Origin: Prevotella sp.
GTDB taxonomy: Bacteria > Bacteroidota > Bacteroidia > Bacteroidales > Bacteroidaceae
Length of the DNA stretch: 46,592 bases
Assembly: GCA_017548275.1 (NCBI GenBank)
Contig: JAFZAH010000007.1
Span: 1 to 46,592 of the forward strand
Reading direction: 5' to 3'
This document shows positions 1 through 46,592 of the stretch, piece by piece. The notes under the pieces are model-generated. The model was not told the DNA's origin, did no database searches, and saw only the letters and a list, made by a program, of their open reading frames with translations. The translations under genes and the position numbers were made by a program. The stretch's first letter is position 1, and every line of letters starts with the position of its first letter.

Positions 1-126
1 AAAACGGTGACAACCATAAGCATCTACATGCCGGAAAACAAGACGCATTACGTCAGGACCATGCCCATGAAAAGGCACAAACCTATCGAAAAACTATTTG
101 ACGAAGAATTTTGGGTGGCGCAATGA
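1..126 (+). CDS. C-terminal 41 residues of an unidentified protein (5' end outside window)
   Basis: Frame 1 is open from the first base and ends with TGA at 124-126. The visible tail is basic in its middle part (MKRHKPIEKLF) and ends in DEEFWVAQ. No motif allows a family call. It looks real because the stop is followed within 15 bases by a strong terminator hairpin shared with the convergent GH43 gene. The function is unknown. Confidence 0.5.
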   Translation, partial: KTVTTISIYMPENKTHYVRTMPMKRHKPIEKLFDEEFWVAQ

Positions 127-136
127 CGAAGTCAGG

Positions 137-166
137 AAAAATCCCGCCGATTTGGCGGGATTTTTT
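137..166. terminator. bidirectional intrinsic terminator
   Basis: A 7-bp perfect stem, TCCCGCC (142-148) with GGCGGGA (154-160), has a 5-nt loop. It is flanked by an A run on the left (137-141) and a T run on the right (161-166), so it can end transcription in both directions. It separates the gene entering from the left from the minus-strand xylanolytic operon. Confidence 0.85.
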
Positions 167-173
167 ATGTGGG

Positions 174-1628
174 CTAGTGATTTCTGAAGTTCCATTTGGA
201 GTTGTCGCTGTTGAAATCATATTCGGCCAGCGTGGGAGTGCTATCGGCTGCAGAGTAGAGCACGAACTTGGTGTTGATACCCTCCTGTCCGGGAATCACC
301 TTGGGCATGATGCGGAAGGTGCCGTCAGTGAGTTGCTCGATACGCCACAGTTGCTCATCGGCACCCGTATAAGCCGCTACGGTCGTCACCTCCTTGTCGG
401 CTGTGGCTGCCAAAGCGCGCTCAGTGCCTTCGATGGTGATTTTGTAATAAGGACCACCCAGATAACCGCCTTTGTCGGGTACGGCTGTCACAGTCCATCT
501 CTGATGAGGACGGAACATATAGTCGCCGCAACGCACTGCGATGTCGCCATTGGGCCATGTAGCCTTCACCTCGTCCAATGTCTGGTTGGGCACGGGCTTC
601 GCCGGTTGCTGCATCTGCTGACGGTTGAACCATCCCTGACGCTCCTGCTGCATACGCACGAAATCGACAGCCAGTTCGAGCGCATAACCGCGACGCTCTG
701 ACTCAATCTCAAAGGTGCCGTCCTTGAAACGGTCACCAGCCACAGGCCAGCCATTGCGCCACAGCAACGGGCGGATGCCCAGCACGCTGCGACCGCTACG
801 TTCGAAGTCGGCCTCGTAGTGGCATGACATGATTTCCACGCCCTCGTCGATGATGGTACGTCCGAAGTGACCCGGTCCGCAGACGCGGTCGCCAGCAGCG
901 ATGACCATCTTACCTCCGCCGTGGAACATATCGCGACCTACATTATCTAAATAAGGACCAGTAACGCTCTTGGAGCGTCCCACAACGATGTTATAAGTGG
1001 AGTTGACACCGTCGCAGCAAGTGCCGTGGGTGCCCAACAGGTAATACCATCCGTCGCGGTAAATCAAGTCAGTGGCCTCGCAGTCAATGGCGATATCCAA
1101 TTCCTTGTTGCCTTTCACGCGCTCGCCCGTGTTGGGGTCAAGTTCAATCAGGCGGATGGTGCCGAAATATGTGCCGTAACATGCCCACAGACGACCTGTT
1201 GTCGGGTCGAGGAGCAGTCCGGGGTCGATAGCGTCCTGGTCTTCCATACCGTCGGACGAGCATACCTCGATGGCCTCGGTGTATTTGAAATCGGGCGATT
1301 TGGGATCGAGCGTCTTGTTCCACATCGTGAGGATGCGGCCATTATGACCACCACCCAGTCCGCCACCGGTGGCACCATAGATAATCAGATAGCGGTCGCC
1401 AATCTTCAGCGCATCAGGAGCAGCACCGCCACCGGGACGCTCTGCACCACTGTGCCATGACCAGCCGTCTTCAGAAATCAGACCACCGCCACCTGTACCG
1501 AAAGTATAGTATTTGCCCTCGCACTCAGCAATGGTCGAAGGGTCGTGAATATAGGGTTCGCCCACTTGTGCCTGGCTTTTCGCTATGAATAGGGCGAAAA
1601 AAGAAAAAAGGAAAATATATCGTTTCAT
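174..1628 (-). CDS. secreted GH43 arabinanase/arabinofuranosidase-like enzyme with C-terminal ricin-like domain
   Basis: The 484-aa protein has a signal peptide (residues 1-20, ending in KSQA-Q). A five-bladed GH43 catalytic domain follows at about 22-330. The three acidic residues expected in GH43 are visible: base Asp29 in HDPSTI, Asp135 in AIDPGLLLD, and acid Glu184 in DCEATDL. The layout is closest to endo-arabinanase or arabinosidase subfamilies, so the substrate is probably arabinan or arabinoxylan side chains; this is inferred. The tail (about 360-484) has QLWRIEQ-like and KWNF segments, like a degenerate beta-trefoil carbohydrate-binding fold. It is the last gene of a three-gene operon, 28 bp after the preceding gene. 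The export signal and operon place it in periplasmic or surface xylan breakdown. Confidence 0.85.
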   Translation of the reverse strand: MKRYIFLFSFFALFIAKSQAQVGEPYIHDPSTIAECEGKYYTFGTGGGGLISEDGWSWHSGAERPGGGAAPDALKIGDRYLIIYGATGGGLGGGHNGRILTMWNKTLDPKSPDFKYTEAIEVCSSDGMEDQDAIDPGLLLDPTTGRLWACYGTYFGTIRLIELDPNTGERVKGNKELDIAIDCEATDLIYRDGWYYLLGTHGTCCDGVNSTYNIVVGRSKSVTGPYLDNVGRDMFHGGGKMVIAAGDRVCGPGHFGRTIIDEGVEIMSCHYEADFERSGRSVLGIRPLLWRNGWPVAGDRFKDGTFEIESERRGYALELAVDFVRMQQERQGWFNRQQMQQPAKPVPNQTLDEVKATWPNGDIAVRCGDYMFRPHQRWTVTAVPDKGGYLGGPYYKITIEGTERALAATADKEVTTVAAYTGADEQLWRIEQLTDGTFRIMPKVIPGQEGINTKFVLYSAADSTPTLAEYDFNSDNSKWNFRNH

Positions 1629-1656
1629 TTTTTATGTTTTTGGTGAATGGGGAATC

Positions 1657-3705
1657 CTAATAGGTTGTTTTTACTTGATAATTCGTCACAGGCTGTCCTT
1701 TCTCGTCGATGAAACGTACGCAGAAATCGCTCAGGCCGGGACCGTTGACCACGGAGCCCCGCAGCACATTGCGGCCTTTCTTCAGAGTCAGACGTGCCGA
1801 CACACCGTCGTCTTCCACCATACGGCGGTCGCCTGAAAGCAGCAGCACCTCTTCGCCATTGAGCCACCATTTCGAGGCTCCGTTACTGCCGGCGGCAAGG
1901 CGCACGTTCTGAATATCCTCGGCGCAGTCGATGACCGTCACCATCCAGAACAACGATCCGTAGGTCTGGTCGCCATATTTCTCAGCGAAACGGAACAGTT
2001 TCATGTTGTAATTCTCGCTGTCGAGCGCACGCCATGCCAGATTCTGGTCACCCACTTTCACCTTCTGCCCGTCTTTCGGCATGATGGTCATCTGGTCCTT
2101 GAAATAGGTTTTTGAGAAGACATCATTGAGCCAACTGTCGGTGAAGACAATATTGGAGCGGATATCCTGCTTGATAGGCTCGAGCAACATCCAGCGGCGG
2201 ATGAAGCCCTGATTGTCGGGTTTAGCCGAGGCACCGCTGACCGGGGTGAAGTACTTAGGACGGTTCTTGAACTGAACCCAGTCGACATCCACTCCCTCGC
2301 CCTCGCAAGTGACGACGATATCCGTCACGCCCTGCGGCACATAGTCCAATGCAGCGGTCATGGTCAACCAGCGGTTGCTCATATCGCGGCGGAAGGGGCC
2401 TCCACCCTCGCTAATGACAGTCATGGGCACTTTGGCCAGAATTTTGCCTTTTGCATCCTTCTCACGTACATAGAATTCGGTGTTGGCTCCAGCCTTGGCG
2501 TTGATTATCAGATAAGCGTCTTGCAGACCGCTGAAATCCACTTCATTGTAGCGAATCCAACTGCCTTTATTGGGCAGTGCGGCATAACTGCTGCGGAATG
2601 TGTTGACAGTATCTACCAACGCTCTGGTCACATCGGCGGAGGCGTCGCTGTAGCAGTCAATCTCTATCTTTTCTGTGGCAAGGTTGACACCCACACCACG
2701 CAGTGTCTCTTTCACCTCCTGGATGGTACCGTCAGCATTGAAAGTGACTTTCTCGATACAAGCCGAGCGGCGTTTGTCATCACGGGGTGAGAAATGGTTG
2801 CGGTGATAGAAGATATACCACTGGCCTTTGTACTGCAACAGACTATGATGGTTGGTCCAACAGCCGTTGTCGTGCTCAGCCATGATGATGCCCTTGAAGT
2901 CCCACGGACCCAGCGGGCTCTTCGACATGGCGTAAGCCAATGTCTCGGTCGGATTCTTACCCTCGCCAGTTTCCCCACGCACCCAGGGGAAGGTGAGATA
3001 ATACCAACTGCCGCGTTTGAAGGCGAAGGGACCTTCTTTGAAACCTTCGGGCAGACCTTCCATCTGTTTGCCTCCCACCTTCATCTGCATGGGGGGACGG
3101 TCAGCAGCCTGCTGCTGATTGCCTGGCATGCGCATGGTGATGGTTTCCAACTCTCCGTCGAGTTTCAACATATTCGGAGCCAATTTTGCACCACGGATGC
3201 CCATGCCGCTCCAATAGATATAGGCAGAGCCATCATCGTCGATGAGCACGCACGGGTCGATACCTGTCACGCCCTCGATAGGCGTCTCCTCGCATTTGAA
3301 AGGACCCTCCGGACGGTCGGCCGTAGCCACGCCGATGGAGAATCCGCGACCCATTTTCGAGCCGTTGGGGAAGAAGAAGTAGTATTTACCGTTTTTATAC
3401 ACACAGTCGGGAGCCCACATGGAATAACCGTTGGGATTGCCCCAAGGCACATCCTTCTGCGAGATAATCATGCCGTGGTCTGTCCAGTCGGTGAGATTTT
3501 CCGATGAGAACACATGGTAGTCTTCCATGCAGAACCAATCTTGACGCTGGCCCTCGGGAGGGAAGATGTCGTGCGACGGATAGAGATACACCCGTCCGTT
3601 GAAAACGCGCGCTGTGGGGTCGGCGGTATATTGGTCCCGAATAATCGGATTCTGAGCCGATGCCACCAGCGGCAACATGAAAAGGAATAATATTAGTTTC
3701 TTCAT
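1657..3705 (-). CDS. secreted GH43 beta-xylosidase/arabinofuranosidase with CBM6-like and extra beta-sandwich domain
   Basis: The 682-aa protein has a signal peptide (1-17). Its GH43 domain (about 20-330) shows Asp29 in YTADPTARVF, Asp150 in GIDPCVL and Glu224 in KEGPFAF, the expected catalytic triad. A CBM6-type galactose-binding-like module follows at about 375-490 (WIRYNEVDFSGLQDAYLIIN and a later VDWVQF strand). The last 170 residues (FIRRWMLLEPIKQDIRSN onward) form another probable beta-sandwich, of a kind seen in Bacteroidota xylan esterases and xylosidases. It starts only 2 bp after the GH10-CE1 stop, so the two are co-transcribed. The likely role is release of xylose or arabinose from oligosaccharides made by the upstream xylanase. 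The exact specificity cannot be read from sequence. Confidence 0.87.
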   Translation of the reverse strand: MKKLILFLFMLPLVASAQNPIIRDQYTADPTARVFNGRVYLYPSHDIFPPEGQRQDWFCMEDYHVFSSENLTDWTDHGMIISQKDVPWGNPNGYSMWAPDCVYKNGKYYFFFPNGSKMGRGFSIGVATADRPEGPFKCEETPIEGVTGIDPCVLIDDDGSAYIYWSGMGIRGAKLAPNMLKLDGELETITMRMPGNQQQAADRPPMQMKVGGKQMEGLPEGFKEGPFAFKRGSWYYLTFPWVRGETGEGKNPTETLAYAMSKSPLGPWDFKGIIMAEHDNGCWTNHHSLLQYKGQWYIFYHRNHFSPRDDKRRSACIEKVTFNADGTIQEVKETLRGVGVNLATEKIEIDCYSDASADVTRALVDTVNTFRSSYAALPNKGSWIRYNEVDFSGLQDAYLIINAKAGANTEFYVREKDAKGKILAKVPMTVISEGGGPFRRDMSNRWLTMTAALDYVPQGVTDIVVTCEGEGVDVDWVQFKNRPKYFTPVSGASAKPDNQGFIRRWMLLEPIKQDIRSNIVFTDSWLNDVFSKTYFKDQMTIMPKDGQKVKVGDQNLAWRALDSENYNMKLFRFAEKYGDQTYGSLFWMVTVIDCAEDIQNVRLAAGSNGASKWWLNGEEVLLLSGDRRMVEDDGVSARLTLKKGRNVLRGSVVNGPGLSDFCVRFIDEKGQPVTNYQVKTTY

Positions 3706-3707
3706 AA

Positions 3708-6011
<2,304 letters not shown>

Positions 6012-6148
6012 TTATTCTTGTAGAAATGTTTCAACTATTGTTCAATATGTTACATGAACTGACACATTCCCGCCACGCTTTCAGACTGCCGCCTGACCAC
6101 GCCCTCAAATGTATCATTAAGGAATACATTTGTTTATAAGGAGTGAAA

Positions 6149-6272
6149 GGAGTGGAAGAGTGAAAGGAGTGAAGACGATAGCACACCCATAATTGTTTTC
6201 GATAGTTAAGGTTGAGAGTATCTGGCACCGAATATACAACTATTGTCTCCACTCCATTCACTCCTCCACTCC
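6149..6272. repeat. 33-bp imperfect inverted repeat of GGAGTG micro-repeats
   Basis: The arm at 6149-6181 and the reverse complement of 6240-6272 match at 29 of 33 positions by eye. They flank a 58-nt spacer. Each arm is itself built of GGAGTGRA-type short direct repeats, which extend left to about 6138. The region lies between the xylanolytic promoter and the tmRNA terminator and holds no gene. As RNA it could form a long hairpin on either strand. Confidence 0.7.
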
Positions 6273-6283
6273 TTAACTACAGC

Positions 6284-6314
6284 AACAGGGAGACGCCCGT
6301 GGCATCTCCCTGTT
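6284..6314 (-). terminator. hairpin downstream of tmRNA
   Basis: AACAGGGAGA (6284-6293) pairs perfectly with TCTCCCTGTT (6305-6314) across an 11-nt loop. It starts about 12 bp beyond the tmRNA 3' end on the minus strand. It lacks a clear U run in the tmRNA direction, so it may serve as a processing boundary rather than a classical terminator. Confidence 0.55.
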
Positions 6315-6325
6315 ACTGTCTTCGG

Positions 6326-6719
6326 TGGAGCTGGCGGGAATCGAACCCGCGTCCAAACGAGGAAACCATACGCTTTCTACATGCTTATTCCAGACTTCAT
6401 TTTCGTGCGGAGCCAAGACCTGAACCACCAAGCGCCGCCTTATCCCCTAAAATTTCATCAGCGCAGCGGGGCATACACTGACTATTCCCGATTTACCTGC
6501 GCCACTGGATCCGGGAGATTCGGGACTACATCCCCGGAGTGACGTCTCGTTCCATCACCTGGTGACGGAATGAAGTTAATCTACTATACTTCGATTAAGC
6601 AGCGAGAGCATACTGATTGTTGCCAATTAAATTTTTGACCGAAGGGTTTATGGAGTTCACAGTCTTCACTCCGCATGCTTACGTACCATTTCTACCCGCT
6701 GTCAAATCCAGTCAACCCC
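6326..6719 (-). ncRNA. ssrA: transfer-messenger RNA (tmRNA)
   Basis: The 5' end GGGGTTG (6719-6713, minus) pairs with CAGCTCC (6333-6327, minus) to give a 7-bp acceptor stem with discriminator A at 6326. The 3' T-arm has the tRNA-like GGTTCGATTCCCGCC sequence. The tag reading frame (6624-6595, minus) encodes GNNQYALAA and then TAA, which fits tmRNA tags of Bacteroidales that end in YALAA. The bases after the discriminator read CCG, so the final CCA must be completed by nucleotidyltransferase. It rescues stalled ribosomes with SmpB. The promoter is about 24 bp upstream, so the 5' end is presumably matured by RNase P. Confidence 0.95.
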
Positions 6720-6742
6720 GAATAAAAACGCGTTAGCGGCTG

Positions 6743-6770
6743 CAAAGATACAATATTTTCCGAAAATCAA
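6743..6770 (-). promoter_or_regulatory. ssrA: tmRNA promoter
   Basis: The minus strand has TATCTTTG (6750-6743), an exact TAnnTTTG -7 element, with a TTG at 6770-6768 as a possible -33 element 17 bp upstream. It lies 23 bp before the mature tmRNA 5' end, leaving a short leader for removal. Confidence 0.65.
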
Positions 6771-6804
6771 CCGTTATTTTCGAAAAAAAAATCGCATTTC
6801 TCCA

Positions 6805-6833
6805 TTGAATATCGTTAATAATACGTAATTTTG
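6805..6833 (+). promoter_or_regulatory. promoter of the M15 peptidase gene (possibly leaderless)
   Basis: TAATTTTG (6826-6833) matches TAnnTTTG, and a TTG at 6805-6807 lies 18 bp upstream. The start codon is at 6839, only 5 bp after the -7 element. Transcription would therefore begin at or within about two bases of the ATG. Confidence 0.55.
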
Positions 6834-6838
6834 CAGAT

Positions 6839-7612
6839 ATGAAACGAATAGTAATCATTCTCATTTGTGCCGTGGTCACAGTTGCGACCGCTATGAGTCT
6901 GTATGCCCAGCAGGAAACAAAGGATAAAGGGACGGTATCGGGTATGACAACCATAACCGGTGAAAACGAAGCACTGACCCGCTGGCAAGCGGGCGAGGCC
7001 GTCAGCGAGAACGCCGTCAAATTGTTTGGTTTGGATCGCTGTTTCAAGGCCGAGCCTATCTCAGATGCTGTCTTTGCAAGGATGAAGGGCAAGTCCTACC
7101 CTGCGAACTGCACTGTGGCACGCAGTGACCTGCGTTACGTCAAGGCTTTGCATTACGACGCCGAGGGAAAATTGCGCATCGGTGAGATGGTGTGCAATAA
7201 GGCCATAGCCAATGACCTGGTGGAGATTTTCCGCGAACTGTTCCGCGAGCACTACCCCATCGAGCGGATGGTGCTTATCGACAACTATGACGCTGACGAC
7301 GAGCGTTCCATGCGCGACAACAACAGCAGTTGTTTCTGCTACCGAGTAGTGGCAGGTTCGAAAACGCTGTCGAAGCATGCCACCGGCATGGCCGTGGATA
7401 TCAACACATTGTACAACCCGTATGTTCGGAAACGTGCCAACGGGTCGATGTTTATCCAGCCCTCCACAGCCGCGAAATACTGCGACCGTTCTAAGAATTT
7501 CCCCTATAAAATCGTGCGCGGCGACCTCTGCCAACGGCTATTCAAACAGCATGGTTTCCGTTGGGGCGGCGACTGGAAAGCCTATAAGGATTACCAACAT
7601 TTTGACAAGTGA
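6839..7612 (+). CDS. secreted M15-family (VanY/D-Ala-D-Ala carboxypeptidase-like) zinc peptidase
   Basis: The 257-aa protein has a clear signal peptide (1-24, ending SLYA-Q), which fixes the start at 6839. The C-terminal half carries the M15 zinc site: His180 and Asp187 in SKHATGMAVDIN, and His254 in YQHFDK. FRWGGDW before the last His is typical of M15C enzymes. It should act in the periplasm on peptidoglycan stem peptides as an endopeptidase or carboxypeptidase, in remodelling or recycling. It is monocistronic, divergent from tmRNA, and followed by a GAAGTTAAR micro-repeat tract. The exact bond cleaved is not evident. Confidence 0.88.
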   Translation: MKRIVIILICAVVTVATAMSLYAQQETKDKGTVSGMTTITGENEALTRWQAGEAVSENAVKLFGLDRCFKAEPISDAVFARMKGKSYPANCTVARSDLRYVKALHYDAEGKLRIGEMVCNKAIANDLVEIFRELFREHYPIERMVLIDNYDADDERSMRDNNSSCFCYRVVAGSKTLSKHATGMAVDINTLYNPYVRKRANGSMFIQPSTAAKYCDRSKNFPYKIVRGDLCQRLFKQHGFRWGGDWKAYKDYQHFDK

Positions 7613-7631
7613 TTCTTTAATAGTTGAATTG

Positions 7632-7670
7632 GAAGTTAAAGAAGTTAAGGAAGTTAAAGAAGTTAAAGAC
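7632..7670 (+). repeat. GAAGTTAAR micro-repeat tract
   Basis: Four to five tandem copies of a 9-nt unit (GAAGTTAAA or GAAGTTAAG) start 19 bp after the peptidase stop codon. The same unit recurs after the Wzz-like gene (14184-14219) and the OB-fold lipoprotein gene (44893-44930). Confidence 0.85.
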
Positions 7671-7769
7671 ATTACACGGCAAATACCTTAAAGGCGACAC
7701 TTACACTCGCTTGGGAGGGTCGGGACAGGTATCTTGAAAACCTTAAGCCCAATAAAACACATTTATCAT

Positions 7770-9500
7770 ATGAACAAACGACTCTGTACCCTCATGATGC
7801 TCATTGCGGTATGCGTCATGACAGCCATGGCTCAAAAGAAAGAGCCCACCACCGCCAATTATCTACAAGCCTGCGAAGCCCTCGATTCAGCAGATTACGA
7901 GACAGCCCAGACGCTGTTTAAGGCCGAACTGAAGAAACGTCCGAAAGACGGATATGTTTGGAACAAACTCACCAACGTATATCTGTCGCAATATGACCTC
8001 GACTCCGCACTCTTCTGCGCAGACAACGCCATCAAATTCCTGCCTAAGAAAGACACAGAGAAAGTGGTCGATGCATACGGCATGCGTGGTGTCGTCCGTT
8101 ACTTTAACGAAGACCTCGACGGTTCACTCGAGGATTTCAGCATCGTTCAGAAAATGAAGCCCGACGATGAGACCAGTTATTACATCAAATCGACGATTTA
8201 CAAGAATCAGGAGAAATACGCCGAGAGTGACGCCGAACTGAAGAAGATGCTCAACCTGTACGGGGTGAACAAGAGTGAAGTATATACTACGCTGGCGAAA
8301 AACCTGATGGAGAGAGAAGAGTTCAGTCAGGCGTTGAACTATATCAATCAGGCATACGAACTGGACCGCACCACTCCCGATATTCTCGTCGTCCGTTCCG
8401 ACGCACATATGGGTATGGGCAATTTGCAGGAAGCCATCAACGATGCTGTCGAAGCCAGCAAAATTGACTTTGGCGAAGAAGGTTTCAAACAGTTGGGATA
8501 CCTCGCAAGTGACGACGCCAACCGCTCGACGGTCATCGCACGAGTCAAGAAAGAAGCGGAATCGGGCGACCATTCCTATTTCTGGAACTACCTGCTGCAC
8601 TCCATCTATGACTCTACCTCGAACAACACCGAGTCGTTTAGATACCTGTTGCGCACCTACAAGACCGAGAAAACGCCCTCATTGGCCTGGCAAATCGCGC
8701 AATTCCTCGGAAAGATGGAAATCAACGACAAAGCATACGAGTATGCCCAAATCGCCATCAACGACGAGAATACCGACCCCGACGTGCTGCCCCAACTCAA
8801 CTTTTCTGCCGCCAATATGCTGTTTTACGACGGAAAGGCAGAGCAAGCCATCGAGAAATTGAAGCAACTGAAAGACTTCACCGAAGACGAGGACAAAAAT
8901 GCCGTCAATATGCGCATCGCTGAGATCTATCTATATGAGCGACAGCCCAAAGAGGCCCTGAAATACATGCGGATGATTGAGAACGAGGAGGCAAAAAACG
9001 GTTCTTATTGGAACCTGATGGCACGTGTTTACCTGATGGACGGCGACAAGAGCGCGGCGAAGATGGCAACACAAAAAGCATACGAGAGCGATGAGAGTCT
9101 GGATAAAATATATGCCCAAGCACTCAATGGCAACCGCGAACAGACGTATGATGCCCTCCGTGTGGCAGTCAGCAGATACACCGATGACACTGAATTGGAA
9201 GAAAAACTTGAAATGACCGAAGAAGAGATAGACGGGACACTATCTGAATGGATCAACAGTTATCAATACAACATCGCCTGTGTCTATTCTCTCATCGGCG
9301 AAAAAGAGAAAGCCATCAGTCACCTGACGGAAGCGCTCAAAGAAGGATGGAAAGACTTCCGCCACATCGACGTGGACACCGATTTGGACAATATCCGTCA
9401 AGAATCTGATTTCCAATCGGTTATAAAGATGTACCGCTCATTGGCAGACAAAGAGAAAGAGGAACTGCTGGAAGTGATGAATGAAGAACTGGAACGTTGA
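7770..9500 (+). CDS. secreted tetratricopeptide-repeat protein
   Basis: The 576-aa protein begins with a signal peptide (MNKRLCTLMMLIAVC onward, ending TAMA-Q). That supports the ATG at 7770 rather than a longer upstream frame beginning with TTG. The rest is helical and made of degenerate TPR units, for example QACEALDSADYETAQTLFKA near 30, AYGMRGVVRYFNEDLDGSLE near 100, and NIACVYSLIGEKEKAISHL near 515. There are no catalytic motifs. It is probably a periplasmic scaffold, but its partner cannot be identified from context. Its TGA stop lies inside the first copy of a 21-nt tandem repeat, and a strong hairpin follows. Confidence 0.85.
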   Translation: MNKRLCTLMMLIAVCVMTAMAQKKEPTTANYLQACEALDSADYETAQTLFKAELKKRPKDGYVWNKLTNVYLSQYDLDSALFCADNAIKFLPKKDTEKVVDAYGMRGVVRYFNEDLDGSLEDFSIVQKMKPDDETSYYIKSTIYKNQEKYAESDAELKKMLNLYGVNKSEVYTTLAKNLMEREEFSQALNYINQAYELDRTTPDILVVRSDAHMGMGNLQEAINDAVEASKIDFGEEGFKQLGYLASDDANRSTVIARVKKEAESGDHSYFWNYLLHSIYDSTSNNTESFRYLLRTYKTEKTPSLAWQIAQFLGKMEINDKAYEYAQIAINDENTDPDVLPQLNFSAANMLFYDGKAEQAIEKLKQLKDFTEDEDKNAVNMRIAEIYLYERQPKEALKYMRMIENEEAKNGSYWNLMARVYLMDGDKSAAKMATQKAYESDESLDKIYAQALNGNREQTYDALRVAVSRYTDDTELEEKLEMTEEEIDGTLSEWINSYQYNIACVYSLIGEKEKAISHLTEALKEGWKDFRHIDVDTDLDNIRQESDFQSVIKMYRSLADKEKEELLEVMNEELER

Positions 9501-9531
9501 AAGTTGAACATGGAACGTTGAAAGTTGAACA
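9490..9531 (+). repeat. two tandem copies of a 21-nt repeat overlapping a stop codon
   Basis: Positions 9490-9510 and 9511-9531 are identical and begin TGGAACGTTGAAAG. The TPR gene's TGA (9498-9500) is part of the first copy, so the coding sequence ends within the repeat. Confidence 0.9.
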
Positions 9532-9536
9532 TTATG

Positions 9537-9574
9537 ATTACCCCTCCTATGGTTGTCGCTATTGGAGGGGTAAT
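9537..9574 (+). terminator. terminator hairpin after the TPR gene
   Basis: ATTACCCCTCC (9537-9547) pairs perfectly with GGAGGGGTAAT (9564-9574), an 11-bp stem with a 16-nt loop. The T run after it is short. Confidence 0.75.
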
Positions 9575-9692
9575 TTGATGTTATGGAGTGTCATCGTCTG
9601 AACCCCTGACTCCTTAACTCTTCAATTAGCGCCCTAAGCCCTTCAACCTAAACCTTAAAAAAAACTGCCCCAAACACAACAAAAGACGTTTT

Positions 9693-9724
9693 TTTGAGTT
9701 ATATAGACAAATATTATAATATTG
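9693..9724 (+). promoter_or_regulatory. promoter of the polysaccharide export block
   Basis: A -33 TTTG (9693-9696) and a near-consensus -7 TAATATTG (9717-9724; one mismatch to TAnnTTTG) are separated by exactly 20 bp. The ATG at 9734 is 9 bp after the -7 element, so the 5' leader would be only a few bases. Confidence 0.55.
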
Positions 9725-9733
9725 GTACCAGAT

Positions 9734-10369
9734 ATGAATGTTCAGGCCACGAGCCTGAGTTATAGTCATGATGCCATGGGACCGGTGGCGCGAGCCATCA
9801 AACGGGCATGCGACTTCACGTTCGCACTGTTGGGACTGATCATCCTCTCGCCCGTGTTTCTCATCATTTCCGTGGCTACTCTCTTACAGCGCAACGGATC
9901 GGTGTTTTTCTCACAAGAGCGCATCGGATACCGTGGTAAGCCTTTCAGAATCTACAAGTTCCGCACGATGAGCAGCGTTGTAGAAGATGAAGGGCCACAG
10001 TTGATTGCCCACAGCATCGAAGGCAAATCGACGCGCACGGAGCGTTTTCTGCGTGAGCATCACCTTGACGAATTGCCCCAATTGTGGAACGTGCTCATCG
10101 GCGACATGTCGCTTGTGGGACCGCGTCCTGAGCGCAAGTATTTCATCGACAAGATTATGGAGCATACCGCCGACTACCCGCTGATATACCAGATGCGGCC
10201 CGGCCTGACCTCTGAGGCGACCATCTACAACGGCTACACCGACACGATGGAGAAAATGCTCAAACGTCTCGACATGGATATTCGCTACCTGGAGAACCGC
10301 AGCCTCTGGCTCGATGCCAAAATACTCTTTAACACGCTATTTATCCTCATCCGCGGGAAAAAAATCTGA
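9734..10369 (+). CDS. priming sugar-phosphate transferase (bacterial sugar transferase family, WcaJ/WbaP-like)
   Basis: The protein is 211 aa from the ATG at 9734; an in-frame TTG at 9722 is the longer alternative. One hydrophobic segment (about 28-50) precedes a conserved catalytic domain with KFRTM and DELPQLWNVLIGDMSLVGP, the signature of polyisoprenyl-phosphate hexose-1-phosphate transferases. It would load the first sugar-1-phosphate onto undecaprenyl phosphate at the inner membrane and so start a surface-polysaccharide repeat unit. It is short, lacking the extra N-terminal TM helices of full-length WcaJ. It is followed after 18 bp by the SLBB export gene. Confidence 0.93.
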   Translation: MNVQATSLSYSHDAMGPVARAIKRACDFTFALLGLIILSPVFLIISVATLLQRNGSVFFSQERIGYRGKPFRIYKFRTMSSVVEDEGPQLIAHSIEGKSTRTERFLREHHLDELPQLWNVLIGDMSLVGPRPERKYFIDKIMEHTADYPLIYQMRPGLTSEATIYNGYTDTMEKMLKRLDMDIRYLENRSLWLDAKILFNTLFILIRGKKI

Positions 10370-10387
10370 CACTCCTACCCTACGACT

Positions 10388-13036
10388 ATGAAGAAAATCA
10401 TCATATTCCTCTTTTTCGCGCTGATGGCGCCCGTCTGCGTCATGGCGCAGTCATCGATGACCGACGACCAAGTCATCAAATTCGTCATCAAAGAGCATGA
10501 GAACGGCACGTCGCAAGAGCAGATAGTGACCAAACTGATGCAGCGTGGCGTTGACATCTCACAAATACGCCGTGTCAGACAGAAATTCCAGCGCATGTCG
10601 AAAGACCAGGCGTTGGGTGTATTGTCAAACGACACCCAGCGTCCAAAAGGAGACCGCTCACGCAATGGCAAAAACACCAACATCGAGGGTGAGGACCAGC
10701 GGTTGGACCGTTTCAGCAATTATGACAGCGATGACCGCTCAACGTATAAAGTGCGCGACGGCATCGTGAGCCAACGCACTTACGACGATGATGATGAACT
10801 GTTCACCGAGTTTGAGGACGAGTTAAACGACTTCATGCCTGCCGATACCGCGCAGATGTATTTGAACCTGCTGAAAAGAGTCAAGAAAGAGAAGAAAAAG
10901 GTGTTCGGACGGGACATCTTCAACAAGAAGAACCTGTCGTTCGAGCCCAACATGAATATCGCCACGCCCGCCGGATACCGTCTTGGTCCGGGCGACGCCG
11001 TATTTATCGACATCTACGGCGCCTCGCAGAAGACCATAGAGGAGACCATCTCGCCCGAGGGCACAGTCACCATCGAGGGCTTCGGTCCCGTCAACCTGTC
11101 GGGTATGACCGTAGAACAGGCCAATGCCCATCTGCGTTCGCAACTGGGCAGACGCTACCAGAGTTCGCAAATACGGTTGACGGTAGGTCAGACACGCACC
11201 ATCATGGTCAACGTGTTCGGTGAGGTGAAAGCCCCCGGCACTTACACGCTGTCAGCCTTCGCCTCGGTCTTCCACGCACTGTATATGGCTGGCGGTCCGA
11301 GCGAATTGGGTACCCTGCGTAACATCAAGGTCTATCGCCACAACCAGTTGGTGAGCACCGTCGATGTATATGACTACATTCTCAACGGCCAACTGAGCGG
11401 CAATGTGCGTCTGGCCGATAACGATGTCATCATGGTGGGCAGTTACGACTGTCTGGTCAACATCACGGGTAAGGTGAAGCGTCCCATGTGGTATGAGATG
11501 CGCAAGAACGAAAGCCTCTCGACATTGCTGAAATATGCCGGCGGTTTCACCGGCGACGCTTACAAGAGCAGTGTGCGCGTGGTACGCAAGACCGGCCGGC
11601 AGTTCTCCATCTACAACGTGGGCGAGTTTGACATGTCCACCTTCAACATGAACGACGAGGACTCCGTAAGTGTTGACAGCATCATCCAACGGTTTGAGAA
11701 CATGGTTGAGATAAAAGGAGCCGTGTTCCGTCCGGGCAAGTATCAGGTGGGAGGCGACATCACCAGCGTACACTCACTCATCCAGAACTGCGAAGGTCTG
11801 ACAGAAGAGGCATTCACCGACCATGCCGTGATGCACCGCATGCGCGCAGACCGTTCGCTCGAGGTGATTCCCGTGGACGTGCAGGGAATACTCGACGGCC
11901 GTGTGGCAGACATCCCGCTCCGCCCCAACGACGTGCTGTTTATCCCCACGAAGAAAGACATGATGGAAGAACAGACCATCACCATTCATGGCGAGGTCTA
12001 TTACCCCGGCATCTATAAATATGCGCACAACGAGACCATCGAAGACTTTATCCTTCAAGCCGGCGGACTACGCGAGACAGCATCGACCGTGAAGGTGGAT
12101 GTGGCCCGGCGTGTGACCAATCCCTCGGCTCTGGCCACCGACTCGATTATCGCACAAAACTTCAGTCTGTCGCTGAAAGACGGCTTTGTGATTGACGGTG
12201 AGCCGGGATTCGTACTGATGCCTTTCGACGAGGTGTATGTGCGCAAGAGCCCGGGTTCGTATGAGCAGCAGAATATCACCGTTGACGGCGAAGTGCTCTT
12301 CGGCGGCACCTATACCCTCTCGAAAAAGACAGCACGTCTGAGCGACGCCATTAAGGCTGCAGGCGGTGTGAACGACCGCGCCTATGCGCAGGGAGCACGT
12401 CTGGAGCGCCGCCCCAATGAGGAGGAGCGCATGAGCATGGAGCAGGCCCTGAAGAAGGAGCGCGAGCAATATGAGACCAACATCATGGAGATGATGATAA
12501 AATCGGGTAATGCCGGAGCCATTGTCCAGATGCAGCAACAGCAGCAGGAAGACAGCAAAAACGGCAATCAGAAACGAGGTCAGCAGTCGCAGTCGATGGA
12601 GAAATACGAGATTCCTGAGACTTATGCGGTGGGTATCGAACTCGACAAGGCACTGGCTAACCCCGGCGGTCGTGAAGACATCATCCTGCGCGAAGGCGAC
12701 CGCATCATTGTGCCACAATATAACGGAACGGTGAAAATCAACGGTGCGGTGATGTATCCCAACACCGTGGCTTACCGTAAAGGCAAAGGCGTGAGTTACT
12801 ACATCGGCCAAGCGGGCGGATTCTCAAGCAAGGCGAAAAAGAGCCAGACCTACATCATCTACATGAACGGCACGGTGGCGAAGGCCGGGCACAACGCCAA
12901 GCCACAACCCGGATGCCAGATAGTGGTGCCCGACAAGACGATGAACACCACATCGCTGCAACAGACGCTGAGCATCGCCACCTCGGTAGGCTCACTCGCC
13001 GCCATTATCGCCACCATCGCCAATATCATCAAATAA
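10388..13036 (+). CDS. SLBB-domain polysaccharide export protein (Wza-like)
   Basis: The 882-aa protein has a signal peptide (1-20). A polar N-terminal region is followed by a Poly_export domain at about 193-272 (YRLGPGDAVFIDIYG). I count six SLBB modules starting near residues 272 (VNVFGEVKAPGTY), 357, 439, 530, 630 and 782 (VKINGAVMYPNTV). The last 25 residues are hydrophobic. It is much longer than E. coli Wza and fits the long multi-SLBB proteins of Bacteroidota. It should form the periplasmic and outer-membrane polysaccharide conduit. A Gln-rich insert (QMQQQQQ, near 715-720) interrupts the spacing between SLBB 5 and 6. It pairs with the Wzz-like gene 9 bp downstream. Confidence 0.92.
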   Translation: MKKIIIFLFFALMAPVCVMAQSSMTDDQVIKFVIKEHENGTSQEQIVTKLMQRGVDISQIRRVRQKFQRMSKDQALGVLSNDTQRPKGDRSRNGKNTNIEGEDQRLDRFSNYDSDDRSTYKVRDGIVSQRTYDDDDELFTEFEDELNDFMPADTAQMYLNLLKRVKKEKKKVFGRDIFNKKNLSFEPNMNIATPAGYRLGPGDAVFIDIYGASQKTIEETISPEGTVTIEGFGPVNLSGMTVEQANAHLRSQLGRRYQSSQIRLTVGQTRTIMVNVFGEVKAPGTYTLSAFASVFHALYMAGGPSELGTLRNIKVYRHNQLVSTVDVYDYILNGQLSGNVRLADNDVIMVGSYDCLVNITGKVKRPMWYEMRKNESLSTLLKYAGGFTGDAYKSSVRVVRKTGRQFSIYNVGEFDMSTFNMNDEDSVSVDSIIQRFENMVEIKGAVFRPGKYQVGGDITSVHSLIQNCEGLTEEAFTDHAVMHRMRADRSLEVIPVDVQGILDGRVADIPLRPNDVLFIPTKKDMMEEQTITIHGEVYYPGIYKYAHNETIEDFILQAGGLRETASTVKVDVARRVTNPSALATDSIIAQNFSLSLKDGFVIDGEPGFVLMPFDEVYVRKSPGSYEQQNITVDGEVLFGGTYTLSKKTARLSDAIKAAGGVNDRAYAQGARLERRPNEEERMSMEQALKKEREQYETNIMEMMIKSGNAGAIVQMQQQQQEDSKNGNQKRGQQSQSMEKYEIPETYAVGIELDKALANPGGREDIILREGDRIIVPQYNGTVKINGAVMYPNTVAYRKGKGVSYYIGQAGGFSSKAKKSQTYIIYMNGTVAKAGHNAKPQPGCQIVVPDKTMNTTSLQQTLSIATSVGSLAAIIATIANIIK

Positions 13037-13045
13037 CACAGAGGT

Positions 13046-14185
13046 ATGGACAAGACACGTATCGACATAGGAGGCATCCTGAAACTGATAAAGAAACGCA
13101 AATGGACGTTTTGCAAGTCCATGGGCATCGCCTTGGTCATCGGACTGGTCATCGGTTTCAGCATGCCTAAGCAATACACATCGAGTGTGCAACTGGCTCC
13201 GGAGACCAGCCGCACCGGACTGAGTGGTGATCTCAATTCGATAGCGTCCATGGTAGGAGTGAACCTGAACAACATGAACAAGACGAATGACGCGTTCTAT
13301 CCGAAGATGTATCCCAACATCTGCGCCTCCAACGATTTTGTCATCCCCTTGTGGAACATGCAGGTGAAGACCATCGACGGCAGCCTCAACACTACGCTCT
13401 ACGACTATCTGGCTCACCATCAGAAGCAACCATGGTGGTGGTCGGGCATCGGTGCCATCGCCTCGCTCTTCGGCAGCAGCGACGACAACAGCGGTGTGAA
13501 GAAGAAGATACTTGACCCGCGCACCGACGTGGACCCGTTCCACCTGACCAGTGAGCAGAGCAAGGTGGCGGGCGCAATCAGAAGCATGATTAAATGTTCG
13601 GTGGACAAAAAGACGGATGTCATCTCCATCACTGTCACTGCGCAAGATCCGATGGTGGCAGCCCTTTTGGCAGATACTGTGCACAAGGCATTGCAGGTAT
13701 TCATCACCGACTACCGCACCACCAAGGCCCGCCAGGATTTGGAATACATGGAGAGACTTTTCGACGAGGCGCGCACAGAGTATGAGCAGGCACGGTTGCG
13801 TTACACCTCATACGCTGACTCGAACAGCGACCTGGTGTTGGAATCGTATAAGGCCAAGCAGGAGGATTTGGAAAACAACATGCAACTGCGCTATAACATC
13901 TACTCACAGATGGCCCAACGTGTGGAACTGGCAAAAGCAAAGGTACAGGAGGAGACACCCGCTTTCAGCGTGATACAGTCAGCCACCGTACCTCTTAAAA
14001 AAAGCAAGCCAAAACGTATGACCATCGCTTTAGGACTGATGATGCTCACCTTCATCGGCACCCTGCTCTGGCTCATCAACAAAGAACAAGATGAAGAAGA
14101 GAAAAAGGTAAAGCCAGCGGCTGTCGCTGAAGAAGAGGAAGAAGATGTGATTGTAGAGTTGAAAGAGGAGGAGAATAAGAAGTAG
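13046..14185 (+). CDS. Wzz-family chain-length determinant protein
   Basis: The 379-aa protein has TM segments near 27-45 and 325-344 flanking a periplasmic region with a coiled-coil stretch (about 230-300). This is the classical Wzz/PCP topology. There is no Walker-type tyrosine kinase domain; the cytoplasmic tail is short and very acidic (EEEEEDVIVELKEEE). It would set polymer length together with the polymerase and the SLBB exporter. GAGGT lies just before the ATG. The TAG stop runs directly into an AGTTAAR micro-repeat tract. Confidence 0.9.
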   Translation: MDKTRIDIGGILKLIKKRKWTFCKSMGIALVIGLVIGFSMPKQYTSSVQLAPETSRTGLSGDLNSIASMVGVNLNNMNKTNDAFYPKMYPNICASNDFVIPLWNMQVKTIDGSLNTTLYDYLAHHQKQPWWWSGIGAIASLFGSSDDNSGVKKKILDPRTDVDPFHLTSEQSKVAGAIRSMIKCSVDKKTDVISITVTAQDPMVAALLADTVHKALQVFITDYRTTKARQDLEYMERLFDEARTEYEQARLRYTSYADSNSDLVLESYKAKQEDLENNMQLRYNIYSQMAQRVELAKAKVQEETPAFSVIQSATVPLKKSKPKRMTIALGLMMLTFIGTLLWLINKEQDEEEKKVKPAAVAEEEEEDVIVELKEEENKK

Positions 14186-14219
14186 TTAAGGGAGTTAAGG
14201 AAGTTAAAGAAGTTAAGCC
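14184..14219 (+). repeat. AGTTAAGG micro-repeat tract at the Wzz stop codon
   Basis: Four short direct repeats (AGTTAAGGG, AGTTAAGGA, AGTTAAAGA, AGTTAAGCC) begin within the TAG stop. The last unit and the following bases (GCC..TA.TTCAC) resemble those at 44918-44938. Confidence 0.85.
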
Positions 14220-14258
14220 TCTACTTCACTATTGAGAGTGTGGCAGAGATATATCATT

Positions 14259-14305
14259 AAGCCGTTACTTCACGATTAGGGAAGTAGCGGCTTAATTTTG
14301 TGTTT
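14259..14305 (+). terminator. terminator between convergent Wzz and TIM-barrel genes
   Basis: AAGCCGTTACTTC (14259-14271) pairs with GAAGTAGCGGCTT (14281-14293). The stem is 13 bp with one G-U pair and a 9-nt loop, followed by AATTTTGTGTTT. It ends the plus-strand operon and may also insulate the convergent minus operon. Confidence 0.85.
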
Positions 14306-14316
14306 ATGATGCTCTA

Positions 14317-15492
14317 TTATCTCAATTTTAATAGGAGAATGTCGCCGGGAAAGACGATATAAAAGGGTTCCATGGGCTCTTCCTTCAACGATTTGGTAAG
14401 GTGGCACGGCAGATTGTTCAGGGTAGAGAGGTCCACCCTCATGTCGCGCTTATAATCTTTATTGAGGATGGCGAGATAGAGATGTCCGTCTTTTTCTATT
14501 TCAGACACGACCGCTCCGTTTTTGCCGGTGACCTTCAATTGACGGATATTGACAGGTGCGGTTTCGAGTTTTTTCGCACCTTGCGCCACCACGCCCAGAT
14601 GATAGACGGAGCGCACCTTCGCCCCATAGAAAAGGCGGGCCACAGAGCGGAGTTCGCGGTTCATCTCCTGCACGAGCGCATAAGTATTCGTCTTTCTGCC
14701 TTCTGTATCGACGGGCGCGTCATGGAAATTGAAATTGGGATTTTTACCGGGAGTCCAATACGTGAAATACTGTATGGCTTGCGCGCCATAGACCAGATTG
14801 GCGTAAATCTGCAAACGGAGCGACCCCATGGTGGGTTTGGGATATTTGGCATGGGGCACTGAGAGAACGAACCCCCAGAAGGGTTTTCCCGACGTGAGGC
14901 TCTCCTGACGCACCATCTCGAGCGTGTGATACCATGTCTCTCGAATGCCGCTGGTCAGTATGGGATAGAAATCGAACGAAATCTGTTGACACGACGTGGC
15001 AGAAGCCGTTTTCAGGTATTCGGGATAAGTGCGTGTTTTCGCTGCGGGGAGTATTTTTTGCGGTTCGCTATAGGGCAGCAGGTTGATGTAGAAACAATGC
15101 GTGTTGTCAACCGCTTTCAGTCGTTCTATCTCTTTTTGACGTGCTTTTATCTCGGGGGCTGACGGCTCGTCTTGCATAAAATAGCCGAAGAAACCCTGCT
15201 CGCGCTTCAATGTGTTGGCTGTTTGCGTTGGCGATGATACCATTTCCGGACATTTACCCAGCACCCTGATGCCATATTTATTGGCTATACGGCATGCCCG
15301 GACCAATGTCTGTGTTGAACTGTACGGAAACAAACTGACATTGAACCCGCATTCGCTCATGACGCGGAAATTCTCATCACTGGTATTATTCTCCGGCACG
15401 CCCCAATAGCCGATGACAGGCATCTCATCATTGGCGGCAAAAAGAGAAATGCTGCTCACAAATAGCAACAATATATAAATGATATGTTTCAT
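14317..15492 (-). CDS. secreted TIM-barrel glycosidase-like protein
   Basis: The 391-aa protein has a signal peptide (1-19, ending SLFA). The core reads as a (beta/alpha)8 barrel: VIGYWGVPENN, then GFFGYFMQDEPSAPE near 100-114, whose DEP fits a catalytic acid on strand 4, then YFTYWTPG near 245. A small C-terminal beta domain (about 300-391) contains LYLAILNKDY. The pattern resembles GH42-like or clan GH-A beta-galactosidase-type proteins of Bacteroidota, but I cannot place it in a numbered family. It is the last gene of the minus polysaccharide block, 98 bp after the GT2 gene. That suggests trimming or turnover of the polysaccharide made here; this is inference. Confidence 0.65.
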   Translation of the reverse strand: MKHIIYILLLFVSSISLFAANDEMPVIGYWGVPENNTSDENFRVMSECGFNVSLFPYSSTQTLVRACRIANKYGIRVLGKCPEMVSSPTQTANTLKREQGFFGYFMQDEPSAPEIKARQKEIERLKAVDNTHCFYINLLPYSEPQKILPAAKTRTYPEYLKTASATSCQQISFDFYPILTSGIRETWYHTLEMVRQESLTSGKPFWGFVLSVPHAKYPKPTMGSLRLQIYANLVYGAQAIQYFTYWTPGKNPNFNFHDAPVDTEGRKTNTYALVQEMNRELRSVARLFYGAKVRSVYHLGVVAQGAKKLETAPVNIRQLKVTGKNGAVVSEIEKDGHLYLAILNKDYKRDMRVDLSTLNNLPCHLTKSLKEEPMEPFYIVFPGDILLLKLR

Positions 15493-15567
15493 CTTATTAA
15501 ATATCCACCTTTACACTCACGAAGCGAGAGAGAAGATGCTTTGGAATATTAAATTATATCAGACAAT

Positions 15568-15605
15568 CATTAAATCTCAAACCTCAAATCTCAAACCTCA
15601 AACCC
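15568..15605 (-). repeat. TTTGAGRTT micro-repeat tract overlapping the GT2 stop codon
   Basis: On the minus strand, units of TTTGAGGTTTGAGATTTGAG run from within the last codons of the GT2 gene (its TGA is at 15593-15591) through about 15568. The stop is therefore part of the repeat. The rest of the 98-bp gap to the next gene shows no other feature. Confidence 0.8.
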
Positions 15606-16376
15606 TAATTCCTTCCTCTTTGGATACCCGTAGAAGAAGCCGAATTTCCTCCAATAGGCGATATGGCTCTTGATGAAGATTTTAGCATATTTTTTATTGG
15701 AACGCGCACGGCGAGTGCCCTTATATGCGACGGTGGCCTTGGGGTAGTAAACCACCTCAAAACCCTGTTGACGGATACGCGTACACCAGTCGAGGTCTTC
15801 GGCATACATGAAGAAACGCTCATCCAGTCCTTCCGTCGCCTGATAGGCTTTACGTGACACCATGATAAACGCTCCGATAATCCAATCTACCGTCTGTACC
15901 TTTGTGTAGTCCATGTCATGGTTCAGGACGCTTGTCTTGCGCCCTATCAACCGGCGTGTCTGCCTCCACACAAACCGCGGCAGAGTGACATACGGGCGGG
16001 CGGTGTCTTGAATGTTTCCCTCATTGTCGTGCATCAACGGTGCGATGGCGCCTATCTCCGGGTGGTCTGCCATAAATGAAATCAGCTCGTCGATATCAGA
16101 CTCGAACACACAATCAGAGTTCATGATAGCGAGGTATTCCCCCTGTGCCCGTTTCAGTCCCTCGTTCATGGCGTATGCAAAGCCGCCGTTTCGTTCGTTG
16201 AATATCCATTTCACATTATCGGCAAACGTGCCGATATTCATTTTCTGCTGCTCATCGTAGCACGAATTGGAGGATACAATGATTTCTGAGGGAACGCTGA
16301 TGTGCATTCTCAATGAATCGACGCATTTCCGTATTTCTTCGATGCTGTGATATTCTACAATGATAACAGATAACAT
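15591..16376 (-). CDS. GT2-family glycosyltransferase (rhamnosyltransferase-like)
   Basis: The 261-aa protein has a GT-A fold: LSVIIVEYHSIEEIRKCVDSL at the N-terminus, the metal-binding motif at IMNSDCVFESD near 92-102, and MYAEDLDWCTRIRQ near 205, the usual ED catalytic region. FFMYAEDLDWC is typical of rhamnosyltransferase-type GT2 enzymes. No TM segments are seen, so it should act at the cytoplasmic face on lipid-linked repeat units. The acceptor and donor sugars cannot be inferred. The C-terminal residues GFEV and the stop lie in a micro-repeat. A 50-bp gap separates it from the GT4 gene upstream. Confidence 0.88.
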   Translation of the reverse strand: MLSVIIVEYHSIEEIRKCVDSLRMHISVPSEIIVSSNSCYDEQQKMNIGTFADNVKWIFNERNGGFAYAMNEGLKRAQGEYLAIMNSDCVFESDIDELISFMADHPEIGAIAPLMHDNEGNIQDTARPYVTLPRFVWRQTRRLIGRKTSVLNHDMDYTKVQTVDWIIGAFIMVSRKAYQATEGLDERFFMYAEDLDWCTRIRQQGFEVVYYPKATVAYKGTRRARSNKKYAKIFIKSHIAYWRKFGFFYGYPKRKELGFEV

Positions 16377-16426
16377 GAGATTGTGAGGTCTTAGTTCTAT
16401 GAATTACTACGTAAATCTGGGATTAC

Positions 16427-17608
16427 TTAAGTATTTTGTTGTTGGGGTGATTGACGGTGGGAGGCGTAGAGAGAAGTAAGGTCTTCAGCAATCTTTTTCC
16501 AGGAGAGGGCACCGGAGTTGTAATCACGGTGAATCTCTTCCGCATAGGATGTCAGGAGGGAGGGAGAGCGCCACATCTGACAGATGGCATCCGCCAACGC
16601 GACAACATCTTTCTCCTTGACGATGAGCCCGTGATGCTGATGACGAACCATCTCGGGCAACCCGCCCACATTGGTGGCAATCGCCGGTTTGTCGAAGGCG
16701 AACGCCGACATGATAACTCCGCTCTGTGTGGCATCGGTATAGGGACAGACCACAAAGGCGGCATTGCGGATGAGCGCCACCAACTCGCTGTCTGGTATGA
16801 AGCGATTGCGGATGTCGATATAGTCGAGTGCCTGATAACGGCTGATGTCGAAGTGGTATTTGCCTCCGCCGACGACAATCAGTTTACAGTCGGGGCAAGA
16901 GGCATGCACTCTCTCCATAGCAGGCAACAGATAGTCGAGTCCTTTGTAAGGCGATATCTTACCTGCAAAGAGGATATAACTGCCCTCTTTCGGCACAGAA
17001 GTCTTGTCGGGCTCCACGGTGCGGAGATAGGTATAGCAACTGATGCGGCTGTCCGTGACACGGTCTTCCCGCAATTTGTAATAACCGATGAACTCCTGCC
17101 GTTGCGCACCGTTCAGGATGATGAAACGTGGCACGAGATGGAAAGCGAACCACCGTCGGAGTCTGACAATGCGTGTGTTGAGTCCCGTATGCGGCAAGGG
17201 GTCGTGCACCGTGAGTATCATCTTTTTACGGAGGAAGTAGAGTACCAACTCGTAGAGATTAGGCGGCCACACCAGATGAAGGACATCAAACTTGTTGCGG
17301 ATGAGAAAGCGCAACAGCAGGAAATTGGTCCATAACGCCTTCAATGCCCACAGTTTGCCGCTGGTGTTCACCACATAGCATTTGTCCAAATCAATGAATC
17401 CCTCGAGTTTTTTGAACTCCGGATAGATATCCGTGGCCTTGAAGATGCCCGAGCGAGGATGAATGGCAGGGAAATTGAACGCCGGACCCTGCACGAAACG
17501 GGGATTGACCTCGAGGATATAAGTAATATCGCCGAGTTTCTGCGCTTCATGCAGATACGACAAGTCGATGTCTGACAGTTGTATTTTTCCCAAATATGCT
17601 GTTTTCAT
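16427..17608 (-). CDS. GT4-family glycosyltransferase
   Basis: The 393-aa protein has two Rossmann-like halves (GT-B fold). ILTVHDPLPHTG near 135 is in the acceptor half. The donor half has ILFAGKISPYKGLDYLLPA near 215 and the nucleotide-sugar motif SGVIMSAFAFDKPAIATNVG near 295, followed by GLPEMV. It is cytoplasmic, acting in stepwise assembly of the surface polysaccharide repeat unit. It lies in the minus block 12 bp after a GT2 gene, in the same operon. Confidence 0.9.
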   Translation of the reverse strand: MKTAYLGKIQLSDIDLSYLHEAQKLGDITYILEVNPRFVQGPAFNFPAIHPRSGIFKATDIYPEFKKLEGFIDLDKCYVVNTSGKLWALKALWTNFLLLRFLIRNKFDVLHLVWPPNLYELVLYFLRKKMILTVHDPLPHTGLNTRIVRLRRWFAFHLVPRFIILNGAQRQEFIGYYKLREDRVTDSRISCYTYLRTVEPDKTSVPKEGSYILFAGKISPYKGLDYLLPAMERVHASCPDCKLIVVGGGKYHFDISRYQALDYIDIRNRFIPDSELVALIRNAAFVVCPYTDATQSGVIMSAFAFDKPAIATNVGGLPEMVRHQHHGLIVKEKDVVALADAICQMWRSPSLLTSYAEEIHRDYNSGALSWKKIAEDLTSLYASHRQSPQQQNT

Positions 17609-17620
17609 ATCCTTGAGGGG

Positions 17621-18508
17621 TTATTCGATAGTGGATTTGATATGGCAGATGACCGCTTTCAGTATGTCGATATCGGTCTTGCCGCCACCTTTCAACAGTC
17701 TTTTGACTTTTGCGCTGAAGAGCCGTGTACGGTAATAACGGATGTAGTTTTTGACAGTCTGCCGCTCGGCAATGCCCCGTTTTTTATGGACCGCCACCGT
17801 TGAAGACACCATTTTCATTTCGGTGTCTAAATTCATCGGGCGGTTCAGCGCAAGATGGAGATAGCGTAGATGACCGTTGTACTTGAACCGTGGTCCGAAC
17901 AACTGCCTCATGCGCCAGTGGATGTCATCTTCCTCGCCATACATGAAGATGTCCTCATCGAAAAGCCCTGCTTCGATGAATTTCTCCTTACGGATGAAAA
18001 AGCAGGAGCCTTGCAGGTACATCGATTTCGGACAGTACCATCCGAATTTGTTGCATACCTTCGAGGCAAGGGGTATGAGATAGCCGTTCATGGTGCGGGA
18101 ACAATCGAAGGAAAGCGGACTCTTGACATTCTCGGCCAACATCTGCCGCATACCATACATGCACAGTCGATCATCTTGTGCAAAAGCATCCAGTGCCGTT
18201 TTGAACACCGGTTCGCACAACCTCACATCGGGATTCATCACCATGACGACGGGAGCCGTAGCGCGTCGGATGCCCACATTGTTCCCTTGTCCGTATCCGC
18301 CGTTATGGGTGTTTCGGATGAGTGTTATGTCGGAGCCATAGGTGTCATTAAGTCTCTTGAACATCTCGTCGCTTTGGGGGCTATTATCCACGACGATTAT
18401 CTCCAACTCGTCTTTGGGAATATCGCAGTGTTCCCACACGGATTGGAGACAGTCGTAGATATCCTTCTCCGACTGATAGGTCACGATGATGAGCGACAAG
18501 CGTTTCAT
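17621..18508 (-). CDS. GT2-family glycosyltransferase
   Basis: The 295-aa protein begins RLSLIIVTYQSEKDIYDCLQ, the GT2 nucleotide-binding strand. IIVVDNSPQSDE follows near 40. MVMNPDVRL near 92 is the metal-binding region. MYGEEDDIHWRM near 190 is the catalytic acidic cluster. It overlaps the upstream gene by 4 bp (ATGA), indicating translational coupling. Donor and acceptor are unknown. Confidence 0.9.
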   Translation of the reverse strand: MKRLSLIIVTYQSEKDIYDCLQSVWEHCDIPKDELEIIVVDNSPQSDEMFKRLNDTYGSDITLIRNTHNGGYGQGNNVGIRRATAPVVMVMNPDVRLCEPVFKTALDAFAQDDRLCMYGMRQMLAENVKSPLSFDCSRTMNGYLIPLASKVCNKFGWYCPKSMYLQGSCFFIRKEKFIEAGLFDEDIFMYGEEDDIHWRMRQLFGPRFKYNGHLRYLHLALNRPMNLDTEMKMVSSTVAVHKKRGIAERQTVKNYIRYYRTRLFSAKVKRLLKGGGKTDIDILKAVICHIKSTIE

Positions 18509-19377
18509 TTGCTTTTGATTTTGAACTTGAATCCGTCAACCGTCCCTTTGAAGGCGGCCTTCAACTTGGCCCATTTCTTATCCTCGACCAGCAAGACACC
18601 TTTGAGGATATAGTTGAAGCAGTATTGCTTGACGATATGCCTGAGCAACTTGCCGGGATGATGATAACGGCGCCATGTGATGATATGGTTGCGGAAGATG
18701 CCATACACACGTTTAGGGCTATAGCCGTAGCCGTGTATCTTGATGCCGAGAATCTTCTTGTACCGGGGTTCTCCGAACACCTGTATCAGGTTGCTCTCCT
18801 GATCCATGTATGCCTCATACCCCTTTTCTCGGATGCGGTAGCAGAAATCGAAGTCGATGGCATCGACGAAGAAATCCTCGCAATATCCGCCGGCCTCGTT
18901 TAAGAGTTCTATCGGGATAAGCAAGCCCGATGTGATGATGGCTATACTCGGAATGAATCCCGTTTTCTCATTCTTCTGGTCTTGTTGTCTGTTGGGCACA
19001 GGACCGCAGATGCAGAGACCGTCATTAGCCCACTTATCCTGAACACGGGAGAGATACGCCCCGAAATCCTCAAAGCGCGAGTCCTGATCCATGGTCAGCA
19101 CCACATCATATCCATGTTCCTGCGCATATTTCCATCCTCGGTTCAACGCGTAAGACATGCCTTTGTTCTCGCCCCATCCTTCGATGACTATATTGTCGAA
19201 ATGCTGACGGAGGAACTCCTCTGTCTTGGCATTGTCGGGCGCGGGTGTGTTGTCCCAGACCAACACCTCCCCTACCCTGTCGGCAAAAGCGCTGATGTTC
19301 TCTTGCAACAGGGTCAGGTCGGGGTGGTATGTCACCACCACGGCGAGTATTTTCATATCGTTGTTCGTGTCAGGCAT
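18505..19377 (-). CDS. GT2-family rhamnosyltransferase-like glycosyltransferase
   Basis: The 290-aa frame starts at 19377, overlapping the flippase stop by 8 bp. A second ATG at 19356 (MKILAVVVTYHPD) starts exactly at the conserved domain and avoids the overlap, so the true start is uncertain. Motifs are VLVWDNTPAPDN near 40, VVLTMDQDSRFED near 95 and FFVDAIDFDFCYRIREKG near 170. The MDQDS motif is typical of dTDP-rhamnosyltransferases; the sugar assignment is inferred. It overlaps the next gene by ATGA. Confidence 0.88.
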   Translation of the reverse strand: MPDTNNDMKILAVVVTYHPDLTLLQENISAFADRVGEVLVWDNTPAPDNAKTEEFLRQHFDNIVIEGWGENKGMSYALNRGWKYAQEHGYDVVLTMDQDSRFEDFGAYLSRVQDKWANDGLCICGPVPNRQQDQKNEKTGFIPSIAIITSGLLIPIELLNEAGGYCEDFFVDAIDFDFCYRIREKGYEAYMDQESNLIQVFGEPRYKKILGIKIHGYGYSPKRVYGIFRNHIITWRRYHHPGKLLRHIVKQYCFNYILKGVLLVEDKKWAKLKAAFKGTVDGFKFKIKSK

Positions 19378-20686
19378 GTTTTTGATGGAAGATTTGGTGA
19401 CATTTCCACATATTCGCTATCAGACCAGGGCATTGCACGGCACACATGGCGAGCACGAGCCAGGTGGTCGAGCCGCCGTATTTGCACGCCAACCATGCCA
19501 AGGGAATGAAGGCGACAGTGGCAAAGAGTGTGAACACCAGTTGTATGCGCAGCACATTGATACCATTGAGGATGTATGAGAAGCGGAAACTGGCGATGAG
19601 TATGAAGATATAGAGCGCCATGCTGGCCGACAAGCCGGCAGGAATTTGCACCTCGCTGCCCACCCACAGGCGATAAACCGGCGGTGCAATCAAGACCATC
19701 AGAGCCAACGACACAAAGGCGGCACCGACAATCATATTGAGTTTTCGCCCCGACTGATGAATCCACGCCATATCATTGCGTGTATAGGCATCGGTGGTGG
19801 CGTTCCAGAAAGGCAGGCAGATGGCATTGAATACCACCAGCACGAGACTGAAATAGCGATAGACCACCTGATAGGGAGTCACCTCTGCCGGTGAGAACAA
19901 TTTGCTGATAATGATATTGGTGGATGCCAAAAGTATGACCCCGCAAATCTGCAAGATGAAAAACTGCACACCCGTAGAGCACAAGTCGCGCGTCATCTTC
20001 ATATTCACATAGCGGAACGAGGGGCTGTATTGGGGATATCGCTTGCGGAACGTATATAATGCGCTGACCGCCCACACCATAAGCGGTGAGAGGGTGTTGA
20101 TGACCACGACGACGAGCACCGACCTGCTGCCAAGGAAATAGAAAATGGCGGTGAGGACAAGTGCCAATGTCTGCCCTATGCAGATGATGAAGTTGTTGAC
20201 GGCGGGCAGTTGCAGACCCATGTAGAAGTTGCCCACACACTTCAGGATAAAGGTGCCGCACGTCATGGCCAATGCCACGATGAGCACGGTGTCGAGGTCG
20301 GGGAAGCGACTGTGGTCTATGCCAAAGGCCGCATACATGTCGAAGAAGTGTATGGCAGCCAACAAGAGCAAGAACATGGGAATGACGATGACAGCCAGCA
20401 TGAAGAAAGCCGACGACACCGCCTCTTTTACCTTGCGTATGTCATCACGGGCGATGTATTCCGCCACGGCATTGCGCAGACCGTTGCCCAGTCCGATGTC
20501 CATCAGGTCAATCCACACCAACACCCCGCTGATGGCCAGCCATGCACCGTTGAGATATACGCCCAGCATCTTCAGCGTCAGCGGCACCATCAACAAGACG
20601 ATGAGCGCCGACCATCCTTTCACCGCAAACGATGCGAGGATGTTCTTGACGAGCAGTTTAGAGCGGCTTTGACCTTTTGTTATCAT
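19370..20686 (-). CDS. wzx: polysaccharide flippase (Wzx-like, MOP superfamily)
   Basis: The 438-aa protein is strongly hydrophobic with about 12 predicted TM segments. The N-terminal part (KNILASFAVKGWSALIVLLM, then GLGNGLRNAVAEYIARDD near 68-85) is characteristic of O-antigen/teichoic-acid flippases. It would move undecaprenyl-linked repeat units across the inner membrane. It lies between the polymerase-like gene and the glycosyltransferases in one minus-strand operon, as expected for a Wzx/Wzy pathway. Confidence 0.88.
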   Translation of the reverse strand: MITKGQSRSKLLVKNILASFAVKGWSALIVLLMVPLTLKMLGVYLNGAWLAISGVLVWIDLMDIGLGNGLRNAVAEYIARDDIRKVKEAVSSAFFMLAVIVIPMFLLLLAAIHFFDMYAAFGIDHSRFPDLDTVLIVALAMTCGTFILKCVGNFYMGLQLPAVNNFIICIGQTLALVLTAIFYFLGSRSVLVVVVINTLSPLMVWAVSALYTFRKRYPQYSPSFRYVNMKMTRDLCSTGVQFFILQICGVILLASTNIIISKLFSPAEVTPYQVVYRYFSLVLVVFNAICLPFWNATTDAYTRNDMAWIHQSGRKLNMIVGAAFVSLALMVLIAPPVYRLWVGSEVQIPAGLSASMALYIFILIASFRFSYILNGINVLRIQLVFTLFATVAFIPLAWLACKYGGSTTWLVLAMCAVQCPGLIANMWKCHQIFHQKHA

Positions 20687-20700
20687 CGTTAATCAATTAG

Positions 20701-20740
20701 GAGATAGAAGAAGATAGAAGAAGATAAAAGGAGATAAAAG
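20701..20740. repeat. AGATAGAAG/AGATAAAAG micro-repeat tract
   Basis: Four copies of a roughly 10-nt unit (GAGATAGAAG, AAGATAGAAG, AAGATAAAAG, GAGATAAAAG) fill the 96-bp gap between the polymerase and flippase genes. In transcript orientation the tract is a CTTTTATCTC-type pyrimidine-rich stretch. Confidence 0.85.
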
Positions 20741-20782
20741 ACGTTAGTATTATTCTGCTGCGACATCATTTCATACCCAATC

Positions 20783-21841
20783 TTATAGGTGTAAAGTATA
20801 GATGAGCACACTGTAGAGTATTCTGGCCGTGGAGATGACATGCACAATCACCTTGCCGGCGAAAACTGGTTTGAAGGCATAAATCAATGCGGTCCAAAGG
20901 AAGATGGAGACGACATCGAAATACTCAAACAGGCGACTTGACACCACCGAACTGATATTACCCATGGTGAGCAGGAACAAGAAAGCCACGCCCATGAGTT
21001 TGAGCATAAACGGCAGATATTCGTAACGCTCAGTGAGTATTTTATGATAATAGATGCAGACGAGATAGAGGACGATGTTGGTCAGGACCATCGGATTCAT
21101 ATAGAAGGCCACGCCCTCCAAATCGCCCTCAATGCCGTTTTCTTTCAGTTCGCGGTATAGTTGCAGACGCCCGCCCAGTTCGTCAGGCAGGAAGACAGAG
21201 AAATCCAGCCCCGAGAAATAGAAGGCGACACCGAAGAAGAGCACACCGACGAGCATGATGATATGACGGGGCTCAAGTTTCTTGTTGTTGAACAGAAACA
21301 TAACCAGTCCCGCTATGGCAGAATAGTGGAAGAATACACCTACGATGATAAACGCCAGCGCTTTCCACTTTTGTTTCTCAATCTTATAATAGACGGCAAA
21401 CATGAACAACGCCGACGCCACGGCACATCTGATTTGCACCAAGTCGTGCAGTTGGTAGTAAAACGAGATATAAATACTCAGGGTAAGGATGGGCAGTTTC
21501 GACAGTTTCCAGATGGCACCGAGTCTCAGAGGAATCGAAAGCAGCGCGTAGATGAAGAACAAACCGTTGACACCCAATCCGAAGAGGTTGACGTAATAGG
21601 AGATAAACGTGAAACTGGGCTCTTGCAGGCTGTCGCTGGCATCAAGCGACGTGGCCTCATTAAACTGCGACTCATAGTTTTCCGAGTCAGGTGTATCGAG
21701 GACGCCTCTGGTTCCGGCAATGAGAATCATGATGATGCCCACAAACAAAAGGAGCAGAATCTTGTCTCTTTTTCTTAGGTTCTCTTCGAAGAAAGAAAAA
21801 GAGACGCATACCAGGAATATGAAAAATATGGCTATGAGCAT
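20783..21841 (-). CDS. EpsG-family membrane protein, probable Wzy polymerase
   Basis: The 352-aa protein has about 9-10 TM segments. After the first two helices a periplasmic stretch reads GTRGVLDTPDSENYESQFN, the position where EpsG proteins carry their conserved Asp and Tyr. LHDLVQIRCAVASALFMFAV near 130-150 also fits that family. In this operon with flippase and glycosyltransferases it is the only candidate for repeat-unit polymerase. It is the first gene of the minus block with a strong promoter just upstream. Confidence 0.82.
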   Translation of the reverse strand: MLIAIFFIFLVCVSFSFFEENLRKRDKILLLLFVGIIMILIAGTRGVLDTPDSENYESQFNEATSLDASDSLQEPSFTFISYYVNLFGLGVNGLFFIYALLSIPLRLGAIWKLSKLPILTLSIYISFYYQLHDLVQIRCAVASALFMFAVYYKIEKQKWKALAFIIVGVFFHYSAIAGLVMFLFNNKKLEPRHIIMLVGVLFFGVAFYFSGLDFSVFLPDELGGRLQLYRELKENGIEGDLEGVAFYMNPMVLTNIVLYLVCIYYHKILTERYEYLPFMLKLMGVAFLFLLTMGNISSVVSSRLFEYFDVVSIFLWTALIYAFKPVFAGKVIVHVISTARILYSVLIYTLHL

Positions 21842-21879
21842 AGATTCTCAGTTTGCATTCTGACAGCGTTTATAGACTG

Positions 21880-21911
21880 CAAAGATAAGACAAACCATTT
21901 GAATAAACAAA
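21880..21911 (-). promoter_or_regulatory. promoter of the flippase/glycosyltransferase operon
   Basis: On the minus strand, TTTG (21911-21908) and TATCTTTG (21887-21880) are separated by exactly 20 bp, a full match to the Bacteroidota -33/-7 arrangement. The predicted start of transcription near 21874 gives a leader of about 32 nt. The remaining gap to 22036 shows no clear consensus for the plus-strand gene. Confidence 0.78.
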
Positions 21912-22036
21912 TCTGCTTTCTATTTTTTTAGATTCCCGGTGACATGGGAGCACAGCCGTTGAAAAAAGCGACAGTTGACACAATAATCATCCGTGTTTTA
22001 GAGTTATTATATTGATATGATTGATTGTAACAAGAC

Positions 22037-23143
22037 ATGAACCAATATATCCTCTATTTCAGCGCTGCTTTTCTGCTGAGTGCCGCCTGCGGGTTTGTCT
22101 CCATCCCCCTCATCCTGGATTTCTGTAAGCGGAAACGGCTATATGACATCCCCAACGAGCGGAAGGTACACGCCAACGCCATCCCTCGGTTGGGCGGCAT
22201 CTGCTTCATGCCGAGCATGCTGCTGGCCTTTATCGGGTCGGTGTTCTTTCTCGACTACCAGGCGGGACTGAACAAACTGGATATCAGTCTTTGGACCATC
22301 ATGTTCTTTATCAGTCTGATGCTCATCTATGTGACCGGCATCATCGACGACATCATCGGACTGAAAGCCCAGACGAAATTTATCGTTCAGGTGGTGGCTG
22401 CCTGTTTTCTGCCGCTGAGCAACCTGTATATCAACAATTTCTACGGTTTTCTTGGCATTCACGAGATACCTTATTGGCTGGGCTTTCCGCTCACCGTGTT
22501 CATCATTGTGTTTATCGACAACGCCATCAACCTGATTGACGGCATCGACGGGTTGGCAGGTGGTTTGTCTCTGCTGGCATTAGGCGGTTTCCTTTATTGT
22601 TTCTCGATGGAGGGTCTGTGGGCATACAGCATCCTGATAGCGGGCCTGATGGGCGTGCTGGGGGCGTTTCTCTATTTCAACATCTGGGGCAAGCCCGACA
22701 GAAACACGAAACTGTTCATGGGCGACTCCGGTTCGCTGACACTGGGATTCATCCTCGGATTCCTGTTTGTGAAATTTGCCATGGACAACCCCAACGTGAT
22801 GCCATACCGCACTGACAGCCTGATGTTGTCGCTCACGCTGCTCACCATCCCGATGTTCGACGTGGTACGTGTCACATTTGTGAGGCTTATCCAGCATAAG
22901 CCCCTTTTCAGCGCCGACAAGAACCATATCCACCATCGGCTGATGAAAGCCGGTCTGAACCAGCACCAGACGTTGATTACCATCCTGCTGTTCGCCTTGG
23001 CTTACACGGTCATCAACCTGTTCTTGTATGAGATCGTCGGTATGTTGCTGACGTGGATTATCCTCATCGACATCGTCATCTATGTGCTCTTCCACCGTGT
23101 GGTGAGCAGTTTCATCGCTACCGCCAACGCCACTAACGTATGA
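22037..23143 (+). CDS. WecA/TagO-like undecaprenyl-phosphate N-acetylhexosaminyl-1-phosphate transferase
   Basis: The 368-aa protein has about 10-11 TM helices. The PNPT family signatures are present: GIIDDIIGLKAQTKF near 95-110 (DD motif), NLIDGIDGLAGG near 163-174, KLFMGDSGSLTLGF near 225, and the HIHHRLMKAG loop near 295 characteristic of WecA rather than MraY. It transfers a HexNAc-1-phosphate from UDP-sugar to undecaprenyl phosphate. It is the second priming enzyme in this region, besides the WcaJ-like gene at 9734. Its stop overlaps the acyltransferase start (ATGA). Confidence 0.92.
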   Translation: MNQYILYFSAAFLLSAACGFVSIPLILDFCKRKRLYDIPNERKVHANAIPRLGGICFMPSMLLAFIGSVFFLDYQAGLNKLDISLWTIMFFISLMLIYVTGIIDDIIGLKAQTKFIVQVVAACFLPLSNLYINNFYGFLGIHEIPYWLGFPLTVFIIVFIDNAINLIDGIDGLAGGLSLLALGGFLYCFSMEGLWAYSILIAGLMGVLGAFLYFNIWGKPDRNTKLFMGDSGSLTLGFILGFLFVKFAMDNPNVMPYRTDSLMLSLTLLTIPMFDVVRVTFVRLIQHKPLFSADKNHIHHRLMKAGLNQHQTLITILLFALAYTVINLFLYEIVGMLLTWIILIDIVIYVLFHRVVSSFIATANATNV

Positions 23144-24192
23144 GCCCTGACGCGAAAGCCCCACTTGTCAGCCGTGCGTCGATGAGTCAGGTGTCATCCG
23201 CCAACGGGATGCCTTTCATCCGTTATTTTCTGGCTTTCTCGCTCATCGCCACCCATTTCTGTGTTTTGGCCGACAAGCCATTGGTGTGGCCTATTATCGG
23301 CGATCACGTGGTTAAGAGTTTTTTCGTTATTGCCGGTTTTTACGCCACTTACAGTTATCTCCGCAGCGGGAATCTGATGACCTACGCCAAGAAACGTTTC
23401 CTACGCACCTACCCGCTTTATTTTTGCGTTGTGGCGCTCTGTACCGTCTTTGGCTGGGTGTTCAGCACACTCTCGCTAGGAGAGTATTTCACATCGGGTC
23501 AAACTCTCCGTTATTTTCTGTCCAATGTCTGTTTCCTCAATTTTGTGGAACCCTCGTTGCCAGGAGTGTTTACCGAAAACTTCACGTCGGCCGTCAACCC
23601 CTCGTTGTGGTTCATGAAAGTGCTGGTGATGTTTTATGCCGTCGTGCCGTTGATGGTATGGCTGATGCGCCGTCTGGGGAAATGGCCGGTGCTGTTGCTA
23701 TTTCTTGTAGTCGGCATCGCCTACAGAGAGGTGTGCCTTTATCTGTACGAGAGCACAGGCATCCAATCGTACGCCACGTGGAGTCATCAGTTGCCCGGTC
23801 AGTTGCCATATTTCCTTGCAGGTATGGCGGTGATACTTTATTTTGACGTATTCTGCCGTTATTGGCGCCCCGTGCTGACAGGCGGCATGCTTCTCGGTCT
23901 CGCGCTGACCTACATTGAAAGTCGCCCGCTGTCTTACCTTTGGCCGCTGGTGTATGCCGTCTTTATCATCGGCATTGCCTATTTCTTGCGTCCGTTACCG
24001 TCGTTGCGCCGCTACCCCGACATTACCTACGGACTTTACCTCATCCATGCGCCCGTGGTGCAAGCGTATTTGCAATGCCTACCTGATACCGAACCGCTGT
24101 TGTTGTTCGGCATGGTGGTTGTCACAACTGTGATACTGGCGTATGTGGGGTGGAGGCAGGAAAAGAAAGTGTCCGGAAAGAAATTAGTATAA
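23140..24192 (+). CDS. acyltransferase family 3 membrane protein (surface-polysaccharide O-acylation)
   Basis: The 350-aa protein has about 10 TM segments. The N-terminal block FIRYFLAFSLIATHFCVL and SFFVIAGFYATYSYL matches the acyltransferase-3/OafA family. The usual RxxR-like motif appears as KKRFLRTYPLYF. It would O-acetylate the polysaccharide or its lipid-linked precursor. The start overlaps the preceding stop by 4 bp; a later ATG at 23206 (MPFIRYF) is possible because homologues usually begin close to it. It is likely translationally coupled to the WecA-like enzyme. Confidence 0.85.
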   Translation: MSPDAKAPLVSRASMSQVSSANGMPFIRYFLAFSLIATHFCVLADKPLVWPIIGDHVVKSFFVIAGFYATYSYLRSGNLMTYAKKRFLRTYPLYFCVVALCTVFGWVFSTLSLGEYFTSGQTLRYFLSNVCFLNFVEPSLPGVFTENFTSAVNPSLWFMKVLVMFYAVVPLMVWLMRRLGKWPVLLLFLVVGIAYREVCLYLYESTGIQSYATWSHQLPGQLPYFLAGMAVILYFDVFCRYWRPVLTGGMLLGLALTYIESRPLSYLWPLVYAVFIIGIAYFLRPLPSLRRYPDITYGLYLIHAPVVQAYLQCLPDTEPLLLFGMVVVTTVILAYVGWRQEKKVSGKKLV

Positions 24193-24240
24193 TTAGGGCA
24201 GAAATTATAATAATCTAAGGAATCAAGGAATATAGGAATC

Positions 24241-24326
24241 TATTGGTGTCCGCTAAACGACACCAAGGGGCGGGGAACTGGCTGACGCCCTTGAGACAGT
24301 TTGATGTCGTTTGGTGGACACCAATA
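24241..24326. mobile_element. 86-bp MITE-like element with 26-bp terminal inverted repeats
   Basis: The left end (24241-24266, starting TATTGGTGTCC) and the reverse complement of the right end (24301-24326) match at 23 of 26 positions, across a 34-nt spacer. It codes for nothing. It lies 48 bp after the acyltransferase stop. The ends look like insertion-sequence termini, but no transposase is nearby and no clear target duplication is seen. It could alternatively be a large 3' hairpin. Confidence 0.6.
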
Positions 24327-24352
24327 ATTCGCTATATATGGGGTATCTACTC

Positions 24353-24383
24353 CCCTCTCCCGTCGGAGAGGGTTTGGGGGTGA
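24353..24383. repeat. C/G-rich palindromic intergenic repeat
   Basis: CCCTCTCC (24353-24360) pairs with GGAGAGGG (24365-24372) over a 4-nt loop, followed by TTTGGGGGTGAGG. It sits between the convergent acyltransferase and kinase genes and may terminate either. Related sequences occur at 25415-25449, 33795-33826, 37909-37943 and, as a fragment, 45476-45494. Confidence 0.75.
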
Positions 24384-24389
24384 GGCTTT

Positions 24390-26429
24390 TTATAAGGCGA
24401 GGCGCAACCCGAGGCTGATGCTCGGTCTGCCAGGCGTTTCGAAATTGCGGAACGACACACGACAACCCTCGATGTGGCCGCCCCAACTGCCACCCCGGGT
24501 CACGCGGTAAGTGGCTTTTGTATTATTGCAAGGGTTTTCCTTGGGCGATTTGTCATAGTAACTATCGTCTAACCAATCTTGACACCACTCCCAAACATTA
24601 CCGCTCATATCATATATACCTAACTCGTTGGGGACCTTTTGGGCTACCGGGTGAGTGCCACCACTTTTATAATCTTCATTATACCATGCCACATCATCGG
24701 GGTTACTACCACCCGCATATTTCGTGTGGTTACTTGTATTGCCGCCTCGTGCCGCGAACTCCCACTCTGCCTCGGTTAGCAGACGGAATTCCTTGCCTTC
24801 GGGCCGCTGACCCTTAGTCGCATCGTTCAGTTTGCGGAGAAACGTCTGGCAATCGTACCAAGAAACACTTTCCACAGGTCGGCTGTCGCCTTTGAAATGC
24901 GACGGATTGTTGCCCATCACTGCTTCCCACAGGGCCTGCGTCACCTCCGTCTCGCCTATACTAAAGTCACTCAATGTAACCTTGTGGACGGGTCTTTCGT
25001 GATTTAGGACATCGCTGCCCTGCTCAGAGGTTGCACCCATGGTAAACGTGCCGCCCTTCACTGTCTTCATAATGAACGACACATCGCCCACTGTGAATGT
25101 TTTACCTTCGATACGCTTTATTACTGGTGGTGGAGGTACAACCTTTGCCGTATCAGTATTGACCATGGAAGTCGTGTCGTTCTTGGATACTGAGGACTCA
25201 TCCCCCTCAGAGTTTCCACCTGGCCTGAAGGCGAAGAACAAAATGCCTGCAAGACAGGCGGCGGCAAAAGCCATCCATAGTTTCTTCTTACCCGATGATG
25301 GCGGTTCATTGTCAGGCGTAGGGGCGATGCCCCCGTGCCCCGCATGGTCTGCGAACCGTTCTTCTTTTCGGATTTGTGTCTCTTGACTCGCTCCCGCTCG
25401 TTCGAGCGGGCTCTCCCACCCCTCCGACCTTTGGCCACCTCCCCTCGGGCAGTTGAGGATGGACACCGCCCCTACAGACGAGGAGGGTTTCTTTGCCGTT
25501 TGTACAATAGTCGCATCACTTGAGGCTTGATTATCTCCGTACTCATTGTCTCCCAACAATGCTTTCATCTCCTCCACATTTTGCGGACGCTTCCGGATGT
25601 CGGGATTCATCATCTTCGAGATAGCCTTGCGCATTTCCATGCCCACACCTTCGGGATAATCGAACATACGGCTGTCGGCGGCGGTGTCGTAGGGTTCCAC
25701 CTCGGGAGGCCGCTCGCCTGTGAGCAGACTATAAAGCGTCGCGCCCACGGCGTAGAAGTCCGTCCAAGGGCCGACGCTTTTCGTGCGTTGCGTCTCCTGT
25801 TCAACGGGCGCAAATCCTGGTGTGTAGGCCACGCTTGAGGTGGAGAGCGACGTGCGCTCCATGGTGCTCATCTGCTTCGACGCGCCGAAATCGATGAGGG
25901 TGCAGTGGCCCTTCTTGTCTGTCATGATATTGCCGGGCTTCACATCCAGGTGGTAGAAACCCGCCTCATGGACTGCCCCAAGTGCATCAAGCAACTGAGC
26001 AGCCACATCCCTGACCTCTACCTCAGTCATGGGCTGCCGCTTGACCAGTTCTTTGAGCGACTCGCCATCGATGAAGTCCATTACATAATAAGATGTGCAG
26101 TTGGCGTCGAAGAGGTCGATGACATGCACGATATGGTCGTTGTGCATGTTGAAGATGCGCTGTGCCTCGCGGCGGAACTTGTCGAGTTGCTGATTGAATC
26201 CCTCCTGATTGGCGGAGTTGCTCACCAGCACAGTGCAGCGGTCTCCGGCACGGTGGTTGGTACCCCGCATGAAGAACTCCTTCACCGCCACGTTGCTGTT
26301 GAAGCGCGTGTCGAATGCCATATAGGTATTGCCGAAGCCGCCCGAAGCGAGATATTTCTCAATACGGTATCGCCCGTCGAGCATCGTGCTGACGGGAAGC
26401 ATCTGGGATGAAGAAATATCTGCCATCAT
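24390..26429 (-). CDS. membrane Ser/Thr protein kinase fused to an FGE/SUMF-type domain
   Basis: The 679-aa protein has a Hanks-type kinase at about 20-285: glycine loop YLASGGFGNTYMAF, Lys in NVAVKEFF, catalytic HLDVKPGNIM, LIDFGAS, and VAYTPGFAPVEQ as activation segment. A linker (about 300-375) is derived from intergenic repeats. One TM helix is at about 381-401. The periplasmic C-terminus (about 430-679) is an FGE-sulfatase fold (GGTFTMGATSE, GETEVTQALWEAVMGNNPSH, GNVWEWCQDW, RGGSW). Only one cysteine is seen where true formylglycine-generating enzymes carry two (GGHIEGCRVSFRN), so I infer a binding or sensing role. Upstream ATGs at 26429 and 26426 are both possible. It lies 22 bp after the lipocalin-like gene, in the Wzi operon. 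Confidence 0.9.
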   Translation of the reverse strand: MMADISSSQMLPVSTMLDGRYRIEKYLASGGFGNTYMAFDTRFNSNVAVKEFFMRGTNHRAGDRCTVLVSNSANQEGFNQQLDKFRREAQRIFNMHNDHIVHVIDLFDANCTSYYVMDFIDGESLKELVKRQPMTEVEVRDVAAQLLDALGAVHEAGFYHLDVKPGNIMTDKKGHCTLIDFGASKQMSTMERTSLSTSSVAYTPGFAPVEQETQRTKSVGPWTDFYAVGATLYSLLTGERPPEVEPYDTAADSRMFDYPEGVGMEMRKAISKMMNPDIRKRPQNVEEMKALLGDNEYGDNQASSDATIVQTAKKPSSSVGAVSILNCPRGGGQRSEGWESPLERAGASQETQIRKEERFADHAGHGGIAPTPDNEPPSSGKKKLWMAFAAACLAGILFFAFRPGGNSEGDESSVSKNDTTSMVNTDTAKVVPPPPVIKRIEGKTFTVGDVSFIMKTVKGGTFTMGATSEQGSDVLNHERPVHKVTLSDFSIGETEVTQALWEAVMGNNPSHFKGDSRPVESVSWYDCQTFLRKLNDATKGQRPEGKEFRLLTEAEWEFAARGGNTSNHTKYAGGSNPDDVAWYNEDYKSGGTHPVAQKVPNELGIYDMSGNVWEWCQDWLDDSYYDKSPKENPCNNTKATYRVTRGGSWGGHIEGCRVSFRNFETPGRPSISLGLRLAL
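25319..25480 (-). repeat. intergenic-type repeats embedded in frame in the kinase gene
   Basis: Within codons about 316-370 are a GGGGC-GAT-GCCCC hairpin (25321-25333), a CCCGCTCG-TT-CGAGCGGG palindrome (25393-25410), a CCACCCCTCCG..CACCTCCCCTCGGG module (25415-25449), and ACCGCCCCTAC (25465-25475). These resemble non-coding palindromes found between genes, yet here the reading frame stays open and yields a Gly/Arg/Glu-rich linker. Confidence 0.7.
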
Positions 26430-26451
26430 CAATTAACTGTGCGATAGTAAA

Positions 26452-26898
26452 TCAGAACCGGGTGAAATAGAGGGTTACGATGTCGGTTTTGAGAACCATC
26501 TTGTCGCTATTGAGTTTTTGTATCTGGAAGGTCTCGGGCATGGTGTTGATGCCGTAAGGGGCGAGCACCGAGATGTCGTCGATGGGCTGGTCACCCTCGT
26601 CACGGTTATAAAGGAAGGGCGAGGAGAGGGTCAGTTGCTGACCGTTTTTCTCAAAGCGCAGCAGACACATGGGATTCTGCTCCTGATAATCTCTCAGTTG
26701 CAGCAGTTTGTGCTGTACAGACCAGAAGAGTCGCAGTTCGCGCACGTTGGCAGAGACGCCCGTGGCAGTGCTGTCAACCTGTGTGAGGCTCCACATACCG
26801 TCAAGGTCGCCGTTGCCCGAAGTCTCTATATCCATGCCGCAGGATGTGAATACCATCGCTGCTGTGAATAATGCTATCGTGAAAATGTGTCTCATCAT
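26452..26898 (-). CDS. lipocalin-like lipoprotein
   Basis: The protein is 148 aa from the ATG at 26898; a longer frame to 27006 lies inside the Wzi gene and is rejected. The N-terminus is a lipoprotein signal (IFTIALFTAAMVFTSCG, lipobox FTSC, Cys about 21). The mature part contains DLDGMWSLTQVDS and repeated beta strands (LLRFEKNGQQLTLSS, MVLKTDIVTLYFTRF), as in small lipocalin-like Bacteroidota lipoproteins. The function is unknown. It shares one base with the Wzi stop (TAATG). A strong AGGAGG lies upstream, so it is translationally coupled to Wzi and probably works with it at the envelope. Confidence 0.8.
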   Translation of the reverse strand: MMRHIFTIALFTAAMVFTSCGMDIETSGNGDLDGMWSLTQVDSTATGVSANVRELRLFWSVQHKLLQLRDYQEQNPMCLLRFEKNGQQLTLSSPFLYNRDEGDQPIDDISVLAPYGINTMPETFQIQKLNSDKMVLKTDIVTLYFTRF

Positions 26899-28481
26899 TA
26901 CTTCCTCCTTTTGAATAATCCGCTTTTTGCCACCGTGAGTTGCAACCCCCATTGATTGCCCCTGATGGCACCGAAATCCATGCCGTAAGCCACGCGTGCG
27001 CTCCAACCGTCGAGCAGCGGGGTGTCTTCATCAAAGTGATAAGTGCCTTCGAACATGCAACTCACCCCGTGGTGCTTTTTGCGGTACGGGTCATGATAGG
27101 TGCCCCACCCTTCCTGATAGGTGGCGAGCAGGCGGTATTGTAAATGGTCGGCAGGATGTCCGTCGATACCGAGATGACATGCCCAAAAGCGGTTGTTCTG
27201 CACATTGAGGGTACCGTCATCGTTATAGACAGGCGAGAGATAAAGGGGATTGCCAATGACTTGTCCCCAATGCTGCCACCCCGGATACATATAGTGATTG
27301 TAGAAATCGTCAACGCCTCCGATATGGTCGGCGATGGTCTTGGTGTGGTCATGATAGATGGGACCACTTTGGTACTTGCTGTACAGGTATTCAAAGAGGA
27401 CGGTGTTGACAGGGCAGTCATATTTGATATGGAACTCCGCGCCGAGCATCCAGTCTTTGAAATCGTATAACAAGAAACGCTTGCTGGAGCCAGCCTGCCA
27501 GTTTTCGCCCTCCTGATAACCGTCGCGGTCGAGTTGGAGCATGGAGGAGTGGTCTTCAAAATACTTGTCGGCATAGATACTGGCGCGCCAGTTGTCCTCC
27601 TCCCAATTCATGCGTATGAGCCACGAGCCGAGCGTGTTGCCGGCGCAATTGGTATAGGTAGTCTCGCCCGCATCCTTGCCGTCGGCTTTGAAGGCATGCC
27701 AATAGGAAGAAAAGCCCGTCTCGCCCTTCAACTCCTGCATGGTGCCGTCGGGTTGTGGCAGATAGGCCGTACCGCCGAATATACAAGCCATCTCGAGTCC
27801 CAACTCCACGGAGAAGGGGAAGAAACGCTCCTCATTGCCTATGCGCAGATATCCCGCCTTGCTGTGATACTTCACGCCCTCGGCATAATTGCTGGTTTTC
27901 CCGGTGAAATCGCTCTGCCAATCGGCATCGGTCATCCATCCGTAAGCGATATGTCCTTTGAGTTGGAGCCAACCGTTAGCAAAAGGCAATATCCAATAAT
28001 CGGGCAGTGCCAGACGCACCTGCGGCACGGGGCGCGCATTGATGCCTAAGGTCTGAGAACCGCTGCTCAACTCATTGTTTTTCAACTCCATGGGGTATTC
28101 CTTGCTGCCCACCGTGAGCGCACCGTGGAGCCAACGGCCCTCGGCGTAAGCCTGTTGCATCACGAAATTGGAGGTGTAATTGAACGGCACAGCGACATCA
28201 ACGCCATAGCCGATGCCCCATTTGCGCTCTTTGTCGGTGTCCAAAGGTCGCTCCACGCCGGCCCTCAGATAGCCGTTGGTTGCTTTGAGCGACGACAGCC
28301 CGTATTTATTGGCATTGAGCCACAGAGGCGTTTTCTTGCCTGAAAACGAGCCTTGTCCCTCGATGCGGTATTCCAATCCCTCCCACGGGTCGAGCGGACC
28401 TGTGTCGTCGGAATTGTCGTTTTGGGCAAATCCGAGACTCGCTGACAAGAGGAATGATATGACGAGTATAGGTTTTGTCAT
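26898..28481 (-). CDS. Wzi-family capsule assembly outer-membrane protein
   Basis: The 527-aa protein has a signal peptide (1-19, ending LGFA-Q). The body alternates aromatic beta strands with short turns (WLNANKYGLSSL, GYLRAGVERPLD, WGIGYGVDVAVPF, SFNY-type hairpins, and final strands GWSARVAYGMDFG and WGLQLTVAKSGLF). This fits the Wzi outer-membrane barrel family, which anchors or shapes capsule at the cell surface. It is the first gene of an operon with the lipocalin-like lipoprotein and the kinase-FGE protein. No clear TAnnTTTG was found in the 92-bp upstream gap. Confidence 0.85.
   Translation of the reverse strand: MTKPILVISFLLSASLGFAQNDNSDDTGPLDPWEGLEYRIEGQGSFSGKKTPLWLNANKYGLSSLKATNGYLRAGVERPLDTDKERKWGIGYGVDVAVPFNYTSNFVMQQAYAEGRWLHGALTVGSKEYPMELKNNELSSGSQTLGINARPVPQVRLALPDYWILPFANGWLQLKGHIAYGWMTDADWQSDFTGKTSNYAEGVKYHSKAGYLRIGNEERFFPFSVELGLEMACIFGGTAYLPQPDGTMQELKGETGFSSYWHAFKADGKDAGETTYTNCAGNTLGSWLIRMNWEEDNWRASIYADKYFEDHSSMLQLDRDGYQEGENWQAGSSKRFLLYDFKDWMLGAEFHIKYDCPVNTVLFEYLYSKYQSGPIYHDHTKTIADHIGGVDDFYNHYMYPGWQHWGQVIGNPLYLSPVYNDDGTLNVQNNRFWACHLGIDGHPADHLQYRLLATYQEGWGTYHDPYRKKHHGVSCMFEGTYHFDEDTPLLDGWSARVAYGMDFGAIRGNQWGLQLTVAKSGLFKRRK
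26904..26909 (-). promoter_or_regulatory. Shine-Dalgarno AGGAGG for the lipocalin-like gene
   Basis: AGGAGG lies 5 nt before the first ATG (26898) and 8 nt before the second in-frame ATG (26895), inside the last codons of the Wzi gene (FKRRK). Such a perfect site is unusual in Bacteroidota and supports the short gene start. Confidence 0.6.
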
Positions 28482-28573
28482 AGTAAGACCATTGTTTCTT
28501 TTATAATATAACGATTATTTTGTTACATTATTATAGGATATAGCAGGCAACTTTTGGAGGACCGGGGTTGGCA

Positions 28574-31500
28574 TCACTTCACCACCATTTTCTTGCCATT
28601 CACGATATACACGCCCTTTTGTGTGGGTTTCTTATCGAGTTTCTGACCGTCGAGGGTGTACCAAGATTGTGACTGTGAATCTGATGAGTCAATTGAGAAT
28701 TGAGTATCGTGAATGCCTGTGGTTTCCGATACAATGTTGATGTTCGTACCAGTGTTTGGCAACCTTGTCTTGACACCGTCGGGGTCAGTGGTCTTGGCGT
28801 TGAGAATGCTCAAATTGTACGTGCCCACTTGATAACCTGCGGGGATGTCAATGGTAATACGCGCCACCTCGCCCTCGTTGCCTGAGAAGGTGTACAATTT
28901 GCCCGTGTTGCGGTTTCCTCTCGTCGTAGCACACAGAATCTTCAACGTGCCATCGGCCTGCAGAGAAGAATTGAAGAAATCGGTTTTGCCCGCCGTGGTA
29001 CGGTCATCGCTCAGTTCAGCCATATTGAAATCATCTGTCGTGATGCCCTCGGGCAGTTGCAGAGCGAACTCAAAACCGCTTACCTTCACACTGTTCTTCA
29101 TTCTGACAGAAAGCACCTGCCGCGTGCCGGACAAGGCTGTCACGGGTTCCACATAAATGGCATTATCTAAAGCGTCGATATCTGTTTGGAGGTTCTCAGG
29201 TGCACGCTTCATGGGGGCGCCGGACGATGCGCCTCCGCCGTGAAGGATGATGTTGGCGATGCCTGTCAGGTCGGCGATGTCGATTTCGCCATCGGAACCG
29301 CCATTAACGCTGCCAGCCACATCGGCCAAGGGCGCGTGGAAACCGTCTTGCGTTTTGCCGAGGAGATAGTTGGCTAACAGCGTGAAGTCGGCCACATCCA
29401 CCTCATGATCCATATCCACGTCGCCTTTCAACACGCCAATGATATTAAACTGGTTCCACACATCAGCCGTCTGATAGGTGCTTACACTTCCATCCAACAC
29501 ATAGAGTGTGGCATTATAGTTTGAGAAATCGCTGCTGCCGATGGTTTGCGGCTGAGGATTGAAATTATAGATGCTCGCAAGGCGGGAACAACCATGGAAG
29601 GCGTCACTGCCAATGTTTGTCACTCCATCGTGGATAATCACGGTCGTCAGGCCACGGCAACCGCCGAACGCGCCATCACCGATGCTTGTCACGGTCGGGG
29701 GGATTGTCACACTCGTCAGACTGACACAGTTGGCAAAAGCGTCATCACTGACAGTGCTCACACCATCAGGAATGACAAATTCCGTGATTTCGATGCCTTC
29801 GTTGTCAATCAAGTGTACGGGTTTGTTGGCAACCGATTTAATCAAACCTACAACCATGTTACCGGGGAATGCTGACATATCAGAGACAGACACCTTCACG
29901 GTCAAATTGGAGCAACCGGAAAAAGCAGAAGAGCCGATACTCGTCACGCCATCGGGAATGGTCATGCTCATTAAGCCTGTGCAGTTCTCGAACGCATAAG
30001 CGCCGATGCCCGTTACACTTGTGGGGAGAATCACACTCGTCAGACTGGCACAACCATTAAACGAATAATCACCAAGGCTTGTCAAGCCATCGGAGAGGGT
30101 CACGTCTGTGAGATTGGTGCAACCCCTGAAAGCAGAATTGCCGATGCTCGTCACGCTCGAGGCGATGGTAACGCTTTTCAGCCCGGTGCAGAATTCGAAC
30201 GCATAAGAGCCGATGCCCGTCACGTTTCCTCCTATAATATAGTTCTCCACTTGCTTGCCAAAAATATTGTTCATATAATAACGCGACATGACCGCATTGC
30301 TATTCATTGTCACTGTAGTCAAGCCATTGCAACCCGAGAACGCATACGAGGCGATATTCGTCACGCTTGAGGGGATGGTGACACTTGACAAACCCGAGCA
30401 ACCGGAGAAAGCGTATGAGTTGATGCCCGTCACACCGTCAGGTATCACCAAGTCAGTGCATTCTGTGTTCTCATCACTATATAGATGATGGGCATAAACC
30501 AAAGGATTCGCATAATAATTCCCAAAACTGACACGGCTCCATGTGCCAACATCCGGCACAACAACTTTTGTCAGGCCGGTGCAACCTGAGAACGCATAAG
30601 TGCCGATGCTTGTCAAACTTGAAGGGAAGGTTACGCTCGTCAGACCGGCGCAATCCGAGAATGCATAAGTGCCGATGCGGGTCACACCGTCGGGAACGGT
30701 CACGCTGGTCAGACTGGAGCAACCGTTGAACGTATAATCACCTATACTTGTCACGCCGTCAGGGATAGTCACACCTGTCAGACCGGAGCAACCGTCGAAC
30801 GCATAAGCGCCGATGCCCGTCACACCGTCAGGAATGGTCACACTCGTCAAGTTGTTGCAACCTGAGAACGCATAAGCACCGATATTCGTCACTGTTTGAG
30901 GAATATTGACCTCCGTCATATTCTGACAATTCTCAAAAGCATGACCGTTTATCCCGGTGACCGTATAATTGACTCCGTTTATCGTGATTTGCTCCGTCAA
31001 CAAATATTCATCTAACGAATCATCATTAACACCAACCACCTCTGCCGTATGGCTGTCATTGTCAAGCGCATATATTACGGCATTATAAGTATTGACCTGT
31101 GTACCAATCTCAAACACCTTGTTATTGGGTCCTAACAAATCCTGGTAATAATCCTTCATTCCTTTCGGAACCCATATTTCCGTAGAAGCGGGAAACGCGT
31201 TACTGCCGATGCTCGTCACGCTCGCGGGGATGGTCACGCTCGTCAGACCCGTGCAACCATAGAAAGCGGAAGCGCCAATGCTTGTCACACCATCGGGAAT
31301 GGACACACTCGTCAGGCCGATGCAATTACAGAAAGCATTCGCACCGATGGACTCCACGCCATCAGGGATAACAAATTCTGTTATTTCATCGCCATCACTA
31401 TCAATCAACGTGACAGATTTACTCAGACGGTTTTTTATTTGCCCGATAATCTGGTTGTTGCAGAAAGCGGAGGGTTCAGTCACATACACTTTGACAGTGG

Positions 31501-31897
31501 AGACATTCCGGGTACCCTGAAAAGCATAACTGTCTATACTGGTGATTCCCTGCGGAAAAGTTATTGATTCCAGTGCCGCGAGATAACAAAAAGCCAAATA
31601 GCCAATTGTGGTAGCCTGAGATTGCGGATGAAATATGATTTCTTTCACCACATCGTGTGAACTATAAAAATTTTCAACTAAATCACCGTTTTCATCGGTT
31701 TCCGGATGATAGACCACCCCGAACACATTTTCATAATAGAGACACCAGTCACTGCCACCGGGACAAGCGTCATAATACTTTCCACTTATTTCAGTGAATG
31801 TTGCCGGAATGTTCACTACTTCCTCAACAGGGAGTGTCTCGGAAAAAACAGATGTGACAGACAATAAGGCGACTATCAATGATACAATTTTATTCAT
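28574..31897 (-). CDS. BspA-like leucine-rich repeat surface protein with dockerin- and cohesin-like segments
   Basis: The protein is 1107 aa from the ATG at 31897, giving signal peptide MNKIVSLIVALLSVTSVFS; 31918 is an alternative. A longer frame to 31996 begins upstream of the promoter and is rejected. About 30-790 contain over twenty 23-residue LRR_5 units (consensus LTSVTIPDGVTSIGxYAFxGC) in blocks separated by linkers. Two dockerin-type EF-hand segments follow (GDVDMDHEVDVADFTLLANY near 823, and GGSDGEIDIADLTGIANIIL near 865). A cohesin-like beta-sandwich lies at about 910-1050. A short C-terminal segment, WYTLDGQKL...GVYIVNGKKMVVK, resembles Bacteroidota C-terminal sorting-type tails. 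It is probably a secreted surface adhesin. The repeats are highly similar in DNA, so copy number may vary. Confidence 0.88.
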   Translation of the reverse strand: MNKIVSLIVALLSVTSVFSETLPVEEVVNIPATFTEISGKYYDACPGGSDWCLYYENVFGVVYHPETDENGDLVENFYSSHDVVKEIIFHPQSQATTIGYLAFCYLAALESITFPQGITSIDSYAFQGTRNVSTVKVYVTEPSAFCNNQIIGQIKNRLSKSVTLIDSDGDEITEFVIPDGVESIGANAFCNCIGLTSVSIPDGVTSIGASAFYGCTGLTSVTIPASVTSIGSNAFPASTEIWVPKGMKDYYQDLLGPNNKVFEIGTQVNTYNAVIYALDNDSHTAEVVGVNDDSLDEYLLTEQITINGVNYTVTGINGHAFENCQNMTEVNIPQTVTNIGAYAFSGCNNLTSVTIPDGVTGIGAYAFDGCSGLTGVTIPDGVTSIGDYTFNGCSSLTSVTVPDGVTRIGTYAFSDCAGLTSVTFPSSLTSIGTYAFSGCTGLTKVVVPDVGTWSRVSFGNYYANPLVYAHHLYSDENTECTDLVIPDGVTGINSYAFSGCSGLSSVTIPSSVTNIASYAFSGCNGLTTVTMNSNAVMSRYYMNNIFGKQVENYIIGGNVTGIGSYAFEFCTGLKSVTIASSVTSIGNSAFRGCTNLTDVTLSDGLTSLGDYSFNGCASLTSVILPTSVTGIGAYAFENCTGLMSMTIPDGVTSIGSSAFSGCSNLTVKVSVSDMSAFPGNMVVGLIKSVANKPVHLIDNEGIEITEFVIPDGVSTVSDDAFANCVSLTSVTIPPTVTSIGDGAFGGCRGLTTVIIHDGVTNIGSDAFHGCSRLASIYNFNPQPQTIGSSDFSNYNATLYVLDGSVSTYQTADVWNQFNIIGVLKGDVDMDHEVDVADFTLLANYLLGKTQDGFHAPLADVAGSVNGGSDGEIDIADLTGIANIILHGGGASSGAPMKRAPENLQTDIDALDNAIYVEPVTALSGTRQVLSVRMKNSVKVSGFEFALQLPEGITTDDFNMAELSDDRTTAGKTDFFNSSLQADGTLKILCATTRGNRNTGKLYTFSGNEGEVARITIDIPAGYQVGTYNLSILNAKTTDPDGVKTRLPNTGTNINIVSETTGIHDTQFSIDSSDSQSQSWYTLDGQKLDKKPTQKGVYIVNGKKMVVK

Positions 31898-31961
31898 AGG
31901 TTTAATCTTTATGTTCATGAACCTGTTGACTAAGATGGTCTTTTGTGTATTATTCAATGTG

Positions 31962-31993
31962 CAAAAATAACATCTGTTCAGCACATTACCAAA
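31962..31993 (-). promoter_or_regulatory. promoter of the BspA-like gene
   Basis: On the minus strand, TTTG (31993-31990) and TATTTTTG (31969-31962) are exactly 20 bp apart, a full consensus. The transcript would start near 31956, which rules out the 31996 start and leaves a leader of about 59 nt to the ATG at 31897. Confidence 0.8.
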
Positions 31994-32117
31994 CAAATAC
32001 AGTCTTTTTTACAAAAGTCGTAAGAGATTGACAGAGTAGAGCAGAGCATGACAGAATATGGTTTCGGCAACACGGATAAGACGGGAAGAAATGAGGCAAA
32101 TAATCCGTTACAATAAG

Positions 32118-32317
32118 TATAGGTGTGTTCTATTAATTCTGATTCTTATGCAGGTGGTCAATCTATGATTACATTTCGGTCGCTTTTTGCTTTTATTCGG
32201 TGCAAAGCATCAAGTGTCATCGGTCGTGTAGCCCGCTACGCTCCCTCTTCAACTTACACTTTGCTCTCGCCTAAAAGCCAAAAATCGCCTCGACATAATT
32301 AATAGAACCCACCTATA
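32118..32317. mobile_element. 200-bp MITE-like palindromic element
   Basis: The terminal inverted repeats are 21 bp with one mismatch (32118-32138, starting TATAGGTG, and 32297-32317). The interior continues as an imperfect palindrome: the stretch around TCGCTTTTTGCTTTTA on the left mirrors TAAAAGCCAAAAATCG on the right, folding about GTAGCCCGCTAC (32228-32239). There is no coding frame. It fits a non-autonomous transposon or a dispersed fold-back repeat. It fills most of the 530-bp gap between the BspA-like and RGG-rich genes. The stretch 31998-32117 shows nothing else. Confidence 0.7.
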
Positions 32318-32350
32318 GGGATTTTCCCCCTTGACTTTAGGGAAAATCCT
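32317..32350. repeat. 10-bp perfect inverted repeat upstream of the RGG-rich gene
   Basis: GGATTTTCCC (32319-32328) and GGGAAAATCC (32340-32349) flank an 11-nt spacer, abutting the right end of the 200-bp element and directly before the putative promoter. It could be an operator or a terminator-like hairpin. Confidence 0.6.
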
Positions 32351-32381
32351 TTTGGAGGGTGTAAATTTGTTTGTTTCTTTG
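32351..32381 (+). promoter_or_regulatory. putative promoter of the RGG/SR-rich protein gene
   Basis: TTTG (32351-32354) and TTTCTTTG (32374-32381, one mismatch to TAnnTTTG) are 19 bp apart. A second exact -7 match, TAAATTTG, lies at 32362-32369 without a good -33. Either would give a leader of about 40-55 nt. Confidence 0.5.
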
Positions 32382-32428
32382 CATCGTGAACAAGTAAAAA
32401 AAGTAAAACAATAAAAGAACATACGACT

Positions 32429-33592
32429 ATGAAGAAGTTATTAGTAGCCTTGACAGCACTGTTCGCAGTAACAGTATCGGCAAACGCAATGGGATATGAG
32501 CAGGCCCGCCAGCAGGCGCTGTTCCTGACTGACAAAATGGCTTACGAGTTGAACCTGACCGAGGACCAGTATGAGGCAGCCTACGAGATCAACCTCGACT
32601 ACCTGTTGAGTGTGAACACCCGTGCCGACCTCTACGGAGCCTACTGGAACTACCGTAACTTGGACATGAGTTACATTTTGCTCGACTGGCAGTATCAACT
32701 GTTCTGCAGTGCCTCTTATTTCTACCGCCCCATCTACTGGGATGCAGGTTACTGGCACTTCGGCATCTATGCGCGCTATCCTCATCGTGACTACTTCTAC
32801 TATGGCCGTCCACATTTCTTCTATGTATATCGCGGCGGACACAGTTGGCATCACAACGGCGGACGCAGTTGGTATCACGGACGTCACTTCGGCCCCGACC
32901 ACAATATGGGCAGAGACCGTCATCAGGGAATGCGCAACGGCTTCGAGCGCGGCGACTACCGCAACGGCTTCGACCACAACCCCAACCGGGGCAGCAACCG
33001 GGGTGGCAATATGGGCAACAACCGCAGAGACAACAACGGCAGTTTCGGCCATGGCAACAATCGTGACAACCGCGGCGGCATGAACAACCGTCCGAACGGC
33101 AACCGCGAGAGTTCGACCCGCGCCACTGCACCCGAGCGCAACAACCAGGGTGGATACAACGGCGGCAGCCGCGGCAATGGCGGCCACGCTCCCTCACAGG
33201 GCACTCGCCGTAATGACACCTTCACTCCGAACAGCCGTTCGCAGCAAAATAACAATATCGACCGCGGCACCCGTCAGCGCACTGAGAGCGGCGCTACACA
33301 GCGTAACATCGACCGTACTCCCTCACGCAGTACCAGTCCTTCACACAGCATGGGTAGCACCTCACGCAACGTCTCTCCCTCACGCAGCATGAGCACTTCA
33401 CCCTCTCGCAGCAGCGCTCCTTCACGCAGCATGAGTTCATCGCCCTCGCGCAGCAGTTCGAGTTTCGGCAGTGGCTCACACAGCAGCGGCTCACGTGGCG
33501 GCGGTAGCATCGGCGGCGGCAGCCGTGGCGGTGGCAGCCATGGTGGAGGTTTCGGAGGCGGCTCACGCGGCGGCGGACATGGACACCGTTAA
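32429..33592 (+). CDS. secreted Gly/Arg/Asn/Ser-rich low-complexity protein
   Basis: The 387-aa protein has a signal peptide (1-20, ending SANA). Residues about 25-60 (QALFLTDKMAYELNLTEDQY) resemble the LTxxQ helices of Spy/CpxP-type periplasmic proteins. A Tyr/His/Trp-rich middle (about 85-150) follows. About 150-260 is an Asn/Gly/Arg region (NRGSNRGGNMGNNRRDNN). About 290-350 has SPSRSMS-type repeats, and the end is GGGS/RGGG-rich. The last 240 residues are probably disordered and very basic. No enzyme motif is present. It is likely an envelope protein that binds polyanions, metal or itself; this is inference only. A clear terminator follows 148 bp downstream. Confidence 0.8.
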   Translation: MKKLLVALTALFAVTVSANAMGYEQARQQALFLTDKMAYELNLTEDQYEAAYEINLDYLLSVNTRADLYGAYWNYRNLDMSYILLDWQYQLFCSASYFYRPIYWDAGYWHFGIYARYPHRDYFYYGRPHFFYVYRGGHSWHHNGGRSWYHGRHFGPDHNMGRDRHQGMRNGFERGDYRNGFDHNPNRGSNRGGNMGNNRRDNNGSFGHGNNRDNRGGMNNRPNGNRESSTRATAPERNNQGGYNGGSRGNGGHAPSQGTRRNDTFTPNSRSQQNNNIDRGTRQRTESGATQRNIDRTPSRSTSPSHSMGSTSRNVSPSRSMSTSPSRSSAPSRSMSSSPSRSSSSFGSGSHSSGSRGGGSIGGGSRGGGSHGGGFGGGSRGGGHGHR

Positions 33593-33739
33593 TTAACTCT
33601 ATATATATGTGTTATGATGATGTTTTCAGGATTGACGACAGGCAATTGATTATTTAAGAATTGATCGAAAGGTAAGTTTGCTTCAGGTAAAAATTGTTCA
33701 GGATATTAATTTGTAAAAGTCATCCAATATCTCTTTAGG

Positions 33740-33775
33740 TCAGGGGGCGCCGGTAGGCGCTCCCTGATTGCTTTT
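33740..33775 (+). terminator. intrinsic terminator after the RGG/SR-rich gene
   Basis: TCAGGGGGCGCC (33740-33751) pairs with GGCGCTCCCTGA (33756-33767), a 12-bp stem with one mismatch and a GGTA tetraloop, followed by TTGCTTTT. The 147 bp between the gene and the hairpin are AT-rich with no recognisable element. Confidence 0.8.
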
Positions 33776-33794
33776 AAGTTTCTCAAGCGAACAA

Positions 33795-33826
33795 AGCCTC
33801 GCCCCAATCCCCTCGGAGAGGGAAGT
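33795..33826. repeat. copy of the C/G-rich intergenic repeat
   Basis: CCTCGCCCCAATCCCCTCGG followed by AGAGGGAAG is similar to the repeat at 24353-24383 read on the opposite strand. A CCCTC-GGA-GAGGG hairpin forms its core (33810-33822). Confidence 0.65.
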
Positions 33827-33869
33827 GATTACCAGGCAGAGGGTTACTGACAATCGTATATAAAGCACA

Positions 33870-33900
33870 TCCGCCGGACATCGTGTGACGTTCCGGCGGA
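33870..33900 (-). terminator. hairpin after the histidine phosphatase gene
   Basis: TCCGCCGGA (33870-33878) and TCCGGCGGA (33892-33900) form a perfect 9-bp stem just beyond the phosphatase stop. The T run is poor, so the terminator role is moderate inference. Confidence 0.6.
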
Positions 33901-33919
33901 CGGGTTTGTGGTATGAAGA

Positions 33920-34426
33920 TTATAATATCAATTCGCGGATTTCGGCGTTGGTCATTTTTTCGATTTCGTGCATGGGACGGTCGTGGTAAACGGACTGGAG
34001 CGCTTTGTTGATAATGCCGTGGCCTACGGCGAGGATGGTCTGGTTTGGATAGTCGCGCCGGAGCATCTGCATGAAACGGTCTGCGCGGTCTTTCATCTGG
34101 CCGATGGTCTCGACATTGTCGGGCCAAATCTTATCCTTCAAGTCGGGGATAAACATGCCTGTGAAATCGCCCCAGTCGCGCTCTCGGAGCAGGGGCGTGG
34201 TTTGTACGGCCATGTGATGCGGTTCGGCAATGATGGAACAAGTATCCACGGCACGTTTGAGGTCGCTGGAGAAGAATGCGTCGATGTGCTCGTCGAGCAA
34301 CTTATCGCGCACCTCGGCGGCTTGCAGGCGTCCCTCGTCGGTCAACTCACCTGGGTCCTGACCTTGTAATATCTGATTCACATTGCCTACGGTCTGTCCG
34401 TGGCGTACTAACAACAATCGGGTCAT
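33920..34426 (-). CDS. histidine phosphatase family protein (phosphoglycerate mutase-like)
   Basis: The protein is 168 aa from the ATG at 34426. The longer frame to 34516 adds an unrelated AT-rich peptide that crosses the promoter and is rejected. It begins MTRLLLVRHGQTVGN, with the phosphohistidine at His9. The conserved second His is in AVGHGIINK near 132, and the acid is at LLRERDWGDFTG near 80. It is a cytoplasmic phosphatase of the PhoE/GpmB/CobC group. The substrate cannot be told from sequence and no cobalamin genes adjoin. Divergent promoters link its expression to the DUF308 gene. Confidence 0.88.
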   Translation of the reverse strand: MTRLLLVRHGQTVGNVNQILQGQDPGELTDEGRLQAAEVRDKLLDEHIDAFFSSDLKRAVDTCSIIAEPHHMAVQTTPLLRERDWGDFTGMFIPDLKDKIWPDNVETIGQMKDRADRFMQMLRRDYPNQTILAVGHGIINKALQSVYHDRPMHEIEKMTNAEIRELIL

Positions 34427-34443
34427 TATTTTCAAAAAACTGC

Positions 34444-34485
34444 TGCAAAAGTAGCAAAAATATAAATAAAAAGCGTACTTTTGCA
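34444..34485. promoter_or_regulatory. symmetrical divergent promoters
   Basis: TGCAAAAGTA (34444-34453) and TACTTTTGCA (34476-34485) are perfect inverted copies. Each contains an exact TACTTTTG -7 element, one reading left to the phosphatase and one right to the DUF308 gene. A further TATTTTTG (34462-34455, minus) overlaps the arrangement. The -33 region of each promoter falls on the other's -7 element. Confidence 0.7.
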
Positions 34486-34505
34486 ATAACAAATACGCAC
34501 ACATC

Positions 34506-35231
34506 ATGAAATTCATCCAAAGTTCTTATTTCCGCGCCGCTTTCGCCGCAGTAATTGGCATTCTGATACTCTGCAACCCGCTTGGTATGCTGAAAATCAC
34601 GTCAATAGCCATGGGTATCCTGTTTCTGCTCACCGGACTGTATTTCTGCTACAATTATTACCAGAAAAAGATTATGGAGACAGAGCAGAAATTCAAGGAG
34701 AAGGAGTCGGACACCGTCTCTGCAGAGAGCGAACAAACCAACGAGCCGAAGGACTACAAAGAGCGCGTCACCACCTTCTCTCTGCCGGTCGTAGGTATGG
34801 GCAGCACGATTCTGGGCCTCTGTCTGACATTGGCTCCGAGCGGATTCATCAGCCTGTTTATGTATGTGTTGGGCGGTATCATCATCCTCGGAGCGCTCAA
34901 CCAATTCTTCACACTCTACCAAGCCAACAAATATGCGCCCATAGCGACATACTACTGGGCGGTCCCCACCCTACTGTTATTGGCAGGTTTGTTTATCATC
35001 ATCAATCCGCTGACGGCGGTCAAGGCGCCCCTCATCATCGTGGCTATCAGTTTGATTGTCTATGCCGTATCGGAAGTGATGAACAGTATCTCCATCGAAC
35101 ATTGGGCAGAGCGCAGAAATGAGATGCGGCGCATGGAGCGCAGCGCACAAGCCCAGAAGGAAGAAACAAAAAAGATAGAGAAAGAAAAGCCCGGCGAATA
35201 CGTGAATTATATCGTGACGGATGAGGATTAA
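34506..35231 (+). CDS. DUF308/HdeD-like multi-pass membrane protein
   Basis: The 241-aa protein has about six TM segments in two similar halves (AAFAAVIGILILCNPLGML and ITSIAMGILFLLTGLYFCY; later LLLAGLFIIINPLTAVKAPL and IIVAISLIVYAVSEVM). The IxxNPL motif of each half is characteristic of HdeD/DUF308. The charged linker at about 60-85 and the basic Glu/Lys-rich tail are cytoplasmic. HdeD is linked to acid resistance in E. coli; in Bacteroidota the role is unknown. Confidence 0.82.
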   Translation: MKFIQSSYFRAAFAAVIGILILCNPLGMLKITSIAMGILFLLTGLYFCYNYYQKKIMETEQKFKEKESDTVSAESEQTNEPKDYKERVTTFSLPVVGMGSTILGLCLTLAPSGFISLFMYVLGGIIILGALNQFFTLYQANKYAPIATYYWAVPTLLLLAGLFIIINPLTAVKAPLIIVAISLIVYAVSEVMNSISIEHWAERRNEMRRMERSAQAQKEETKKIEKEKPGEYVNYIVTDED

Positions 35232-35274
35232 TGAGAGTGACAGGTGGTGATAGGTAGTTCCAGAAGGTTATAAA

Positions 35275-36537
35275 TTATTCTGGGTTTTTCTGGGCTTTTC
35301 TATGGAATGCCCATGCGGTGAGGAGGATGATGAAGGGCATGAAGGGGATGTGGAAACGAGTCTCGCCATGACCGAAGAACAAGAGGACCGCCGTACCCAC
35401 TAAAATAACACCGCCACAAAGCACCGCCACATCGAGGCGCTTGCTCTTGACACAACGGACAAGACCAATCACCGCACCGACAAGCAAGAGATAATAAAAC
35501 AACAGATTGACCACGGCGAGCCATTGCACCGCCGATAACCGCGGAAACGCTGTCCATAGCGTTTCCATGCTCAACTCTTGATACATCTGTTCATTTTTCT
35601 CTGGCAAGAAAGCGCATAGCGTTGTATTGTCAGACACATAGGTGCGTGCCAGTTTCTCGGGCATCTGCGCCAGATATTCATCCACATTATGACTGAGCCA
35701 GATGCCGAAATGCGACCGCCACACAGAGTCTTTTTGCAACACATCGTACTGACGTTCGGCAGGGATGACATTGGGGTCCCCATCCACAAAGAACGCACGG
35801 TCGGGTGCCGTATCGCTGTCATGATCCCATGAGTACTGCATAAGGGCCATCCACCCAGTGGCTGCCTGATAGAAAAACCGCCCAGTGCGCGCATAATTGA
35901 TGCCTCCGATGACACAAATCATCAGCACATATCCACCCACCAGCGAAGCGATACGCCGCCAACGCCGTTCTTGCCGCACGAAGTAGAAGACCATCAGCAC
36001 AACGACGAACACCAGCGCCATGGGACGGAACCAGTTGCCGGCAGCCAACAAAATGCCCGCCATGAGCGGGTGATTGCGCATGACGGCATAAAGAGCCGCC
36101 ATCGAGAAAAACATAAACGGTAATTCGCTTAGGAGAGAGGTCGCCTCACCGTAATTGGCCGGATAAAGCAGATAGATGACCAGTGCCACAAGAGCCATCT
36201 TCGCACCGGCCAGACGGTTTGCCACCAAATAGAACATCCATGCCGTTGCACCTTTCATCAGCGCATACAAGATGAGCAATGGCGTGACCGAGCCGAAGAG
36301 CCACAGCGACAATTGAGTCATATTGACTGCCCCGATATTCCACAGGAAAGCCAATTCGCCCATCTGCCCCGCCACAGGGTAAGGTCCGCTCGCCTCCGTT
36401 GACTGTTGCGCCAATGCGATATAGCCGTTGCAGTCGGGAAAAGGTGTAAATCCGAGCAACGGGATGAGCAACAGTTGTATGACGGTGAATGTCGCCACCA
36501 GGTATAACACGTGGCGACGGGAGGAAAACGGGCGCAT
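35275..36537 (-). CDS. multi-pass membrane protein, GT39/ArnT-like glycosyltransferase candidate
   Basis: The protein is 420 aa from the ATG at 36537; an in-frame TTG at 36552 overlaps the udk stop and is less likely. It has about 10-11 TM helices. The first periplasmic loop (GFTPFPDCNGYIALAQQS) has an acidic residue where GT-C enzymes carry catalytic Asp. YLLYPANYGEATSLLSELPF and AAGNWFRPMALVF are typical of dolichol/polyprenyl-phosphate-mannose type membrane glycosyltransferases. It could glycosylate lipid or protein with a polyprenyl-linked sugar. It lies 11 bp downstream of uridine kinase, so the two are probably co-transcribed. Confidence 0.65.
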   Translation of the reverse strand: MRPFSSRRHVLYLVATFTVIQLLLIPLLGFTPFPDCNGYIALAQQSTEASGPYPVAGQMGELAFLWNIGAVNMTQLSLWLFGSVTPLLILYALMKGATAWMFYLVANRLAGAKMALVALVIYLLYPANYGEATSLLSELPFMFFSMAALYAVMRNHPLMAGILLAAGNWFRPMALVFVVVLMVFYFVRQERRWRRIASLVGGYVLMICVIGGINYARTGRFFYQAATGWMALMQYSWDHDSDTAPDRAFFVDGDPNVIPAERQYDVLQKDSVWRSHFGIWLSHNVDEYLAQMPEKLARTYVSDNTTLCAFLPEKNEQMYQELSMETLWTAFPRLSAVQWLAVVNLLFYYLLLVGAVIGLVRCVKSKRLDVAVLCGGVILVGTAVLLFFGHGETRFHIPFMPFIILLTAWAFHRKAQKNPE

Positions 36538-36548
36538 GACGGAAAAGG

Positions 36549-37163
36549 TCAAGGCTTGGGCACCAGACCCTCGATATAATTACAGAGAATGCCTATACCC
36601 TTGAGGTTTTCGCCTCCTTGCGGTATGATGAGGTCGGCGAATTTTTTCGTCGGCTCGATAAACTGCTCGTGCATGGGTTTGAGCACCGACAAATAGCGGT
36701 TGAGCACCATATCGACGGTACGACCACGCTCGACCACATCGCGCTGGATGTTACGAATGAGCCGTTCGTCGCTGTCGGTATCGACATAGATTTTCAAATC
36801 CATCATCTCGCGCAGTTTGCGATTAATGAGCGCCATGATACCCTCGATGATGATGACGGGTTTAGGCTCGACGTGAACCGTCTCCTTCAATCGGTTAGAA
36901 AGGATGTAGGAATAGGTGGGCTGTTCGATGGCCTCGCCATTGCGCAACTGGTTGATTTGCTTGATGAGCAGTTTCCAGTCGAAAGCATCGGGATGGTCGA
37001 AATTGATTTGCCGCCGTTCCTCGTCGGTCATGTGCGTGGTGTCGTTGTAATACGAGTCGATAGGCACGACCGCCACGTAATGCGGCGGCAACGCCTCAAC
37101 GATTTTCCTTACTACAGTTGTTTTTCCGGAGCCTGTACCTCCGGCGATTCCGATAATGGTCAT
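36549..37163 (-). CDS. udk: uridine kinase
   Basis: The 204-aa protein has P-loop GIAGGTGSGKTT (residues 5-16). PIDSYYNDTTHM near 35 and NFDHPDAFDW near 54 are uridine-binding region motifs. YSYILSNRLKETV and VIIIEGIMAL follow, in the order of bacterial Udk. It phosphorylates uridine and cytidine in pyrimidine salvage in the cytoplasm. Length and motifs are normal. Together with the extracellular nuclease locus downstream it could make use of scavenged nucleosides, though udk is a housekeeping gene in most genomes. Confidence 0.95.
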   Translation of the reverse strand: MTIIGIAGGTGSGKTTVVRKIVEALPPHYVAVVPIDSYYNDTTHMTDEERRQINFDHPDAFDWKLLIKQINQLRNGEAIEQPTYSYILSNRLKETVHVEPKPVIIIEGIMALINRKLREMMDLKIYVDTDSDERLIRNIQRDVVERGRTVDMVLNRYLSVLKPMHEQFIEPTKKFADLIIPQGGENLKGIGILCNYIEGLVPKP

Positions 37164-37352
37164 ATTTGGTTGAAGGTTTAGGGTTTAGGGCTTAGTGTTC
37201 CGGCACTATTTCTTACCACTTGCATTTGGTATAAGTTTTTTTGCCGCGGCAAAGGGAGAAAACGTCACAGATTACCTTCCCATAAAAACCAACCTGTTAA
37301 TTGTGTATTATCAATTGTGAATTGTGAATTATTAATTGTGAATTGTGAATTA
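37164..37352. repeat. intergenic region with TTTAGGG and AATTGTGAATT micro-repeats
   Basis: Upstream of udk are GTTTAGGG/GTTTAGGG/CTTAG units (37177-37195). Further along, AATTGTGA-type units repeat about six times (37308-37365) and run into the last codons of the uracil-DNA glycosylase-like gene, encoding its final IIHN and stop. No gene or clear promoter was recognised in the rest. Confidence 0.75.
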
Positions 37353-37976
37353 TCAATTGTGAATTATTTGTCGATAGTACTCCGCTTTATTCTCCAGACG
37401 CATGGGATAAGCACGTGAAGAGGAAGGCATGCGATAGAAACGGAGCGTGCGGCCGTCGAAGGTGAAATCGACATAGGCGCCGTCACGCGGCGCGTTAATA
37501 CCGAAATGCGCAGCCAACAGCCCTGTGGCTTTCTCGCCCGTGGTGACGACAGTCTGCAACTGCGGCAATTGGCTGATAAGCGCAGACAGGTCGGTAGGTT
37601 CCACCACCTCCAAGTCCTTGTCAGAAGCGGTATTCTTCAGTCGTCTGACCGTCACAGCCGTATCGTAGAGGGCAATGCCCTGTTCCTGCAACATCTCAAT
37701 GATAGCCTCGCGCCGGAACGTCTTTTGCACCTCATCGACAAAGTGGTTTTTGTCGCCATAAAGACAGTGTCCAAAAATTCTCCACATGTCATTGATGTAG
37801 TTCGGGTAAAAGAAATTCATACACCAACGGTGACGGGCAGGTGGAAAACTGCCCAGCATCAGTATCTTGGCGCCATCAGGGAGAAACGGCTGCAGGGGAT
37901 GGTGTTCAGGAGCCCCCTCCCCATCCCTCACCGAAGGGAGGGCGGTGTTACCACTCTGTTTGAGTCGTTTATCCAC
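37353..37976 (-). CDS. uracil-DNA glycosylase-family protein
   Basis: The frame is 207 aa, beginning with GTG at 37976; no ATG precedes the core domain and a TGA lies two codons upstream. The core from about residue 27 reads LPDGAKILMLGSFPPARH, then MNFFYPNYINDMWRIFG and VVTTGEKATGLLAAHFG, matching the UDG superfamily members of Bacteroidota that excise uracil or deaminated bases. Residues about 9-24 (GNTALPSVRDGEGAPE) come from a C/G-rich intergenic repeat. The true start may be the GTG at 37976 or the GTG at 37928 inside the repeat. The last residues also lie in a micro-repeat. The role in DNA repair is inferred from family. Confidence 0.8.
   Translation of the reverse strand: MDKRLKQSGNTALPSVRDGEGAPEHHPLQPFLPDGAKILMLGSFPPARHRWCMNFFYPNYINDMWRIFGHCLYGDKNHFVDEVQKTFRREAIIEMLQEQGIALYDTAVTVRRLKNTASDKDLEVVEPTDLSALISQLPQLQTVVTTGEKATGLLAAHFGINAPRDGAYVDFTFDGRTLRFYRMPSSSRAYPMRLENKAEYYRQIIHN
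37909..37943. repeat. C/G-rich repeat overlapping a gene start
   Basis: GGAGCCCCCTCCCCATCCCT and the following CACCGAAGGGAGGGCGG belong to the same class as 24353-24383 and 25415-25449. It sits within the first 25 codons of the uracil-DNA glycosylase-like gene, in frame. Confidence 0.65.
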
Positions 37977-38020
37977 TGTCGTTCAGTCTCTTGATTTTAC
38001 TATTGGACGAGGGAAAGGCC

Positions 38021-39325
38021 TTACTCTTTCGGTTTGAGTCCCTGGTTATCGGGAGTGGTCATGATGTCGATGGCGGATTTTACGGTCTCGACCTTCTCGG
38101 GCGTCACAATAGCGGGAGCCAGTTCGGCATCCGGCGGTATGGAACCGACAGCCAGGGAGTCGATAGGCAGCACGCCATCTACGGGCAGAACCTCTGCCGC
38201 TCTCAACTGTTCGAGTCTGAGCGCCTCAGCAGCCCTTTCCTCTTCAGCCAAACGCTGCATATCAGCCCTCACGGCATCTCTTTCCTTCATCACATACAGC
38301 ACCACAGGCAAGTGGTCAGAATAGCCGTCGAGCCACACACCACCGGCATGAGAACGTTTGGGCTGGCCTTTATAGGAGCCCTCTTGCTGTATCAGATAAT
38401 CGCGACGGAAGATTTGCGCTTTCCAGTATTTCAGTTTGGAGAAATCTTTCTCTTCATTGAGATTGAGCAGGTTGGGCGTCATCACAATTTGGTCAAACAG
38501 GTTCCAGCGACCGTCATAGAACAATGTGCCGGTTCCGTTGTCGAGAATTTTCCACCAGGGGTTGTACATATCGCCAGGACCCACGTCTTTCATGTCGCGT
38601 TTAGCACCTAACTCACGTGACATGCTCTTGTCGTGCGGGTCATCATTCATATCACCCATGACAAAAACTTTGCAGTTGGGGTCATCGCGCAGGAGCGAGT
38701 CTTTCACCACACGCACCTGCCGGCCGCCTGACTCACGGTAGAACGACGTAGATGCACGTGAGGGCCAGTGGCAGACGATGACAGCGACATGCTCACCGGC
38801 GAGAGTACCGCTCACGGTAAGGAATCCACGTGTCTTATAAGTGCTGTCTTTCTCGAGTTCCTGCACATAAGGCACGAGTTTCATGTCACGAATCTTGAAC
38901 AGGGCGGGATTATACATCAGCGCGCAATCCACACCACGGCGGTCTTCGCCTTCGATGTGCGCAACCCTATAACCACGGGCCTTGAGTTCGGGCTGGTCGA
39001 TGAGTGCCTGCAGCGCGTTCATGTTCTCCACCTCAGAGAGTCCGATGATGGCACATCCCACGCTTTGCGGCAGCACGTCTGTGCCGAGGTCTGCCAGTGC
39101 GCGCGCCATGTTGTGCAACTTATGGGTATACTTCAGCGTGCCCCACTTATTGGTGCCGTCGGGCAGATACTCATAATCGTTTTTTCCCACATCGTGGACG
39201 GTATCAAACAAATTTTCCTGATTGTAGAAAGCCACACCGTAAACTTGATACTGTTTTTGTGCTTTCATGGCAGAAATGCCAGCAATTAGCATGAATGCCA
39301 TCAAAAAAAATCGATGTTTCATCAT
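38021..39325 (-). CDS. secreted endonuclease/exonuclease/phosphatase family protein
   Basis: The protein is 434 aa from the ATG at 39325 (or 39322), which gives signal peptide MKHRFFLMAFMLIAGISAMKA-Q; the longer frame is rejected. EEP fold motifs are all present: AFYNQENLFDT near 30, LSEVENMNAL (metal-binding Glu) near 95, VCHWPSR near 185, VMGDMNDDPHD near 215 and YSDHLPVVLY near 310. The last 90 residues form an Ala/Glu-rich extension outside the catalytic domain. It would cleave phosphodiesters outside the cytoplasm. It is divergent from the TonB-dependent receptor gene, sharing a 184-bp intergenic region. Confidence 0.9.
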   Translation of the reverse strand: MMKHRFFLMAFMLIAGISAMKAQKQYQVYGVAFYNQENLFDTVHDVGKNDYEYLPDGTNKWGTLKYTHKLHNMARALADLGTDVLPQSVGCAIIGLSEVENMNALQALIDQPELKARGYRVAHIEGEDRRGVDCALMYNPALFKIRDMKLVPYVQELEKDSTYKTRGFLTVSGTLAGEHVAVIVCHWPSRASTSFYRESGGRQVRVVKDSLLRDDPNCKVFVMGDMNDDPHDKSMSRELGAKRDMKDVGPGDMYNPWWKILDNGTGTLFYDGRWNLFDQIVMTPNLLNLNEEKDFSKLKYWKAQIFRRDYLIQQEGSYKGQPKRSHAGGVWLDGYSDHLPVVLYVMKERDAVRADMQRLAEEERAAEALRLEQLRAAEVLPVDGVLPIDSLAVGSIPPDAELAPAIVTPEKVETVKSAIDIMTTPDNQGLKPKE

Positions 39326-39460
39326 ATTATAAGGTATTATTAAGTTCAATGATTCGTTAGTAAAGACTTCACTTTGCAAATTTCGGTTTTTTTTTCGAGA
39401 AAAACTCATTTTTATGGAAAAAATTTGTATGAAAGATTTTAATTTTTCAAAATAATTTTG

Positions 39461-39468
39461 TTACTTTG
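39461..39468 (+). promoter_or_regulatory. putative -7 element of the TonB-dependent receptor operon
   Basis: TTACTTTG (one mismatch to TAnnTTTG) lies 41 bp before the ATG, in the divergent region shared with the EEP gene. On the minus strand a weaker GAAATTTG (39383-39376) could serve the EEP gene. Confidence 0.45.
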
Positions 39469-39509
39469 CAACGTAATGACATGAAAACATCAACATCATT
39501 TATCATAAC

Positions 39510-42119
39510 ATGATCAAAAAAACGCTGAAATTAGCAGTGATAGCCCTATGCTGTCCCACATGGATGCTGGCTCAAGGTGAAATACCCTCGGGTCTCATCA
39601 ATGATGAGGACTCCACGGGAGCCATCATCACCTTTGATGATGCTGCATTTACTTTCTCAGAGACACAGTTGGGTGAGGATGAGGACATGACGCAAGCCGT
39701 GACCATCATGAACTCCAACAGCAATGTCTATGCAAAGCAGGTGGGATATTTGTTCTCGCCCGTCCGTTTTCGTTATCGTGCCTTCAACCAGAAGTACAAC
39801 GACATCTACATCAACGGCGCACCCATGAATGACATGGAGTCAGGACAGTTCCGCTACACCATCGTGGGCGGTATCAACAACCTGACCCGCTACTACGAAG
39901 CCTCACTCCCCTTCGAGGACAACAGTTTCTCGATGCCGGGCATGGGCGGAAGCAACAACTACAACTTCCGCGCCGCCAACGTTTCAACCGGTCATAAAGC
40001 GACAGCGAGCATCGCCAACCGTAACTACACGGCACGTGCCATGTACACCTACGGCAGCGGCCTGAGCCGAAGCGGTTGGGCTTGGGCAGCCTCTATCGGT
40101 TACCGTTGGGCAAAGAGAGGTTATGTGGAAGGTACGTTCTACAACTCACTCTCCTACTACCTCGGTATCCAGAAGTTGTGGGGAGACCACTCTATCTCGC
40201 TCTCCACATGGGGTAACCCCACCGAGCGCGCTTCGCAAGGTCCTGTGACCGACGAGATGTACTGGATAGCCAACAACAACCAGTACAACCCCTATTGGGG
40301 CTACCAGAACGGCAAGGTACGCAACTCGCGCGTCATCAACGATTTCCAACCCACCGCTCTGTTGACGTGGGACTGGAACATCAATGACAAGATGAAACTC
40401 ACCACCTCTCTGTTGGGCCGTTACAGCATGTATAAGAGTACCAAACTCAACTACAACAACGCCGACAACCCGCTGCCGACATATTGGAAGAACATGCCGA
40501 GCAGTTACTGGAACGTGTGGCCCGATGAGGACGGGACGTTCAATGACCCGACCAACCGTACCGACCAAGGTTTGAGAGACTGGAACATCGCTTATAACTA
40601 CCTGAAAGCATCAAAAGAGAACCGTCAGGTGAACTGGGACCGCCTTTATTGGGCCAACCAGCAAGCCAACGCCAGCGGTACCGACGCTATGTACTATGTG
40701 CAGGCCAAACATAATGACAATCTGAACTACACTCTATCATCAACGTTGAAGAAAGTGCTTTCTAACAACACGACTTGGAACGTCGGTTTCTGGGCTGCCA
40801 CCAACAAAGGCATGCACTACGAGACGATGGAAGACCTGCTCGGTGCGAACGTGCTACACAACATCAACTCCTACGCGTTGGGCAACTACTCTGCAGACAA
40901 CCCCTACGTGCAGTACGACCTGAACCACCCCAATCAGGAAATCAAGGAAGGCGACGTGTTCAATTACAGTTATGACTTGAAAGTGCAGAAGGCGACATTG
41001 TGGACGAACTACACAACCACCTTCGGCCGTTTCCGCGCCTTCGTGGCAGGTAAAATCGGCGGCACAGCCATGAACCGCTATGGCCACATGCGCAATGGTA
41101 TGTTTGCCGAGAACTCCTTCGGCCGCAGCGGCACGGCGAAATTCCTCGACGGCGGTGTGAAGGGTAGCATCTCTGCCAGTCTGGGCAAAGGACATCTGGT
41201 CCGCCTTGGTGCAGGATATCAGTTGAACGCCCCGATGGCACAGACCGCCTTCGTCTCTCCTGAGACCAACAACGACTTCGTCGGCAACCTGAAAAACGAG
41301 AAGGTGTTCAGCAGCGAGTTTGACTATCATTACCAGAATTCTTGGCTCCGCGCGAGCGTCAACGCCTATTTCACCAAGATGAGCGATGTGACGGAATGGC
41401 AAAACTTCTATTTCGACGACATCAACTCCTTCTCATATGTGTCGTTGACCAACATCGAGAAAGCCTATTACGGCGTGGAGGTAGGATTGGATTTCCGCAT
41501 CACCTCTGAATTAAACATCATCGCCATCGGTACTTGGGGCGAGGGCAAGAACACGAACAATTCGAATGTCCGCTACTTGAACTCCACGAAAAGGACATAT
41601 CACGACGATATCGTATATAATAAGAACATGCACGAGGCAGGCACACCGCTGTCGGCATACAGCCTGACGTTCGACTACAGTCACAAGGGCTGGTACTACA
41701 CCCTGAACTGCAACTACTACGACCGAATCTACCTCTCCTACTCTCCTTCATATCGTTACAAGACTACGCTCGAAACAATGGGTTTGCACCATCAAGGCGT
41801 AGATGAAAACGGAAATGAGTTCGACTATTATGAGGTTCCCTCTCAGGCTAAGGGCAAGGGCGGATTCATGGTTGACGCCAGCATCGGTAAGTCGATTCGC
41901 CTGAAGCGCGGCAAGACCCTCAGCATCAACCTGATGATTACCAACCTGCTGAACAACACCCGTGTCTGCACGGGCGGATTTGAGCAGAGTCGCAGCGACT
42001 ACACCGTGAAGGATGACGGTTCAATCAACAGTGAACGCGCATACAAGTTCTCACGCAATCCCTACAAGTTCTATGCATACGGCATCAACGGCATGCTTAA
42101 TTTCACATTCAGATTCTAA
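39510..42119 (+). CDS. TonB-dependent outer-membrane receptor (no N-terminal carboxypeptidase-like domain)
   Basis: The 869-aa protein has a signal peptide (1-21, ending WMLA-Q). A short acidic stretch leads directly into a plug domain (about 55-170) with VGYLFSPVRFRYRAFNQKYN, IYINGAPMND and GGINNLTRYYEAS. A long Tyr/Asn/Gly-rich beta-barrel ends with the C-terminal aromatic strand GMLNFTFRF. It lacks the CarboxypepD_reg domain usual in SusC proteins and no SusD follows. The next two genes are OB-fold lipoproteins, 13 bp and then 67 bp apart, and nucleases lie on both sides. It probably imports nuclease products or other phosphorylated compounds; the substrate is inference. Confidence 0.88.
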   Translation: MIKKTLKLAVIALCCPTWMLAQGEIPSGLINDEDSTGAIITFDDAAFTFSETQLGEDEDMTQAVTIMNSNSNVYAKQVGYLFSPVRFRYRAFNQKYNDIYINGAPMNDMESGQFRYTIVGGINNLTRYYEASLPFEDNSFSMPGMGGSNNYNFRAANVSTGHKATASIANRNYTARAMYTYGSGLSRSGWAWAASIGYRWAKRGYVEGTFYNSLSYYLGIQKLWGDHSISLSTWGNPTERASQGPVTDEMYWIANNNQYNPYWGYQNGKVRNSRVINDFQPTALLTWDWNINDKMKLTTSLLGRYSMYKSTKLNYNNADNPLPTYWKNMPSSYWNVWPDEDGTFNDPTNRTDQGLRDWNIAYNYLKASKENRQVNWDRLYWANQQANASGTDAMYYVQAKHNDNLNYTLSSTLKKVLSNNTTWNVGFWAATNKGMHYETMEDLLGANVLHNINSYALGNYSADNPYVQYDLNHPNQEIKEGDVFNYSYDLKVQKATLWTNYTTTFGRFRAFVAGKIGGTAMNRYGHMRNGMFAENSFGRSGTAKFLDGGVKGSISASLGKGHLVRLGAGYQLNAPMAQTAFVSPETNNDFVGNLKNEKVFSSEFDYHYQNSWLRASVNAYFTKMSDVTEWQNFYFDDINSFSYVSLTNIEKAYYGVEVGLDFRITSELNIIAIGTWGEGKNTNNSNVRYLNSTKRTYHDDIVYNKNMHEAGTPLSAYSLTFDYSHKGWYYTLNCNYYDRIYLSYSPSYRYKTTLETMGLHHQGVDENGNEFDYYEVPSQAKGKGGFMVDASIGKSIRLKRGKTLSINLMITNLLNNTRVCTGGFEQSRSDYTVKDDGSINSERAYKFSRNPYKFYAYGINGMLNFTFRF

Positions 42120-42132
42120 AAGACCACACGAT

Positions 42133-43011
42133 ATGAAATACTTCAATTATATGATAATAGCAGTCGTCTGCACGTTTATCGCATCGTGTATGGCCGACAC
42201 TGACAGTTTCGACAAACCGAAACTCGACGAACCTCCTTTCGGTAACAATGACATAGAATGCACCAATCTGGTTACCATAAAAGAATTGAAGGAGGCGTAC
42301 AAGACTCCGATGACCACCGATTACCGCAATGGTGACTCGTTCGAGGAAGTGAAAGAGGCAACCCAAATCCGTGGTTATGTCACCGCCAACGACATCTCTG
42401 GAAACATTTACAATGAGGTGGCCATTCAAGACGAGACCGGAGCCATCCTGATTGAGATACAGCAAGGCGGACTTTTCGGTTATCTGCCCGTAGGCACCGA
42501 AATCATTGTGGAACTCAAAGGCTTGTACGTAGGCAACTACCGCATGCAGCCGTTGGTTGGAATGCCGTCCAAGGTGTCACAGGGTGTCAATCAAGGAAAA
42601 GACCAGTTGGGTAAAATCTCGCGAATGCTGTGGCAAGACCATTTCCGCATCACAGGCAACAAGAAGATTATTGAGCCGGAGGTGTTTAACAATCAGTGGG
42701 ATGACTTTGAAGACGGAGGTAAACTGGGTAAGATAGAGCAAGTGACATTCTCCAAGGGTTCATATTACAATGGTGTCACATCGGTACCATTGCCCTTCGA
42801 TGAGAACGCACAATTTGCCAATCCCGATTTAAGTGCCTCCGTATCATGGTACTTCAACGAATTTCCGACTACCGTGATGCTCTATAACAGCAACTATTCC
42901 GACTTTGCCGCCGCTTTGCTGCCGCACAGCAAGGTGTCTATCACAGGTGTGGTGAAACGCTATAACAGTAATTGGGAAATAATAATGAGAGATTACAACG
43001 ATATTCAATAA
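42133..43011 (+). CDS. DUF5689-type OB-fold lipoprotein
   Basis: The protein is 292 aa from the ATG at 42133. The longer frame from 42013 overlaps the receptor gene and lacks a signal. The lipoprotein signal is MKYFNYMIIAVVCTFIASC, with the lipobox Cys near 19. Residues 40-170 contain TQIRGYVTANDISGNIYNE, VAIQDETGAILIEI and GTEIIVELKGLYVGNYRMQ, the pattern of DUF5689, an OB-like fold. The C-terminal part has a second beta domain ending SNWEIIMRDYNDIQ. It is expected on the outer membrane as partner of the receptor. Binding of nucleic acid is plausible for OB folds but not shown. Confidence 0.82.
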   Translation: MKYFNYMIIAVVCTFIASCMADTDSFDKPKLDEPPFGNNDIECTNLVTIKELKEAYKTPMTTDYRNGDSFEEVKEATQIRGYVTANDISGNIYNEVAIQDETGAILIEIQQGGLFGYLPVGTEIIVELKGLYVGNYRMQPLVGMPSKVSQGVNQGKDQLGKISRMLWQDHFRITGNKKIIEPEVFNNQWDDFEDGGKLGKIEQVTFSKGSYYNGVTSVPLPFDENAQFANPDLSASVSWYFNEFPTTVMLYNSNYSDFAAALLPHSKVSITGVVKRYNSNWEIIMRDYNDIQ

Positions 43012-43078
43012 ACCCAATGAATAATAGTACATGGTACTGACAATCATCAATTTAAGAAAACAAAAAAACAAATATAAT

Positions 43079-44881
43079 ATGAAGAAAATAATCTATTTGG
43101 TGATGATGCTTGCCATCGCGGCATTCACCAGTTGTGAAGATGTGCCTGCACCCTATGACGACCCGAACAACCACCCGAAGGAGGAGGATCCCGTAGATGA
43201 GAACCTCATTCTTGAAGAGACCTTTGGCAAGGGTTTCGGTTCATTCGAAGTTATAACGCTGGAAGGTACGCCTTGGACCATTAACTACGGCACAGCCACG
43301 GGTACGGGCTATGACAGCAAGACCAAGGTCAACACAGCCTCGAAGAGTTACCTTGTTTCGGGCGACATCGACCTGACAGGCGTAGACCAGGCTTACATCG
43401 AGTTTGAGTACATCTTCCGCTATAAGAAAAATGACGGAGAAAACAAGGTGCTCATCACGGACGATTACAAAGGCGACCCGACAACCACCGACTGGACTGA
43501 TATTACAGGAACACTGACCGAAGGCTCCGATTGGGACACATTCTACAAGTACGTTCATATTATAGAGCAACAATTCTTAGGGAAGAACGGCATCCGCATC
43601 GCCCTTTACTATAGCGGCACGGAAAAAGGTTCTCGCACATGGGAGGTGAAGAACTTGAAAATCCGCAAGGGTGAACCAGAAGAAGAGCCCGGACCGGAGT
43701 TACCAACCGACCTGAACGGCGACGGAACAGCCGCCAATCCCTATGATGTGGCATCGGCACTGAAGGTGATTCAGGCTGTAGGAACCACTGGAACAGAAAA
43801 TGACGTATATGTGAAAGGAACGGTGACTGAGGTAACAGAAATCAGCACCCAAAACGGCAATGCAACCTTCCTGATTGGTGACCCGGGCTCTACCAGCACT
43901 ATGACCATCTATCGCGCTAAAGGTCTGGAGAAAGCCGATATCACCACCAACGACTACGTAAAGGCCGGTGACGAGGTCATCTGCTGTGGCAAACTGGTCA
44001 ATTTCAAGGGCAACACCCCGGAAATGACGCAAGGCGGTTATATCTACTCGCTCAATGGCAAGACCTCAGAGGGCAGCGGCGTGATTGCCGACCCAACGGG
44101 CAACGGAACATTGGAAGACCCGTATAATGTGGCAGCAGCAATCAATTTCATCAACTCTTTGAGTGCAGATGTACAGTCCGATGTGATTTATGTGAAAGGT
44201 AAAATCTCGAAGATTAAAGAAGTTAACACCAATGCTGATTACGGCAATGCCACTTATTGGATTTCCGATGACGGAACAGTTACCAACCAATTGCAAGTCT
44301 ACCGCGGTTATTACCTCAAGAACGAGAAATTCACCGATGCCAATGCCATCAAGGTAGGTGATGAGGTAATCGTCTGCGGCAAGGTGGTTAACTTCAAAGG
44401 TAATACACCAGAGTTTGTGGACAAGGCAAGTTACATCTACTCCCTTAACGGCGATAATGGCGAGCCGAAGATGGCGGGCAGTCATGACGCACCTCTCACC
44501 ATTGCTCAGGCTCTTGCTTTCGGTGATGCCGAACAGGCATGGGTGAAAGGATACATCGTAGGTGTAATCGATGCCCAAAATGTGGGTCACTTCAGTTATA
44601 ACGATTCTGAGATGGAGAACAGTGCCCTTCCATTCCTGATGTCAGGCGTACAAATCCAAAACGTTTATTCTGTAGAAGAATGCCTGGTGGTTCAGACCAC
44701 TCGCGGCTCTGACATCCGCCGCAATGTGCATCCTGCCGCACAGACACTCGGATGCGAAGTACTCATCTATGGTTCCTTGCAAGATTACGGCAGCGGATTG
44801 CGTGCTCTGAAGAACACTACTTACGCTGAAATCATCTCGCCCACAGGCGAAACCGTATCTTACGGAGCAATGCCGGAGTAA
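43079..44881 (+). CDS. lipoprotein with choice-of-anchor-like domain and three OB-fold-like repeats
   Basis: The protein is 600 aa from the ATG at 43079, with lipoprotein signal MKKIIYLVMMLAIAAFTSC. About 40-195 is a jelly-roll domain (LEETFGKGFGSFEVITL, YLVSGDIDLTG, GSRTWEVKNLKIRKG) of the choice-of-anchor J type. Two tandem OB-like repeats start near 213 (GDGTAANPYDVASAL) and 340 (GNGTLEDPYNVAAAI), sharing GDEVIxCGKxVNFKGNTPE, so they arose by duplication. A third, more divergent module starts near 468 (SHDAPLTIAQALAFG). It is a surface lipoprotein in the receptor operon, probably a ligand-capture subunit. The domain names are from memory of motif patterns. Confidence 0.82.
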   Translation: MKKIIYLVMMLAIAAFTSCEDVPAPYDDPNNHPKEEDPVDENLILEETFGKGFGSFEVITLEGTPWTINYGTATGTGYDSKTKVNTASKSYLVSGDIDLTGVDQAYIEFEYIFRYKKNDGENKVLITDDYKGDPTTTDWTDITGTLTEGSDWDTFYKYVHIIEQQFLGKNGIRIALYYSGTEKGSRTWEVKNLKIRKGEPEEEPGPELPTDLNGDGTAANPYDVASALKVIQAVGTTGTENDVYVKGTVTEVTEISTQNGNATFLIGDPGSTSTMTIYRAKGLEKADITTNDYVKAGDEVICCGKLVNFKGNTPEMTQGGYIYSLNGKTSEGSGVIADPTGNGTLEDPYNVAAAINFINSLSADVQSDVIYVKGKISKIKEVNTNADYGNATYWISDDGTVTNQLQVYRGYYLKNEKFTDANAIKVGDEVIVCGKVVNFKGNTPEFVDKASYIYSLNGDNGEPKMAGSHDAPLTIAQALAFGDAEQAWVKGYIVGVIDAQNVGHFSYNDSEMENSALPFLMSGVQIQNVYSVEECLVVQTTRGSDIRRNVHPAAQTLGCEVLIYGSLQDYGSGLRALKNTTYAEIISPTGETVSYGAMPE

Positions 44882-44892
44882 TTTTTCTTGAG

Positions 44893-44990
44893 AAGTCAGA
44901 GAAGTTAAGTAGTTAAAGAAGTTAAGCCGTATGTTCACGAGCAGGGATTCGCTATTCCCTATTGACGTGGAAACGGCTTAACTTCTTTTA
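44893..44990 (+). terminator. micro-repeat tract leading into a long terminator hairpin
   Basis: GTTAAG units (44893-44925) merge into a hairpin. GAAGTTAAGCCGT (44918-44930) pairs perfectly with ACGGCTTAACTTC (44973-44985), with inner CACG/CGTG and AGGGA/TCCCT pairs, followed by TTTTAG. It ends the receptor operon. The left arm is similar to the tract after the Wzz gene (14206-14230). Confidence 0.85.
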
Positions 44991-45026
44991 GTTCATTAAC
45001 TACCAGAAAAAATATTTGCCAAATAA

Positions 45027-45058
45027 TTTGCGTGGTCTGGAAAAAGTTCGTACCTTTG
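45027..45058 (+). promoter_or_regulatory. rpmE2: promoter of the L31 gene
   Basis: TTTG (45027-45030) and TACCTTTG (45051-45058) are exactly 20 bp apart, a full Bacteroidota consensus. Transcription would start near 45064, giving a leader of about 46 nt. Confidence 0.82.
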
Positions 45059-45109
45059 CAGCCCAAATGCAATTATTGCAAATAATTAACTATAACAATA
45101 ACAATAAAA

Positions 45110-45361
45110 ATGAAAAAAGGTATTCATCCCGAAAACTATCGCCCCGTCGTATTCAGAGATATGTCCAACGGCGATATGTTCCTTACAAAATCTACATGCA
45201 AGACTACAGATACAGTAGAGTTTGAAGGCGAAACTTACCCTGTGGTAAAAGTTGAAATCTCGAGCACCTCTCACCCGTTCTACACTGGTAAGAGCAAGTT
45301 GGTTGACACCGCCGGACGTGTTGACCGCTTCATGAACCGCTACGGTAAGATTAAGAAGTAA
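45110..45361 (+). CDS. rpmE2: ribosomal protein L31 type B
   Basis: The 83-aa protein reads [20 protein letters not shown] and ends [15 protein letters not shown]. The motifs [11 protein letters not shown] and [10 protein letters not shown] are diagnostic of L31. It lacks the CxxC zinc pair of type A, having only a single Cys at KSTCKTTD, so it is the type B, zinc-independent form. It is a component of the large ribosomal subunit at the intersubunit bridge. It is monocistronic with its own promoter and terminator, inserted between the receptor operon and the nuclease gene. Confidence 0.96.
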
Positions 45362-45421
45362 AGCCTCTCCCGTACCCTGACAGGGACTCTCAATGAGGCG
45401 GGATGATTTTACAGCATAATT

Positions 45422-45471
45422 AGAGTGCACCCTCTGCGTAGTTGCATATGCGCAAGGGTGCACTCTTTTTT
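45422..45471 (+). terminator. intrinsic terminator of the L31 gene
   Basis: AGAGTGCACCCT (45422-45433) pairs perfectly with AGGGTGCACTCT (45455-45466), a 12-bp stem. The inner TGCG/CGCA can pair as well, and a run of six T follows. A fragment of the C/G-rich repeat (CCCCCAGCCCCCTCCGG) follows at 45479-45493. Confidence 0.92.
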
Positions 45472-45556
45472 AGTTCTCCCCCAGCCCCCTCCGGACAGTC
45501 TGTTTGAGATTTCAACAATTTTTATCGATTATATTCATTGAATTAAAAAAAAATTG

Positions 45557-45564
45557 TATATTTG
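45557..45564 (+). promoter_or_regulatory. -7 element of the NUC1 nuclease gene
   Basis: TATATTTG is an exact TAnnTTTG match, 86 bp before the ATG. The leader contains a small CCCT-GAAA-AGGGG hairpin (45582-45594) and two AAACAAGAAAC repeats (45622-45646). Confidence 0.6.
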
Positions 45565-45650
45565 CAATCGATAGATGATAACCCTGAAAAGGGGTGTGTA
45601 AAGACACTATCCAAAAGCACTAAACAAGAAACACTAAAACAAGAAACCTC

Positions 45651-46550
45651 ATGGCAAAAAACTTCAAATGGGCTGTACTGAGCCTTTTGGCAGCCCTCAC
45701 CCTCACTGCCTGCGGCGGTGATGATGATGACGATGGCGGCGGCAAGAGCAACCCCGAAACGCCCAAGACGAAAAACGTCAACGCCAACATACTGACGAAG
45801 AAAGAATACGGACGTCTGGAGTTTCCGAAACTCAAAGGCGGAACAAGTATGGTTATCATCCATTCCACACCTGAATTTGGCTTAAACTATAGTCTGGAAT
45901 GGGACACATCGAAAAAGAGCCAGCGTTGGTCGTGCTTCGAATGGTATAACAGCAATAGTGGAGGTAGCGCCAGCCGTTACTATGGCGACCCGCAATACCC
46001 CTCCGACCCTGACCTGCCTTCTTCAGCCGGTTGGACCGACTACAATGATCCGTATAGAGGCAGCGGTTATGACCATGGGCATATAGTGGCATCCGCCGAC
46101 CGTCTGTGCTCAAGCGAAATGAATTACCAGACCTTTTTCCTGACCAACATGCAACCGCAGAAGAACAAATTCAACTCCGGTCTTTGGGCAAAGATGGAGA
46201 CGCAGGTGCGGAACTGGAACAAATCATCGTTCCGCGACACGCTCTATGTCTGTAAAGGAGGCACCATCGACAAGCCTGAACAGATACTTACCACCACAGG
46301 CCGCGGGCTGCTAGTGCCCAAATATTTCTTTATGGCGGTGCTATGCAAGAACTCTCAGGGATATAAAGCCATGGCGTTTTGGGTGGAGCATCTCAACGAG
46401 GACCGTTCTACTGATAACCTGAAAGACTATATCATCAGCATTGATGATTTAGAAGAGCGCACCGGCATTGATTTCTTCTGCAATCTGCCCGACGAGGTAG
46501 AGGATAAGGTGGAAGCCCAAATACTCCCGAGTGCTTGGGGATTTAAGTAG
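45651..46550 (+). CDS. surface lipoprotein DNA/RNA non-specific endonuclease (NUC1 family)
   Basis: The 299-aa protein has a lipoprotein signal ending LTLTAC (Cys21). It is followed at once by GGDDDDDGGG, an acidic stretch like the lipoprotein export signals that send Bacteroidota lipoproteins to the cell surface. The nuclease core has YDHGHIVASADR, the DxGH motif with general base His144, and FFLTNMQPQKNKFN with the metal-binding Asn near 166. These define the beta-beta-alpha-metal NUC1 fold. It should cut DNA and RNA at the surface or outside the cell. Its position 1.1 kb after the receptor operon supports a nucleic-acid acquisition role. The TAG stop lies in a micro-repeat. Confidence 0.93.
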   Translation: MAKNFKWAVLSLLAALTLTACGGDDDDDGGGKSNPETPKTKNVNANILTKKEYGRLEFPKLKGGTSMVIIHSTPEFGLNYSLEWDTSKKSQRWSCFEWYNSNSGGSASRYYGDPQYPSDPDLPSSAGWTDYNDPYRGSGYDHGHIVASADRLCSSEMNYQTFFLTNMQPQKNKFNSGLWAKMETQVRNWNKSSFRDTLYVCKGGTIDKPEQILTTTGRGLLVPKYFFMAVLCKNSQGYKAMAFWVEHLNEDRSTDNLKDYIISIDDLEERTGIDFFCNLPDEVEDKVEAQILPSAWGFK

Positions 46551-46592
46551 TTAAGACATAAGAACTCTTATCGACATAAAGACATAAGGACA
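46545..46592 (+). repeat. micro-repeat tract after the nuclease stop
   Basis: AAGTAGTTAAG overlaps the stop codon and is followed by GACATAA-type units (46555-46592) that continue beyond the window. Confidence 0.6.

Follow-up and report, generated by a model that had tools for sequence, protein, structure and literature searches.

The window, i.e. the whole stretch of 46,592 nucleotides of Prevotella sp. DNA that was analysed, contains a gene cluster arranged around a TonB-dependent-receptor-like protein of 869 aa (39510..42119, plus strand). Divergent from it, beyond an intergenic region (39326..39509), lies the gene of a secreted EEP-family nuclease/phosphatase-type protein (38021..39325, minus strand; PF19580, E = 6.5e-90). 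Directly downstream of the receptor gene, after a gap of 13 bases, comes a DUF5689 lipoprotein (42133..43011; PF18942, E = 4.6e-55), followed, likewise on the plus strand, by an OB-fold lipoprotein of 601 aa (43079..44881), the type B ribosomal protein L31 (45110..45361) and an Endonuclease_NS (NUC1) lipoprotein (45651..46550; PF01223, E = 1.5e-40). Each of these genes was present and open at the position given in a first-pass annotation of this DNA, including the NUC1-type nuclease lipoprotein that it had placed downstream of the L31 gene. The intergenic region holds a candidate -7 element of the Bacteroidota type (consensus TAnnTTTG), TTACTTTGC, at 39461-39469. We did not judge L31 to be part of the system; it is a common neighbour, adjoining 44 of 66 testable Prevotella-type loci. 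In the same-genus genome G394 the gap between the OB lipoprotein and the nuclease is 105 bases only, and the absence of L31 there rests on this gap because the open reading frames of that locus were read at 90 aa or more, a limit that exceeds the length of L31.

Both nuclease-type proteins retain conserved residues. In the EEP protein, E101, D228, N230 and S339-D340-H341, which we take to be catalytic, are invariant in 14 aligned sequences, and a C-terminal tail of about 85 residues was not observed in the 13 aligned relatives. The start of the EEP gene was set by eye. In the NUC1 lipoprotein, His144, Asn166 and Glu183 are invariant in 23 aligned sequences, comprising 18 of 48 named nucleases, four others and that of the window. 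This protein carries a Cys21 followed by GGDDDDD and matches the solved nuclease 1zm8 with E = 2.8e-19.

Neither Pfam nor NCBIfam matched the receptor itself at E ≤ 0.1. Its reading as a probable TonB-dependent receptor, already made in the first-pass annotation, is drawn from its relatives, of which 3 of 17 have a Plug match, 1 of 17 a barrel match and 10-11 of 17 a CarboxypepD_reg match. The window receptor differs from that of Riemerella in having lost the N-terminal CarboxypepD_reg domain, for which Pfam gave no match; as the domain is variable among the relatives, we do not treat it as defining. In a whole-genome search the window receptor found a single strong place in genome G697 (255 bits over residues 56-869; next place 75 bits), and the reverse search with the receptor of locus L105 returned the window receptor as the sole match in the window's own genome (251 bits). 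Judged by this whole-genome reciprocal best match, the window receptor is the orthologue of RA0C_RS04915 of the duck bacterium Riemerella anatipestifer, with 27-28% identity between the two. G697 was taken as R. anatipestifer-like on the exact match of a comEC primer printed in the accessible text of PMC8383284, which occurs in 2 of 320 family genomes. Moreover, the recA, comEC, EEP, receptor and DUF5689 reading frames of L105 (at least 100 aa) parallel in their numbering RS04870, RS04895, RS04910, RS04915 and RS04920, which run in steps of five. The receptor alignment comprised 53 of 78 length-filtered receptors plus that of the window; the rows of alignments A1 to A3 were chosen by hand.

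The likeness to Riemerella extends to the neighbouring genes, with a DUF5689 gene next to the receptor and a divergent EEP gene in the place of RA0C_RS04910. The window DUF5689 protein matches the N-terminal part of two-domain relatives (hhalign P = 100) and corresponds to that same part of RA0C_RS04920. Its Cys19, in a lipobox assigned by eye, is invariant in 41 of 41 aligned sequences (40 of 59 fetched plus the window). Against the narrower M949_1556 model it scores 78.9 bits, with a curated cut-off of 475; the DUF5689 protein of L105 belongs to that family with 599 bits and has a choice-of-anchor-J domain at its end. The OB fold that had been read into the window DUF5689 protein is faintly suggested by a PF01336 match of E = 0.0018, below the cut-off of that model, and profile comparison with the OB repeats of its neighbour gave no relation (P = 1.5).

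The 601-aa lipoprotein had been described as having three OB-like modules. Instead, we found an N-terminal domain (about residues 40-208) and two OB-fold repeats that are nearly identical to each other (41% identity, hhalign P = 100), at about 225-340 and 350-465. The protein also has a DUF6359 module, which could not be related to these repeats by sequence (P = 0.07). Pfam matches were PF01336 (E = 6.3e-08, two stretches), PF13742 (E = 1.7e-06) and DUF6359 (E = 1.5e-10), and Cys19 is invariant in 45 of 45 aligned sequences (44 of 68 fetched plus the window). The C-terminal domain of the RS04920 type, a DUF5017 / choice-of-anchor-J region, was detected on this second lipoprotein over 152 columns (P = 97.7, E = 1.8e-12; mismatched-pair controls P = 0.07-5.7), and these columns are at least 40% filled in 10 of the 45 aligned rows, window included. 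By profile comparison, the two lipoproteins of the window together carry both RS04920 domains, plus the OB repeats. Compared with Riemerella, the two domains are thus split over two proteins, and the OB repeats and DUF6359 are added.

Is this arrangement a common one? Among 80 named loci, the EEP gene lies upstream on the other strand in 70 of 78 testable cases, and DUF5689 (77 of 79), the OB lipoprotein (70 of 72) and a downstream NUC1 (48 of 66) accompany the receptor; loci with short flanks were left out (2, 1, 8 and 14, respectively). The conservation of gene order, proposed earlier as a check, was found in eight of eight loci, where EEP, receptor and DUF5689 are contiguous, with EEP downstream in one. 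Starting from the 25 fetched loci with a strong DUF5689 match (E ≤ 1e-30), a receptor was present in 24, the exception being L063, and EEP in 20, the exceptions being L051, L063, L065, L066 and L067 (contig end). Weak DUF5689 matches were left out of the counts, as most of them belong to settings unlike this one, namely long multi-DUF5689 proteins, pairs of a receptor and a 500-aa protein, and a small protein family. Within the order to which the window belongs, a full-length receptor, scoring at least 894 bits in every case, occurs in 150 or more genomes out of 392, window included; a looser count at E ≤ 1e-40 gives 262 of 392 and includes paralogues. All of 18 further loci, hand-picked from the 150 listed genomes with a full-length receptor, keep the receptor-DUF5689 pairing, and 16 keep EEP. 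We rejected a chance neighbourhood, since the arrangement recurs across the loci compared.

The first-pass annotation had made its proposal depend on the co-occurrence of both nucleases with this receptor, and indeed both lie near it in seven of seven family genomes examined (the window, G394, G1033, G1078, G351, G230 and G238). In G230, G238 and G351, and outside the family in G901, both nucleases, the receptor and DUF5689 are on one strand. Outside the window's family, NUC1 was detected at 0 of 29 loci in one set and at 2 of 16 in another. The window carries a uridine kinase gene, as do 39 of the 80 named loci, and a UDG-like gene occurs in 31 of the 80; neither had a match in the relatives compared, and neither was counted as evidence for the system.

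Beyond the cluster, ComEC, DprA, ComF-like and triple-HhH proteins are all present in the window's own genome, as they are in Riemerella; the ComEC gene sits elsewhere than in Riemerella. The ComF-like match was below the TIGR00201 cut-off in six of six genomes searched, Riemerella included. Among 14 control genomes, ComEC (10), DprA (11), ComF (14) and HHH_3 (11) matches are common, so that their presence says little. Two further differences from Riemerella are the added NUC1 and the DUF1343/NamZ protein (PF07075; RS09020), which the accessible literature describes as essential for Riemerella transformation. It was not found in the window's own genome (87% complete) or in the same-genus G394 (99% complete, one contig), and is present in G351, G230, G238 and G697.

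What does the cluster import? The first-pass annotation had proposed, by analogy with glycan utilisation loci, the acquisition of nucleic acids for nutrition by a receptor with lipoproteins other than SusD. The cluster indeed resembles SusCD systems in joining a TonB-receptor-like protein and lipoproteins with hydrolases. It differs in that its hydrolases are nuclease-type and that, as had been noted for SusD, neither SusD nor a glycan enzyme was found among the ten proteins scanned (34506-46550), and we rejected a SusCD-type glycan system on these grounds. Nucleic-acid acquisition by receptor and lipoproteins is supported; the nutritional part is not the best-supported reading, because the orthologous receptor and the DUF5689 lipoprotein are required for transformation in Riemerella. 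In the accessible text of Huang et al. 2021 (PMC8459023), unmarked deletion of RS04915 or RS04920 lowered transformation from 5.4e-5 to below detection (limit about 4.2e-10); RS04910 appears there as the gene upstream of RS04915, with no deletion reported. In the accessible literature, a tonBA mutant of Riemerella shows reduced transformation with no defect in iron. We consider it probable that the cluster brings DNA across the outer membrane during natural transformation and is a variant form of the Riemerella RS04910-RS04915-RS04920 locus.

That the receptor instead imports DNA or RNA pieces made by the two nucleases, to supply the cell with nucleosides or phosphate, seems to us unlikely, although the two secreted nuclease-type enzymes near it, the uridine kinase gene of the window and of 39 of the 80 named loci, and OB modules that would fit RNA as well as DNA are in its favour. 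Besides the Riemerella requirement, the uridine kinase has no match in the relatives compared, and transformation of Riemerella is reported, in the accessible literature, to fall when phosphate is removed, which speaks if anything against phosphate scavenging. Both roles could coexist. Still less probable is the import of another ligand (a peptide, cofactor or iron complex) with an indirect transformation defect in Riemerella. There, according to the accessible literature, a tonBB mutant affects transformation through iron; the title of a paper referenced in PMC12566107 links M949_1556 with antigenicity and pathogenicity, and as the L105 DUF5689 protein belongs to that family, other roles exist or are reported. 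The complete loss of transformation in unmarked deletions, as given in PMC8459023, the coupling of nuclease genes to the receptor and the gain of OB modules argue against it. Finally, a set of surface nucleases for breaking down extracellular DNA, in biofilms or host nets, beside an unrelated receptor would account for two secreted nuclease-type proteins and for the 18 of 66 testable named loci that lack NUC1. This is very improbable given the many loci without NUC1 that still keep receptor, DUF5689 and EEP as a group.

The cluster is thus most likely a TonB-driven outer-membrane DNA importer in a nuclease-equipped variant; we infer its DNA binding, its TonB dependence and the competence of Prevotella. 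We speculate that the DUF5689 and OB-array lipoproteins would take hold of DNA on the cell surface and place it onto the receptor, and that the NUC1 lipoprotein would cut it to generate ends. Passage through the receptor would be powered by TonB; in the periplasm the soluble EEP enzyme may process the incoming DNA, and the triple-HhH protein, ComEC, the ComF-like protein, DprA and RecA would take it onward. Surface nucleases serve competence also in Gram-positive bacteria, namely EndA of Streptococcus pneumoniae, likewise of the beta-beta-alpha-metal type, and NucA of Bacillus; the likeness, drawn by description, ends at the outer membrane, which these bacteria lack. The type IV pilus/PilQ machinery of Gram-negative transformers performs the same step, DNA passage across the outer membrane; no homologous part was found among the cluster proteins scanned, and a TonB drive is proposed instead of pilus retraction.

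In summary, the Riemerella locus was known and barely studied, and its nuclease-equipped form is here traced to Prevotella-type bacteria. The accessible text of PMC8459023 describes a screen with two genes unlike known transformation proteins, reports the receptor homologue from no family other than Flavobacteriaceae, and offers a speculative model with the lipoprotein as DNA binder and the receptor as the route across the outer membrane. It also records that Flavobacterium johnsoniae has homologues, yet could not be transformed under the conditions used, and it leaves the strand-degrading enzyme unnamed. The two attached nucleases are candidates for this step. The RS04910-RS04915-RS04920-type unit now extends beyond Flavobacteriaceae; our search of the open-licence PMC literature returned no experiments or papers on the Prevotella locus, which is no proof of absence. 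It may be, with about even chances in our view, that Bacteroidia import double-stranded DNA via a dedicated TonB-driven receptor and no pilus, that Prevotella and relatives use an elaborated form whose single cluster combines an OB-fold capture array with nucleases, one at the surface and one soluble, and that many Prevotella may thus be naturally transformable. For bacteria that are abundant in gut and rumen, the locus yields a short, testable list of genes that may underlie natural competence.

Near the right end of the window, a gene for a secreted EEP-fold nuclease/phosphatase-type protein (EEP; 38021-39325, minus strand) is separated by a divergent intergenic region of 184 bases from a receptor gene (39510-42119), which is followed 13 bases downstream by a DUF5689 lipoprotein gene (42133-43011) and then by genes for an OB-fold lipoprotein (43079-44881), ribosomal protein L31 (45110-45361) and an Endonuclease_NS lipoprotein, NUC1 (45651-46550), all on the plus strand. 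The first possible EEP start in the ORF list is 39409, but the one that resembles a signal peptide, MMKHRFFLMAF, is at 39325. Elsewhere, the window carries on its minus strand a xylan-type glycan cluster (174-5942; GH43 with a ricin-type lectin, GH43 with CBM6, GH10 with an esterase), a tmRNA gene with the tag GNNQYALAA (6324-6719), a protein kinase domain fused with an FGE-sulfatase-type domain (24390-26432) and a BspA-type leucine-rich-repeat protein of 1140 aa (28574-31996), as well as a surface polysaccharide cluster (10388-24192; SLBB/Poly_export protein, Wzz, glycosyltransferases, Polysacc_synt, EpsG, acyltransferase).

As a literature search word, DUF5689 led to a single paper, a transposon screen for natural transformation in Riemerella anatipestifer (PMC8459023). 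There, RA0C_RS04920 is described with the domains DUF5689 and DUF5017, and RA0C_RS04915 with CarboxypepD_reg and a predicted outer membrane location; both are essential, as transformation, at 5.4e-5 without them deleted, was no longer detectable in unmarked deletion mutants. In the model proposed in that paper, DNA is bound by RS04920 and passed by RS04915. RS04910, the gene upstream of RS04915, is absent from the deletion mutants in Table 2 of that paper, and RS04915 was named in no other paper among the literature searched. A tonBA mutant shows impaired transformation without an iron defect (PMC8383284), which fits a TonB-driven receptor.

We picked out a Riemerella anatipestifer-like genome (G697) by exact match to a comEC primer printed in PMC8383284, found in 2 of the 320 family genomes, and at its locus L105 found counterparts of the window's EEP, receptor and DUF5689 genes. 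With the window receptor as query in this genome, the L105 receptor took top place (255 bits, residues 56-869; runner-up 75 bits), and the Riemerella receptor found the window receptor as sole match in the window's own genome (251 bits). The EEP and DUF5689 neighbours match as well (phmmer, 6.3e-53 and 3e-13). Counting L105 ORFs of at least 100 aa, the order recA, comEC, EEP, receptor, DUF5689 fits the tags RS04870, RS04895, RS04910, RS04915 and RS04920; ComEC was verified at the expected place by PF03772, while recA and other neighbours were identified by eye. The window receptor matched no Pfam/NCBIfam family at E<=0.1, and CarboxypepD_reg was undetectable in it by profile scan. Judging by its sequence relatives, it is probably a remote TonB-receptor relative, because CarboxypepD_reg, Plug and barrel were found in 10, 3 and 1 of 17 family members scanned singly (window included). 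Few solved chains match the receptor family by sequence, and these align with its N-terminal region only.

The window's own genome (87% complete, 56 contigs) also holds ComEC, DprA, a ComF-like protein and a protein of 305 aa that has a hydrophobic stretch at its N-terminus and three HHH_3 matches. The latter protein matches one of 447 aa in Riemerella, likewise with three HHH_3 matches (E=5.9e-23) and from its domains presumably RS02645. These four families discriminate little, since each of them is matched in at least 10 of the 14 control genomes, and at most in all 14.

Is the core of EEP, receptor and DUF5689 a common arrangement? It was contiguous in all eight further loci read, with EEP upstream of the receptor in seven and downstream of DUF5689 in genome G351. 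Among 25 fetched loci with a strong DUF5689 match, the receptor adjoins in 24 and EEP lies beside it in 20. PMC8459023 reports homologues of RS04915 from Flavobacteriaceae alone. Among 392 genomes of the window's order, at least 150 have a receptor scoring 894 bits or more; at 18 loci hand-picked from these, where neighbours were checked, DUF5689 adjoins the receptor in 18/18 and EEP occupies its other side in 16/18 (absent there at L261 and L265).

The first-pass annotation had read the cluster as acquiring nucleic acids for nucleosides or phosphate, a reading that it would have taken as refuted if the two nucleases did not accompany the receptor in related genomes. Both lie near it in 7/7 genomes examined of the window's family. 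In the window and same-genus G394, EEP is divergent and is followed by receptor, DUF5689, OB protein and NUC1; G1033 and G1078 have a divergent EEP and NUC1 downstream; G230 and G238 carry NUC1, EEP, receptor and DUF5689 on a single strand, as does G351 with NUC1, a 638-aa protein, receptor, DUF5689 and EEP. The 638-aa protein (L107:13527-15443, minus strand) is lipoprotein-like and of no known family. Outside the window's family, NUC1 was found in 0/29 loci of one set and in 2/16 of another, namely G901, with NUC1, EEP, receptor and DUF5689 all on one strand, and G873, with NUC1 on the opposite strand. NUC1 looks like an addition, whereas EEP belongs to the core. EEP residues E101, D228, N230 and SDH, which we take to be catalytic, are kept in 14/14 aligned proteins; the window EEP has a C-terminal tail of ~85 residues (38021-38280, minus strand), present in none of 13 aligned relatives. 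NUC1 is related to the solved nucleases 1zm8 and 2o3b (Anabaena NucA), 1g8t (Serratia) and to EXOG. At the conserved histidine the window nuclease reads DHGH, compared with DRGH in same-genus L130 and others.

A scan of named genomes gave 592 matching stretches, and the following counts refer to the 80 loci listed, nearly all of which bear in their titles Prevotella, Prevotellaceae, Bacteroidaceae or the name of a genus split off from these, including Hoylesella timonensis, Prevotella denticola, P. amnii, P. micans, Segatella albensis and Hallella seregens. At testable loci, EEP is upstream on the opposite strand in 70/78, DUF5689 comes after the receptor in 77/79 and the OB lipoprotein in 70/72, and 48/66 have NUC1 no more than 6.5 kb downstream. 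Locus L159, on a contig titled Eggerthellaceae bacterium UBA5906, is of this Prevotella type and probably a misbinned contig. A uridine kinase and a distant DNA-deoxyinosine glycosylase-like protein (TIGR04274, 44.6 bits, cut-off 80) adjoin the cluster (36549-37976, minus strand); they occur in 39/80 and 31/80 of the listed loci and had no match in the other relatives' loci examined for them.

The two domains of RS04920-type proteins may be divided between two lipoproteins in the window, as is suggested by a profile comparison in which the C-terminal domain of these proteins matched residues ~40-208 of the OB-fold lipoprotein (P=97.7, E=1.8e-12, 152 columns; mismatched pairings, 0.07-5.7). In L105, the C-terminal part of the DUF5689 protein is a choice-of-anchor-J domain (NF038128). 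The OB-fold lipoprotein also has two near-identical OB repeats and DUF6359; in 10/45 aligned rows, 40% or more of the columns of its N-terminal domain are filled, and the remaining rows seem to start with the OB repeats. Lipobox cysteines are invariant in 41, 45 and 23 aligned rows of the DUF5689, OB and nuclease lipoproteins, respectively. After that of the nuclease follows an acidic run, CGGDDDDDG, of a kind that is known in Bacteroidota as a signal for surface export.

The chief rival is nutrition from DNA or RNA, which could coexist with a role in transformation. Several points speak against an importer for transformation. The identity of window and Riemerella receptors is low (27-28%). 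DUF1343/NamZ, the family of an essential Riemerella protein, had no match in the window's own, 87% complete genome or in G394; it matched in three other searched members of the window's family and in G697. F. johnsoniae has the homologues, yet under the conditions tried it could not be transformed (PMC8459023). The L105 DUF5689 protein belongs to the M949_1556 family, for which a title in the reference list of PMC12566107 reports a role in antigenicity/pathogenicity, and no Prevotella experiment was found in the literature searched. The cluster is best accounted for as importing DNA across the outer membrane for natural transformation, a process for which the necessity of its orthologues is published (PMC8459023). 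What the present analysis itself establishes is orthology, gene order, domain content and co-presence. We infer that it would bind DNA and be driven by TonB, that each nuclease would have its site of action, and that the organism itself may be competent.
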